Shown in pieces: positions 1 through 64,000 of a DNA stretch of 64,000 nt (within the stretch, counting starts at the first letter, position 1; each line of letters starts with the position of its first letter). Source of the stretch: Calliopum simillimum (Eukaryota > Arthropoda > Insecta > Diptera > Lauxaniidae); the NCBI GenBank assembly GCA_951812925.1, contig OX638370.1, forward strand, positions 83,620,004 through 83,684,003, given 5' to 3'. A program made the translations under genes and the position numbers. The notes below the pieces were generated by a model. The model saw nothing but the letters and a program-made list of their open reading frames with translations. It was not told the DNA's origin and did no database searches.

Positions 1-974
1 AAACAAAATTAACCACCAAATGTACGCAAATACATATGTAGGTATGCACGCACAAATGTAGCAATTTACCTTGTTTCAAATGACTGCTTTAGTCAAATTA
101 AAATTTAGTAAAAATAATGAGTACTCAAAATTGAAAATTTAAGGGTTTGGGTGGGTCTTTAGAAACAATTGTCCGTACAATGAACACCGGAATTGATTAC
201 TAATACAACTGGGTCTCAAAAGTACTACACAAAGGGATTAACTTAGCTTTTTGTATAGGCAATTTTGACCAAAATTTTCAATTTTTAAATTTGACAAACT
301 CACTAATTTGTTGTGTGTGCTGTTTTTATGCAACCTCTTTCTGTTGATGCTGCTGGGTCTGTGTCCGTCCGTGCTGCTGTTCAATTCGACGGCTCGCCTG
401 GACCAAAATGTACGGGTGAAGGGTGAAATTAACCGGACACAAAAATCTTAATTTGTTTTCAAATATAGAGTTTATTATAATGGGCAAAATTGGGTTTGTA
501 AATCTCAAAGTAAAATACAAAAGATTATGAATACTTCACGATACAAATATATGGGTTTTGTTGTGTGTCCTGGGTGACAAATCGTCCAACGATGAAGAGT
601 AAGTTGTCCACCGTTGTGTTGTTTGGCTCTTGTATTTCAATGTTGATGTTCACTGATGTCTTCTCATGTTCTGCGTGTTATGTGTTGTATTCTATGTTGG
701 GTTTTTGTATTTTTTTGTTTTTAATGTTGAATTAAATTTAGAGTAAAACTTGCAAGGGTTCGCTGACTTGCTCTTTTTTGGGTTAAGCGAAAAAGTGGCA
801 AATGTCAAAATTGAGTTTTTAATCGTTGTTAGCACAACGAGTAAACTACAACAGCGCTGTGCGGCTGGTGTTGAAGACAGGCAGATATGCAGGATGCACA
901 CTGTTTACGTTCGACGTAAACACTAATCATGGTTTCACTTTGAAAGATTTTTGATTAAAAATGTTTTTTATTTT
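1..974. other. AT-rich stretch without a supported gene
   Basis: No frame here shows a recognisable domain. A 48-codon ATG frame from 592 on the plus strand begins with a hydrophobic stretch, but it is short and unsupported. Nothing repetitive was recognised. Confidence 0.5.
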
Positions 975-1640
975 GCCAAATCTCGAAGATACAGTACCTT
1001 AGCATTTATTTGCATCGCTATATATTTACATACATACATCTACACAAAATAATTCCTTCATCTTATTCTACTATCTTCGGGTAAATTAAGCTCTCATCCA
1101 GCCATGCCTTTAGTGATGATTTTTTCTCTTCGTAAGTTAAAGGTTTTTCTTCCTCTGGCCTTAGATACCCGTACTTACTGAACAAAACTCTATCTCTTAA
1201 TTTCTCAATCGAATCCAAATGAACGCCACGTTTAATAAGAGATAGATTTTGCTTTTGGATATCGTCCCTGTTCCATGTTTCTGTTGGGTTACTGCTCTTC
1301 GAACTTGGTAATTTCATGTAACTTATACACCCTTTGACGAGAAATGTCAATATGAGTACGTATATGACAAAAAATAGTACAACCAAGAAGCACTTAAATA
1401 TTATAAATGTTAAAATTAATTTTCAATTCATTTCCAATATATTCATTTCAACTTACAATAAATTTTATAAATAACTTTGCCATTTTTTTTTTTTTTTTTA
1501 TTTTAAACAAAATCTAACTGTGCATGCTGGTTATTTGAAATTAAATAATATTTATTTGCATAATTCCAAAAACAAACGAATACAGCGCTTAACCGCATTT
1601 GTACGCCCTCTATATGTTGTTAGATATGCTGCACAGTGGT
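975..1640. repeat. Tandem segmental duplication, copy 1
   Basis: This block aligns, in the same orientation, with 3895-4530. The similarity covers the coding frame and also both flanks: the run with 'catctacacaaa' on the low side, and the block containing 'acagcgctta' and 'gttgttagata' on the high side. One event therefore copied about 0.65 kb, including the AATAAA-type signal on the minus strand (TTTATT at 1005-1010). Confidence 0.8.
1063..1446 (-). pseudogene. Small single-pass membrane protein, copy with early stop codon
   Basis: This is a paralogue of the frame at 3981-4355. The matching ATG is at 1444-1446, but codon 8 is TGA (1423-1425) where the other copy has CGA, a C-to-T change at a CpG. 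After the stop the frame stays open for about 107 codons. It encodes a hydrophobic segment (LFFVIYVLILTFLV), a basic and polar stretch, and a conserved tail with KYGYLRPEEEK and LTYEEKKSSLKAWL. The next in-frame ATG lies beyond the membrane segment (about 1317), so re-initiation there would give a soluble fragment. A TTTATT at 1005-1010 gives AATAAA on the minus strand just after the stop. I do not recognise the family. It is either a young pseudogene or a gene using an unseen upstream exon; the well-kept downstream frame suggests recent loss or continued use. Confidence 0.6.
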
Positions 1641-1858
1641 ATATTGGCGAAAAAAGAAAAACAATTCTTCGACCAATAAATTTAAAAAATGTAGCAATGC
1701 AGTTTTATAGTGAAATATTTATATCACTAAGAAGCTGTCATTAATACTTTTTCCAAAAAATTAAATTTTTACTTGGAAAAAATTAGCTAAAGTCATTTTA
1801 TGGTTGCTTCTGTGAAACTGGTTAACTTTTTCATATTACTCTGTGATGCGTATTTATA

Positions 1859-2693
1859 CGGGAAGAGTAACGGGTGTGGGCACATGTATATTATGCAGAC
1901 TTATAGGTATCAATGGAAACCTAGTTACCTCAGCTAACTACTGGTCAAAAAAGTAAATTGATTTCGTCAGTTGGAAAAATTGTGTCAAGAAAATAGTGAA
2001 GTGATAATTTTGATAAAAAAAAAATGTTGGTTCGGTCGTGGGCACCCTTAGAATATCGGCTAAAATTGAGAAAATATGAAGTAAAACGCAATCAAATGGG
2101 GAAGAAAGCAAAATAAATTTATTTTGGAAACATTGACTCACACAAATTCAACAAATTCTGCTCAACAAATTCCAATATCTTTAAAGGGCCTATAGGTTCT
2201 TTCCATTCTACTAAAAAACCGTCTGAAGGCATAAGAAGACCATTTAATTCCACGACGATATTTCAGTAAAACACACGCTTTAAATAAAAAAAGAGGGGTG
2301 CCCACACCCGAATCAATTCTGGGCCCACGCTCGACTTTGACAGCCACTTTGAAAAGCAATAAGGAAATTGTGTTGTGTGAACATTTTGGTTGTATTCGGT
2401 TTTGAATCACAAAATATAATAAATTTACTACATAAACATAGATTGCATTCAGCTTTTCGATTGATTCACTTCGATTTATCGCTCTTGCAAAGTTATTGAA
2501 AAAAACTTTTGTGTTGACTTTCACTTATTCAAAAATTATTTTCTTCTCAGCACAAAGCAAATTCGTCTGTTTGCTCCGGTAAATGCAGAAAAATTCCATG
2601 CTGTTATAAAACGCGCTTAGTATTTTTCAGTACAGCCGCATTTGTTTTCTGTCAAAAGTTACGTGAACGGTGCCCACACCCGAACCATGCCCG
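1859..2693 (-). mobile_element. Non-autonomous pogo-like (DDE_1) element, copy 1
   Basis: On the minus strand this matches the element at 30336-31500 at both ends and over most of its body, but it lacks the transposase-derived middle. The ends carry inverted copies of CGGGTGTGGGCAC (1873 forward, 2669 reverse). Two further copies of the motif lie inside (about 2030 forward, 2296 reverse). The 120-residue frame at 2162-2524 is a by-product of this repeat, because a similar frame recurs in the other copy. Exact ends and target duplication are uncertain. Confidence 0.6.
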
Positions 2694-3894
2694 CTGATAG
2701 CACTCTACTCCTACTATATGATTTTTTTAGTAGCAAATAACAAAAAAATTTTATTGAGCTGTCTTCATAACCTGAAAAATCGTGTTTTCTGAACGATCAG
2801 GTTAGGATATCTCAAAAACCATTTGTGATAGAGGAATTTTGAGTTCGGATTTGATTTTAGCATTGATGAGTCAATCGAAAATGACTGTTTTTTTTAGAAT
2901 TTGTTTTTTTTAAGGAATTTTAGAACATTTTCTAAGGGTGGTAGGCGTGTCCGTTTGCGTTTCATGCCCATTTTTTAAATTTTTCTTAGCAAGGTATATG
3001 TAGTTAATCATTCTTTCTATTTTTTTCAAAAAATGTATGAAGCCATACCACTGTGGAGCGTTTCAAATTGAAGTGGATTTACTAATGTATGTTATACGCT
3101 CCGGCTTTGTACGGGTTATAAGTAATATGATGAATCTTTGTAATTCTTGAATTTTAAAATCATTTTTAGTTTTTTCGCTGTGGGAATTTTTAAACACCGC
3201 ACTATATGTAGTGTTCTCATGGATACTTGTCCTGTTTAGAACCTAGTTTTCCACAGTGTATTAAGGACATTTTTTCCTGACGATACTATTAAGTGCGAAA
3301 TCAGTAGCAATAGAAAAAAATATTATTGAATCTTTATTTTATCAATGAAAGTAGCAAGAATAGATTCTTTAATAAGATAAATATTTTAATATTAGTTACT
3401 ATAAGTTGCTTTCTTAGAATATCTATTTCGATCATTGGCTTATCCATAAAACATTGCCGCCTCATGTAAATGGCCATCCAACAATCTTTCAAAAGTTTTT
3501 CACTCAAATTAAGATATACTGATGGTCTTAAATTAATTTTTTGTGCCACTGGTGGTAAGATCTTTTCAAAGTTCTATGCTTATTTTGTTAATACTGCTCT
3601 CTTCAAAGATTCAGACACTTAGGAAATGTTTTGATGTAATACTTCATGTTAAGATATTCACTTTCTAAGTTGTAAAAGTCATTAATCTGGCAACATGTTA
3701 TATTTTGCTTTTATAACAATTAAGATAAATGTCAATTACTTATGTCACTTTTGGTCCTTCCCTTTTGTTTTTATCTTTCGTATCGATCGGACGTATCTTT
3801 AGAATTTTCTTAACAAAATTTTATAATCTTTTTTATAATTATGAAGTTTGGTATAGCGATTTATTTTTAACTCGCAATACTTTAACACTTTATA
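2694..3894. other. Unassigned AT-rich sequence between the duplicated genes
   Basis: No coding frame with recognisable features was seen. The phrases around 2930-3060 (a 'ggtaggcgtgtccgtttgc' block) resemble decayed dispersed fly repeats, but no element ends were found. The 71-codon frame at 3334-3549 has no supporting signal. Confidence 0.4.
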
Positions 3895-4530
3895 TATAAT
3901 ATTTATTTACATCTACATATTTGCATCACTACATATTTACATGCATCTACACAAAGTAATACTTTCGTTTCGTTTTTTCGTTAATTCGAATTTTCTCGTG
4001 GGTCTCCATTCAGCCATGCCTTTAGTGATGATTTTTTTTCTTCGTAAGTTAAAAGTTTTTCTTCCTCTGGTTTCAGATACCCATACTTTCTGAACAAAAC
4101 TCTATCTCTTAATACCTTAATGGAGTCCCAGTGAACGGTGCGTTTAAAGAAAGATTGATTTTTACTTTCGATATCATCCCTTTTCCACGATTCCGCTGAA
4201 TTACTGCTTTTTAGTTTGGATGAATTGATGTAGTTTATGGACTCTTTTACGAGAAATGTCAATATGAATACATATATGAAAAAGAATAGTACCGAGCAGC
4301 ACTTAAATATTTTAAATGTTAAATTTAATATTCGTTTCATTTCCAAAATATTCATATTAACTCACAATAAATTTTACAAATACTCGTAACTTGACCATAT
4401 TTTTTGTTTTAAATAAAATCTATCTCAGTGTGTGTTGGCTATTTAGAGGTAAATAATGAAAACAAACAAATACAGCGCTTAATTACATTTTTATGCATCA
4501 ACACGTTGTTAGATACGCTGGGGCGTTCCA
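3895..4530. repeat. Tandem segmental duplication, copy 2
   Basis: Same-orientation partner of 975-1640, about 2.9 kb away. Homology continues through the coding frame into both flanks and fades near 3895 and 4530. The pogo-like element at 1859-2693 lies between the two copies. Confidence 0.8.
3981..4355 (-). CDS. Small single-pass membrane protein, intact paralogue (124 aa)
   Basis: The frame is uninterrupted from ATG at 4353-4355. I chose this start because it is the first ATG, and the paralogue keeps the same ATG context. Residues 1-15 include basic positions (MKR, FK). Residues about 22-38 are a hydrophobic segment (VLFFFIYVFILTFLV), so a signal anchor or single membrane pass is likely. 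The rest is polar and charged, ending in a conserved block with RDRVLF, KYGYL, PEEEK and TYEEKKSSLKAWL. A TTTATT at 3902-3907 gives a poly(A) signal about 75 bases after the stop. Copy 1 at 1063-1446 shares roughly two thirds of its residues but has a stop at codon 8. No domain or function is recognised. Being a duplicated, short, fast-changing gene with a conserved tail, it could be a lineage-specific protein. Confidence 0.6.
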   Translation of the reverse strand: MNILEMKRILNLTFKIFKCCSVLFFFIYVFILTFLVKESINYINSSKLKSSNSAESWKRDDIESKNQSFFKRTVHWDSIKVLRDRVLFRKYGYLKPEEEKLLTYEEKKSSLKAWLNGDPRENSN

Positions 4531-4889
4531 AATTTATGAGGTTTTTTAATAACCATTTACTACAATACTTAGTTATTATTTGTATGACTCGTCTTTGCTC
4601 GGGTTATAAGGAACACGATGACTTTCTGAAGTTAAAGAATTTCTCAATCATTATGGCTTTTTTTGTCAAAGGAATATTGAAGTCCGTAGTCGTTATAAAA
4701 TTAACGTAACTTCCCATACAAACATTTTTTAAGCTTTTTTAGTTTCCGAGTTAACTTTTAACATATGTATTTATAAACAAACAAACAAACGTTCTCCGTT
4801 TATATTTTTTTATACTGAATATTATAGATTTGCCACAGCAGTTCTGTCTGAGGGATGTTGACAATAGCAACTTTCTGAATGCTGTATAT
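4531..4889. other. Unassigned sequence between the duplicated gene and the LINE relic
   Basis: AT-rich, with a short AAAC run near 4780. The minus-strand frame at 4800-5120 lies opposite the endonuclease region of the LINE and is not a gene. The high end of this stretch may be more of the degraded LINE. Confidence 0.4.
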
Positions 4890-6745
4890 TGGTGTATAGA
4901 TGTTTTGATTAGTCGAGTGTAGATGGAATGGTGCCGGCAAATATGTACTTCCTAACAGCGAAAAATTTCTATATTCCGGTAGTGCACAAAATGACATCCA
5001 CAGGGATGGAGTTGGATTTTTGTTATGTAAAACTGCAGTAAAGGCAGTTAAGGAATGGAAACCTGTAAACGAAAGTCCCATTTGGTGCAGATTTTGAACC
5101 CCCGCAAGAAATATTACCATCTACCAAGCATACGCGCCCACCGAGTTGGCAGAGAGAGAAGCCAAAGATGAATTTTAGCTACCTGGGTGTCTCTAAACAA
5201 CATCACTTAAAACCAAATCGACCACTTCTGCATTAGCAGAAACTGAAAAGGAAATATTCTGATCGTACGAGTAAGGAGGGCTGCTGACATAAGCTCCGAC
5301 TAAAACTTGCCGCTACTAAACGTCCCAGTGAACAATCTGTGGCAAAAAAAAATTCGACGTGCTTAAGCTAAAGAACGACAAGAATTGCAGGTCTTTCGTT
5401 GAAGAACTTAAAACGGCCCCGATCTATTGTGATGGAAACATTGAAACATCATGGAGTGCCGCTAACGCTGCTTTCTTAAACTCCAGTGAGAAAAGAACTT
5501 GGGTTCCGACTTTCGAACAAGAAACACTGGATGAGCGAGGGAACGTAGTGTCTGGTTGAAAAAACAAGAAACGGGAAAAAACTGAGAGATGACGCTAAAA
5601 CTAGAGCAAAAAAGAACGATGCCGAAAAGGTCTTTAACTCTCTCAATACTCTCAATAAAGAAGTCATGCGTTAGTGCAGACAAGACAAAAGAAGAATGTA
5701 AAACAACCTCGCGAGCGAAGCCGAAAGTGCTGTAAATGCTCAAAATTTCAAGCAACTTTACGATATCACACGCAGATTATCTGGCAGAAAACACCAATAA
5801 AGCCGTTCCATCAAAGACAAAAATGGAAATGTATTTTTGTGACATACTGAATCCCACATCTACCGGCGAAACCGATCACGTGTGTATCAAATCATCACCC
5901 TCAGAATAATTGTCGAACAATGATGCGAGTGGCGTGCTGCACTTTAACTTGTACAGCACTGCCATTGACAGTGTCTCCCGAGAAAACATCTGGGTTTCAC
6001 TGCAAAATTTAGTACGCTTTAAGTACAGTGTGCTACAAAACTGGTTGTTGCCACCGACATTCACCACTAATTCAGGCGTCCGGCAAGGCTGTTTACTATC
6101 ACCATCTCTCTTCCTTATCGTTCTTGATGATATCCTAGATAAAGCTCTGAATAAGGCCAAAAGTGGTATACAATGGAACTTTACCAAACATCTAGAAAAT
6201 CTCGACTATGCTGACGATATTTGCCTTTTATCGTTCAGACACTCAGATATGCAAAACAAGATTGAAGACCTTGTCTTGTAATCGCAGAAGTCCGGCCTAA
6301 AAATCAACTAAAAGCATGAAGCTGAACGCAAACAGGAATGACATCACGTTTAAGGCTGGCAGTGATGATATTGAAAACGTCGACAGCTTCACGTATCTGG
6401 GCAGCATTGTCTCCATGGATGGTGAAGCAAAAGAAGATATAAACTCAAGAATAGCAAAAGTGAAGGGCGCGTTTGCTCAAGTGAACGAAATAGGGTTTTC
6501 AAACGAGGACAAGCTGTGCAAGTGGAAATGGATTGGTCATACTCTCCGGAAACCACACAGCAAAGTTTGTCACCAGGCTCTTGAGTGGAATCCACAAGGC
6601 AGTAGAGGAAGTGGTAGACCCAAAACCAACTGATAAATGTCGTTGGAAAAGGAAATCCAAGAATCGGGAAAATCGTGACAAGAGATCAAAATCATCGTAA
6701 GGGATCGCAACAAACGGAGACGTTTCATCTTGGCTCTATGATCCT
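4890..6745 (+). mobile_element. Decayed non-LTR retrotransposon (endonuclease + reverse transcriptase)
   Basis: On the plus strand, in shifting frames, the parts of a LINE polyprotein appear in order. First come AP-endonuclease blocks: RWNGAGKY near 4920, HRDGVGFLL near 5000, NITIYQAYAPTE near 5115-5145. An in-frame TGA falls at about 5094. The SDHH region near 5290 is damaged by a small deletion. Then come a linker (SKLKNDKN to NAAFLNSSEKT, 5360-5500) and reverse transcriptase motifs: GVRQGCLLSP at 6075-6104 and the catalytic YADD at 6207-6218. The C-terminal part has YLGSIVS near 6390, WIGHTLR at 6529-6549 and WNPQGSRGSGRP to 6626, continuing frameshifted to about 6745. Between the YLGSIVS block and WIGHTLR roughly 100 residues usual for this type are missing. 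The element is dead and truncated at its start. The clade is undecided. Confidence 0.85.
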
Positions 6746-8146
6746 CCTAGGAGTTAATGAAGAATACATACATAAATATAATGCCGACTGAGATGAATAC
6801 AAAAAATAAGATCTGGATTAATAACAAGAGTAGAAAACTGATCGTTTACGCGAAAAGACGCAATAAATTTGTAAAACCAAACTAATATTATATGCATACT
6901 TTTAAAATAACTTCAATAAACATTTTTAAACTAAAACTAAAATAAATCGTAGTGTTCATTGAATCCCACATATATGTGCTCCTACGTACATACTTTCTAA
7001 TTGTTGGCTACCTTTCTATTTGCTTGCTTTTGTTGTCTTCCATATTATCAGTAAAATTTAATATCAAATTTGTGCTCTAATTTTCAGAGGCACTGCAACT
7101 ACACTCCCCTAATTATGTGCATTAGATGGTATGATCCAATAGACAAGCAACCAAAGATGGACAGACGAATAGGCGCACCCCTTGCAAATTAAATGTAAAG
7201 CTACACAACAACAGGTGCCAAGCTGATACTTTTGCGGCAAATAATATTATGGCTCATTGCTTGTGGCGCATGCGCAACTTTGGGCTGTGCTTTTTACTCT
7301 GGATATTTATTATAGTAATTATAATTAAGTGCAAAAAAGAAATTTGTATGTAGGTATTTTCAAAAAGTTTATTGAACCGCATGCATACAACGTAGCTCTT
7401 AAATTTCATAATTAATTGATACTTAAAACATAGTTTTGATACGTAGTAGCTTCGCTTTCAGTTTAACTTACATGTTCAATTTTATAAAGGTATGGACATA
7501 TGTATATAAAGATAATCTCATTCAAAATGTACGACTTACCTGCAAATAAAAGAAAACAAAAATAAAATTTTAAAATAATGAATTCAACATATAAGAATAT
7601 ATAAATAATTTCCATATTTCTTTATCTGTCGTTGAGAAACATTCAAATCAACGGATAAATAGTTAAGTAATGTTCCAGTTGGAAAAGTTAATAAATAAAA
7701 TTAAGTGAGTAAGATTATGGCCATTTGATGCCATTGGCAAAAAAAAGAATAACATTTTAAAGCAACGATGTCTCTAAATTCTAATGAATAGGAAAAACAC
7801 AAGTTCAGATTTGTAAAAAAGAGATCCCAAACATAATCCTAACCTCTATGTAATAAAATCTAAAGACCATGAATAGAAAACTTTGTCAGACTTTCCTACA
7901 GATGGAGATAAAAAATGGACCAACACAGCTATTGACAATATCCAGTTTTCTAAATTTTTTTTTTGTAGTTTTAGATATGGGAATCTGAGCGTAGTTACCA
8001 GTCTTCACATTTTGCGTACTTAAGTCCAAAAACTAAATTATATATGAATTTCGTTCAGATACCTCCAGCATTTCAATGGTTAATAACTCGAATTTTTGTG
8101 ATCTCATTAAAAAAAATTAGAAGTTAAAGTTAAGTGAAAAAGCTTA
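6746..8146. other. AT-rich intergenic or intronic sequence
   Basis: No frame with recognisable protein features and no repeat structure was seen in this stretch. Confidence 0.5.
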
Positions 8147-8150
8147 TTAA

Positions 8151-8371
8151 CCCATTTTCTGCTGCGGTTCGAGTTTTCGAACAGCAAATTTCGTCATCTT
8201 CATACGATTTTTTTTTCTTTGTCGGGATTTAAGTGAAGCTTGATGTTATATACCATATTATACTTAGTTTGTTAAGTTCAGAAAAATACGATTTCAGTCA
8301 AACCTCTTTCCCATCTTGGGCTACAGCTGATGGATAAAAAATTCTTTAAGGGGTGACTTATTTTTAATGGG
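8151..8371. mobile_element. Candidate piggyBac-type miniature element
   Basis: A 221-bp segment is flanked on both sides by TTAA (8147-8150 and 8372-8375), begins CCCATT and ends AATGGG. TTAA duplication and a CCC start are the hallmarks of piggyBac elements. Inside, GTTCGA and TCGAAC form a small hairpin near 8167-8182. The inverted ends are only about 6 bp, so chance is not excluded. Confidence 0.4.
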
Positions 8372-8375
8372 TTAA

Positions 8376-9710
8376 ATGACTCATAAGGAAAGCGTCTCTA
8401 ACAGTTATACTTCTTTCATCGATGGCTTTTGCTGTTGACTTTAAACTAATTGTATTCCCTTCCGAATGACTGTTATATTTCTCATTTATGTTTCAGCCAA
8501 GTATTAGATTTCTTAAATCAGCGTTACATATATTTCACTCTTGTTGATCTTAGTATATTAGAATCTAATCAATGAAGCTTTTTAAAATTTTAAATAAAAT
8601 TAGGTCATTGCCTTATAAATTTTATTAACTTTTAGTTTATAGAATTTCAAATATTTCTGGCCCTAAGTAGCATAAGTGTACAGACATATTCTTAAAATAC
8701 TTTAAAGAAAAACCTGTTACCAGCTCAAGACCAATTAATCTAAATTGATTTGGATAAAGAATTAACTCAAGCGTAAATTTGCAAAAGAAAAAGTAAACTT
8801 TTCGCAAGGTCGTCTCGATTGTTACAATAAATGACAATAACAACAACACCAACTACAACTGCAAAAACGATTTCTATTAAAACAATTAAACAAGACACAA
8901 TATTCAATAAACTTGCACTCGTTTAATTCAAGAGAGATTTTTACTACACCACAATTGCAGCATAAAACGAGATTAGCACCAAATGCTCTACATACAGTAT
9001 TTGAACGTGAATTCTTCAGGGGCTTTGAAACTTTTTCGCATAATCGAAAATAGAATTGATGTGGTTATACTAAAGTTTTAAGAAAGTTCTTCTTTAAGCA
9101 TTACCTCTGGAATGAGACTAGATTTGGCATTTTCCAAATATTTTCAAAAATCTAAATTTTTATGTCAGGAACGACTCGAAGGAAAAAAAAATTACGATTT
9201 TCGTGTTCAACAATCTCAAACTAGTTTAGAAAATATGGTTTGCTAAATATTACAGAAACAAAATAATTATATGTAATCTAGTGAATCCAACTTCGAGGTC
9301 AGAATTGCTCATATACCTCCAGAATTTTGAGATATCCTTGCATGAAGTTGCAAAAGTCGCTGTTTTGAGGCTTATGGTGCAGTTCCAGAGAAAAATGTTT
9401 TCACATTTTTATAATGGTTTCTAGTGGACATAATCCTTCATACCAAATAATACATTTAAACATTTATCGATTGGACCCTTCTCCGAGATAACAGCTTTTC
9501 GATCCCCATACAAAGAACTACTTATTTAGAATTTGTAGAGAAATTTTGATTTATGGCCAAAACAACACTTACAAATTGTATGCCTCTTTTTCCAAGGTAG
9601 AAAACTCGGAAACTGGAAACTTGGAAAAGTTTTAAGGCAAAGTTTAGTAAAGAAGATGACATTGAAAGAAATTGAATTACATCTTTTCCTGGAAATTGTC
9701 ATGAGCAAAA
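8376..9710. other. AT-rich sequence without a supported gene
   Basis: Only short frames without domains. Nothing repetitive was recognised apart from homopolymer runs. Confidence 0.45.
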
Positions 9711-9895
9711 TTAGTCTCGGTCTTGGTCTCTTGGTATCTTGGCCTCTTGGTATCTTGATCTCTTGGTATCTTGATCTCTTGGTCTCTTGGTTTTAGTCTT
9801 GGTTTTGACATTGAGTCTTGGTTTTCGTCTTGAGTCTCGGTTTTGATCTTGATCTTTGGCATTAAGTCTTGACATTAGTCTTGAATAAATTTCTA
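9711..9895. repeat. Degenerate minisatellite of CTTGGTCTCTTGGTATCTTG type
   Basis: Short units built on TCTTGGT / TCTCTTGGTA repeat irregularly over about 185 bp. The Arg/Lys/Asp/Gln-rich minus-strand frames here are products of the repeat, not proteins. The related but inverted words 'gaccaaaactcaatgtccaa' reappear at 10064-10095. Confidence 0.7.
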
Positions 9896-12020
9896 AAGAT
9901 TGTTCAGTATTCAAAATTTCCAAGGCTTTTTTTTCAAAGCAGGTGGGTTCTTAAGATGCCAAATTTCGAATTGAGAGATGATTTTATGATATACCTACCT
10001 ACTTGCTATAAATTAGTAAGACAATGTAGTGACCCAGACCAATACTGCTATGGTATTAGTCCACGACCAAAACTCAATGTCCAAGACCAAGACTACTATG
10101 GTCACCCGAGTCATTGCGTCATGCGTAATCGCTTAAGATTTGGGTTGATTCTGATATCAAATTCAGATTTTATACAGAAAATACTCAGCTGCCTAGGAAC
10201 AACATTTTGTGGAACAATCAATTTAAAGTTAGGCCCAAATTTATATGCAACAGTTCTTAGTCTATTCTCGTAATGTTTTCTATTTGAAGTGGAAGAGAAG
10301 TAGAACATGAAATACCCTCAGTCACATTTAACGCATTGTAGAACACTGAACTAAGCAAAAATCTTAAATAGAAAACAGTTTACATTTAGCACACAATCAG
10401 ATATCATAATCAAATGCAGTTTGTCCACCCTCAAGGTCGTTGCTGTTGATGCTGGATTTTGAGACAGCGGTGTGACAGCGATTGCTGTACAGCAGACAAG
10501 TGCGACGACAAACATTCAGCTGTCAATTTATGCAAAACAAGCAGCCGCAGCATTAACAGACGATGCGTCGCAACGCAACGCATTTGAATGAAAGAAAAAA
10601 AAACAGAGCGTTTAATTAATGTTTCGGCAGCTGTTGCAACGCCTTTGCTGCTGCTGCTACATTGAAATCCGAATCCGTTTCAATGGGCGGTTTTGCAAAA
10701 CATTTTCGAAATTCATTGCAATCCATTTCTTAGTTGCGCGATTTGAGTTATTTCGGTGATAAATGGTTTTCGACGAACTGTTGCAGCATATAAAAAGCAT
10801 ATGAATGTCGGAGTAATCGACTTGAGTGTCAGTCAGATAATATGAGGACAATTCCATTAAGCTGAACTAAGCCAAATGGAACTTATGTAAAAAAAGATTG
10901 TACTTCAAGAAGAAACAACCCCGAAATTTACGTAGAATCGGTAAAATATACCAAAAGTTTAAACAAAAAAAAAATATATTTTTTAAAGATATAGCAGTGG
11001 CTTAACTTTGTGGTGATTTCTGCCTCTTAATTTTACAAAACTCACAAAAATGTTCCACTTTACTTGCATCTTTGCATAGATATACTCCCATCATTTAGCA
11101 TTTCATCTGTACTAAGTTTTACTTCATCTGAGTGTTAAGTGTACTACGTCTACTACGCTCGTAGACGCATATCTAGAATATCATAGTGCGCTAATTGCAT
11201 ACAATTAGCAAAGTTTTTTTATTTTTAATTGATTTACTGTTGTTGCTGCTGCAGGCCGGCTAAAGTTATTTTGATGGAGTAACCAAAAAGTTTTTTTTTT
11301 TTTTTTTTGCGCTCAGGCCCGTCACTATTGCTGGTATTTTCATGCTGTGTCAATTGTTTTGACACGCATTCGCATTGGCGTTGAAAATGGGTTGATGGAA
11401 TTGCGGTGATAAACAAAAACAAAAAGTTGCAATTTTAGTAAAACAGCAGCCAGCAGCAACAATTTATTCCATTTTATTTATTTTATTTGTATTTTAATTA
11501 ATTGCTTGCATCATTTTGCAAAATAGACGAAAATTGTGCGTATTAAGTTCGTTGCTTAAGTCTTTTGTTTGTTGTTAAAATTGATTGCCATTTTATTTGC
11601 TTATCTACAATATGCATTCATTTGGCAGCAGAATTGTTTGTGTTTTAATGAAATAGTTAAAAGAATTGCGAGTATTTAGACAAATGGAGTGCAAAACTTA
11701 TCTGTTGTTTTGTTTAATTAAACGCATGCTGATTGTATTAAAATTTCCGCACATTTTTGTAGAGAAAATTCTTTATCCACACTAAGGGAAATGTTTCACG
11801 GCCGTGAAAAATTTTCCTAAATATTTTTGGGGACACAAGCTTACTAATTTGGAACCAGAGGTTTTGTGAGCAACAGTTCATAATGCCGTAAAGAGAGCAC
11901 AAGTGTGCATCAACTTAGTAGGTGGTCAGTCAAATGATATAATTTTTTTCTTTTAAGGTTATTATGAAATTCAATTGAGGTTTCCAACTATTTTTTTTTT
12001 TTTTTATATCATAAAATCGG
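9896..12020. other. Intergenic or intronic sequence with CAG/CTG runs
   Basis: No supported gene. 10420-10660 is less AT-rich and contains several GCAGC and CAACGC words, which may be ordinary host regulatory or intronic DNA. T runs occur near 11290. A copy of the dispersed 26-bp motif lies at 11545-11570. Confidence 0.4.
11545..11570 (+). repeat. Dispersed 26-bp motif, site 1
   Basis: AAGTTCGTTG directly followed by CTTAAGTCTTTTGTTT. This is the best match to the consensus of nine similar sites in the window; the flanks are not shared. Confidence 0.6.
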
Positions 12021-12024
12021 ATGT

Positions 12025-12225
12025 GGACTACGTTTGGCCAAAAATTTCTCAAGTGAGTCACCTAAGAACTTAAACGTAAAGACGTAAAAAAGGCTTTCAA
12101 AAAAAATGATTTTTTATGGCAACTAGTAAAAAGTTTGGACAATTTTTTTTTATAAAATATTAAACATAGACCACGAAATAAAATACAATTTTTTTGGGCC
12201 AACATTTTTTTCATTGAAAATCTCT
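12025..12225 (+). repeat. Dispersed repeat, inverted partner of 28185-28345
   Basis: Shared words in the same order include CTCAAGTGAG, AACTTAAACGTAAA, TAAAATACAATTTTTTTGG and CCAACATTTTT. The partner lies on the opposite strand beyond the Foldback-like element. The family is not recognised. Confidence 0.5.
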
Positions 12226-12250
12226 AGTTCAAATAAATAAAAATTCATGC

Positions 12251-12259
12251 AACTTTTCC
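12251..12259. other. Left 9-bp target site duplication of the Foldback-like element
   Basis: AACTTTTCC here is repeated exactly at 26087-26095, immediately outside the two symmetrical ends of the element. Confidence 0.8.
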
Positions 12260-13140
12260 GGCTACGTGAAGTTAGCGCCCAAAAGTCGGGAAAATTAAAA
12301 AAGAGTATTTTACAGGTTTGTCCAAGGAATGTCCACGTTTATCCACCCTTTTTTTTCGTTTGTCCACCCTTAGTTCAAAAATTATTCAAAAAATAAGTTT
12401 TGGCGCTAACTTCACGCTAGCGCCAAAAATTTCAAAATTTTTAAAAAAACCTATTCCAATGGATTGTCCAAGGAATGTCCATGTTTGTCCACCCTTTATT
12501 TTTGTTTGTCCATCCTTAGTTCAAAAGATATTAAAGAAATTAGTTTGTGAGGAACTGTGAACTTGGCGCCAAAAATTCGGAAAAAATTAAAAATTTGTAT
12601 CTTGTTCGTTTGTCCATCGTATGCTTATGTTTATCCACCCTTTATTTTTGTTTGTTCATCTTTAGTTTAAAAGTTTTTTCCAAACAAAAATATTGAATTT
12701 TCAAAAAATTTTTTAAAAAAAAAAGGTTTTTTTTCGAAGATCGTGCTCCATACAAATGTCTAGAGAGTGTTCATGAATATTAGCCTATTTATATCTTTTA
12801 TCTACCCTTGCTTTAAAAGATATTTAAAAATTTAGTTCCTTAAGGACCGTGAACCTGGCGCCAAAAAAATCTTATGGATTGGAAATTTTTATTTAGTTTG
12901 ATACGTCTTCAAAGACTTATGTTTATCCACCCTTTATTTTTGTTTGTCCACCCTTAGTTCTAAAGTTATTTCGGAATCAAAATTTTCTATTTTAAAAAAA
13001 TTGTGTTATCTCTTGCTTTGCTTTAGAGTAAAAATTATAAACCGTTTAAAAGTTAAGTTCGCACTAACATCTTCAAGACGGTAATATCCTCATTATTCTT
13101 TCACAGTTTTTTGAAATTCATATGCAGTATTCTATTCCAA
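12260..13140 (+). repeat. Left arm terminal block with tandem sub-repeats
   Basis: About four degenerate units of roughly 150-290 bp each contain 'tttatccaccctttattttt' followed by 'gtttgtccacccttagttca' (near 12340, 12490, 12630 and 12920). Most units also have GGCGCCAAAAA or GGCGCTAAC. The same block appears inverted at 25200-26086. Confidence 0.75.
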
Positions 13141-15675
13141 AGCTCATATATACTGCGTGTAGGGTATAAAATGATATGTACGGAAGCAGCATGACGTCAT
13201 ATCTTTAAGGAGAAAAAATGCCTGCATGTGGCGCCTCTTTCTTTCCAAAAAGCGCGAAAAAATTATATAGCATATATTTCGGCACATACCAATGATGCCA
13301 TCATACTAACCAAAAAAGCAGTGATGTCAACTTAGTACTTTTTCCACCAGATTTGGTGCTTTTTGAAAAATGATACTCGAACAATAGCTTCAAAAATTTT
13401 GTGGAATTGAATAAAATATTTAAGGGTTTTCATCTAAACACGCAAGTTTCCCATTTGTGCACTTGGGCAATTTTGTGTGATTCATACATATCTGTGGACT
13501 TTTGACAAAACAACCTAACTCGAGATAAGACAATTCTCCACGATTCTAGGCATATATATAAAAGTTAAATGCGCTTCTTTTGGTATAATCACCATATCTC
13601 TATGGTTTCTAGTTCCAGAGATATAAGTCTGTCCCATAACTCACGCTAGATTTGAACTTAGCGCCATTCGAGTAGTGATGTGTTGCTAACCAAAATAATT
13701 CAAAAAGGAGATTCAACTCTGGATCAACATAATTCAGCCACATTACTGCAAAGCAATTAAAATGTATTTTAGCTCGGCTGTATTTAGTTCAAGAAGGTTA
13801 CGACTTTTATTTCCGTGGACTCTCAAATTGATGATGTTTTTTTATTAATCAATACAAAATAAGTCAAAAAAATTAAATTAAATTTTTCGATATCCCGCTT
13901 CGTTTTCGTGAAATCCAGATCTTAAGTTTTTGGCGATCAAGTCAAGTCCTCGATATCTCCAAAGCGAAGTGAGATATCGAAAAATTTTATTAAATTTATT
14001 CGTCTTATTTTGGGTCAATTTATAAAAAGAAACACGGAAATCAAAGAATTCCCTCAAAAAATTTTTCATACGATTTTTTACAATTTAGTTCGAGTGGAAA
14101 ATTGGACAGTTATCGAGATTTTTGCACGTGGAGATGAATACTTTTAGTACATATTCGTAAATATTTTGTATGAGACTTCGTGCATATTCTACTTTGAAGT
14201 GCATACTACTTGCGTGTAGGGTATACACTTGTAAAATGCAGAATGGCATAATATCTTGAATGAGAAAAACGCGCCTAAAACAAGAGAGCATATTTCACTT
14301 CACAAACTAATGACGCCATAATTTTTACCAAAAAGCGTCAAAATTTGAGAGAGCATAGATTACGTCACTTCTCCATGCGCTAAGCGCAATAGTTAGTAAA
14401 TTTTCCCGCCATTATTTTTGCCAATAATCGAGATTTTTTTTCTGGCTATAAGAGTTTAAAAAAACAGTCCTTATGCTCACTGAACGCACGTACTTGAACA
14501 AACAAATACATGTGGTATTTTAACAAAGGCATTTTACTTTTACAATTCTATTTACATTATAATTCTCTGGCCACACTGAATAGAGGTATGAACATATGTA
14601 TGTGCACATTACACTCACAAAATTTTATCAGCAGTGTTTCATTAAAATTTTTTCGCTATTAAAGCAGGTTCAGACCACAGACAAAATGGTCGGTGAACTA
14701 TTTTGTCTGAATCGGGTTTGTCTTTGTGTTTGTCTATGGCGCGGAAATTGTGAAAAAATAAAGTTTTTTTCTTAGCCTTTATCGAAACTGATCGCTCAGA
14801 TTTATTTTTGGAGATATGGGCATTAAAAGTGGCTGATATATCTTTTATGGGCATGACCTCGATTTCCGTGGCCCCTCAGTTTGGCGAGGTTTTCTTATAC
14901 TCAATACAAAATAAGTCGAAAATATTAGATACAATTTTTCCATATCTCGCTTCGTTTTTGAGATATCAAGGCTTTAAGAATAAGAGAAAATTGAAGAAAT
15001 TATAAGAAATGTTAGATTTGACAATGTTTTCACATAAAACGATCTAAAATTACTCGAAAAATCGAGACTTGAATGTTTTTAGAAAGCAAGATAAATTGTA
15101 AAAGGCTTCTTTTGTTATTGTTAATATTGTTGCTGTTTGAGTTCGTGTTGTTGTTATTGGTTTTGGTGGTATTGTTGTTGTCGTTAATGTTCTTGTTTTT
15201 TAAAACTTTCGTTAGTGTTCTTGTATGAGATAATTTGAATTTTCAAAAAATTTAAAAAAAAAACTTTTTTCGAAGAACCTGCTGTATATGAATGTCTAGA
15301 GAGTGTTCATGAATATAAGGCTGTTTTTATCATTTATCTACCATTACTTTAAAAGATATTTAAAAATTTAGTTTCTAAAGGACCGTAAACCTGGCGGCAA
15401 AAAATCAAATAGATTGGAAATTTTTATTTAGTTCGATACGCCATCAAAAACTTATCCACTCTTTATTTTTCTTTGTCCACCCTTAGTTCAAAAGATATTT
15501 CGGAATCAAAATTTTCTATTTTAAAAAAATTGTGTTATCTTTTGCTTTGCTAAAGAGTAAAAATTATAAACCGTTTAAAAGTTAAGTTCGCACTAACATC
15601 TTCAAGACGGTAATATCCTCATTATTCTTTCACAATTTTTTGATATTCAAATGCAGTATTCCTATTCCAAAGTTC
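13141..15675 (+). repeat. Left arm module A
   Basis: The module starts near CTGCGTGTAGGGTATAAAATG and ends just before the next occurrence of that phrase. Its 13860-15600 part is nearly identical to module B (offset about 2.9 kb) and to the right arm (22660-24480). It includes a GTT-rich trinucleotide stretch at 15110-15200 and a weaker echo of the module start at 14205-14280. Confidence 0.75.
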
Positions 15676-18580
15676 ACTGCGTGTAGGGTATAAAATGATA
15701 TGTAAGGAAGCAGCATGACGTAATATCTTTAAGGAGAAAAAATGCCTACATGTGGCGCCTCTTTCTTTCCAAAAAGCGCGAATAAATTATATAGCATATT
15801 TTACGGCACATACCAAAAAAGCAGTGATGCCAACTTGGTGCTTTTTCCACCAGATTTGGTGCTTTTTCAAAAATGATACTCGAACAAATAGCGAGTTAGT
15901 GCTTGCTGTGTTCTTTAGTGCTTTTTCTCAATTGCAACGACACTATAAAAGTTGTTCCTATCGCGAATTGGCATTCAAATTAACAGGTATTGCAAACACA
16001 AAAATAAAGGAACAATAGCTTTTAAAATTTTGTGGAATTAAATAAAATATCTAAGGGTTTTCATCTAAACGCGGAAGTTTCCCATTTGTGTACTTGGGCA
16101 ATTTTGTGTGCTTCATAGATATCATATCTCTTTTGACAAAACAACCTAACTCGAGATAAGACAATTATCCACGATTATAGCCATAAATATAAAATTTAAA
16201 TACGGTTCTTTTCATATAATCACCATCTCTCCATGGTTTCTAGTTCCAGAGGTATAAGTGTGTCCCATAATTCACGCACGATTTGAACTTAACGGCATTT
16301 GATCAGTGATGTGTTGCTAACCAAAATAAGAAAATAATTTAACAGCTGACAGTTGAAGATTAGTAAAAATGTATTAAAAGAGGAAATGTATTTTAGCTCG
16401 GCTGAAAAGTTGACAATTGCGAATTAGGTTGTTTTGTCAAAATGCCACAGATATATATAATGAACGCAGTCTCGAATAATATGTGCGATTTGTGAAGTTG
16501 ATGAAATTTGGCCAAATGTCTAAATTAAAATGCTGAATAAAGCGAACTATTTCAATTATTTGAAGAAAGCGAATTGTCAACACTTGAATTCTTCGGAAAT
16601 CATAATGATTACTGAGTCGCACTATTAGCTGCGCAAGTTTGAGTTACGATTTGAGCGCGATTTTATCCATGTATTTAGTTCAAGATGGGTACGACTTTGA
16701 TTTCCGTGGACTCTCGAATTGATGATGTTTTTTATAAATCAAGGGTAGACAAAATAAGTCAAAAAAAATTAAATTAAATTTTTTGATATCCCGCTTCGTT
16801 TTCGTGAAATTGAGAACTAAAGTTTTAAGGGATCAGGTCAAATCCTCGATATCTCCAAAGCGAAGTGAGATATCGAAAAATTTTATTAAATTTATTCGTC
16901 TTATTTTGGGTCAATTTATAAAAAGAAACACGGAAATCAAAGAATTCTCTCAAAAAATTTTTCATACGATTTTTTACAATTTAGTTCGAGTGGAAAATTG
17001 GACAGTTATCGAGATTTTTGCACGTGGAGATGAATACTTTTAGTACATATTCGTAAATATTTTGTATGAGACTTCGTGCATATTCTACTTTGAAGTGCAT
17101 ACTACTTGCGTGTAGGGTATACACTTGTAAAATGCAGAATGGCATAATATCTTGAATGAGAAAAACGCGCTAAAAACAAGAGAGCATATTTCACTTCACA
17201 AACTAATGACGCCATAATTTTTACCAAAAAGCGTCAAAATTTGAGAGAGCATAGATTACGTCACTTCTCCATGCGCTAAGCGCAATAGTTAGTAAATTTT
17301 CCCGCCATTATTTTTGCCAAAAATCGAGATTTTTTTTCTGGCTATAAGAGTTTAAAAAAACAGTCCTTATGCTCACTGAACGCACGTACTTGAACAAACA
17401 AATACATGTGGTATTTTAACAAAGGCATTTTACTTTTACAATTCTATTTACATTATAATTCTCTGGCCACACTGAATAGAGGTATGAACATATTACACAT
17501 TACACTCACAAAATTTTATCAGCAGTGTTTCATTAAAATTTTTTCGCTATTAAAGCAGGTTCAGACCACAGACAAAATGGTCGGTGAACTATTTTGTCTG
17601 AATCGGGTTTGTCTTTGTGTTTGTCTATGGCGCGGAAATTGTGAAAAAATAAAGTTTTTTTCTTAGCCTTTATCGAAACTGATCGCTCAGATTTATTTTT
17701 GGAGATATGGGCATTAAAAGTGGCTGATATATCTTTTATGGGCATGACCTCGATTTCCGTGGCCCCTCAGTTTGGCGAGGTTTTCTTATACTCAATACAA
17801 AATAAGTCGAAAATATTAGATACAATTTTTCCATATCTCGCTTCGTTTTTGAGATATCAAGGCTTTAAGAATAAGAGAAAATTGAAGAAATTTTAAGAAA
17901 TGTTAGATTTGACAATGTTTTCACATAAAACGATCTAAAATTACTCGAAAAATCGAGACTTGAATGTTTTTAGAAAGCAAGTTAAATTGTAAAAGGCTTC
18001 TTTTGTTATTGTTAATATTGTTGCTGTTTGAGTTCGTGTTGTTGTTATTGGTTTTGGTGGTATTGTTGTTGTCGTTAATGTTCTTGTTTTTTAAAACTTT
18101 CGTTAGTGTTCTTGTATGAGATAATTTGAATTTTCAAAAAATTTAAAAAAAAAACTTTTTTCGAAGAACCTGCTGTATATGAATGTCTAGAGAGTGTTCA
18201 TGAATATAAGGCTGTTTTTATCATTTATCTACCATTACTTTAAAAGATATTTAAAAATTTAGTTTCTAAAGGACCGTGAACCTGGCGGCAAAAAAATCAA
18301 ATAGATTGGAAATTTTTATTTAGTTCGATACGCCATCAAAAACTTATCCACTCTTTATTTTTCTTTGTCCACCCTTAGTTCAAAAGTTATTTCGGAATCA
18401 AAATTTTCTATTTTAAAAAAATTGTGTTATCTTTTGCTTTGCTAAAGAGTTAAAATTATAAACCGTTTAAAAGTTAAGGTCGCACTAACATCTTCAAGAC
18501 GGTAATATCCTCATTATTCTTTCACAATTTTTTGATATTCAAATGCAGTATCCTATTCCAAAGTTCATAAATCCTGCGTA
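15676..18580 (+). repeat. Left arm module B
   Basis: Second, direct copy of the module. It differs from A by extra sequence at 15890-16010 and 16340-16670, by a rewritten stretch near 16810-16850, and by scattered single-base differences. It ends at the Helitron insertion point. Confidence 0.75.
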
Positions 18581-19640
18581 TCTATATATATAAAAATTAC
18601 TGTGTGTCTGAAGCATTATCACTCAGAAACCATTCGTCCAATTGAGCTGAAAATTTAGAAATGAGTATATATTAGGTATGGGAATGTTTTTATGCTATAC
18701 ACGAAGTTTTCCGAAGACCACCCGAAGGCTTAATAGTCAAAACGAAGAATATCTAGGTACACTAGAGGAAAAATACCTATGGCAGCTTTCAACAAGTTTT
18801 AATTGATAGTTTTTTGGAATACCCGAAGTTTGCCGAAGGTCTCCCGAGGGCTTCATAGTCAAAACGAAGAATATCTAGATATACGAGAGGGAAAAAATCT
18901 ATGGCGAACTGTCAACAAGCTTTAAGTGATAGTTTTTTGTGACACCCGAAGGTGTCCGAAGGTCACCCGAAGGTTTCCGAAGACCACCCGAAGGCTTAGT
19001 AGTCAAAACGAAGAATATCTAGGTACACTAGAGGAAAAACATCTATGGCAAGCTTTCAACAAGTTTTAACTGATAGTTTTTTGTAACACCGAAAGTTTGC
19101 CGAATGTTACCCGAGGGCTTCATAGTCAAAACGAAGAATGTCTAGGTATACGAAAGGAAAAAAATCTATGGTGAACCATCATTAAACTTCAATTGATAGT
19201 TTTTTGGAACACCCGATGGTTCCCGAAGGTCGCCCGAAGGCTTCATAATCAAAACGAAGAATATCTTGGTACACGAGAGGGAAAAAATCTACGGTAAACT
19301 ATCAACAAACTTTAACTGATAGTTTTTTGGAATACCCGATGCTTCCCGAAGGTCACCCGAAGGCTTCATAGTCAAAACGAAGAATATCTAGATGTACTAC
19401 AGGAAAAACACCTAAGGCAAACTATCAACAAGCCTTAATTGAAGGTTTTTGGGACACTCCAGCTATGCCATTGCCAAGTTTTAAGATGGTTTGAAATGAA
19501 ATTAACTTTCTCAAAATACCTCAATTTTTATTGGTGACGTGGCAGTGGCGTAAATCAAAATTTTATCCCTGTATACTTTCTAAGCTATTGGAAAAAAAAA
19601 CAAAACAAACATGCCTAGCGAAGCGGGCAAAGAAGGCTAG
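18581..19640 (+). mobile_element. Helitron-like insertion in the left arm (1060 bp)
   Basis: It starts TCTATATATA right after an A and ends GGCTAG right before a T, with no target duplication. It carries the 'gcgaagcgggc' hairpin-type region just before the 3' end. These are Helitron traits (5' TC, 3' CTRR, insertion between A and T). The right arm at 22645-22665 reads GCGTATAGGGTATAAAATG on the minus strand, which is the uninterrupted site. The interior has about six degenerate units of roughly 120 bp (18710-19440) built on 'acccgaaggcttcatagtca' and 'aaacgaagaatatctag'. No Rep/helicase frame, so it is non-autonomous. Confidence 0.85.
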
Positions 19641-20173
19641 TAGGGTATAAAATGATATGTAAGAAAGCAGCATGACGTAATATCTTTAAGGAGAAAAAAT
19701 GTCACCACAATTGTGGCGCCTCTTCTTACCTTATGCTTATGTTTATCCACCCTTTAGTTTTGTTTGTTCACCTTTAGTTTAAAAGTTTTTTCAAACAAAT
19801 ATATTGAATTTTCAAAAAATTTTCAAAAAAAAAAAAGGTTTTTTTTCGAAGATCGTGCTGTATTGGAATGTCTAGAGAGTGTTCATGAATATAAGGCTAT
19901 TTTTATCTTTCATCTACCCTTGCTTTAAAAGATATTTTGAACCTTGCGCCAAAAAATCTAATAGATTGGAAATTTTTATTTAGTTCGATAGGCCTTCAAA
20001 GACTTATGTTTATTCACCCTTTATTTTTGTTTGTCCACCCTTAGTTCAAAAGTTATTTCGGAATCAATATTTTCTATTTTAAAAAAATTGTGTTATCTCT
20101 TGCTTTGCTATAGAGTAAAAATTATAAACCGTTTAAAAGTTAAGTTCGCACTTACATCTTCAAGATGGTAATA
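19641..20173 (+). repeat. Left arm, partial module after the Helitron
   Basis: The arm resumes with TAGGGTATAAAATGATATG and pairs with parts of 21806-22650 on the right arm. It stops at GGTAATA, where another Helitron-type start (TCTATATATT) is joined. Confidence 0.7.
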
Positions 20174-20480
20174 TCTATATATTAATACGCAAGACAAAAA
20201 TTTGTCCATCTTTTTTTACTTTATTAGAAATGCACTTCAACTTTGAATTATACACTATTAGAAAAGTTTTTAAGTGTAGATGTGCACAAAGTTAAAATTA
20301 TTTTAATTTCTGCATTTTAACTAGGTAAAATTAAAAACAAATTTTTCAATATTCACAACAACAAAATACATGGTCACATAAGCTAGAAAAAAGTTTAAGT
20401 ACAAAGAGAAAGAAGAAAACTGACACATGTTTTTTTTTTGCTTTGCTTTCGTTGCGTTGATGACACCAGGGATGACTCAG
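20174..20480 (+). mobile_element. Truncated Helitron-like fragment in the loop of the Foldback-like element
   Basis: It begins TCTATATATTAATACGCAAG after an A, exactly like the elements at 30264, 37769 and 48933, and follows them for about 250 bp. The 3' end is missing. At 20481 the sequence jumps to right-arm-oriented module DNA, so a deletion removed the Helitron end together with part of the arm. Confidence 0.7.
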
Positions 20481-21805
20481 TTAGGTTGTTTTGTCAAAAG
20501 TCCATAGATATGTATGAAGCACACAAAATTGCCCAAGTGCACAAATGGGAAACTTCCGCGTTTAGATGAAAACCCTTAAATATTTTATTCAATTCCACAA
20601 AATTTTAAAGCTATTGTTCCTTTATTTTTGTGTTTGTAATACCTGTAAACTTTTATAGTGTCGTTGCAATTGAGAAAAAGCACTAAAGAACACACCAAGC
20701 ACTAACTCACAATTTGTTTGAGTATCATTTTTGAAAAAGCACCAAATCTGGTGGAAAAAGCACCAAGTTGGCATCACTGCTTTTTTGGTTAAAATGATGG
20801 CATCATTGGTATGTACCGTAATGTATGCTATATAATTTATTCGCGCTGTTTGGGAAGAAAGAGGCGCCATATGTAAGCATTTTTTCTCCTTAAAGATATT
20901 ACGTCATGCTGCTTCCTTACATATCATTTTATACTCTACACGCAGGGTGTATGAACTTTGATACTTTGTGCGATTTGTGAATTGATGAAATTTGGCCAAA
21001 TATCTAAATTTAAATGCTGAATAAAGCAACTTTTCAGCCGAGCTAAAATACCTTTTAATTGCTTCCAGAGTTGAATCTCCTCTTTCAATACATTTTTACT
21101 AATCTTCAGCTGTCAGCTGTCAAATTATTTTCTTATTTTGGTTAGCAACACATCACTGCTCGAATAGCGCTAAGTTCAAATCTTGCGTGAATTATGGAAC
21201 ACACTTATATCTCTGGAACTTGAAACCATAGATATATGGTGATGATACCAAAAGAAGCGTATTTAAATTTTATATTTATGGCTAGAATCGTGCAGAATTG
21301 TCTTATCTCGAGTTAGGGAAACTTCCGCGTTTAGATGAAAGCTCTTAAATATTTTAATCAATTCCACAAAATTTTTAAAGCTATTCTTCATTTATTTTTG
21401 TGTTTGCAATACCAGTAAATTTGAGTGCCGGTTCAAGATAGAAACAACTTTTATAGTGTCGTTGCAATTGAGAAAAAGCACTAAAGAACACACCAAGCAC
21501 TAATTCACAATTTGTTCGAGTATCATTTTTGAAAAAGCACCAAATCTGGTGGAAAAAGCACTAAGTTGGCATCATTGCTTTTTTGGTTAGTATGATGGCA
21601 TCATTGGTATGTGCCGTAATGTATGCTATATAATTTATTCGCGCTTTTTGGTAAGAAAGAGGCGCCATATGGAAGCATTTTTTCTCCTTAAAGATATTAC
21701 GTCACGCTGCTTTCTTACATATCATTTTATACCCTACGCGCAGTGTATATTAACTTTGGAATAGAGTACTCCATATGAATTTCAAAAAACTGCAAGAATA
21801 ATGAG
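20481..21805 (-). repeat. Loop-proximal module copies without a left-arm partner
   Basis: Two partial module copies in minus orientation: 20481-20950 and 21318-21760. Both contain 'aaatctggtggaaaaagcac' and the ATATCATTTTATA phrase. The second has lost about 70 bp between its TTAGG and GGGAAACTTCC words relative to the first. Confidence 0.65.
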
Positions 21806-24800
21806 GATATTACCATCTTGAAGATGTAAGTGCGAACTTAACTTTTAAACGGTTTATAATTTTTACTCTATAGCAAAGCAAGAGATAACACAATTTTTTT
21901 AAAATAGAAAATTTTGATTCCGAAATAACTTTTGAACTAAGGGTGGACAAACAAAACTAAAGGGTGGATAAACATAAGTCTTTGAAGGCGTATCGAACTA
22001 AATAAAAATTTCCAATTTATTATATTTTTTTGCCGCCAGATTCACGGTCCCTTAGGGAATAAATTTTTAAATATCTTTTAAAGCAAGGGTAGATAAAAGA
22101 TAAAAACAGGATTATATTCATGAACGCTTACTAGACATTCATATACAGCACGATCTTCGAAAAAATAATCTTTTTTTTTTGAAAATTTTTTGAAAATTCA
22201 ATATTTTTGTTTGAAAAAAACTTTTAAACTAAAGGTGAACAAACAGAACTAAAGGGTGGATAAGCATAAGTCTTTGATAACGTATCGAACTAAATAAAAA
22301 TTTCCAATCTATTAGATTTTTTGGCGCCAGGTTCACGGTCCTTTAGGAACTAAATTTTAAAATATCTTTTATAGCAAGGGTAGATAAAAGATAAAAATAG
22401 CCTTATATTCATGAACACTCTCTAGACATTCCAATACAGCACGATCTTCGTAAAAAAACCTATTTTTTTTTTGAAAATTTTTTGAAAATTCAATATATTT
22501 GTTTGAAAAAAACTTTTAAACTAAAGGTGAACAAACAAAACTAAAGGGTGGATAAACATAAGCATAAGGTAAGAAGAGGCGCCACAATTGTGCAGACATT
22601 TTTTCTCCTTAAAGATATTACGTCATGCTGCTTTCTTACATATCATTTTATACCCTATACGCAGGGTTTATGAACTTTGGAATAGGAATACTGCATTTGA
22701 ATATCAAAAAATTGTGAAAGAATAATGAGGATATTACCGTCTTGAAGATGTTAGTGCGAACTTAACTTTTAAACGGTTTATTATTTTTACTCTTTAGCAA
22801 AGCAAAAGATAACACAATTTTTTTAAAATAGAAAATTTTGATTCCGAAATATCTTTTGAACTAAGGGTGGACAAAGAAAAATAAAGAGTGGATAAGTTTT
22901 TGATGGCGTATCGAACTAAATAAAAATTTCCAATCTATTTGATTTTTTTGCCGCCAGGTTTACGGTCCTTTAGAAACTAGATTTTTAAATATCTTTTAAA
23001 GTAATGGTAGATAAATGATAAAAACAGCCTTATATTCATGAACACTCTCTAGACATTCATATACAGCAGGTTCTTCGAAAAAAGTTTTTTTTTTTAAATT
23101 TTTTGAAAATTCAAATTATCTCATACAAGAACACTAACGAAAGTTTTAAAAAACAAGAACATTAACGACAACAACAATACCACCAAAACCAATAACAACA
23201 ACACGAACTCAAACAGCAACAATATTAACAATAACAAAAGAAGCCTTTTACAATTTAACTTGCTTTCTAAAAACATTCAAGTCTCGATTTTTCGAGTAAT
23301 TTTAGATCGTTTTATGTGAAAACATTGTCAAATCTAACATTTCTTATAATTTCTTCAATTTTCTCTTATTCTTAAAGCCTTGATATCTCAAAAACGAAGC
23401 GAGATATGGAAAAATTGTATCTAATATTTTCGACTTATTTTGTATTGAGTATAAGAAAACCTCGCCAAACTGAGGGGCCACGGAAATCGAGGTCATGCCC
23501 ATAAAAGATATATCAGCCACTTTTAATGCCCATATCTCCAAAAATAAATCTGAGCGATCAGTTTCGATAAAGGCTAAGAAAAAAACTTTATTTTTTCACA
23601 ATTTCCGCGCCATAGACAAACACAAAGACAAACCCGATTCAGACAAAATAGTTCACCGACCATTTTGTCTGTGGTCTGAACCTGCTTTAATAGCGAAAAA
23701 ATTTTAATGAAACACTGCTGATAAAATTTTGTGAGTGTAATGTGTAATATGTTCATACCTCTATTCAGTGTGGCCAGAGAATTATAATGTAAATAGAATT
23801 GTAAAAGTAAAATGCCTTTGTTAAAATACCACATGTATTTGTTTGTTCAAGTACGTGCGTTCAGTGAGCATAAGGACTGTTTTTTTAAACTCTTATAGCC
23901 AGAAAAAAAATCTCGATTATTGGCAAAAATAATGGCGGGAAAATTTACTAACTATTGCGCTTAGCGCATGGAGAAGTGACGTAATCTATGCTCTCTCAAA
24001 TTTTGACGCTTTTTGGTAAAAATTATGGCGTCATTAGTTTGTGAAGTGAAATATGCTCTCTTGTTTTTAGCGCGTTTTTCTCATTCAAGATATTATGCCA
24101 TTCTGCATTTTACAAGTGTATACCCTACACGCAAGTAGTATGCACTTCAAAGTAGAATATGCACGAAGTCTCATACAAAATATTTACGAATATGTACTAA
24201 AAGTATTCATCTCCACGTGCAAAAATCTCGATAACTGTCCAATTTTCCACTCGAACTAAATTGTAAAAAATCGTATGAAAAATTTTTTGAGGGAATTCTT
24301 TGATTTCCGTGTTTCTTTTTATAAATTGACCCAAAATAAGACGAATAAATTTAATAAAATTTTTCGATATCTCACTTCGCTTTGGAGATATCGAGGACTT
24401 GACTTGATCGCCAAAAACTTAAGATCTGGATTTCACGAAAACGAAGCGGGATATCGAAAAATTTAATTTAATTTTTTTGACTTATTTTGTATTGATTAAT
24501 AAAAAAACATCATCAATTTGAGAGTCCACGGAAATAAAAGTCGTAACCTTCTTGAACTAAATACAGCCGAGCTAAAATACATTTTAATTGCTTTGCAGTA
24601 ATGTGGCTGAATTATGTTGATCCAGAGTTGAATCTCCTTTTTGAATTATTTTGGTTAGCAACACATCACTACTCGAATGGCGCTAAGTTCAAATCTAGCG
24701 TGAGTTATGGGACAGACTTATATCTCTGGAACTAGAAACCATAGAGATATGGTGATTATACCAAAAGAAGCGCATTTAACTTTTATATATATGCCTAGAA

Positions 24801-26086
24801 TCGTGGAGAATTGTCTTATCTCGAGTTAGGTTGTTTTGTCAAAAGTCCACAGATATGTATGAATCACACAAAATTGCCCAAGTGCACAAATGGGAAACTT
24901 GCGTGTTTAGATGAAAACCCTTAAATATTTTATTCAATTCCACAAAATTTTTGAAGCTATTGTTCGAGTATCATTTTTCAAAAAGCACCAAATCTGGTGG
25001 AAAAAGTACTAAGTTGACATCACTGCTTTTTTGGTTAGTATGATGGCATCATTGGTATGTGCCGAAATATATGCTATATAATTTTTTCGCGCTTTTTGGA
25101 AAGAAAGAGGCGCCACATGCAGGCATTTTTTCTCCTTAAAGATATGACGTCATGCTGCTTCCGTACATATCATTTTATACCCTACACGCAGTATATATGA
25201 GCTTTGGAATAGAATACTGCATATGAATTTCAAAAAACTGTGAAAGAATAATGAGGATATTACCGTCTTGAAGATGTTAGTGCGAACTTAACTTTTAAAC
25301 GGTTTATAATTTTTACTCTAAAGCAAAGCAAGAGATAACACAATTTTTTTAAAATAGAAAATTTTGATTCCGAAATAACTTTAGAACTAAGGGTGGACAA
25401 ACAAAAATAAAGGGTGGATAAACATAAGTCTTTGAAGACGTATCAAACTAAATACAAATTTCCAATCCATAAGATTTTTTTGGCGCCAGGTTCACGGTCC
25501 TTAAGGAACTAAATTTTTAAATATCTTCTAAAGCAAGGGTAGATAAAAGATATAAATAGGCTAATATTCATGAACACTCTCTAGACATTCGTATGGAGCA
25601 CGATCTTCGAAAAAAAAACCTTTTTTTTTTTTAAAAATTTTTTGAAAATTCAATATTTTTGTTTGGAAAAAACTTTTAAACTAAAGATGAACAAACAAAA
25701 ATAAAGGGTGGATAAACATAAGCATACGATGGACAAACGAACAAGATACAAATTTTTAATTTTTTCCGAATTTTTGGCGCCAAGTTCACAGTTCCTCACA
25801 AACTAATTTCTTTAATATCTTTTGAACTAAGGATGGACAAACAAAAATAAAGGGTGGACAAACATGGACATTCCTTGGACAATCCATTGGAATAGGTTTT
25901 TTTAAAAATTTTGAAATTTTTGGCGCTAGCGTGAAGTTAGCGCCAAAACTTATTTTTTGAATAATTTTTGAACTAAGGGTGGACAAACGAAAAAAAAGGG
26001 TGGATAAACGTGGACATTCCTTGGACAAACCTTTAAAATACTCTTTTTTAATTTTCCCGACTTTTGGGCGCTAACTTCACGTAGCC
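21806..26086 (-). repeat. Right arm of the Foldback-like element
   Basis: Inverted partner of the left arm. 25200-26086 pairs with the terminal sub-repeats and 22660-25190 with the module. 21806-22650 holds the 'tttatccaccctttag' sub-repeats, with one more unit than the left side. The module part mixes variants typical of left modules A and B. Confidence 0.75.
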
Positions 26087-26095
26087 AACTTTTCC
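26087..26095. other. Right 9-bp target site duplication of the Foldback-like element
   Basis: AACTTTTCC, identical to 12251-12259. Removing the element and one copy would leave a simple pre-insertion site reading TTCATGC-AACTTTTCC-GCCTCTG. Confidence 0.8.
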
Positions 26096-26717
26096 GCCTC
26101 TGAAAAAATTATAAAAAATAATTGAGCACTGTACACAGAAAGAATTGGAGTAATCGACATTGGTTCAAAAGTTATATCCATACACTAAGGTATGTGTACC
26201 AAATTCGGCATGTTAAGGTACTCTCTACTTCTAGAACAATTCCTAGCCATACAACTCAATTTTGAGATCGGATATATGATTTTCATAAGGATTGATTTAT
26301 CCGGAGTCGATTAGTGCTAAATTTGAGCATCGTAGCCCTTGTACTATGATAATTCTTTATAATTTTTGAAACACTGCATTTGTCCCTAATTCTAGACTAA
26401 AATTTTGCGTTGAACCTTAAGCATGTGGACCCAACTCCGTGCTAACTTACAATTTGCTATATTTTCTTTGAACAACCATCTATAATATCAAGTTTTTTCA
26501 TTTTAAATATTTTAAAATTTATTTATCTTTAATTTTGCAAACATAATGTTCTTCTTAAATTTAAGAAACATAACAAATTAACGAGTCAACTAAATAAAAA
26601 CAGCCACGTAATTAGGTTCACTTGCACAAATTCATGTACGTTATTCCGGCAGTAAAAAATTCATAGCATCTTTGAAATTTGTTAGAGAATTCTTCACATT
26701 GTATAGAATTATTTATA
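26096..26717. other. AT-rich sequence without a supported gene
   Basis: No frame or repeat recognised between the Foldback-like element and the mariner at 26718. Confidence 0.5.
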
Positions 26718-27895
26718 ACGGGTGAGCAAATAAGAGCTTCCTACTTTGTTATCTAAATAAAATACATAAAAATCAATGTATTAATGCAAATATGTATCTG
26801 GAATGATAGTTCGGTTCCTACAACTCAATGTTTAAAAATTATTTTGTTAAAATGTTACCCATGACTAATTCTTAAATAGTTCATTCTGTGGGTCCAATTT
26901 TCGACAACTCTTTCGAGCATATCGGCCAGTGTTCCTTGAATAACACGAGTTATGTTGGTTTCCAAAGCGGCAATAAATTCAGGTTTGTTGACATAAATAA
27001 GTGATTTAACATATCCCCAAAGAAAGTAATCCAATGGCGTAAAATCACATGATCTTGGTGGCCAATTAACAGGAGCATTTCTTGAGATGATGTTTTCATC
27101 GAACGTTGCCCGCAATAAAGCGATTGTTTCTTCAGCTGTATGGCATGTTGCGCCATCCTGTTGAAACCAGAGGTCGGCTACACTAATATCTTAAATTTTT
27201 GGCAAAAAAAAAATAAATTGATCATTGCTCTGTAGCGAGAACCATTGACCGTAATATGGACTCCAACCGTTTTGAAGAAATACGGTCCGATGATGTCTCC
27301 TGCCCTAAAACCACACCAAACAGTACATTTATCGGGTTGCATTGGAAGCTGTTGGATTACTTCTGGTTGTTCATCGGCCCGAATACGGCAATTTTACTTG
27401 TTAACGTAGCCTTTCAACCAGAAATGAGCTTTGTCACTAAACACAATTTTTCGATAAAATGATGGATCAATATGAAGTTGTTGTAAGGCCCATAGACCAA
27501 AATGTAAACGTATACCAAGATCAGCCGGCTTCAATTCTTGTACGAGCTGTACTTTATAGGCCTTCAGACCAAGATCACGCCTCAAGATACGCCACAATAA
27601 TCCATAAGAGATGCCCAAAACCTGAGATCGGCAACGAATGGATTATTGACGGTTTTTAAGAACTTTCTCTGATACTGCAGCAATATTCTCTAAGTTGCGG
27701 CCTCTATGCACTCTAGTTGAATGATGAATGTTCAATAGTGTAAAATTGCTTCAAAATCTGCTGATGGTGGTACAAATAGTGCGCTCAGTTGGACGATCAT
27801 AACGACCAAAATGATGTTAAAGAACAAGCCATTTGACACATAACAGCTGTCAAAACAACCCACTTGGAAAAGGGACCTCGTATTGGATCACCCTT
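26718..27895 (-). mobile_element. Degenerate mariner element, DD41D type, copy A
   Basis: 1178 bp between two TA dinucleotides (26716-26717, 27896-27897), with imperfect inverted ends of the form GGGTGA-C-AATA. Transposase remnants on the minus strand: helix-turn-helix end LGISYGLLWRIL, KAYKVQLVQELKPAD, first catalytic D in FSDKAHF, second in QQDGATCHTA, third in CDFTPLD. I count 41 residues between the second and third D, which fits the DD41D ('rosa') mariner group. The glutamate usual after the first D is lysine. Frames are broken several times between the motifs, so no active enzyme is made. Confidence 0.85.
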
Positions 27896-28184
27896 TAGTT
27901 CTGAAAGAGCAAATCATATGCCGTCATTACATCACTCCATTCAGAAAAGTTAACTTATTACGTTATCAGTTTATTTTCGAAAATTGAAACTCCTCTATTT
28001 TCCTAATAACGTGATGGTCCCGGAATACCGTTCAGTCGTACAAAATTATGCACCTAGCTACGGCAGAAATAAAATCCTAGTTTTCTTTATAAAAAATAGT
28101 TTATTTTGCTTTAAAACTATTAGAAAATGATTTTTAAGAAAATAACTTGTTAATTTATCAAATTTTAATTAAATATACAAATCC

Positions 28185-28345
28185 CGGATTTTCAATAATA
28201 AATGAAAAATGTTGGTCCAAAAAAAAAAATAGTATTTTATTTTCCATAAACTTTTCTACTTAGTTTCTCCAAATAATATTTTTCTTGAAATCTTTTTTTA
28301 CGTTTAAATTCTTAAGGTGCTCACTTGAGACACTTTTTGGCATTT
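28185..28345 (-). repeat. Dispersed repeat, inverted partner of 12025-12225
   Basis: Read on the minus strand it shares CTCAAGTGAG, TTTAAACGTAAA, AAATAAAATAC, a T run and CCAACATTTTT with the partner, in the same order. Confidence 0.5.
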
Positions 28346-28557
28346 ACAAAAAACCAACTAGAGCTGTTTTCTGTATACTTAGCTCAAAACACTAAAAATT
28401 TAGATATATAGTTGTAATTTTAATTCGACGATATATACATTATGTCGAGAGAAAAAAAAATATTTTTTCAAAATATTAAATAACATTGAAATCTCAATAA
28501 CAATCAATATTAAGAAATTGCACGCAAACAATGATGTTTAATTGTTTTTTTTTCGCA

Positions 28558-28584
28558 CAAGTTCGTAACTTAAGTCTTTCGTTT
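28558..28584 (+). repeat. Dispersed 26-bp motif, site 2
   Basis: CAAGTTCGTAA directly followed by CTTAAGTCTTTCGTTT; the flanks are unlike the other sites. Confidence 0.6.
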
Positions 28585-29027
28585 CCAAACACACATAACG
28601 TTAATACGTAATTTAGTGCAAAACTTTATAGCTTAAATATTGTTAACAAAAAAATAAAGCATATCAAGTGCAAAATAATATTATTTAATAAATCAAATGT
28701 TTTTGTTTGAGCAATAATCATCAGCAAAAACCAACGCTAACAATAATGACTAAAATTTGCAATTAATTGATACAAAAGTAAACAAATCTGTGTTTTCATT
28801 TTGCAATTTCACTTGAATTGTGGCATAACATCTTTCCTTTTACACTGCAATGGTAAGACATACTCATAATAATGACAAAAAATAACAAAAAATGGCAAAT
28901 TAAAATCAAAACAACTTCGATGAGCTTTGTTGCTATTACATAATAAATTAGTAATAAAATAAGAGAGAAAAAAAAAAGAATTTTTCATTAATTGTAAAAA
29001 AAATAAAAACAAATATATAAACCGGCA

Positions 29028-29180
29028 TTATAGACAAGCCATGCGTAATAGTAACGCCATCAACAAAATGATGGACAGCGCTACACAACGATTTGTGTTC
29101 ACAACATTGGTGGCGACAATATCACAGTCATTGCATTTGATGCTGCCCGATGACGCGGCACAGTGGCGTTGTTGGTAAAA
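29028..29180 (-). CDS. Possible last exon with a hydrophobic anchor tail
   Basis: The open frame on the minus strand extends to 29231. Its 3' part has visibly higher GC than the surroundings. It reads cysteine-bearing sequence (HCAASSG, IKCNDCDI), then NTNRC, and ends in a hydrophobic tail (VALSIILLMALLLRMACL) directly before the stop. Such a tail after a Cys-rich segment is what GPI-anchored or tail-anchored proteins show, for example fly Ly6-type proteins, but I see no diagnostic Ly6 pattern. A plausible splice acceptor is the AG at the end of 'tcatcgggcag' on the minus strand (about 29148), or one further upstream. No other exons were found, so this could equally be a chance frame. Confidence 0.3.
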   Translation of the reverse strand, partial: FYQQRHCAASSGSIKCNDCDIVATNVVNTNRCVALSIILLMALLLRMACL

Positions 29181-29395
29181 AAGATAACAACCAGGTAATG
29201 GGAAATTCTCATAATTTGTGACATTAATCATACTTTATTTTGCTACACCTTCTAGTTAGGATTTGCTTGATCTTTGTGCAGAGCTTGAAGAATCATTCTT
29301 AGCATTAGTATCTGACATTTGATGGCAATATTGCAAATACTGATGTCAGTATAACGTTTTCAAAATTTTCTTTGTAAAGTAGATGTTACGCCTAA

Positions 29396-30070
29396 CCTAC
29401 TTTTTACAAAAAATTGTCGAAGAAAAAGACGAAATCGAGAAATATGGAACAATTTATTATCCTTGGAAAACATGAAAAATTTTGGAAAAGACGCAAAACG
29501 TCAGAAAAGCCAAGAATATTAACAAATTCAAAAATTGTTGAAAAAGTCTAAATGTGGTGAAAACGGCGATGGTATGGTGAATATTGAGAAAAGTGATATA
29601 TTGAAAAATAATGAAATAAACTCAATTTTCAATAATATGTGATGAGGTGCTGAAAAAAATATTTGCAGAAAAGCTCAACATAAGGGGTAGGGCATACTTA
29701 CTCTAATGGTTTTCAGGTTAGAGTTGGACTCAACGCCAGGATATTTTACAATAGTTTTAAGCAGATTTGTGCATCAGAAATATTAATAAAAGTGATTTTT
29801 AAAATTTTACTTTCCTTTGGAAAAATTTTTAAGAAATCGAAAAAAGATAACAAACGGTGAGAAGTCAAAATGGTGAAAGTGCCGAGAGATGAAAAATTTT
29901 TATGAAATCGAAAAATATTGAATAGAAAATAGAGCAGAAAAATTTTAAAGTGCGATTGTTGAATATTCAGCAAATTGCGAATTGCGATATAGGACCACGG
30001 CATCGATAGGAAAGATGTTTAAAAAGGTGCAAAAACTAAAAAAGTCCATAAGAAAGTGGCTAGAAAAAAT
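29396..30070. repeat. Degenerate short-unit repeat (TTGAAAAA / TCGAAAAA words)
   Basis: Words such as 'tcgagaaat', 'tgttgaaaaag', 'ttgagaaaa' and 'atcgaaaaa' recur irregularly. The composition resembles the clearer arrays at 34395-35690 and 38575-38970. No gene is visible. A T run follows at about 30087. Confidence 0.4.
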
Positions 30071-30263
30071 ATGGAAAAATATTTTTTTTTTTTTTACTTA
30101 TTTTTAATCTTCATCATTTTATATCTTTTCTACATTATCGCCATAATTTATATACATTTTTTTAGATCCACTTGATACAACAGTCCTGATAATCGTATAT
30201 TTGAAGCCTATCGAAGACATCGATTTGCTGCATTAACTTACTCTGCATTGGTTTCCATTCAAA

Positions 30264-31600
30264 TCTATATATTAATACGCAAGACAAAAACTTGTCCAAC
30301 TCTTTTTACTATGTTAGAAATGGAGTACGACTGTGGGCAATGTTCGGGTGTAGGCACCCCCCGTAACTTTTGATAGAAACAAATACGGCTGTTCTGACAA
30401 ATGTTAAGCGCGTGTTATGACAGCAAAAAGTTTTTGTGCATTTACCAGAGCAAACAGACGCGTTTGCTTTATGCTGAGAAGAAAACAATTTTTGAATAAG
30501 TGAAAGTCAACACAAAAGTTTTTTTTTTCAATAATTTTGCAAGTGCGATAAATCGAAGTGAATCAATCGAAAAGCTGAATGCGATCTTTATTTATGCAGT
30601 AAATTTATTATATTTTGTGAATCAAAACCGAATACAACCAAAATCTTCACACAACACAATTTGCTCATTGCTTTTCAAAGTGGCTGTCGAAGTCGAGTGT
30701 GGGCCCCGAATTGGTTCGGGTGTGGGCACACTTCTTTTTTATTTAAAGCTTATTTTTTACTGAAATATTGTAGTGGATGTCAACATTACTAATTTAAATG
30801 GCATTTTTATGCCCTTTTGCGCTTTTCTAGTGGAAAGGAAAGAACTAATAGACTCTTTAAAGATATTAAAGAAAAAAAAAAGGTTCATTAAGTGTGGATC
30901 GTACGGTGACATACTACTTTGCAAAAACATCTCGGTATTCCAGACAAGTGGACCGAGGAGCAGATGGCGGGCATGGATTGGTACAAAAAATTCATGCTTG
31001 TCAAAAGAGCAATGTCAACAAGGGCTAAAAATTACGTCACCTAGCCGGCTTAGTCTGCAAAACAATTGATCTGGCATAGACGCCGAAGGAAATCAAGTAT
31101 GGTTTTAGGGCAACAGGCATGATGCCATTCGATCCAGACGTTTTCAGTGTTGCTGATTTTGTTGAAGCCGTTGAGCGGAATTCGTTGAATTTGTGTGAGT
31201 CAATGTTTCTAAAATAAATTGATTTTGCTTTCTTCTCTATTTGATTGCGTTTAACTTCATATTTTCCCATTTTTAGTCGATTTTCGAAGGGTGCCCGCAA
31301 CCGAACCAAAAATTTTTTTCTCAAAAATGATCACTTCACTATTTTTTTGATATAATTTTTCCAACTGACGAAATCTATGTATTTACTTTCTTCACCAGTA
31401 GTTAGCTTAGGTCTCTAGGTTTCCATTGATACCTACATGTCTGCATAATATACATTTGGACAAAAGTTATGAGTCGAAAACAAAATGGTGCCCACACACC
31501 CTACTAAAAAATTCCAAAAATAATTTAATGTGGTCAAATTTTGACCACTGTACAATTCTAATTTTTTTATTTTTAGAAACAGACATAAACTGCAAGGTGT
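30264..31600 (+). mobile_element. Helitron-like element interrupted by a pogo-like element
   Basis: It starts TCTATATATTAATACGCAAG after an A and matches 48520-48933 and 37257-37769 up to GAGTACGACT (about 30333). The match resumes after 31500 with 'aatttaatgtggtcaaattt' and 'tgaccactg'. The pogo-like element lies between the two parts, so it inserted later. No 3' CTRR end was identified. Confidence 0.65.
30336..31500 (+). mobile_element. Internally deleted pogo-like (DDE_1) element, copy 2
   Basis: Ends carry TTCGGGTGTAGGCACC (30345) and GGTGCCCACAC (31484, inverted), with inner copies near 30714 and 31288. In the middle, 30945-31030 reads IPDKWTEEQMAGMDWYKKFM and then SPSRLSL, which resembles the DNA-binding/linker part of CENP-B/jerky-type transposases. 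31100-31195 reads GFRATGMMPFDPDVFSVADF, the end of the DDE_1 domain. The catalytic core between them is deleted. The 87-residue frame at 30500-30763 also occurs in copy 1 and is probably non-coding. Confidence 0.7.
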
Positions 31601-31649
31601 CAAATCAAGAAAATATAGTGCTGGGCGAATTTCTTCTACCCCAGAGACC

Positions 31650-32260
31650 GTAATAAAGCTACATGTTATTTCAGTATTATTACATTATTGTGCAGTAAGA
31701 AGTAGCGGCCCACTTCCTCTTTTTTAGGGCTTTCCAACAAATTTTTGATAAGCAGTCTTCAGTATACCATTTTGAATTTACTGTCTGTTCAGTAGCTACA
31801 ATTTTCGTTCTGACGGCGTAAATAGACATTATCACTTTTGTTGCTGATTTCTCTTGTCTTGCTTTAATAGAAGGATTCGCTTTTTTCGGGCTCCATATCA
31901 TAAACTATTGTTTGGTTTCTGAGTCTTGCTTATAAAATCAAGCTTCACAATTTATTACAATTTTATTGAAGTTGCTAGATCATCTATTTTCGGTTTTGCT
32001 TAGGAAATATTAGGGAAAATGTACACGAGCATCTTAATTATAATTCATGACTCTTCGAGCGGATTTCTTCGTGTACAGCAAATCCTTATCCAATATTTGC
32101 GACACAGCCATCGGCAGCAATCATTTCTCTTGTCAATCGTGAACGATTCTCAGTTTTAGCTTTGACTCGTAGCTCCTTCTCTACAGAAAAGAGTCTAGTC
32201 TGAAACTTTGAAACCACTTTGAAATAGTCTGAAGACATCGTACTTTTATCTAAATATATG
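31650..32260 (-). mobile_element. Fossil mariner-like transposase, second lineage
   Basis: On the minus strand 31680-31901 keeps a block KSATKVIMSIY, KIVATEQTVNSKWYTEDCL, followed in another frame by RYFLLHNNV. This matches the region around the second catalytic D (usually HHDNA) of insect mariner-like transposases with a TVNSxWYT motif. The D has become N. Upstream remnants (VSKFQTRLFSVEKE, near 32200) look like the N-terminal part. Ends were not found. It is clearly dead. Confidence 0.55.
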
Positions 32261-34394
32261 CATTTTGGTATTCATTAATAACTTATACTGGCTTAAGTCG
32301 ATGCCAAAAGCTGTAACAAATTTTTTACTATGTTGATATCAGAATTTTCAAATAGGATATGATAGGATTCACCATTCCTTAATCTTTGAAATTTTTTAAA
32401 AAGATATAAACTTGATTTAAGTGTTTTAAAACAAATTCTATACGCCGCCAACGAGATCACTACCACTTACAAAACTACTCAAGCTCAATGGTAGCAAAAG
32501 TTAGACTTTTTGCAATATCTCGTTAAGATGACTTCAACAGAAAAATGTTGGTGTATAATTTTATAGCTCATAAAATTTTCTATAGAAAAGTCGTGTTAGT
32601 TGTTTTTGTGCAAACTATACCTTATGAGATATTCTAGCTAGCTTTCTTCATTCTCTTAAGTTTTTCTAACGCAATCTCATAGGTAACTTTCCCCAATATT
32701 TTGATTTATTTTTTCTACGCCCATGTTGCTGTAAGTGCGTATCTACACATGAAATGACGTAAACAAACGCACATGTTGCTACCGTAAACAAACATTAATC
32801 GCGCGACACAAAATTTCATTTAACTTAAAAAGTTGCGCTGGCGCTAACTGAATATATTCCATTTTTGGCTAATCGAGCGGGAAATTCATGCAAGGCACAA
32901 AAGACCAAAAAAAAAGATGGCAACGCTAACCAACATATCGCAATGTAACACAGGAAAAAATTATGAATTTTTGTGAGTGAAAGTGAGGAAACGGTGCGCG
33001 CCGCCGCAATGATTTGCTGGTTGGTTGATTGCCTGCATTAAATGATCGTACGTTCGTTCGTTTGCTTAGTTGATTGGTCGTCGCGCGATCGGTCAAATGG
33101 TACTTTGCTTTTGCTTGCTAACTAACTGACAGCCTGACTCATTGACTGACTGACTGACTGCTGGCCATTACATTGACAGACTGCTGATTGTTTTGCTGTG
33201 GCTCTTGCGCGCGCTATAGGCGACATTTGATGAATGGTGCGTTGTATGCGTACGTACGCTTGTCACCACTGGCAGTAGTGACATGAATTTTGTGCTGACA
33301 ATCATCAGCAGCGACATTTTGTCAAGCAACGTGCTTTTTTCTCTTGAATGTTTATAAACATGTGGTAGCCACCACCAACGTTATTATGGCATAAATAAAA
33401 TTTAATTCATTTTGATTTTAATTACGAAAATTCAAACTGATTTCGTTGTTTTGAAATAAAATAAATTTCTTTTTGCCAAAACTCATAAGTAATTCAACAA
33501 AATTAATTGTCAAGTAATAAGTTCAACGCAAGATTTATCAAATTTACTACAGAAGCATAGAATCTTCATTAATTTGTCCATATTGATCAAAAATAATGAA
33601 TTTTCCTATAAAAAAAAGTTAAATATTAAACAGTTTAATACCTTATTAATGGACGCATTTCATAGAGGAGAAAAAACCCCAACAACTCCAATATAACAGC
33701 AACCAAATGTTGTAAAATTAAGTTTTTGTATTGAAGGTCAAGTTTAATTTATGTACGAAATCACAGTCGCAGTAGCAACAGCCCATCACTGAAAAATTGA
33801 TTGTTGTTGATGTTGTTGCAGTAGTTGATTGATTTTTCATAGTTTAACGCTCTTTTAATTGTTGCACAATTTAAAAGCCGAAAAAACAAAACAATCAAAA
33901 ATTCCAAAAATGAGTGTTGAAAATGATAAGCTGCATAGTCATGATTGTAACCTAAACCTAATTTTGAGATTGATTTGCTGCCGCTTTAATTGATTTTTTT
34001 TTTTTATTTTATTTTTGTTGCCGGTTTTTCTTCAACAATTTTGAGTTTAATAAACTGTGACGAAAGATTTGTATAAAAATATTTAAATTTTCTTAAATTT
34101 GAAATTTATTTTGATAACAAATTACTTGTTATTAGCATATATTGATTAGACTGATTTAAAAACAAAAAATTCGAGCAACGATCTGCTGTATGCCCCAAAT
34201 TGACTTGACCTTTGTGTTTAGTATTTAATCGTTCGCTTACGCCTTTGTAAAGAAACTAAATGTTTTGAACTGCACAACGCTACCTCAATTTTCTTCCATT
34301 TGTGAGGAATGGTATACTAAAGTGCCTTCACAAATGAGAATTAGTAAAATGCATAGGTTTCAAAAAAATTTATCAAAAAATGTGCAGATAAACA
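32261..34394. other. Unique-looking sequence; GC-richer core at 32.7-33.35 kb
   Basis: No supported coding frame. 32700-33330 is less AT-rich and holds GTTCGTTCGTTTGCTTAGTT and a GACT run (33130-33165), the CGCGCGC word at 33208, and GGTGCGCGCCGCCGC at 32993. This could be a host promoter or regulatory region. 33361-34394 is AT-rich without visible features. Confidence 0.35.
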
Positions 34395-35690
34395 AAAATT
34401 GTCGAAAAACGTGATGTCAAAAAGTGTCGTCAAAAGGAGCTTCGAAAAATGTGTCACCAAAAAGTGTATCAAAAATAAGCCGTAAAATGCTTCGACATAA
34501 ACGTGCCGAAAAATATATCGCCAATAAAAGTATCGAAAAATGTGCCACTAAAAATGTGTCGCAAAAAGAAGTGTCAAAAAATGTGTCGCCAAAAGGAGCT
34601 TTGAACAATGTGTGACCAGAAACGTGTCGAAAAAAGTGTTGCCATAAAATATATCGAAAATGTGTCGCCAAAAACGTACCGAAAAATATATCGCCCAAAA
34701 AAGTGTCAAAAAATTTGTCGCCAAAAAAAAGTGTCGAAAAAATTGTCGCCAAAAAATGTATCGTAAACTGTGTCGCCAAAACGTGCCGAAAAATGTATTG
34801 CCAAAAAAAGAGTCAAAAAATAAGTCACCAAAAAAGATGAGAATTGTGTCACCAAAAAATCTAAAAACTTATCGCCAAAAAAAAGTATCCAAAATGTGTA
34901 AAAAAATTTGTCACCAAAAAAAAGTGTCGCCAAAAGATGTATTGTAAACTGTGTCGCCAGAAATGTGCCAAAAAATGTATCGCCAAAAAAAGAGTCAAAA
35001 AATGTGTCACCAAAAATCTAAAAACGTATCGCCAAAAAAAAGTATCCAAAATGTGTCAAAAAAAGTGTCAAAAAATTTGTCACCAAAAAGAAGTGTCAAA
35101 AAATGATGAAAATTGTGTCACCAAAAAATCTAAGAACGAAAATGTGTCGTAAACTGTGTCGCCAAAAATGTGCCGAAAAATGTATCGCTAAAAGAAGTGT
35201 CAAAACATGTGTCGCCAAAAAATGTGTCACCAAAAAATTATAAAAATTGTGTCACCAAAAAATATAAAAACGTATCGTCAAAAAAAAAGTATCCAAAATG
35301 TGTCAAAAAAGGTGTCAAAAAATTTGTCGCCAAAAAAAAGTGTCGCCAAAAAAAATGTTGCCAAAAAATGTGTTGCCAAAAAATGTGTCGCCAAAAATTG
35401 TGTCACCAAAAAATCTAAAACATATCGCCAAAAAAGTATCCAAAATGTGTCAAATAAACGTTGAAAAATGTGTCGTCAAAAGTGTCAAAAAAAATGTTGC
35501 CAAGATATATAGCAAAAAATGTATCAAAAAATGTGTCGCCAGAAAAGGTGTCCAAAAATTTGTCGTCAAAAAATATATAACCAGAAAAAGTGTCAGTGCA
35601 TTGAAAAATGTGTCAAAAATGGTGACAGTGTGTCGCCAAAAATAGTTACAAAAATTTATCGCCAAAAAATGTGAAGCTAAATTTTGTCTT
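34395..35690. repeat. 1.3-kb minisatellite built on GTGTCGCCAAAAAAT
   Basis: Units of about 15-22 bp with GTGTC(G/A)CCAAAAA recur throughout. There is a second level of order. The phrase 'aacgtatcgccaaaaaaaag' with variants starts near 34865, 35020, 35270 and 35415, and 'gtaaactgtgtcgcc' occurs near 34765, 34945 and 35150. The Lys/Gln/Cys-rich plus frames and Phe/Thr/Leu-rich minus frames are by-products. Confidence 0.8.
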
Positions 35691-37256
35691 AAATGCATTT
35701 CACTTTAAAGAAGTTTAACAATTCAAAAAATTTCGATTTCAGAAATGCTATATAACAAAATTAGATAAATTTCAAACAGTGCGACGAATGGCTTTATTTC
35801 TCTTTTTAACTACAAACTTTTCAAAATTGATTGGAAAACTAACAAAAAAAAATAAATCTCAAAATTTTAGGTACATATCTGGCTTTCTTTCGTAAGCACA
35901 CAGCATTAACAACTCAATAGTCAGGAAGTTCGTTTTCTAAGTCTTTTGTTTTAAAGTTAACTGCTCACAGTAGGGGAAAACAGTTTCTCACAAATTTTAT
36001 TTAAATTCTCTTTAACAATATCTAGATAAAACAAGAAACAACAACAACTACAACTAACAATACAATAATAAAACAACAAAAAATGTCAGCAGCATGCCAC
36101 CGCAACTCATCAGGCGTAACGTCTCATGATCAAATTTAAAAATAAAAAAATAAAATTTGAATAAGAAAAATTACAAAAGAAAATGCTAAATTATAAGGAA
36201 ATGCCATAAATTAACCACCCAAAGCTTCACGCCTTGTACCTACAAGTTTTCAACAAACGTCAGTGGCAACACTACATTTAGGAGGAAGTGATTTGTAGCT
36301 GCCTGTCTGATTTACGTGCGCCCATAATGCACTAAAGTGCATTTAATTAGAGAAAAATGAAATGAAACATAAAATTCACACTGAAAATGTCAATTTGCAC
36401 TGATTTCGCTTATATCCTACCATTTTTTATTACACTTGCAAGTCCATGCATACTGATACATAAAAATTAGCATATTTTCAATTTTATTAAACCTTAAAAT
36501 TAAAAAACGTCGGCAAAAAAATACCTAATGGTATTATTTGTTGTTTATGCCTTGCGCTGCCACATAATGACAGAGAGTGTTAATTAAATTACATATCTGC
36601 TGGAAAACGCGGAAAACTTGGCAGCTAACTACGCAAGAAAGTTTTAACTATTTGATAAGCATAATAAAAATTAGCATTTATATTTAAGTTTTATGTTTTA
36701 CCATTTTCATAAATTTGATTGCAATTTTCACACTTTGTATAAAGAGTAATTTTCAACTTTTTTGATACATTTAATTATATGCAGAAAATTTGCTGATGAT
36801 AGAGTCTTTTTTTACGAGACTACGTAATACATACGTGCATCATAAATTTAAACTTTTACTAATGAAAATTGAGGAAAAAATATTTTAAACAGATTGGTCC
36901 TCATCTCAAATTAATGAATAAATTGCTTTAAAAAATTGTTGTTGACAAGCAACCACTCACTCAAGATGTCTCATAATAGTATTATATACTGAAAAGTGTT
37001 AAGCAATGTCAAAAGAGCAGTGGATGGAGTTGGTATGACATTCATTTGTGCAATACGGGAGGTACTCGTATGAGTAACATCTCATTAAATGTTGTTAGAA
37101 TATAGTATTTTAGTTAAATTTTTTTAATCAAAATTTAGCAAAAGTTAACAAATATCCTAAAATTATATTCAAAGTGATTACATTGTATCCTGAGCAACGT
37201 ATTCTTTAGAAAAAAAAAAAAACATTTGTTTTGAGAAATAAGCGATTTATTAGAAA
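35691..37256. other. AT-rich sequence with one 26-bp motif
   Basis: No supported gene. The motif copy is at 35926-35951. CAACAAC runs occur near 36040. Confidence 0.45.
35926..35951 (+). repeat. Dispersed 26-bp motif, site 3
   Basis: AAGTTCGTTTT directly followed by CTAAGTCTTTTGTTT; one A/T position differs in the central CTTAAG. Confidence 0.55.
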
Positions 37257-37769
37257 CTAGCTTTTTTGCCCGGCGTTGCTCGGTTTTTGTTTTATTTTTC
37301 ACTGGGCTGTTCGCAGAAAAGACAACAAACTGCTTTATTTCACTTATTCCACAAATATTATTAATAAAAATATGTTTTTAAGCAAGATAGCACTGAGGAA
37401 AGCTAATACAGAAAACTATTTTTACTAGAATCGCAAAATGGTCAAAATGTATTCAATAATTTTGGTACATTTTGGACAGTGAAACGAAAAGAAAACAAGA
37501 ACATGAAATCAGTGTCAGTCAGCTTTTTGTTCATCACTTTGTGCTGTATCCTCTTTTCACCTCTGTGTGATCGCGTATTTTGTCGTTGTTAAAATTGAAA
37601 AATTTGCACTTAATTTTATCTGGCTTAATGGCAAAATATAAAAATAATTTTAACTTTGTGCACATTTACATACAAATACCTTTCTAGTGGTTTATTATTC
37701 AAAGTCGTGCTCCACTTCTAACATAGTAAAAAAGGTAGGACAAATTTTTTTTGTGTATTAATATAAAGA
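37257..37769 (-). mobile_element. Complete short Helitron-like element (513 bp)
   Basis: On the minus strand it starts TCTTTATATTAATACAC after an A (37769) and ends CGGGCAAAAAAGCTAG before a T (37257). The end is preceded by the compact 'gagcaacgccgggc' region typical of Helitron 3' termini. It is the only full-length member of the TATTAATACGCAAG family in the window. No coding capacity. Confidence 0.75.
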
Positions 37770-37795
37770 TAAAATAATGTTCCAAAAACTGATGC

Positions 37796-38525
37796 TCCTA
37801 TATAATTATTATACTCTACACCTAGGGGATATTCACTTTGTCCTTCCATTTGTAACGCAGAGAAGGAGGCGTGGCAGATATAGAAAAGTGTATATATTCT
37901 TGATCAGCGTCACCTCCTGAGTCAATATAGCCGTGTCCGTCTGTCTAGCAGGCTGTGCGTGGAAATATTTTTTACGGGAAAACTAACCATGATAATTCAA
38001 TGAAATTTAGCGCTTTGGCTTTCTCGCAAAAGTTAGCTCGTGGGATTGAAAATGAGCGAAATCGGTCAACGGACACGCCTACCGCCCATACAAAAAATAT
38101 ATTCAAAATTCAACTTTGCAACAATTCAACCAAAATACACTTAAATACTACGAATTACTAGCGCAAGTTCTGCAAGAGAGCGTGGCACCTCCCATATAAG
38201 CAAAAGCTTCAAAACACTATACAGGAAGAGTTTTTTGGGATAATCCAATTAAATTTTACTCAAATACTGAAGGCTATAAATGCACGCTCTGAGCTAAAAC
38301 TAGACGAACTCAGACAGGAGGGCGTGGCAGCCCCCTTATAAGCAAAAGCTTCAAAACGCTATGCGTAAAACGTTTGTTGAGGTAATCCAACCGAATTTCA
38401 ATCACATACTAAGGACAACAAATGCACGATCTGAGCAAAAACTGGGTGAACTCGGACAAAAGGGCATGGCACCTCACATATAAGCAAAATTTTCAAAATA
38501 CTGCAGTGTAGGGTATTAAATGTTT
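37796..38525. mobile_element. Dispersed fly repeat with GTAGGGTATTAAA-type end
   Basis: The left end is 'attatactctacacctaggg' and the right end is CAGTGTAGGGTATTAAATG, which are roughly inverted. The body has the 'tgatcagcgtcacctcctga' and 'gtccgtctgtct' phrases common in dipteran short elements. Three tandem units of about 140 bp follow (near 38184, 38325 and 38465), each with GGCGTGGCA and ATATAAGCAAAAGCTTCAAA. Non-coding; superfamily not assigned. Confidence 0.55.
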
Positions 38526-38574
38526 GCCCAGGCCAAATGTTACACCTTTACTAGTTTTCTTTAATTTATAAATT

Positions 38575-38970
38575 TTTTACTTTAAAATATCGGTAAAAGT
38601 CCAAAAATATCAGAAATCAACTTAAATGTCGATTATAATCCAAGGGTATCGAAAAACATCTAAAAAACGAAGAGTCCAAATGTATCGAAAAATATTAAAA
38701 TACATTGAAGCAATTGGAAAAAGTCCAAAAGTATCGAAAAACATTCAATACATCGGTAAAATTCCGTAAGTATCGAAAAATATTGAAATACATCGAAAAG
38801 TCGGTGAAAGTTGAAATATATCGAAAAACTTCTAAAATATCGGTCGAAGTCCGAAAACATCGTAAAACACCTTAAATATTGATAAAAGTCCAAAAGGATT
38901 GAAATATATTGAAATACATCGAGGAAAGAGCCCTAAGGTATCGAAAAACATTTTAAATATTGGTAACTTA
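38575..38970. repeat. Minisatellite with TATCGAAAAACAT / CGGTAAAAGTCC units
   Basis: Degenerate units of roughly 40-48 bp, each with a TATCGAAAAA word and an AAAGTCCAAAAG word, run up to the next element. Confidence 0.65.
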
Positions 38971-40026
38971 CAGATATTTTTCCTCTTATATGCCTACATA
39001 AATATGAAGACTTTGGGGGTCCCAAAAAACAATCAATTGAGGTTTGTTGGTATTCCACCATAGAAGTTTCTCCTCTAGTATACCTAGATATTCTTTGTTT
39101 TAACTATAAAGCCTTCGGGTGATCTTCGGGAACCTACGGGTCACCCAGAAAACTATCAGCTTAAACTTTTTGACAGTCCGCCATAGATGTTTTTCCACAA
39201 TTATGCCTAGATTTTTTTGGTTTTGACTACGAAGCCTTCGGCTGATTTTTGCGAACCTTTGGGTTTACCAGAAAACTATCAGCTAGTTAATAGTTAACCA
39301 TAGATTTATTTTTTCTTATGCACCTAGATGTCCCTCGTTTTGACTATGATGCCTTCGGACGACCTTCGAGAATCTTCGGGTTTCCAAAAAAACTATCAGT
39401 TAAGGTTAATTGATATTTTGTCATAGGTGCTTTCTCTCTATTATACCTAGGTATTCTTCGTTTTGACTACGAAGCCTTCGGCTGACCTTTGCGAACCTTC
39501 GGGCTTACCAGCAAAATATTAATAAAGGCTAGTTGATAGTTCACCATAGATTTATTTCCTGTAGTGTGCCTATATATTCTTCGTTTAGACTATAAAGCCT
39601 TCGGCTAACCTTCGGGTTTACCAGAAATCTATAAGTTAAGGTTAGGTGATAGTCCGCCATAGATATTTTTTTTTCTATTATATCTAGATATTCTTGGTTT
39701 TGACTACGAAGCCTTCGCGTGGCCTTCGGAAACCTTTGTGTATAGCACAAAAATCTTTCCATACCTGAGGTGCACTCAGTGCTAAATTTTTAGCTCAATT
39801 GGTCGAATATTTTCTGAGTGATAGTGCTTCAAACACACACACACAATCATTTTCCATTCAAATTTTCATCCCCCTTTTCGATTTTAGTAATAAAGACTAT
39901 TTTTTGTCCTTTCTAGGCTCTGAAACTATCTCCATACCAAATTTCATCTAAATCCGTTCAGCGGCTTAGGCGTGAAAAGGTAACAGACGGACGGAGTTAC
40001 TTTCGCATTAATAGTATTAGTATGGA
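38971..40026 (-). mobile_element. Helitron-like element related to the 18581-19640 insertion
   Basis: On the minus strand it begins TCCATACTAATACTATTAAT after an A (40026). It then runs through GCACTATCACTCAGAAAATA and several degenerate units of about 115 bp built on CCGAAGGCTT and 'caaaacgaagaatatct' (38990-39770). The units match the tandem part of the 18581-19640 element. The 3' terminal hairpin and CTAG are missing, and the low end is joined to a minisatellite. Confidence 0.6.
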
Positions 40027-40076
40027 TTATGGTCATAAGCCAATTGAGCAAAAAAGTTTAACAAATCTACTACATA

Positions 40077-41332
40077 ACGGATGATCCAATAAGTGCTTCC
40101 TACATTGTTTTCTAAACAAAATACATAAAAATCAATGTATTGATGCAAATCTTTATTTGGAATGATAGTTCGGTTCCTACAACTCAATGTTTGAAAACTA
40201 TTTCGTTCAAATGTTGCCGACGACCAGCTCTAAAATTGTTCATTCTGTGGGTCCAATTTTCGACAACTTTTTCGAGTATATCGGCCGGTATTCCTTGAAT
40301 AACACGAGTTATGTTGGTTTCCAAAGCGTCAATAGTTTCGGGTTTGTCGACATAAACAAATGATTTAACATATCCCCAAAGAAAGAAATCCAATGGCGTC
40401 AAATCACATGATCTTGGTGGCCAATTAAACGAACGTTTCCTTCAATAAAGCGATTGTTCACCAGCTGTATGGCATGTTGCGCCATCCTGCTAAAACCAGA
40501 GGTCGGCTACACTAATATCATACATTTTTGCAACAAAAATTAATTGATCATTGCTCTGTAGCAAGAACCATTGACCGTAACATGGACTCTATCCGCATTT
40601 GTGAAGAAATACGGTCCGATGATGCCTCCTGCTCATAAACCACACCAAACAGTACACTTATCGGGATACATTGGAAGCTCTTGGATTGCTTCTGATTGTT
40701 CATCAGCCCAAATACGGCAATTTTGCTTGTTAACGTAGCAGGTCAACCAGAAATGAGCTTCGTCGCTAAACCAAATTTTTCAATAAAATAATGGATCAAT
40801 TTGAAGTTGTTTTTAGGCCCATAAATTGAAATTTAAACTTACACCAAGATCAGCCGTGCTGTATTTTATAAGCCTTCAGACTAAGATCACGCCCCAAAAT
40901 ACGCCATAATGATCCATAAGAGATCCCCAAAGCCTGAGATCGGCGACGAATGGATTGTTCAGGGTTTTCACGAACACACTCTGCTACTGCAGCAATATTC
41001 TGTAAATTACGGGCTCTATACACTCTGGTTGAATAATGAATGTCCAATAGTGTAAAACTGCTTTGGAATCTGGTAATGGTATTACGAATAGTGCGCTCAA
41101 TTGGACGCTCATAACGAGCAAAATGATGTTGAAGAACTCTGTAACATTCTCTAACTGATGACTGATTTTGGAAGTAAGTTTCCACAATTAATAAACGTTG
41201 TTCAGGAGTAATTCTATTCATGATTGAGTCGTATTGAATACTAAACACAAACGTCATATGGGCAAGCCATTTGACACATAACAGCTGTCAATACAACCCA
41301 GTTGGAAAAGGGACCTCGTATTACATCACTCT
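40077..41332 (-). mobile_element. Degenerate mariner element, DD41D type, copy B
   Basis: 1256 bp flanked by TA (40075-40076 and 41333-41334). It is similar to copy A at both ends and throughout. The N-terminal part is an open 135-codon frame to 41257 with MNRITPEQRLLIVETYFQNQ and ISYGSLWRIL (helix-turn-helix region). The first D is in SDEAHFWL near 40770. A stop falls just before QDGATCHTA near 40480. The C-terminal part keeps TPLDFFLWGYVK and continues to 40184. At least one stop and several frameshifts make it inactive, but it is longer and better kept than copy A. Confidence 0.85.
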
Positions 41333-43092
41333 TAGTAATATAATGGAAATGCACTTTTAAGTGATTTGGCAAGAATATAGATGTGGAGAAATTTACGGTT
41401 GTGCATAAGTTTTATGCAGAGATAGTTATGAGATCGTTAGGGGTAGAATATTAAAACTTTATTCCAGAAAAGTTCAGGAATGTCAGATCCCGGGGATATG
41501 CCTGCATTCACACACTTGCAATAAAATATTTCAATATTTCTTTGTTGATACATTAATTACTTAATGCTCTAAATTCGATATGTTTATCCACTTTAACACC
41601 ATTCACTGAAGTGTTAAATTTTTTGAATGCCATAAAATTTTATCGCTTATAAGATCTTTTTGGGACGTGTTAATGGTCATCATACAAATGAGCTTTTAAG
41701 TAAAAATTTATAACTCATTTACGAACAAAAAAGGCAATATAATATTAAATTAATATTTAAAAAAACTTAATAAATTTAGTAGCTGAAAACAGCTTTTTGG
41801 GCTTCTAACACAGTAAGCTGAAAATCTACAAAACGAATAGCCAAAACTGAAACACAGTCTCTTCAAACAAAAGACTCAAACAACAAACTCGTGTAAGTTT
41901 TAATACAATTTTTTACAACTTTTTTTTTACAAATGCAAATTTAAGAAAATCCAAATTTAAGCAATCTAACATACACAATAAAACAACAAATCAACAGTTA
42001 TTAATTTTTATTTTTTAACAAAATTGCAGTTTAAACAACAAACTTGAACTTGAATGTCATATTTTACCATAATCATCATCGTCGTTATCGTACAACAAAA
42101 TTAAAAAAAAAAAGCCAATAAATCTTAATTTGCTGGACAGCACTGTACAGCGTTGCCACCTACTTTGGCAAAATACACAAGAGCGCTACATTAATACACA
42201 AATGAAAATAACAGCAATCAAAATGCGCGCCAAAGTGGCTCCAAAACCACTAGATTACTTGGTCGGTGATAACAAGAAAAACAAAAGAAATAGAGAAAAA
42301 AAAAACAATAATGCGTATAAATATTAACAATAGAAAAAATAACAAGGGAGGCAAACAAAATAAAACAAAACCGACATAAAACAAAAAACAGCGCAATTAA
42401 TCAGGGCGTAACAGTAACTTTGCATATTGTATGACCTTGACTGGCATTACAAATGCGAAATCCTAATTTTGTGTTTTTTTATTTTATTAAGACAAAGAAA
42501 CTGCAACAATAAAATTAGCTACAAGCAAAAATTGCTTAAATCTGCTTGTAAAGCTCTGAGAGCTGGATGGCTGGTCTGTAATTAAAAAGGTTGACGTCTG
42601 CGTCATACCTACTCATATTAATTATGCTGGGAGTTTAAAATGTCAAAAAGTGTTGTAATACTTAGCTTTTTATTTTGTTAAATGTTATAATTTATTTTGT
42701 TTTGTTGTATTTTATAATAGACTGATCTAAGTGTGTTAATTAAGTAGATAAATGTTGCATGTTTTCTGCATTTTGAATGCAAAAATTTGTTTTAATGTTA
42801 TTAAAAAAAAATATTTACAAAATATGCGCAAAATGACATCAATAAACGTACCGTTATGCTCTTGTTTAATAAACGGCCATCATTATATTATTAATTTTAT
42901 TGTCAAGTTGCTTAAATTTGATTTATGTACCTAACAAAACAAATAATTCAATATATCGGAACGAAAATAATGAAGTTTAAAGGTTGACACAGCATGTCGT
43001 ATGATTAATATTAAATTGAAATCAAATGAATACAATGTATCATGCTAGGAACATTTAATAAGGGTTATATCTAAAAAGAAATGTTGGTTGTT
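41333..43092. other. AT-rich sequence with dispersed motifs
   Basis: Holds the 26-bp motif at 41865-41891 and a shorter partial one near 42028-42046. No supported gene; the 65-codon frame from 42130 has no recognisable features. Confidence 0.45.
41865..41891 (-). repeat. Dispersed 26-bp motif, site 4
   Basis: Minus strand: CGAGTTTGTTGTTTGAG then TCTTTTGTTT. The centre has TTTGAG instead of CTTAAG. Confidence 0.5.
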
Positions 43093-43111
43093 CCACACTT
43101 TTGTAGTTTAG

Positions 43112-43271
43112 AAAATTTCCTGGTGATCAGGATGCTGCTACTGAAGCAAATGTTCACATTGATTCAGGCAACGCTATAAGCATTCCAATGGATTACCAGG
43201 AAGACGTGACAAATTTTAGTTTCGTTTTTTATGATGAAGTATTAGACGAGTGTTTTCTCATAATTGTGTAG
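43112..43271 (+). CDS. Exon-like open frame, unknown protein
   Basis: After a pyrimidine-rich 'ccacacttttgtagtttag' ending in AG (43110-43111), a frame runs 52 codons to TAG at 43269-43271. Its composition is protein-like and acidic (KFPGDQDAATEANVHIDSGN, then PMDYQEDVTNFSFVFYDEVLDE), unlike the Lys/Asn/Phe/Ile noise around it. No family is recognised. No clear splice donor joins it in frame to the exon-like segment at 43444, so the two may not belong together. It could also be a decayed transposon piece. Confidence 0.25.
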
Positions 43272-43443
43272 GACGTTTTTGTTTTGTTTTTACATGAAAA
43301 TTGTATTTTGTCCAACCCATTCAACGCAGAACTAGGTTTTGCCAAATTTTAGAACCTTTTTATTTAGACGATGGTACTTGTTCTGAAAGCTTTCTAAAAA
43401 TATTCATTATTTTTAGTATTTTATGCATTTTTCATTGTTTTAG

Positions 43444-43509
43444 GTCCTCCAAGCGAAAATTTCACAGTTTCCGAAGAAAGTCTTGCCCTGATCAATAAAC
43501 AGGAAGCAG
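43444..43509 (+). CDS. Candidate 66-bp internal exon
   Basis: Bounded by a strong acceptor (T-rich 'tttttcattgttttag' at 43428-43443) and a strong donor (GCAG then GTAGGT, 43506-43515). In the open frame it reads PPSENFTVSEESLALINKQE. The length is a multiple of three and the phase is the same at both sides. Good splice signals around a short well-composed frame favour a small exon of a gene on the plus strand. No partner exon was confirmed. Confidence 0.3.
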
Positions 43510-44249
43510 GTAGGTAGCAAATCAAAGAACTAAAAAAACTTGACTTAGTGTGTTTCACTAGTAAGTCAACGATATCAATTATCTTGACTTGTGAAATTCA
43601 CTAAAACACCATTTTAATTCGAACATCATTAATTAAACGTATCCGTAATTAAATGTCAATGAAAATAATCAAAAGGAAGAGAAAAAACTCAAAAGATTTG
43701 ATTAAAGTCATAAAAGTCTCTTTAAAAATATCTAAACTATTATTGAAAAACTGACTAAGTACTAAGAATAATATTAAACTTTTAGTAAAATTGATGAATT
43801 CCTAGAAAGCCAATTTAACAGTACCTATTAAAAAATTTGTAAAAAAGATAAAATTCACTTAATTTCAAAATAATTAAAAATGTTAGCAAAATATCAAGAT
43901 ACTCACAAATTTACGTTTAAAGAATTTTTAAAATCAAATATAGAAATCAAATGCGCATTTTAAATGTCAAGTTATAATGGATGCTCAATTATTTTATTAA
44001 AGAAAATGCCAAGTCCAAGTTTTTAGGAAATTAAAACATTAGCAATTTTACTCCAAAATGTAAAGCTAAAATATTTAAACGGTTGCAAAACATAATTTAC
44101 TTTATGCTTTAATTATGCCGCACCTTGGGGCTTAATTTCCAAGAGATAGAAAATAATTTCTCATTTAAGAAAATGTTAAGTAAATTACTTCAAAGAACCA
44201 TCAACAAAACAAGAAAGCAATTAAGAATACTTTCGTTAAAAAGCTTGAC

Positions 44250-44276
44250 AAACGAAAGACCGAAGCCACAAACTTG
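44250..44276 (-). repeat. Dispersed 26-bp motif, site 5 (diverged)
   Basis: Minus strand: CAAGTTTGTGG directly followed by CTTCGGTCTTTCGTTT, with two changes in the central CTTAAG. Confidence 0.5.
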
Positions 44277-44813
44277 GAATTTTGAGTGAATGAAAGTAAC
44301 GTCATAATAAGTAAAATATGATTAATTGACGCTAACAAAAATGCCAAAAGAAAGAAACAAAAAAATAATTATTAATGTGTTTTCTCTTTGTTTTCTTTTG
44401 TTTGGTCAATTTTTCACTACATGTACATAATTCAATGATTTTCAAATTATTACTTTGCTTTTTCTATTTTATTCACTCATAACGACTGTATGTATGTCTC
44501 TATAATGCTGCATACATAAAAAAGCGAAAAAATTTTCATAAGTAATTAACACAACTTAATTATTAGTTCCATTTTCATATTTACATATTCCAATTATTGC
44601 TCTCACTCTAACAAGATAAACATTTTACAAATCAATAAATTAATTATTAAATATTTGACTTTTTGCCACAAAATGCAAGGAATTTATTATTAATCATAAC
44701 AATTAATTTAACAAAACTAACATTTAATAAATGTTTCGCAACACTTACACAATAAATATGTATTACCAAATGTGTAAATTTAAATTGCAAAGAACTTTGA
44801 ATGCGCCACCAGC

Positions 44814-44842
44814 AAAACGAAAGACTTAAGCAACAAACTTGC
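44814..44842 (-). repeat. Dispersed 26-bp motif, site 6
   Basis: Minus strand: GCAAGTTTGTTG directly followed by CTTAAGTCTTTCGTTTT. Confidence 0.6.
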
Positions 44843-45712
44843 TGTTAAAATTCAAGCATTCGCTGCTATTAATGTACAATAAATTGTTTAATAAATTGCA
44901 ATTATATTTTATAATGACCAGTTTTCAACTATTTAATAGTAGTAGATAATAATATTTGAATTAATTTATTCACAATTTGGGTGTCAGTTGCGCTGTGCCA
45001 AAATGTTTCAACTTTAAACTTTGTTGACTCATAACCCAAAAGATTTTCTCAAATGATCGACTTGACATTTTTTCGCTGTTATTTCTCAGTTTTTTTTTTA
45101 TTTATTTTTGACAACGCATATTTATTTGTAACATTTTGCTTTAACCTTGACCTTATTTCGTTAATAAATAAATACATTGTATATGAGTTATCAACGACTA
45201 TTTGTCGTTTTGATGCATTAAGTTTGTTTTGACTTATGGAGCAACTATAATTTACATATACGATAAAACGGCATAACAAACTTTATTGTCTCTTCCTCTT
45301 TAAAAAGCAAAGTTGTTAACATTTGATTTTATTTTAACGGACCATTAATTATGCAGCTTCAGTAACATTTAAATTAATTATAATTATATGTTTATATGTA
45401 TAGAGGGAACTCTTACGAAAGGAAATGACCACGCGTACGTCATTGGAAGTGTTTTACCAAGAGTTTGAATGGCTATTAAATAGAACTATTGGTCACCAAA
45501 GGCAATGTAACCTAGCAGGATTATTAGCTATTGAATAAAAGGATACAAAAAATTGCTTGTCAAATATAAATAATTGCGTGACCATTTGATTTGATAGTGC
45601 AAAATTCATGCTTAGCTGGAATTCACCCATAAAATACTCAATAAATTCATCCTTAAAATTAAAATTCGCAATAAGTAATACTTTTTCGATAATAAGCGTT
45701 TTTTGCTCAAAG

Positions 45713-46945
45713 CGAGTCTTTGGCTTTTGAACGCAAACGGCAAGCAAAACTCTTTGTTTACTAAAGAGCAAGGCATCTTACGAAAAAAGTGTATGAGGCG
45801 AAAAATGCTTAGAATCGTCCAAGAAATACGTGTGAAATTTTTGGGAATTTTTTGGAAAGTTAAAAAACTTTTTTTTTCATTGAATATTTTAAAAAAAAAT
45901 TTCAAAAATTATAATAAGTTTAAAAAAGCTCCGAAAAAATTCACACGTATTGGGTGTACAACTTAAAAACCGGAATTTTTTAGCGAAATTTGATGCTTTA
46001 TTGTGAAAAATATTACAATATATTTTATTCCAAGTATTGTCCATTGGAAGCTATAACATTTCCCCATCTTTCAGGCAATTTATGAATTCCATCCCAAAAA
46101 AATTGCGCCGGCTTGGCGGCCAAAAATGAATCTATCCAATTTTCGATATCTTGAACTTAAGTGAAGCGTATTCCTGACAGGACATTCTGCATCGATCGGA
46201 ACAAATGGTAGTCTAATGGTGCAAAGTCTGGGCTATAAAGCGGGTGAGGCAAAATTTCCCATCCGTTGTTTTCCGTTGTTTTCCAGGTAATTTTTGACTG
46301 GGGCAGCAATATGTGGCCGAGCGTTGTCATGATGAAAATTTATTGCTTCGTGTCTGGTCGCATTTTCCGGGCGTTTTTCGATGAAGGCACGCTTCAAACC
46401 TATTAATTGTGTTCGATAGAGGTCACCTGTGAGCATTACCTTGGCACCATGGATATTTGCCTTTGGCTGGGAAGGTCCTGGTTGTCCGGGCTTCATATAT
46501 GAATGTTGCGTTTCGGGTTGTCGTAATGGATCCATTTTTCATCCCCAGTCACGATCCGATGCAAAAATGACTTTTGGCAGCAGTTTTCTTTGCAAAAAAA
46601 TTACCCAACAGAACCTCCCGCAAATGCTGTCTTTTTCTCCAATTTTCGAAGTTATTCATCGTGAAAAATAATAATGATGCACACAAGATAAAATTGTTTT
46701 GTTGACTGATTTTGACAGCTGTCAAATGTACCTTCAAAATGGCATATATATAAAGTTCGAGCTTTCACGATATTTGTTAGTGCGGACATCCACCGTCAAA
46801 TTCCGGTTTTTAAGTTGTACACCAATATTTCTTGAAGAATTCTAAGCTTTTTGTGCCTAGTACACTTTTTTCGTAAGATGCCTTCCTTTTGAGTAAACAA
46901 AGAGTTTTGCCTGCCGCGACCGTTCAAAACGCAAAAACTCTCATT
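45713..46945. mobile_element. Palindromic element interrupted by a mariner
   Basis: Left arm 45713-45838 and right arm 46828-46945 are inverted copies of each other. Shared words, running inward, are 'caaaactctttgttta', AAGGCATCTTACGAAAAAAG, AATGCTTAGAATC and CAAGAAATACGTGTGAA. A mariner sits in the right arm within CACACG-TA-TTTCTTG. Without it the element would be about 355 bp. A related, uninterrupted copy lies at 52107-52320. Confidence 0.65.
45950..46825 (-). mobile_element. Deleted mariner element, DD34D type (876 bp)
   Basis: TA on both sides (45948-45949, 46826-46827). The inverted ends are excellent: both carry GGTGTACAACTTAAAAACCG and continue GAATTT. Transposase remnants on the minus strand: MNNFENWRKRQHLREVLL, first D in TGDEKWIHYDN, YMKPGQPGPSQPKANIHGAK, GDLYRTQLIGLKRA, second D in HHDNARPH and third in [12 protein letters not shown]. 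After allowing for a 10-bp tandem duplication (46263-46282) that shifts the frame, the last two D are 34 residues apart. The N-terminal DNA-binding part and a piece before GDLYRTQ are deleted. Confidence 0.85.
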
Positions 46946-47400
46946 TAGCGACCGAATTCCATTTTGAGTCATGCATCATTTTAAAGCATATAAATTATGC
47001 TTTAATTTAAAGTGCTTTTAAAAAAAAAATTAAGGGTGGTTTTTTTAAATTTTTAAGTATTTTTAAGTTTGAAAAATTTTGTTGAAAAAAAATTTTTTTC
47101 ACCGTAATTCTCACTCAAACCTGGGAAGAAGAATGCATATAAGAAAGCTGACTCATAGAAACCCTCGTCAAAATGTCAAAAAAAGTTGGCTCATTCCTTG
47201 CGAAAAACAAACAAGTACAATCCAAAGGGTTGACCAAAACAATTCTCACCAGAAACAGAGAGAAACTGGAGCTTCTTATTGCGAAAAACTGCTACCAAGC
47301 ACCTCATCGCACTAACAGATTGTTTATTGACAGTGTAATGAATATCACTAGAATTATCACGGAACAGTAAAGGACTGTCAGTTTTGACTTAACCTTTAAC
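46946..47400. other. Unassigned sequence upstream of a mariner relic
   Basis: A frame at 47173-47370 (MSKKVGSFLAKNKQVQSK at its start) is open but not recognised. It could be a decayed N-terminal part of the transposase relic at 47411 or chance. Confidence 0.3.
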
Positions 47401-47410
47401 GGCAATTGAT

Positions 47411-48460
47411 CATGTGATATTACACCTCTAGATTTTTTCCTTTGCGGCTACGTAAAGTTCAAAGTATAGGGGAGATGTGTGTACCTTGGTCCGCTTTTCA
47501 GTTTTTTCAATGTGCTGGATTTTCCAAAAAAGTTTCTTTAGTTTTTTGATTAAGTTATATTTTTGCAATGCTTGCAGCATCAAATGACATGACAATGATA
47601 TTTCTATGTCTTACCATTGAGTAGAAATATAACTTTTTCCGTTGCAATCTCAAACGGTCCAAGGTACACCATGCAAGTGTACCTTAGACTATTAAAAATA
47701 AAAGAGAATACATTGTATTTAAGTAATAAATTATGAAAGAACCATTTACTATGTAATCAAAAGTAAAATTTTTTTCAATTAAAAAATCATAAACAAAAAT
47801 CATAACACAAAAAAGTGCATTTAGTAAAAAACAATTAATTAAACAAAAAGGGGTGGCAAATAAATACATTATTCACGTAAATAATAATAATAATATTATA
47901 TTGAGAGGTGATTATGGCTTCCTGGTTGCCCGTCGAAAAAGGCTCGCTGGTCAATAAGCATAGGTCCAAGGTACACACAGACAGCATGTTTAAAAACTGT
48001 CAACACCCATAACAAGTATTAATGAAAATACATATAAAACACACTAAAAGCTTAAAACAATAACTGAACTTCCTTTCTGATGTTGTAAACCTGAAATATT
48101 TCAAGTAAGTTTCTCACAAATCGTTTCGTAGAATACTCCAAAAACAAATTTTTACACAAAAAAAAACACTTTTTCCGTCGCTCTTTATAAACGCATACAG
48201 CTTGACGGTCTGAAGTCTACTAATATGAGTCACCGGTATGAGTGGAAAATTCCATAGAACTACATTATCGTTCACGAGCAACTGTTGAGTGGCAACCGAC
48301 ACTCGGACCGAGGTACACTCGGACCAAGGTACAGACATCTCCCCTACATGGGTAAGCTAACTATGGTGAATGAAGTGTAAAGCAACATTACTGGCATCGG
48401 CAAATATCATTCAAAATGCTCAAAAACTGCTGTGTCAAAAGGTTGGAAAAAATAATCTTT
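47411..48460 (+). mobile_element. Mariner-like relic split by a TIR element
   Basis: 47411-47468 reads CDITPLDFFLCGYVKFKVY, the third catalytic D region of the DD41D-type transposases at 26.7 and 40.1 kb. The frame resumes at 48347 with MGKLTMVNEV, then a stop, then SNITGIGKYH. The two halves join in frame once the inserted element and one TA are ignored. No ends were found. Long dead. Confidence 0.6.
47469..48344. mobile_element. TA-flanked TIR element of unknown family (876 bp)
   Basis: 25-bp terminal inverted repeats start GGGGAGATGT and continue GTACCTTGGTCCG, with one mismatch between ends. The TA target is duplicated (47467-47468, 48345-48346). Inside, the word GGTCCAAGGTACA or close variants recurs near 47652, 47965, 48304 and 48320, besides the two ends. 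No transposase frame. TA target and DNA-transposon form suggest the Tc1/mariner/pogo group. Confidence 0.7.
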
Positions 48461-48519
48461 AAAATTATAAACATAAAGAATGGTTCTTTCATGTGATAAT
48501 AAAGACAAGAATCGCCCAG

Positions 48520-48933
48520 TGGTCAAAATTCGACCACAAATGTATTAAATAATTTTGGTACTTTTTGGACACTTTTAGTACTCTTTTTTTGCTATTTTGT
48601 GCGAAATAGAAAAGCTTATTTATCATTCCTGGTATAATTCAAGCGAAATATAAACAAAACAAAAAGCATGAAGTCAGTGCTATGATTTTTGTCTTTCTCT
48701 TTGTGCGTTATCCTGTTCTCAGCTCTGTGTGGCCGTGTATTTTGTTTTTGTTGATATTAAAAAATTTGTATTTAATTTTAACTGGCTTATAGTAAAAATA
48801 TTAAAATAATTTTAACTTTGTGCACATATATTTACAATTACCTCTCTAATGGTGTATAATTTAAAGTCGTACTCTATTTCTAACATAGTAAAAAAAGATG
48901 GACAAGTTTTTGTCTTGCGTATTAATATATAGA
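48520..48933 (-). mobile_element. Helitron-like element, 3' end lost
   Basis: Minus strand begins TCTATATATTAATACGCAAG after an A and matches the complete element at 37257-37769 for about 400 bp, through GGTCGAATTTTGACCACTGG. No CTRR terminus was found. Confidence 0.65.
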
Positions 48934-49879
48934 TTACACGATAAAATTGTATTTTCTTATATTTTTGGAAAAATGTAAATAAATCACACGTTATTAATTT
49001 TACAGTTAAATCACCACTTTTAATCGATTTAAAAATTGTCGGTCCACACAAACGGTATGCAAATTTATAGCACGTTCAAATCGTACTATAAAACAATGAT
49101 TTATTTTAAAGACACAAAAGGGTAGTAAGAGAGAAGAAAAAGGCAAAAACATAGTTGCCATAATTTCCATAAGGCCACAGGCCACAGGCCACATAAAAAC
49201 AGACACACCTTTGCTTTGATGCAAAAATTCAAATAAAAATTAAACAAAAATAAAGAAAACAATTCTCTGTTAAAATGAAAAACATTTCAATTTACGAATG
49301 CTTAAATATGGTGAAAACAAAAGTGCGCCATGGAAATATTTAAAAAAATGTTTTTTAGCCAAACGAAAGGGTTAAACGTTGACGTTGCCCACAACAAAAA
49401 CAAACTTCAAAAATCAGCTTAAAGAAAAAAAGCAAAAACAAATAATAAATTTAGCAAATTACATGAATATGAATTTTAGTTATGAAGTTGATTTCCTAAT
49501 AAGTTAATTATGTGTGAAAAAAATATAAAATGGCAAAAAAACATGTGAATTACGATATGAAAACTTTGCTACTTTTCTGCAATTAATTAGCATGTGAATT
49601 GTACGCATGACGCAGTAGGTGCTTAGCTGGTGGTTTTCATATTATTGCATACCTTGACACTAATTATGAAAAAAAAAGAAAAATTAATAATCATGTAAAT
49701 ATATACATTAGAGCGGTTCAACATTAGAAATTTGGCGGGCACTCCAAAACTTAACAAATGTTATTAATAAAATGAAGTGACTATGGACCATATTGTAAAA
49801 AAGAGGAATTATTTCACTATGCAACCGTCCATAAGGCTGTTTTAGAGCTTCTCAACAGTTGTTTTGAGCTTTCTGTCTG
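48934..49879. other. AT-rich sequence without a supported gene
   Basis: A triple GGCCACA occurs near 49176-49195. Nothing else was recognised. Confidence 0.5.
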
Positions 49880-50330
49880 AAACATAGTTTTAAAAAGGGT
49901 TTTCCGGAAAACCCAAAACTTTCCCGGAAAATCCCAAAAAACTTTTGAATGGCTAACTTTATTTTTCAGCCAGACGAATCCACAGGAATTATTAGCGATG
50001 AAATCTTTTGATACAAAAGTTTCGAACTGATATTGAGTGAAAAGCGATTTCCAAGAAACTTGGAATTTTCCTGACAAATCATGAATTTCGAGCAAAATTC
50101 GAGCTGATTTTGACAGAAAAGAAATTTCTGAAATACTTTGAACTTTTCCGGAAAATCCCGAAAAAAAACTTTTTTATCGCTAACTTTATTTTTTCAGCCA
50201 GATGATTCCGCAGAAATGGTTTTCGATAAAATCTTTTTACGAATGATTTTCGAGCTTAATATTTGCCAAAAGCGTTTTCAAAAAAACTTTAGTTTTTCCC
50301 AGAAAATTGTAAACAATAAAAAATGTTTTC
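49880..50330 (+). repeat. Tandem duplication, two units of about 226 bp
   Basis: GGAAAATCCC (49926 and 50150), CGCTAACTTTATTTTT-type words and CAGCCAGA (49967 and 50195) recur in order at an offset of 224-228 bp. The units are diverged. No gene seen. Confidence 0.65.
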
Positions 50331-51099
50331 ACAACGTCTCCAAATTTTTTGCTTTTCCAAGATTTTCATTAATTTTGTAGCTTTTTCAACATTATTTGAT
50401 TTCTCTCCACTTCATACGTTTAAGATCTCAATATAAATTTTATACCATACCATTTTCCATTAGGTGAATAACCATTTGTTTAAGATAAAAAACATTTTTG
50501 GCGAATTTTAATGCTGGCCTTTCATTTTGCAGTGTATCAGCCTTTTTTTGCGCTTAACAATTACTTAATACCACACACAATCGACAGACGCAACTGCAAC
50601 AGCAGCAGCAGCAGCAACAAACCACCCAAAATGTGCATAAATCATAATGAAAAGCTCACAATACTAAAAAAAAAAAAAAAAAAAACAAAAAAACGACCCT
50701 TTAAAAAATAAAACTTTAACACCAAACAGAATTATGAACGTTGATCGAAAACGCATTGCTTTTACTTTATCCCGAATCATTTTGCTTAAACAGCAAAATT
50801 GAATATACTACGGACAGGTTTTTTTTTACTTTTGTGGTAGATATTTTTGTAAACGTTATTTCTGTTGCTGTCAAAATGCTGCTGTTGCTGTAACTGTTGC
50901 TTGTTATTGTTAATAAAGCATTTCTTGAGGTCAAGTTATTGCTAGGGTGACCAGATGTTTGTATTAAAATCACTGATTAAGATTATTTTTAAGAAAAATT
51001 TATTATTTTTCAACAATAACACAGGCACACAAAAAAAAGTCAAGACCCAGAGTGACCACCAGAAGGCTTCATTTATTTTGGAGCGCTGAACCAGAATAT
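50331..51099. other. AT-rich sequence with CAG and A runs
   Basis: CAGCAGCAGCAGCAG at 50600-50616, an A run at 50668-50685 and CTGTTGCTGT words at 50870-50905. No supported gene. Confidence 0.5.
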
Positions 51100-51480
51100 C
51101 GCATTAAAAAAGAAAAATAAACCGTTGGTTTCCACTCTAACGCCACCTTAACACCCCCTTGGGGTCAGAATTTTACAGTTTTAAAAATTTGTAATTTGTG
51201 CATACATTCAGGTTTTTAGGTGCCCTGAAACTAAAAATGATGACAAAAAATAGTTTGAACCACTCTGTTAACCCCTAGTAGCCCTCTTAAAGCCCCTTTT
51301 GGGGGGGGGTAAAAGTTACACATTTTAAAAAAAAAGGAAAAAGGATGAATATTGTGAGAGTTTTTGGTTAGCTGGAGCCGAAAATGACAATTAAACATAG
51401 TTTCAACAGCATAGTTAACCCATTTCATCCACTTGTAAGAGGGTTAAAGTTCCACATTTTATAAAAATTTAAGATGTATG
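51100..51480. repeat. Three degenerate tandem units
   Basis: Units of roughly 120-140 bp each carry a TTAACxC word, a short G run (ending near 51165, 51310 and 51442) and GTTACACATTTTAAAAA-like sequence. A G9 run lies at 51301-51309. Diverged and non-coding. Confidence 0.4.
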
Positions 51481-51774
51481 CATGTTAGACTGGGTAGAAA
51501 TTAACTTTCATCCCGAAACCGACTCAAAAGTTAGAAGGACTCTTAACGACGATATCTGCATAATTTTTTTTTTTTTTTTTTTCATTGTGAAAAACACCAA
51601 TGGAGCACTTTTTATTCTACTGAAAGCCTATTTTGGCTTAAAAACACATGTTATGTTGGTCATAACTTTTTTTGATTACAGAATGGATACCGTAGGGTGC
51701 TTTAGAAATAAAGACTATGTTCTTACAAAAATTTTGGTGTTTAAAATTTATTATTTTTTTGGGGGTATAGATGA

Positions 51775-52025
51775 GGAGTTATTTTTCAAAATGGCTTATA
51801 ACCAAAATGAGGCAAAAGTAATGTCATAATATTAGTTGTCTGATACTTTGTTACAGATTAATAAAATTGGATTCTGTTTTCACAAAATGTTTACTCAATG
51901 GCGTTAAATTAACGACATTTAGTTAAAAAAATCATATCTATCAAATAACTGATTATATGCAAATAATGTGGATGACATTACTTTTGCCTCATTTTGGTTA
52001 TAAGCCCTTTTGAAAAATCACTCCT
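51775..52025. repeat. Inverted repeat with 54-bp arms
   Basis: 51775-51828 (starting AGGAGTTATTTTTCAAAATG) and 51971-52025 (ending GAAAAATCACTCCT) are near-perfect inverted copies, about 142 bp apart. This is a hairpin-type miniature element or its ends. Confidence 0.7.
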
Positions 52026-52106
52026 CAGATAATATTCGCGTTCCAAAATCGATTTTTTTGCGTTTTCCAATTACGCGACCTTAATAACAATTTTTTACTC
52101 ACAAGA

Positions 52107-52320
52107 AAGGCATCTAACGAATTAAGTGTTTGAGGCAAAAAATGCTTAAAATTGTCCAAAACATACGTGTGAATTTTTTCACAATTTTTCGTGACATTTT
52201 ATCATTTTTCAAAACTTGATCAAAAAACAAAAAAAAAACTCAAAAAATTCCGGAAAACTCACACCTATTCTTTGAAGGATTCTAAGCATTTTACGTCTTG
52301 ATATGATATTTTTTGCCTTG
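52107..52320. mobile_element. Palindromic element, uninterrupted copy
   Basis: Same family as 45713-46945. The outer word AAGGCA is on both ends, AATGCTTAGAATC and ACGTGTGAA lie inward, and the loop is AT-rich. At the point where the mariner sits in the other copy, this one reads CACACC-TA-TTCTTTG, so it shows the empty site. Confidence 0.65.
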
Positions 52321-54255
52321 GTTTTAGGTAAGCCTAGCATTTAGCTTACAAACGTAAGCTTAAACCCGTGAGAAGGCGCGCTATGGGCATTTTGATCACG
52401 CAAAACTTTGTCGCGATTGTTTTTTACTTTAACGATACTACATATAATGGCCCCACCTTCTCAGTACCTCCCCAACTTTTCATCTTCTATCTTCTGAACT
52501 AACTCCTACGTGTACCTGCCTTATCGCGTAGGTATTTTTTTCCTAGAGAGTATATGGAATTTTATTTTTTATTTCTGTTATTTTTTTATTTAAATGTTTG
52601 TATGCACTAAACATTTATTTCAAATTACTTCTTATAATTATGAGCACACAAATTCTCATATAAATGATCAATGAGACATTTAAATTTGTCCTTGGCTAAA
52701 AAAGTATAAGATCCTGAGGATAGAGAGCAAAATCGTGAAAAAAAACCCAAAAATGACCACTTAGATATTACCAGCCTTTACGGAATAAATACAGATCAAT
52801 ATTAAGCTGAATCGATGATGTTGGGTAGATGTAGTACGTCCCAGAAGCAAAAACTTGGGCTCAAAATAAGCGCTTACTTTTTGTAGTGAATTACTCTGTA
52901 CCGCGCGGAGATTCATGTGCAGTACATGATATGAGACCTACATATCTAAGAATCTTATAGAAAAATGAATTATTCCAATTTTTTTTTGTGATCATTTTTT
53001 TACGATTTTTTTCTTGAAGTCAGCCAAAAGTTAGGGTCAAAGTTTATAAAGTTTTTTGTTACTGAATAAAACTCCTCACGGTGCTCCTGAGCCGACTTGA
53101 ATAAAATTTTGAGGTACTTCCAATTTGTCAATTAGAAATTAATTTATGGGCCAAGAAAAAAAAAAAGAAATCAAAATAATTTAAATTAGATTTTAAAGAA
53201 AAACACTAGTGCCTTTGACTTCTATAACAAGTTTTATGTAAATAAATTTTTTGTCTTGACCTCAAATATAGCAAAACACAGTGTTTTTTTAACTTTTGGG
53301 TACATAAATCTCAAAAACTATAAAAGATAGAGCAATTCTGATGTTGAATTCGAATTCAGCATTGCATATAATTTTTGTTTGTAGAATTTATTTTTTTCAG
53401 TTTTTTTCTTATTTTATGTGTCCGCTAAGAACGGTAAAAACTCATTTTTTTTCCAGAAAACTTAAAGTGTTTATTAAAGACTATATGAACAATGTTCATT
53501 GAACATGGATGAACATGCGAATATCATGGGTCACAGCTATGGTGCCAAGTTCTGTATTGAGTGTTGGTTTTATGCATCCCTGTTAACTATTAATGAACAA
53601 GGCCAAAAAGCATTCTTGGTCTCCATTATTTTGTTAATCTTAGCTTCTTTAAAAGTTATCGAAGGCTCAAAACCTGCACCATTGAATAAAATTTCTGCAG
53701 ATGGTATCGATGATCGAGGAGGTCACCTTAATATAGAGTGAAGCATCTTTTGCTTTTTCCATATATATTTCGTTGCAATTAATGTTGCTTTTGTTATTTT
53801 GATATATTTATAACTGTCAATAAAATTGTGTTTGCTCACCTCAAGAGTAGGTACTACCAATTTTACAACAACAAGCGTTAAAACACATTGCCGCCAGGTG
53901 ATGTAAGGCCAAACCTCAACTTCAAGACAAAATAAAGAGGCGCTATATGAGAACTGCCTATCTGTGAATGAGTTGCTTTTGAACTTTTGTGGTGTTGTTG
54001 TTGTAATTTTTTATTGCTGCCTTCACTTTTTATTTGTTCATTGTGTCACTTTACATTTCATTTTGAATTCATTATGTTTCTTTTTTTGTTGTTTTTTGTG
54101 AAGTGTTAAAATTTACATCCAATAAATTACCGAAAAACAGTTGAACAGATTCTTTAAAAAATCAAAATATTATGTAATGTGTGAATATTTAATTTGCTTT
54201 AATATACTCGAGATATGTGCTATATTTGATACTTGCTTAGCAAAGTAATTTTATT
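52321..54255. other. Mostly unassigned AT-rich sequence
   Basis: A short stretch at 53211-53245 (AAAACACTAGTGCCTTTGAC and on) resembles the terminus of the element at 59702-60764. Apart from the ORF at 53505-53741 nothing stands out. Confidence 0.4.
53505..53741 (+). CDS. Unassigned 78-codon open frame
   Basis: The ATG at 53505 opens a frame starting MDEHANIMGHSYGAKFCIEC. It contains a hydrophobic stretch (AFLVSIILLILASL, residues about 41-54) and ends RGGHLNIE. Composition is less biased than the surrounding noise. No domain is recognised, and no homologue or splice context is visible. Could be a small gene, an exon, a transposon scrap or chance. Confidence 0.2.
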   Translation: MDEHANIMGHSYGAKFCIECWFYASLLTINEQGQKAFLVSIILLILASLKVIEGSKPAPLNKISADGIDDRGGHLNIE

Positions 54256-54435
54256 GCAAGTTCGCTACTTAAGTCTTTTGTTTTGAAACCCAAACATCAG
54301 ATTAATTCAATGAATGCAAATTTGCATAAGTTTAATAGATTACAGCAATTTTTTTTGTCACAAAACATAATTTATTACAAAAGCAAACATAATTTTCCCT
54401 TAAACCAAAACAAAAGATTTAAACAACAAACCCGC
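54256..54435. repeat. Two 26-bp motifs as an inverted pair (sites 7 and 8)
   Basis: GCAAGTTCGCTA followed by CTTAAGTCTTTTGTTTTG at 54256-54285, and its inverted counterpart at 54407-54435 (AAAACAAAAGATTTAAACAA then CAAACCCGC). Together they bound a 180-bp segment like a miniature element. This is the only place in the window where two copies face each other closely. Confidence 0.55.
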
Positions 54436-55158
54436 TGCTTTTCACATTACTCCCCTAGGAATTCCGCATAAGCAAAGAAATCGAAATAAATGAAAGAAAA
54501 AAAAAAGGCGCAAAATTATTCGCTTCGGCGAAAAAATTTCAAGTATTTTGCATTGCGTGCAAAGCGCAAAAATTTTGTATGCTGCACTTGCTCATAACAG
54601 CAGCAACCAGCAACAACAACCAGAAAATCAAAACTTGTTCAAAAATGTTGTCTTCGTAATGCACAAAATGCAAAAAAAAAAATCACTTTTTAAAACATAC
54701 AACAACAAAAACAAACAAAAGCCGCCAAAAAAAAATTCAACAAAATTCAACGCCCTTACGACCCAATTTTACGACCATGTGCAATGTAAGAGTTATAAAC
54801 AATGGGACATGGTGGACACCACTCATTGTCGACGGACACACAGTCAGCCCATAAGACAAACCTGTAAAAGTCAGCCGGTTAAATGCGCTTAAATGAACAC
54901 ACGTGCAGCATTTAGGGCAAAAAACGATAATGCGAACCTATTTAAGCCACTTGCGGTGGTTGACATGCAACAAGTGCGGACAGCATAACAGACAACAGTA
55001 CTGAAGTTGCAGTTGACAACACACAGCAACAGCAGCGGCAACCGCAATTGACATTTTTATTATGTTGAAAAAACAGATGTTGGTGTTTGTAATTGCCTTT
55101 TTTATGTCCTTAAAATTGAATTTAAAAATTTTTGATTTTCGACGCTCATTCAGTAGGT
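54436..55158. other. Host-like sequence rich in CAACAGCAG words
   Basis: 54590-54620 and 54960-55050 contain CAGCAACAACAACC and CAACAGCAGCGGCAACC words. The frame at 54548-54892 has no domain. It may be ordinary regulatory or intronic DNA. Confidence 0.4.
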
Positions 55159-57312
55159 TATAAGTATAAGTATAAGTATAAGTATAAGTATAAGTATAAG
55201 TATAAGTATAAGTATAAGTATAAGTATAAGTATAAGTATAAGTATAAGTATAAGTATAAGTATAAGTATAAGTATAAGTATAAGTATAAGTATAAGTATA
55301 AGTATAAGTATAAGTATAAGTATAAGTATAAGTATAAGTATAAGTATAAGTATAAGTATAAGTATAAGTATAAGTATAAGTATAAGTATAAGTATAAGTA
55401 TAAGTATAAGTATAAGTATAAGTATAAGTATAAGTATAAGTATAAGTATAAGTATAAGTATAAGTATAAGTATAAGTATAAGTATAAGTATAAGTATAAG
55501 TATAAGTATAAGTATAAGTATAAGTATAAGTATAAGTATAAGTATAAGTATAAGTATAAGTATAAGTATAAGTATAAGTATAAGTATAAGTATAAGTATA
55601 AGTATAAGTATAAGTATAAGTATAAGTATAAGTATAAGTATAAGTATAAGTATAAGTATAAGTATAAGTATAAGTATAAGTATAAGTATAAGTATAAGTA
55701 TAAGTATAAGTATAAGTATAAGTATAAGTATAAGTATAAGTATAAGTAAAAGTATAAGTATAAGTATAAGTATAAGTATAAGTATAAGTATAAGTATAAG
55801 TATAAGTATAAGTATAAGTATAAGTATAAGTATAAGTATAAGTATAAGTATAAGTATAAGTATAAGTATAAGTATAAGTATAAGTATAAGTATAAGTATA
55901 AGTATAAGTATAAGTATAAGTATAAGTATAAGTATAAGTATAAGTATAAGTATAAGTATAAGTATAAGTATAAGTATAAGTATAAGTATAAGTATAAGTA
56001 TAAGTATAAGTATAAGTATAAAGTATAAGTATAAGTATAAGTATAAGTATAAGTATAAGTATAAGTATAAGTATAAGTATAAGTATAAGTATAAGTATAA
56101 GTATAAGTATAAGTATAAGTATAAGTATAAGTATAAGTATAAGTATAAGTATAAGTATAAGTATAAGTATAAGTATAAGTATAAGTATAAGTATAAGTAT
56201 AAGTATAAGTATAAGTATAAGTATAAGTATAAGTATAAGTATATAAGTATAAGTATAAGTATAAGTATAAGTATAAGTATAAGTATAAGTATAAGTATAA
56301 GTATAAGTATAAGTATAAGTATAAGTATAAGTATAAGTATAAGTATAAGTATAAGTATAAGTATAAGTATAAGTATAAGTATAAGTATAAGTATAAGTAT
56401 AAGTATAAGTATAAGTATAAGTATAAGTATAAGTATAAGTATATAAGTATAAGTATAAGTATAAGTATAAGTATAAGTATAAGTATAAGTATAAGTATAA
56501 GTATAAGTATAAGTATAAGTATAAGTATAAGTATAAGTATAAGTATAAGTATAAGTATAAGTATAAGTATAAGTATAAGTATAAGTATAAGTATAAGTAT
56601 AAGTATAAGTATAAGTATAAGTATAAGTATAAGTATAAGTATAAGTATAAGTATAAGTATAAGTATAAGTATAAGTATAAGTATAAGTATAAGTATAAGT
56701 ATAAGTATAAGTATAAGTATAAGTATAAGTATAAGTATAAGTATAAGTATAAGTATAAGTATAAGTATAAGTATAAGTATAAGTATAAGTATAAGTATAA
56801 GTATAAGTATAAGTATAAGTATAAGTATAAGTATAAGTATAAGTATAAGTATAAGTATAAGTATAAGTATAAGTATAAGTATAAGTATAAAGTATAAGTA
56901 TAAGTATAAGTATAAGTATAAGTATAAGTATAAAGTATAAGTATAAGTATAAGTATAAGTATAAGTATAAGTATAAGTATAAGTATAAGTATAAGTATAA
57001 GTATAAGTATAAGTATAAGTATAAGTATAAGTATAAGTATAAGTATAAGTATAAGTATAAGTATAAGTATAAGTATAAGTATAAGTATAAGTATAAGTAT
57101 AAGTATAAGTATAAGTATAAGTATAAGTATAAGTATAAGTATAAGTATAAGTATAAGTATAAGTATAAGTATAAGTATAAGTATAGGTATAGGTATAGGT
57201 ATAAGTATAAGTATAAGTATAAGTATAAGTATAAGTATAAGTATAAGTATAAGTATAAGTTTAAGTATAAGTATAAGTATAAGTATAAGTATAAGTATAA
57301 GTAAAAGTATAA
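55159..57312. repeat. 2.15-kb hexanucleotide satellite (TATAAG)n
   Basis: About 359 head-to-tail copies of TATAAG. The first roughly 590 bp are perfect up to an A at about 55748. Phase slips occur near 56020, 56241, 56441, 56889 and 56931. Substitutions cluster at the high end: three TATAGG units at 57182-57200, one TTTAAG near 57260 and AAAAG near 57303. On the minus strand no frame of the repeat contains a stop, which explains the long artificial reading frame (LY, IL and YT repeats). Confidence 0.97.
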
Positions 57313-59701
57313 TCTAATGAAGTGAAGATATATTAAAAAATCTTGATTTTTCTGGACATTTAAAAAGAAAAAAGCCACATTTCAAAACGAATACTGCTGA
57401 AGGAAATTTGGAGAATGGTTAGATTTTTTAAAAAAAAGTATCTTTCAAAAAAGAAAAAACTATCAAAATGAGATCAAAAAGTACCAAGATGAACTGAAAC
57501 AAGCTTTTTACAAAACAAAAACAGTACAAAAGCAGTAAAATGTTCTAGCAATACAGACAGGTGAAAGGCAGTATTTGTACTTCTAAAAGCAGTATAGTTG
57601 GGAAGTTTATCCTAGCTCAAAGGCCAATATGTTAAAAAAAATGTTTGGCGACAACAATACGATGAGATTGAAACATAATAAACTTACATACCCTTTGAAG
57701 TTCTTCAACATTTATTGCAAAAGAAAGTAAGTACCAAAGGAAATCTTTAATTTTTGTCCAAGCCACATTGAAAGCTTACCTGAAAAGAAATCAAAAACAT
57801 TTCATAATTAAAAGGTTCAATAAATATTCAAAAACATGTTAAGTAGAATTTTTTTATCCAACGAATGAAAATTATATTACTATTTTATCTCCTAAAAATT
57901 ATGCAAAATTAATTTGAATTTTTATTGGAATCAATTGGATTTAGTGCATTTGTTTTTAGTAATATATGTAAAATCCAATCAGATATTAAACGTTTTGTTT
58001 ACAATGTTTTAAAGCGTTTAAAAAAATTCAAGCTTTTGATGTTTACGCTTAAATGCAAAGAAATTGACACAATTATATTGGTCGCTGTCAAATAATTTAA
58101 ATATTTTAAATGGAAATATTTTAATTAAAACCTTTTTAATTACTATGCAAAAATAGTGACACTTTTGCAAAGCACTTTCAATTAACCCACAAATTTCCTA
58201 TGATAAACATGAAATTTATTGTAAAATTAAAACAAAAATTTAGTAAAAAGAAAAAACTAAATAACTCAATTATGAAAAAAAGGTTTTTTTTTGTGTATGT
58301 AAATGCATAATAAATTAAGCATTAAACTATTTTTTTTAATTAGCCAAGAGATTAAATTCAAACGAATAAAAATTAATGTACAACCCAATTTTAGATGCCA
58401 TCAACATATATGTAGTAGTTGGGTATTTGTTTTCGCACTTGACAAAATCTCCACTGTTGTTGTTTTATTTGTATTTCTTTTTTTGTTTACTTTTATTTTC
58501 TTTTTTTGGTTTTTAAGTTTACTCTTGGATATGTTAAAATATTATATACGATTTTTAGTTGTTGTTGTTATTTTTTAATATTCACTTATATAATGTCATT
58601 TGCATTGAGTTATTGTTTTTACGCTGACAGATAGTCAGCTTGTTGGCCGATAATCCACTTAACGAGGTGTGGTGCCCTGAGTATGAAAAAAATTATTAAA
58701 GACCAAAATTTCGATTTATCAGTTAAACACATTAATTGGCCAGATTTGACCAGTAATGTTATCAGCAAAAATGATATTGCTGGTGTTGTTTTACTTTGCT
58801 GTCATTAAGTTGATTAATTATTTCTTGCTTACTTTTTTTGTATTAATTTAAATGAGGCAGCACTACCGTTTACGAGGTGAAAATAAAATAAGCACCCATT
58901 GAGTGCAAGCATTTGTGGCGTGATATATGATTTTCATAATATTTTCTCATTTCAGTTGAGAAAACTATTAAGCAATGTCATGAAAAAAGGAGTAGATAGT
59001 ATTGAAGAATAACGAAAAATATCAGATACTAGAAAATGTTTCCCGAAGTTGAATAACAAAAAAATGTGGCAAAAGTCCAGAGCAATGTAGAAATCAGAAA
59101 AATGTTGAACATAAAATTTGAAAAATGTCGCTGTACAATTTGTTGATGTAGATTTGAAATAATTCTTTTATTAATGTACTTAGTCGCAAAATGTAGCGAA
59201 AGCGGATTAATAAAGAGCAAGTCGAAAAATATTTAAGTGACACAAAAATAAAACTCCGTACTCGTAGATGCGAAAATTTACTTTTTTTAAGTGCTTTATT
59301 ATTATTTTGCAAGCCTTTGACTTTGCTAAAAGCGATTTTCCCAGAAACAAAAGAAACTATAGACCTGTTTTAGTGTACTGCGAAGTTTTCTATTTTCTTT
59401 GAGTACTTTTTTAATTAAAGAGACACAAACTTTCCCAAACAATTTTTTTATACAATATCCCCAAACCTATATAAAACCACTACAACCCAAAATAATGTAT
59501 TTATTTGTGAATGCTGAATCCGAGTTTGGTCGTAAAATTAATTGCTCTATTACGTCTGGTTTTCGAGTTATCCAAACCTAAATGCTTATTATTATTCAAA
59601 GGCTCTAGATTGCACTGCTACCTGAAAGATCTTTTGTGCAGCCCCTACCTATATGCTTAAAACCAAAGGTATTGTTATAACTAAATTGGGTATTGAAGAA
59701 A
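57313..59701. other. AT-rich sequence without a supported gene
   Basis: Frames here are low-complexity. 58980-59120 shows irregular 'gaaaaat' words like the degenerate arrays elsewhere. Nothing else was recognised. Confidence 0.45.
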
Positions 59702-60764
59702 AACACTAGTACTTTCATCTACCATACCAAGTTTTGTGATTGAAAGCGAAAAGTTACAAACCCAATGTGCACAAAAACGGATGAGGATCCGTTTCGTAAC
59801 CCGTAACGTACATCAAAAATGAGTTCAAAACGGATTTGCTTTTAATAATGTTAATGTTTAAATAAAAAAAAAAATATTGAAGCGCTTAATAGCGATTAAA
59901 AAAAAATAAATAAAACGAAAAAAATTTACGATCCGCCTATGGTAGGATTCGAACACGGGTAATTCCGCAGTGAGGACCGTTTCGAACCCGAAACGTATGT
60001 AAAAACGAATTCAAAACTGATTCGCTTTTGAAAATGTTAATGCTGTATATTTACAAAAAAAAAACCGTTTCGATGCGCTTATTAACAATTGAAAAAAAAA
60101 TGGAAGAAAAACAATGGATAAAAATCCACTGGTAAGATTCAAACCTGGGTAAATCCGTTTTGAATCCGTAATACTTTAAATACGAACTCAAAATGGATTA
60201 ATGTTAACGATGATAAAAAAACATTTTTGATTTGTTTTTTTTTATCTTTTTATTTTATTGCGTAGGATTTTTTGTAAACTTTTCAAACTCTGTTTGAAGA
60301 AACATTTTCGATTCAAAATTTGAGTATGTAATATTTTTATCAAAAGAAAAGAAGAGAAAGAACACAGAATACTTATAAAAAAAAAAAAAAAAAAAAAACA
60401 GAAATTTGTTTAATATACAAACTATGTATAAATCTCAACATCAGATAAGTCTACATCATAACGGTCAATAGCCTAGTTGTCTAAAGTCTAGTGATTGAAA
60501 AGTAATACACCGGGAGCCTGGGTAAGCCTCCCGGCCGGGTAGTATTTTTTTTAGTTTTTTTTTTTAATTGAAAATAAGCGCTTCCACATTTTTCTTTTCT
60601 TTATAAGCAGCATTAACATTATTAAAAGTGAATCCGTTTTGAATTCGTTTTTGATGTACGTTACGGGTTCGAAACGGATCCTCATCCGTTTTTATGCACA
60701 TTGGGCTTGCACCTTTTCGCTTTCAATCACAAAACTTGGTATGGTAGATGAAAGTACTAGTGTT
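59702..60764. mobile_element. TIR element with tandem CGGATCCG-rich units and tRNA-like T-arm (1063 bp)
   Basis: Arms of about 190 bp are inverted copies (59702-59890 and 60575-60764). They start AACACTAGTACTTTCATC and contain AACGGATGAGGATCCGTTTC. Inside, diverged units of about 180-190 bp start near 59789, 59979 and 60157. The first unit carries GTTCGAATCC on the minus strand (59947-59956), a perfect RNA polymerase III B-box or tRNA T-loop sequence, preceded by ACCCGT. The second unit has a decayed version. A 7-bp hairpin (CCGGGAG, CTCCCGG) lies at 60510-60534. No target duplication was established. Confidence 0.55.
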
Positions 60765-61080
60765 CCATAAAATTAGAAAAAACGATTCGCTTTTTTTTGG
60801 GAATTTCTCCCGCAAACGAATTTGTAATGGATAAAAAAATACGAGAATATGAACCCATTACGGATTCGTAACAGGTCCGTTTGGCACACTGGGCAGTATT
60901 AATTTTATAAAAATCCAATCGTATTTACGAGTTCAAAACGGATTAGAGATTTCAGAAGAGTTTCATCCGCATACGGATCTGTATAGGATCCGCAACGGAT
61001 TCCGAAACGAATGAAATATACGAGAAAGGGAACCCATTACGGATTTGAAACGGGCCTAATTATTCCTATATTCTCTTGTG
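60765..61080. repeat. Further sequence of the AACGGATTCG family
   Basis: Words such as CCATTACGGATTCGTAAC, ACGGATCTGTATAGGATCCG and CGGATTCCGAAACG show kinship with the adjacent TIR element. Boundaries are not defined. Confidence 0.4.
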
Positions 61081-62560
61081 AACTTCGGCAGTATGTCGTG
61101 GATATAAAATTTTATACTATATTTATTTTTCTAAAAACATTCCAATCAAAAAATCATAAAAAATGATAATTCTTTTTTACTTGTTTTCAAGCGAAAAATC
61201 TAACCTTTTGCCCAGTATGCGCCATAGCAGAACAGCAAACTCTTCAATGTAATAAGAAACTTATAACAATTGAAAATGAAACTTCTTGAACTGTATTCAA
61301 TGGAGCATTAAGTATTGGTATAAATCGTTATAATACACTATTTTATATTTTTAATAGAAAGTGAAACAAATCAATTAAATCTTGCATTCTTTGCCAACTA
61401 TATCAAATATACCACAATCATCATTCAATATGGACATTTAAAGTTTGAATTAACATAAAAATTATGTAAATAACCAAGAATTATTATAATTACATGGTTA
61501 TAATCGTGGGACTCATCAATTTCAAAGAAACAAATCAAAGCCAATTAAAAAAAACTCATAACTGTGGCGCAGATATATTAATTATATGTTTTGCTAGTTT
61601 ATAGCGGAGAGCTTTGTTACGCATCATAAAATTGATTGAGTTGAGAAAAAAACCAACTCAAGTTTGTTACTTAAGTCTTTTGTTTAATTTCTATTTCTCA
61701 TGCAACTATGTTTTTACGCAGTAGGAAATATTTGTTACATTTCTTTTATAAATCGCAACCATATAGCCCCCAAAATTAAATATAAATGGGAATTTTAATT
61801 TTCCTGACAGCAGCCAATTACAAAACAATTATGGCGCATAGCAATAAAATTTCCTTTAATAGTCACCCAACAAGCTAGAACCACATTTTTTCAATATTTA
61901 ATTTTTCGGTCGAAAAAAAATCAACTTCGTACATTAATCGCTAGCTAGGATCTCAAAATCTGCTTTAACAAAAAAGATTAATCGATTAGGTGGCGCTTTT
62001 TGCAGGCCGCTAAGCTAAAAATGCTGCAAGGCGTTGAAGAAATAAATAGTTTTTTTTTCTGAAAATATTCAAGTCTAAGCATAAGATAAAAGAACTTGAA
62101 TATAACCAAGAAATTAGTAATCAATGCAGTTGTTATTTGGCTTAAATGTCGCCATAAAATGCGGGTTAGCACTAAACATTTAACAGCTGAAAATGCAACT
62201 GGCATTCCTTTTGCCCGAACACTGCGTCACAAGAAGTTGCGTTGGTCAGGAATTTGCAATACTCTTGCGTCGCTAGGTAACAATTGTGAGAAAAGTTTTG
62301 AGGCGGAATTTTAGCATCTTAAATCATTGGATTTTGGCAATTTAAATGTAAATAAATAATTCCTTAAAATAAGCTAAGGCTTTTATTACAAAAAATAAAA
62401 TCGATTACACATATGAAGCAAAAAACAAACAAAAAATGTGCGCATGCGCAATGGCTCATAAAGCCATTTGCTTCTGCACGAGCGCACATCATTTGCGTGC
62501 ATATTCACATATATATGTATGTATGTTTGTCCATGTGACTATATGAATATAAGTTAATGT
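61081..62560. other. AT-rich sequence with one 26-bp motif
   Basis: The motif copy is at 61658-61685. The frame at 62096-62314 has no recognisable features. 62440-62500 is less AT-rich (TGCGCATGCGCAATGGC). Confidence 0.4.
61658..61685 (+). repeat. Dispersed 26-bp motif, site 9
   Basis: TCAAGTTTGTTA directly followed by CTTAAGTCTTTTGTTT; flanks unlike the other sites. Confidence 0.6.
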
Positions 62561-62821
62561 ATGCGAGTATTTTTGTTGCTTCTTTTAGTTTGTGCTGCTC
62601 CAGTGAACTCCAACCAGCAACTAAATCATCTGCGTCGCTTTTTTTCACTTTTGACCGCACTTAAAGTTACTGTGTTGTTGGATTGCCTTCTGCGCTGTCC
62701 GTTTGATTTTTCTTGGCTTAAACTTTTCTTTTCAGTTCAACTCCCAGCAATGTTTTCTGTTGATTACTACGCGCAATTCATACAATATCACTTTGTGATA
62801 TTCATTTTGTGTCGCTCGTAA
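62561..62821 (+). CDS. Unassigned 86-codon frame with signal-peptide-like start
   Basis: ATG at 62561 begins MRVFLLLLLVCAAPVNSNQQ, which looks like a secretion signal with a small-residue cleavage site. The rest is hydrophobic and shows no domain (for example LLDCLLRCPFDFSWLKLFF). The same bases also form a pyrimidine tract ending in AG, so the apparent signal may be an acceptor site or chance. Confidence 0.15.
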   Translation: MRVFLLLLLVCAAPVNSNQQLNHLRRFFSLLTALKVTVLLDCLLRCPFDFSWLKLFFSVQLPAMFSVDYYAQFIQYHFVIFILCRS

Positions 62822-63633
62822 TGATTTAAGGCCCCAAAGACGGTTACAGTTATTTGATGACACCAAACAATTGGACAAAAACTATTAAATTATTTTGACA
62901 AGTGTATAGGATGCATATTTTGATGGTTCTGTGTAAAGTCAGCGGTATATTTTGATAAATAAAATCTCCAAAAAATTTTTCAAAACCGTTTTTGTAACAA
63001 AAAAAAAAACTTAAAATTTTTGACTTCCACTCTTACTCGTAAAAGCTATCTGAACATGCTTCTTTCTTTTTAATGGAACATTGAATCTGCAAATACAAAA
63101 TAAAATTTCTTTATAGATGGAAAACTCCCATAAGCAACTATAATTTTCTTTCCTAAATAGTTTCTCATATTTCAGGAAAGCAAGGCAACAATTGCCAAAC
63201 ATTAAACCAAGATATCTAAGAACTTGAATTTCCATTTCCATTTTACAATTTCAAAATGATATAACTGAATTGGTTTTTGGAGTTTTACGTTGATCAATTT
63301 GTCCTTTTATTTAAAATAATACATATGGGCAAGGCCACCCTTAGTAAAGTTACGTTCGCACGCACATTTTTGCCCATATCTCTTCGAAAATAATTAAAAA
63401 TCGCAATTTCTTAAGTGCATATAATAAAAATCCCTGAGACCAATATTTCATAGGAACATAGCTTTAGACTATCACTTGTGGCTTTAAAGTTATAAGAGTA
63501 TAAGTGTTGTTGGTAACGTTACTAAATTTTGCAAGTGAGTTTTGAGGTCTGTGCACATTTTCGAAAAAGTCTGCAAATCTAGTAATGTATTTTCCCGAAC
63601 ACCCTCTATAACTTGAAGATAAAGGATCAAAAA
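62822..63633. other. AT-rich sequence without a supported gene
   Basis: Only short feature-less frames and an A run at 63000. Nothing repetitive was recognised. Confidence 0.5.
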
Positions 63634-64000
63634 TCTATATATAAATAGGCAAACGAAATCGGTTAGGTCCCTGTTTCTATACCTAAATCTCAACCGATTT
63701 GCTTGATTTTTTTTTGTTGGAAAGGTTGTGAGGAGGAGCAGTGCATTGGACTATATTTGTTTTTAAAGTGGGAGGTGCCACGCCCCTAAATGGAAAAAAC
63801 GCTCTCACAGCTAAACCGCTGCATCGGTTTCAACGAAATTTGGTATGGAGATAGGATTCGCACTAAGGAACGATAAAATAATTATTATATTTTCAGTGGG
63901 CAGTGCCATGCCCCTAAATGGAAAAAACGCTCTCACGGCGAAAATACTGGATACGATTTTTATGAAATTTGGTATAGATATAGAGTTAGCACTATATAGC
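63634..64000 (+). mobile_element. Start of a Helitron-like repeat, cut by the window end
   Basis: It begins TCTATATATAAATAGGCAAA after an A. Two tandem units of about 130 bp follow, each with GTGCCACGCCCCTAAATGGA or a close variant (near 63776 and 63906), AAAAACGCTCTCAC and GAAATTTGGTATGGAGAT-type words. The end is outside the window. Confidence 0.5.

What the first reader, a model, noticed from the sequence alone, without database searches (positions are those of the whole stretch)
12251..26095. A 13.8-kb Foldback-like element with exact 9-bp target duplication
Seen: identical AACTTTTCC on both sides, perfectly symmetrical 20-bp ends, several kilobases of inverted arms built of sub-repeats. 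Known: Foldback elements and Mutator-like transposons give 9-bp duplications and long structured inverted repeats. Inference: a very large non-autonomous family member, possibly undescribed in this fly, that could drive rearrangements.
Basis: partly seen in the sequence, partly recalled or inferred. Interest (0 to 1): 0.75.

Follow-up and report, generated by a model that had tools for sequence, protein, structure and literature searches.

The report
Large foldback DNA transposon family
The stretch is a 13.8-kb jumping DNA element with very long mirror-image ends, one of dozens in this genome, and it probably moves with the help of an enzyme encoded between the same ends in sister copies, which joins a DNA-cutting transposase to a predicted ubiquitin- or SUMO-removing protease.

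Summary
Window 12260-26086 (13,827 bp) is flanked by the 9-bp duplication AACTTTTCC and has 3.5-kb inverted arms, 99.0% alike, built of sub-repeats. The terminal 20-mer occurs at 74 places in the 690-Mb genome (up to 2 mismatches; reversed control 0). I paired 56 of these ends into 28 facing pairs; 23 of 28 have a perfect, mutually different 9-bp duplication. It is a real, transposing foldback family with modular, shuffled arms. No coding trace was found in the window copy. A candidate helper gene lies in other copies: six of seven loci of one large protein family lie between the same ends, four of them in elements with perfect 9-bp duplications. The protein has a DDE transposase half, nearest in fold to ISCth4 transposase, and a C-terminal half predicted to be a ubiquitin-specific-protease (USP) domain. 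All seven loci are interrupted or partial; related families in the same genome have open frames. By structure it is a foldback element, by mechanism probably Mutator-type; Rehavkus (Repbase) is the nearest described group, but membership could not be proven. New variant of a known kind; the predicted DDE-USP fusion is the interesting part.

The parts
12251..12259 (.). left 9-bp target-site duplication AACTTTTCC
26087..26095 (.). right 9-bp target-site duplication AACTTTTCC
12260..26086 (.). foldback element, 13,827 bp; longest stop-to-stop frame 101 aa, no tblastn match to the transposase
12260..15763 (+). left inverted arm (99.0% to right arm over 3,518 columns; first 53 bp identical)
22574..26086 (-). 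right inverted arm
12267..12279 (+). end motif TGAAGTTAGCGCC, outer copy, left end (element position 8)
12402..12414 (-). inverted inner copy of the end motif, left end (element position 143): an end-within-end hairpin
12558..12570 (+). third, direct copy of the end motif with 2 mismatches, left end (element position 299)
25776..25788 (-). third copy of the end motif, right end
25932..25944 (+). inverted inner copy of the end motif, right end
26067..26079 (-). outer end motif, right end
12318..12673 (+). 146-bp tandem units in left terminus (2.4 copies)
25671..26080 (-). 146-bp tandem units in right terminus (2.8 copies)
16670..18581 (+). arm module repeated: direct repeat of 13779-15676 (97.8%) and inverted copy of 22657-24565 (98.2%)
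21923..22562 (-). 292-bp tandem units (2.2 copies) between arm modules
18582..19639 (.). middle segment without match in the ten other copies read whole; holds a ~123-bp minisatellite
20176..20478 (.). second segment without match in the ten other copies; most of it is a repeat that also occurs at 37483-37771 and 48686-48934

Best explanation
The window holds a non-autonomous foldback-type cut-and-paste DNA transposon. Shown: exact 9-bp duplications, shared ends, dozens of related ends in the genome, modular and reshuffled inverted arms, and a large protein gene between the same ends in sister copies. Inferred: that protein is the family's transposase. Its DDE half would bind the terminal motif, pair the two ends, cut, and join to staggered target sites 9 bp apart. 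Its C-terminal half would be a USP-type cysteine protease that removes ubiquitin or SUMO, perhaps from the transposase, from chromatin or from repair factors at the break. The arms grow, shrink and are exchanged through hairpin-prone repair and recombination between copies. The window copy is mobilised in trans.
Against: No Pfam transposase profile hits the protein or its scanned relatives. Pfam UCH reaches at best E 0.0011, in 3 of 27 rows, and E 0.0023 and 0.003 in two related open frames of this genome, the last two below its curated cut-off; the DDE and USP assignments rest mainly on predicted structures and conserved residues. 8 of 27 rows do not reach the His and Asp columns, so the whole domain is not shown for them, and in P0004 these columns are aligned without a recognisable box, leaving 18 of 19 convincing His boxes. 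The seven loci of the family's own gene are interrupted or partial, so an active source was not seen. 5 of 28 pairs lack a perfect 9-bp duplication. A scan of viral contigs found no relative. A protease role in transposition is untested.
Confidence: 0.8

Rival explanations
1. The ends are moved by another, unrelated transposase (for example a classical MULE/Phantom), and the DDE-USP gene is a passenger captured between the ends.
For: No intact copy of the family's own gene was found; only 1 of 11 copies read whole carries it. A genome search with the Pfam MULE profile was tried but did not complete, so other MULEs in this genome were not looked for.
Against: Six of seven loci of the gene lie between these ends, with different amounts left, as in a decaying autonomous form. 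The protein is itself DDE-like by conserved residues and predicted fold.
Confidence: 0.12
2. A Galileo/P-type foldback element (P superfamily).
Confidence: 0.04
3. Inverted segmental duplication or assembly artefact.
For: Arms 99% alike can be misassembled; long reads were not available.
Against: 28 end pairs, 23 with their own 9-bp duplication; arms of different copies differ from one another.
Confidence: 0.02
4. A plain member of the Repbase Rehavkus group, with nothing new in its transposase. This concerns the name, not the mechanism, and does not exclude the best explanation.
For: 9-bp duplications and tandem repeats in termini are described for Rehavkus (PMC6446971 and PMC10218199, passages). 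A related 1188-aa family in this genome has a ~311-bp minisatellite behind its gene.
Against: No PHD finger, which PMC6446971 ascribes to Rehavkus, was found by Pfam in the proteins scanned. Arms of 3.5 kb exceed the 26-400 bp given for the group.
Confidence: 0.3

Closest known systems
Rehavkus (Repbase; outgroup of the MULE tree in PMC6446971)
   Same: 9-bp duplication; single-gene element; tandem repeats in inverted termini (Rehavkus-1_TC, 9.5 kb, 164-bp units; PMC10218199 passages)
   Different: PHD finger not found here; arms several kb long and reshuffled; a USP domain is not mentioned in the passages read
Foldback (FB) elements of Drosophila; Tetris of D. virilis (PMC4079207)
   Same: Long modular inverted repeats with internal tandem units (about 220 bp in Tetris, 146 bp here), 8-10 bp duplications, non-coding copies of variable structure
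   Different: No transposase was found for Tetris; here a candidate helper lies between the same ends.
Tm1 Mutator/Foldback family of root-knot nematodes (PMC3169594)
   Same: 9-bp duplications, composite inverted repeats, one group of copies with a putative transposase
   Different: Its transposase is described as resembling Phantom; ours has no FLYWCH hit and a predicted USP-type C-terminus
Ginger1 and ULP1-bearing Mutator elements (PMC2836005); Helitrons with OTU or VTD deubiquitinase domains (PMC9741609)
   Same: Transposon protein joined to a ubiquitin/SUMO protease; PMC2836005 also cites a Trichomonas protein with transposase_11 and peptidase C19; PMC9741609 reports active deubiquitinases from transposons
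   Different: Those carry Ulp1, OTU or VTD domains, or C19 on a transposase_11 core; here a predicted USP (C19) sits on an ISCth4-like DDE core

Membership tests
Foldback (structural type) | long inverted repeats built of sub-repeats, copies differing in arrangement | tested here: met
Foldback (structural type) | about 9-bp target duplication | tested here: met
   23 of 28 pairs
Drosophila FB/NOF | sequence homology with FB ends or NOF protein | not testable with these tools
   no FB or NOF sequence held; two protein searches did not list NOF by name
Mutator superfamily (MULE) | about 9-bp duplication (8-11 bp in the MULE groups of PMC6446971 seen) | tested here: met
Mutator superfamily (MULE) | DDE RNase-H transposase with helical insertion, fold near IS256-type | tested here: met
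Mutator superfamily (MULE) | hit by Pfam MULE/Transposase_mut profiles | tested here: not met
   no such hit at E up to 0.05 in 27 rows of A1
Mutator superfamily (MULE) | D-D-E spacing | tested here: inconclusive
   D67D217E; second gap mostly 120-135, 151-172 in three clades and 214 in one (PMC13359780 section 3.2)
Rehavkus | 9-bp duplication plus minisatellite/tandem repeats in termini | tested here: met
   described
Rehavkus | PHD finger in transposase | tested here: not met
   no PHD hit at the thresholds used
Rehavkus | sequence homology with Repbase Rehavkus transposases | not testable with these tools
   Repbase not held
Phantom | FLYWCH domain in transposase (many members; recalled) | tested here: not met
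   no FLYWCH hit
USP / peptidase C19 domain | Cys-His-Asp/Asn triad in Cys and His boxes | tested here: met
   by column C 26/26, H 19/19, D 18/19 of rows that reach the columns; P0004 has no real His box; 8 of 27 rows do not reach the His column
USP / peptidase C19 domain | USP fold | tested here: met
USP / peptidase C19 domain | hit by Pfam UCH above cut-off | tested here: inconclusive
   no hit in the family's own protein; E 0.0023, 18.0 bits against cut-off 23.9 in L066; 3 of 27 rows of A1, best E 0.0011
USP / peptidase C19 domain | cleaves ubiquitin or SUMO | not testable with these tools
   needs a bench assay

The most novel reading that the evidence does not exclude
Foldback-type elements of insects are moved by a distinct, widespread lineage of transposases in which an ISCth4-like DDE core is fused to a USPL1/Ubp8-like ubiquitin- or SUMO-protease. 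The protease may act on repair or chromatin at the cut, which could help explain why such elements grow and reshuffle long hairpin-forming arms.
Probability: 0.45. Interest if true: 0.7.

Novelty: new variant of a known kind. Interest (0 to 1): 0.5.

Why it matters
The autonomous partner of foldback elements is often unknown; PMC4079207 reports failing to find one for Tetris. Here the ends and a candidate enzyme lie in the same elements, which makes the mechanism testable. If the protease half is active, it would add a USP-type fusion to the Ulp1, OTU and VTD domains already suggested to link transposition with ubiquitin or SUMO signalling (PMC2836005, PMC9741609). The family itself is an ordinary if large genome parasite whose perfect duplications and 99%-alike arms suggest recent movement.

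Tried and rejected
Coding capacity of the window copy: longest stop-to-stop frame 101 aa and no tblastn match of the transposase at E up to 0.01, so taken as non-autonomous. Relatives in viral contigs: a scan with the protein alignment found none. The best viral fold match was an uncharacterised bracovirus protein; I recall that Phantom-like genes are reported in such viruses but did not verify it. Solved structures by sequence: no hit up to E 10. Searching with an alignment of relatives instead of one sequence gave no named family. One relative, P0018, carries precomputed Pfam labels PF26216 and PF26217, whose names I do not know; the Pfam copy held here gave no hit for it. For the related 1188-aa family I looked for terminal repeats and found none clear. 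For the exact-ended pair without duplication (C1:105.85 Mb) I compared its flanks by eye with the other end flanks read and saw no partner, so a rearrangement there is unproven. The planned genome search with the Pfam MULE profile did not complete and not sent again. Literature: ten searches showed no USP-bearing foldback or Mutator transposase in the listings or in the passages I opened; the nearest is the Trichomonas protein cited in PMC2836005. Most listed papers were not opened, and the library lacks most subscription papers and Repbase, so this is weak evidence of novelty. Seen of the papers: PMC4079207 abstract and three sections; PMC13359780 abstract, section 3.2 and passages; PMC6446971, PMC3169594, PMC2836005, PMC10218199, PMC6431247, PMC9741609 passages; PMC8277862 two reference-list passages.

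Full report
What is there. The window lies on a large contig of an unnamed 690-Mb genome. At 12251-12259 and 26087-26095 stands AACTTTTCC; between them is a 13,827-bp element. Its ends match perfectly for 53 bp and its arms at 99.0% over 3,518 columns. Inside, modules recur in both orientations: 13779-15676 returns directly at 16670-18567 (97.8%), and 16670-18581 returns inverted at 22657-24565 (98.2%). Tandem units of 146 and 292 bp are present. The motif TGAAGTTAGCGCC stands at element positions 8 (+) and 143 (-) from the left end of the 11 copies read whole (11 of 11) and at 299/300 (+) in 10 of 11 (not in C2_88), allowing 2 mismatches, with the mirror layout at the right end. Each terminus is thus a small foldback inside the large one, a plausible transposase-binding layout (inferred).

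Is it a family? The 20-mer occurs exactly 43 times and 74 times with up to 2 mismatches, with 0 for the reversed control. I paired facing ends by reading the list: 13 pairs with two exact ends and 15 in which one or both ends have mismatches, 28 in all, using 56 of 74 ends; 18 ends stay single. Identical 9-bp flanks: 12 of 13 and 11 of 15, together 23 of 28; all 23 sequences differ. The five others: C1_105 has none; C2_16 has 8 of 8; C1_80 (42.7 kb) has 8 of 9; C2_71.92 (26.6 kb) and C2_74 (44.5 kb) have none, and the pairing of the last two is doubtful. Elements with perfect duplications are 3.2 to 14.7 kb long. A search with the terminal 1,101 bp gave 41 matches with only 40 of 320 candidates scored, so copy number is a lower bound.

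How the arms evolve. Eleven copies were read whole: the window and 10 of the 12 other exact-ended pairs. In a tree of their 22 terminal 1.1-kb arms (6 of 19 inner branches well supported) two groups separate at 100/100. C3_43 has one arm in each; its arms are 93.4% alike, while one of them is 99.45% like an arm of another copy. In 4 of 11 copies the two arms are each other's best match; in 7 of 11 some arm of another copy is closer, in the window's case by 0.01 points only. The window shares 5.6 kb of its right side with C1_105 at 98.7%. Mosaic elements with perfect duplications mean either that mosaics transposed or that arms were converted after insertion; the data do not separate these.

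The helper gene. Of the 11 copies only C2_103 has frames over 125 aa: 957 and 183 aa, plus a 333-aa Tc1-type frame. The first two match one relative, P0001, almost end to end with a break between them, so this copy is interrupted. A whole-genome protein search gave 51 matches, with 48 of 100 candidates scored. Seven loci, at 75% identity or more, belong to the family's own gene. Six lie between facing ends: C2_103, C1_69, C1_77 and C3_49 have perfect 9-bp duplications, C2_71.92 and C2_74 have none; the seventh, at C5:78.03 Mb, has many stops and no listed end within 2 Mb. The 28 pairs cover 385 kb or 0.06% of the genome, so six of seven by chance is excluded in practice. The seven loci are interrupted or partial. 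Related genes at about 25-31% identity are open in this genome, among them four 1188-aa frames whose DNA is at least 98% alike, so other families of the lineage may be active.

Comparison with the known. The structure is that of a foldback element such as Tetris, for which no transposase was found (PMC4079207). Rehavkus matches in 9-bp duplications and in tandem repeats within inverted termini (PMC6446971; PMC10218199), and a related family here has a ~311-bp minisatellite behind its gene; but the PHD finger was not found and sequences could not be compared, so I do not file it as Rehavkus. Ubiquitin/SUMO proteases on transposon proteins are known: Ulp1 and OTU, C19 on one Trichomonas protein (PMC2836005), and VTD or OTU in Helitrons (PMC9741609). 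Hence: new variant of a known kind.

Noticed in passing
window 55159-57312: 2.1-kb array of the hexamer TATAAG, 358 copies, 98% match
   Followed up: no
window 34361-35673: degenerate AAAAAGTGTCGCC-type minisatellite
   Followed up: no
window 18601-19455 and 39019-39839: the same ~123-bp CCGAAGG minisatellite inside the element's middle and outside it, inverted, 75% alike
   Followed up: partly
window 5910-6278 and 40853-41287: reverse transcriptase fragment (Pfam RVT_1) and a DUF4817 helix-turn-helix fragment; the latter overlaps a repeat shared with 26715-27825 (84%)
   Followed up: partly
L070, L071 (C5:44.43 Mb, C2:40.47 Mb): related transposase family with an open 1188-aa frame in four near-identical loci and a ~311-bp minisatellite of 12 or more units behind the gene
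   Followed up: partly
G000 C1:80373363-80416102: facing ends 42.7 kb apart whose 9-bp flanks differ by one base: perhaps a giant copy with nested insertions or cargo
   Followed up: no
G000 C1:105845214-105856367 (L011, L012): exact-ended copy without target duplication, candidate site of recombination between copies
   Followed up: partly
L018, element C2_103 positions 7781-8779 (-): 333-aa Tc1-type transposase frame nested in the gene-bearing copy
   Followed up: partly
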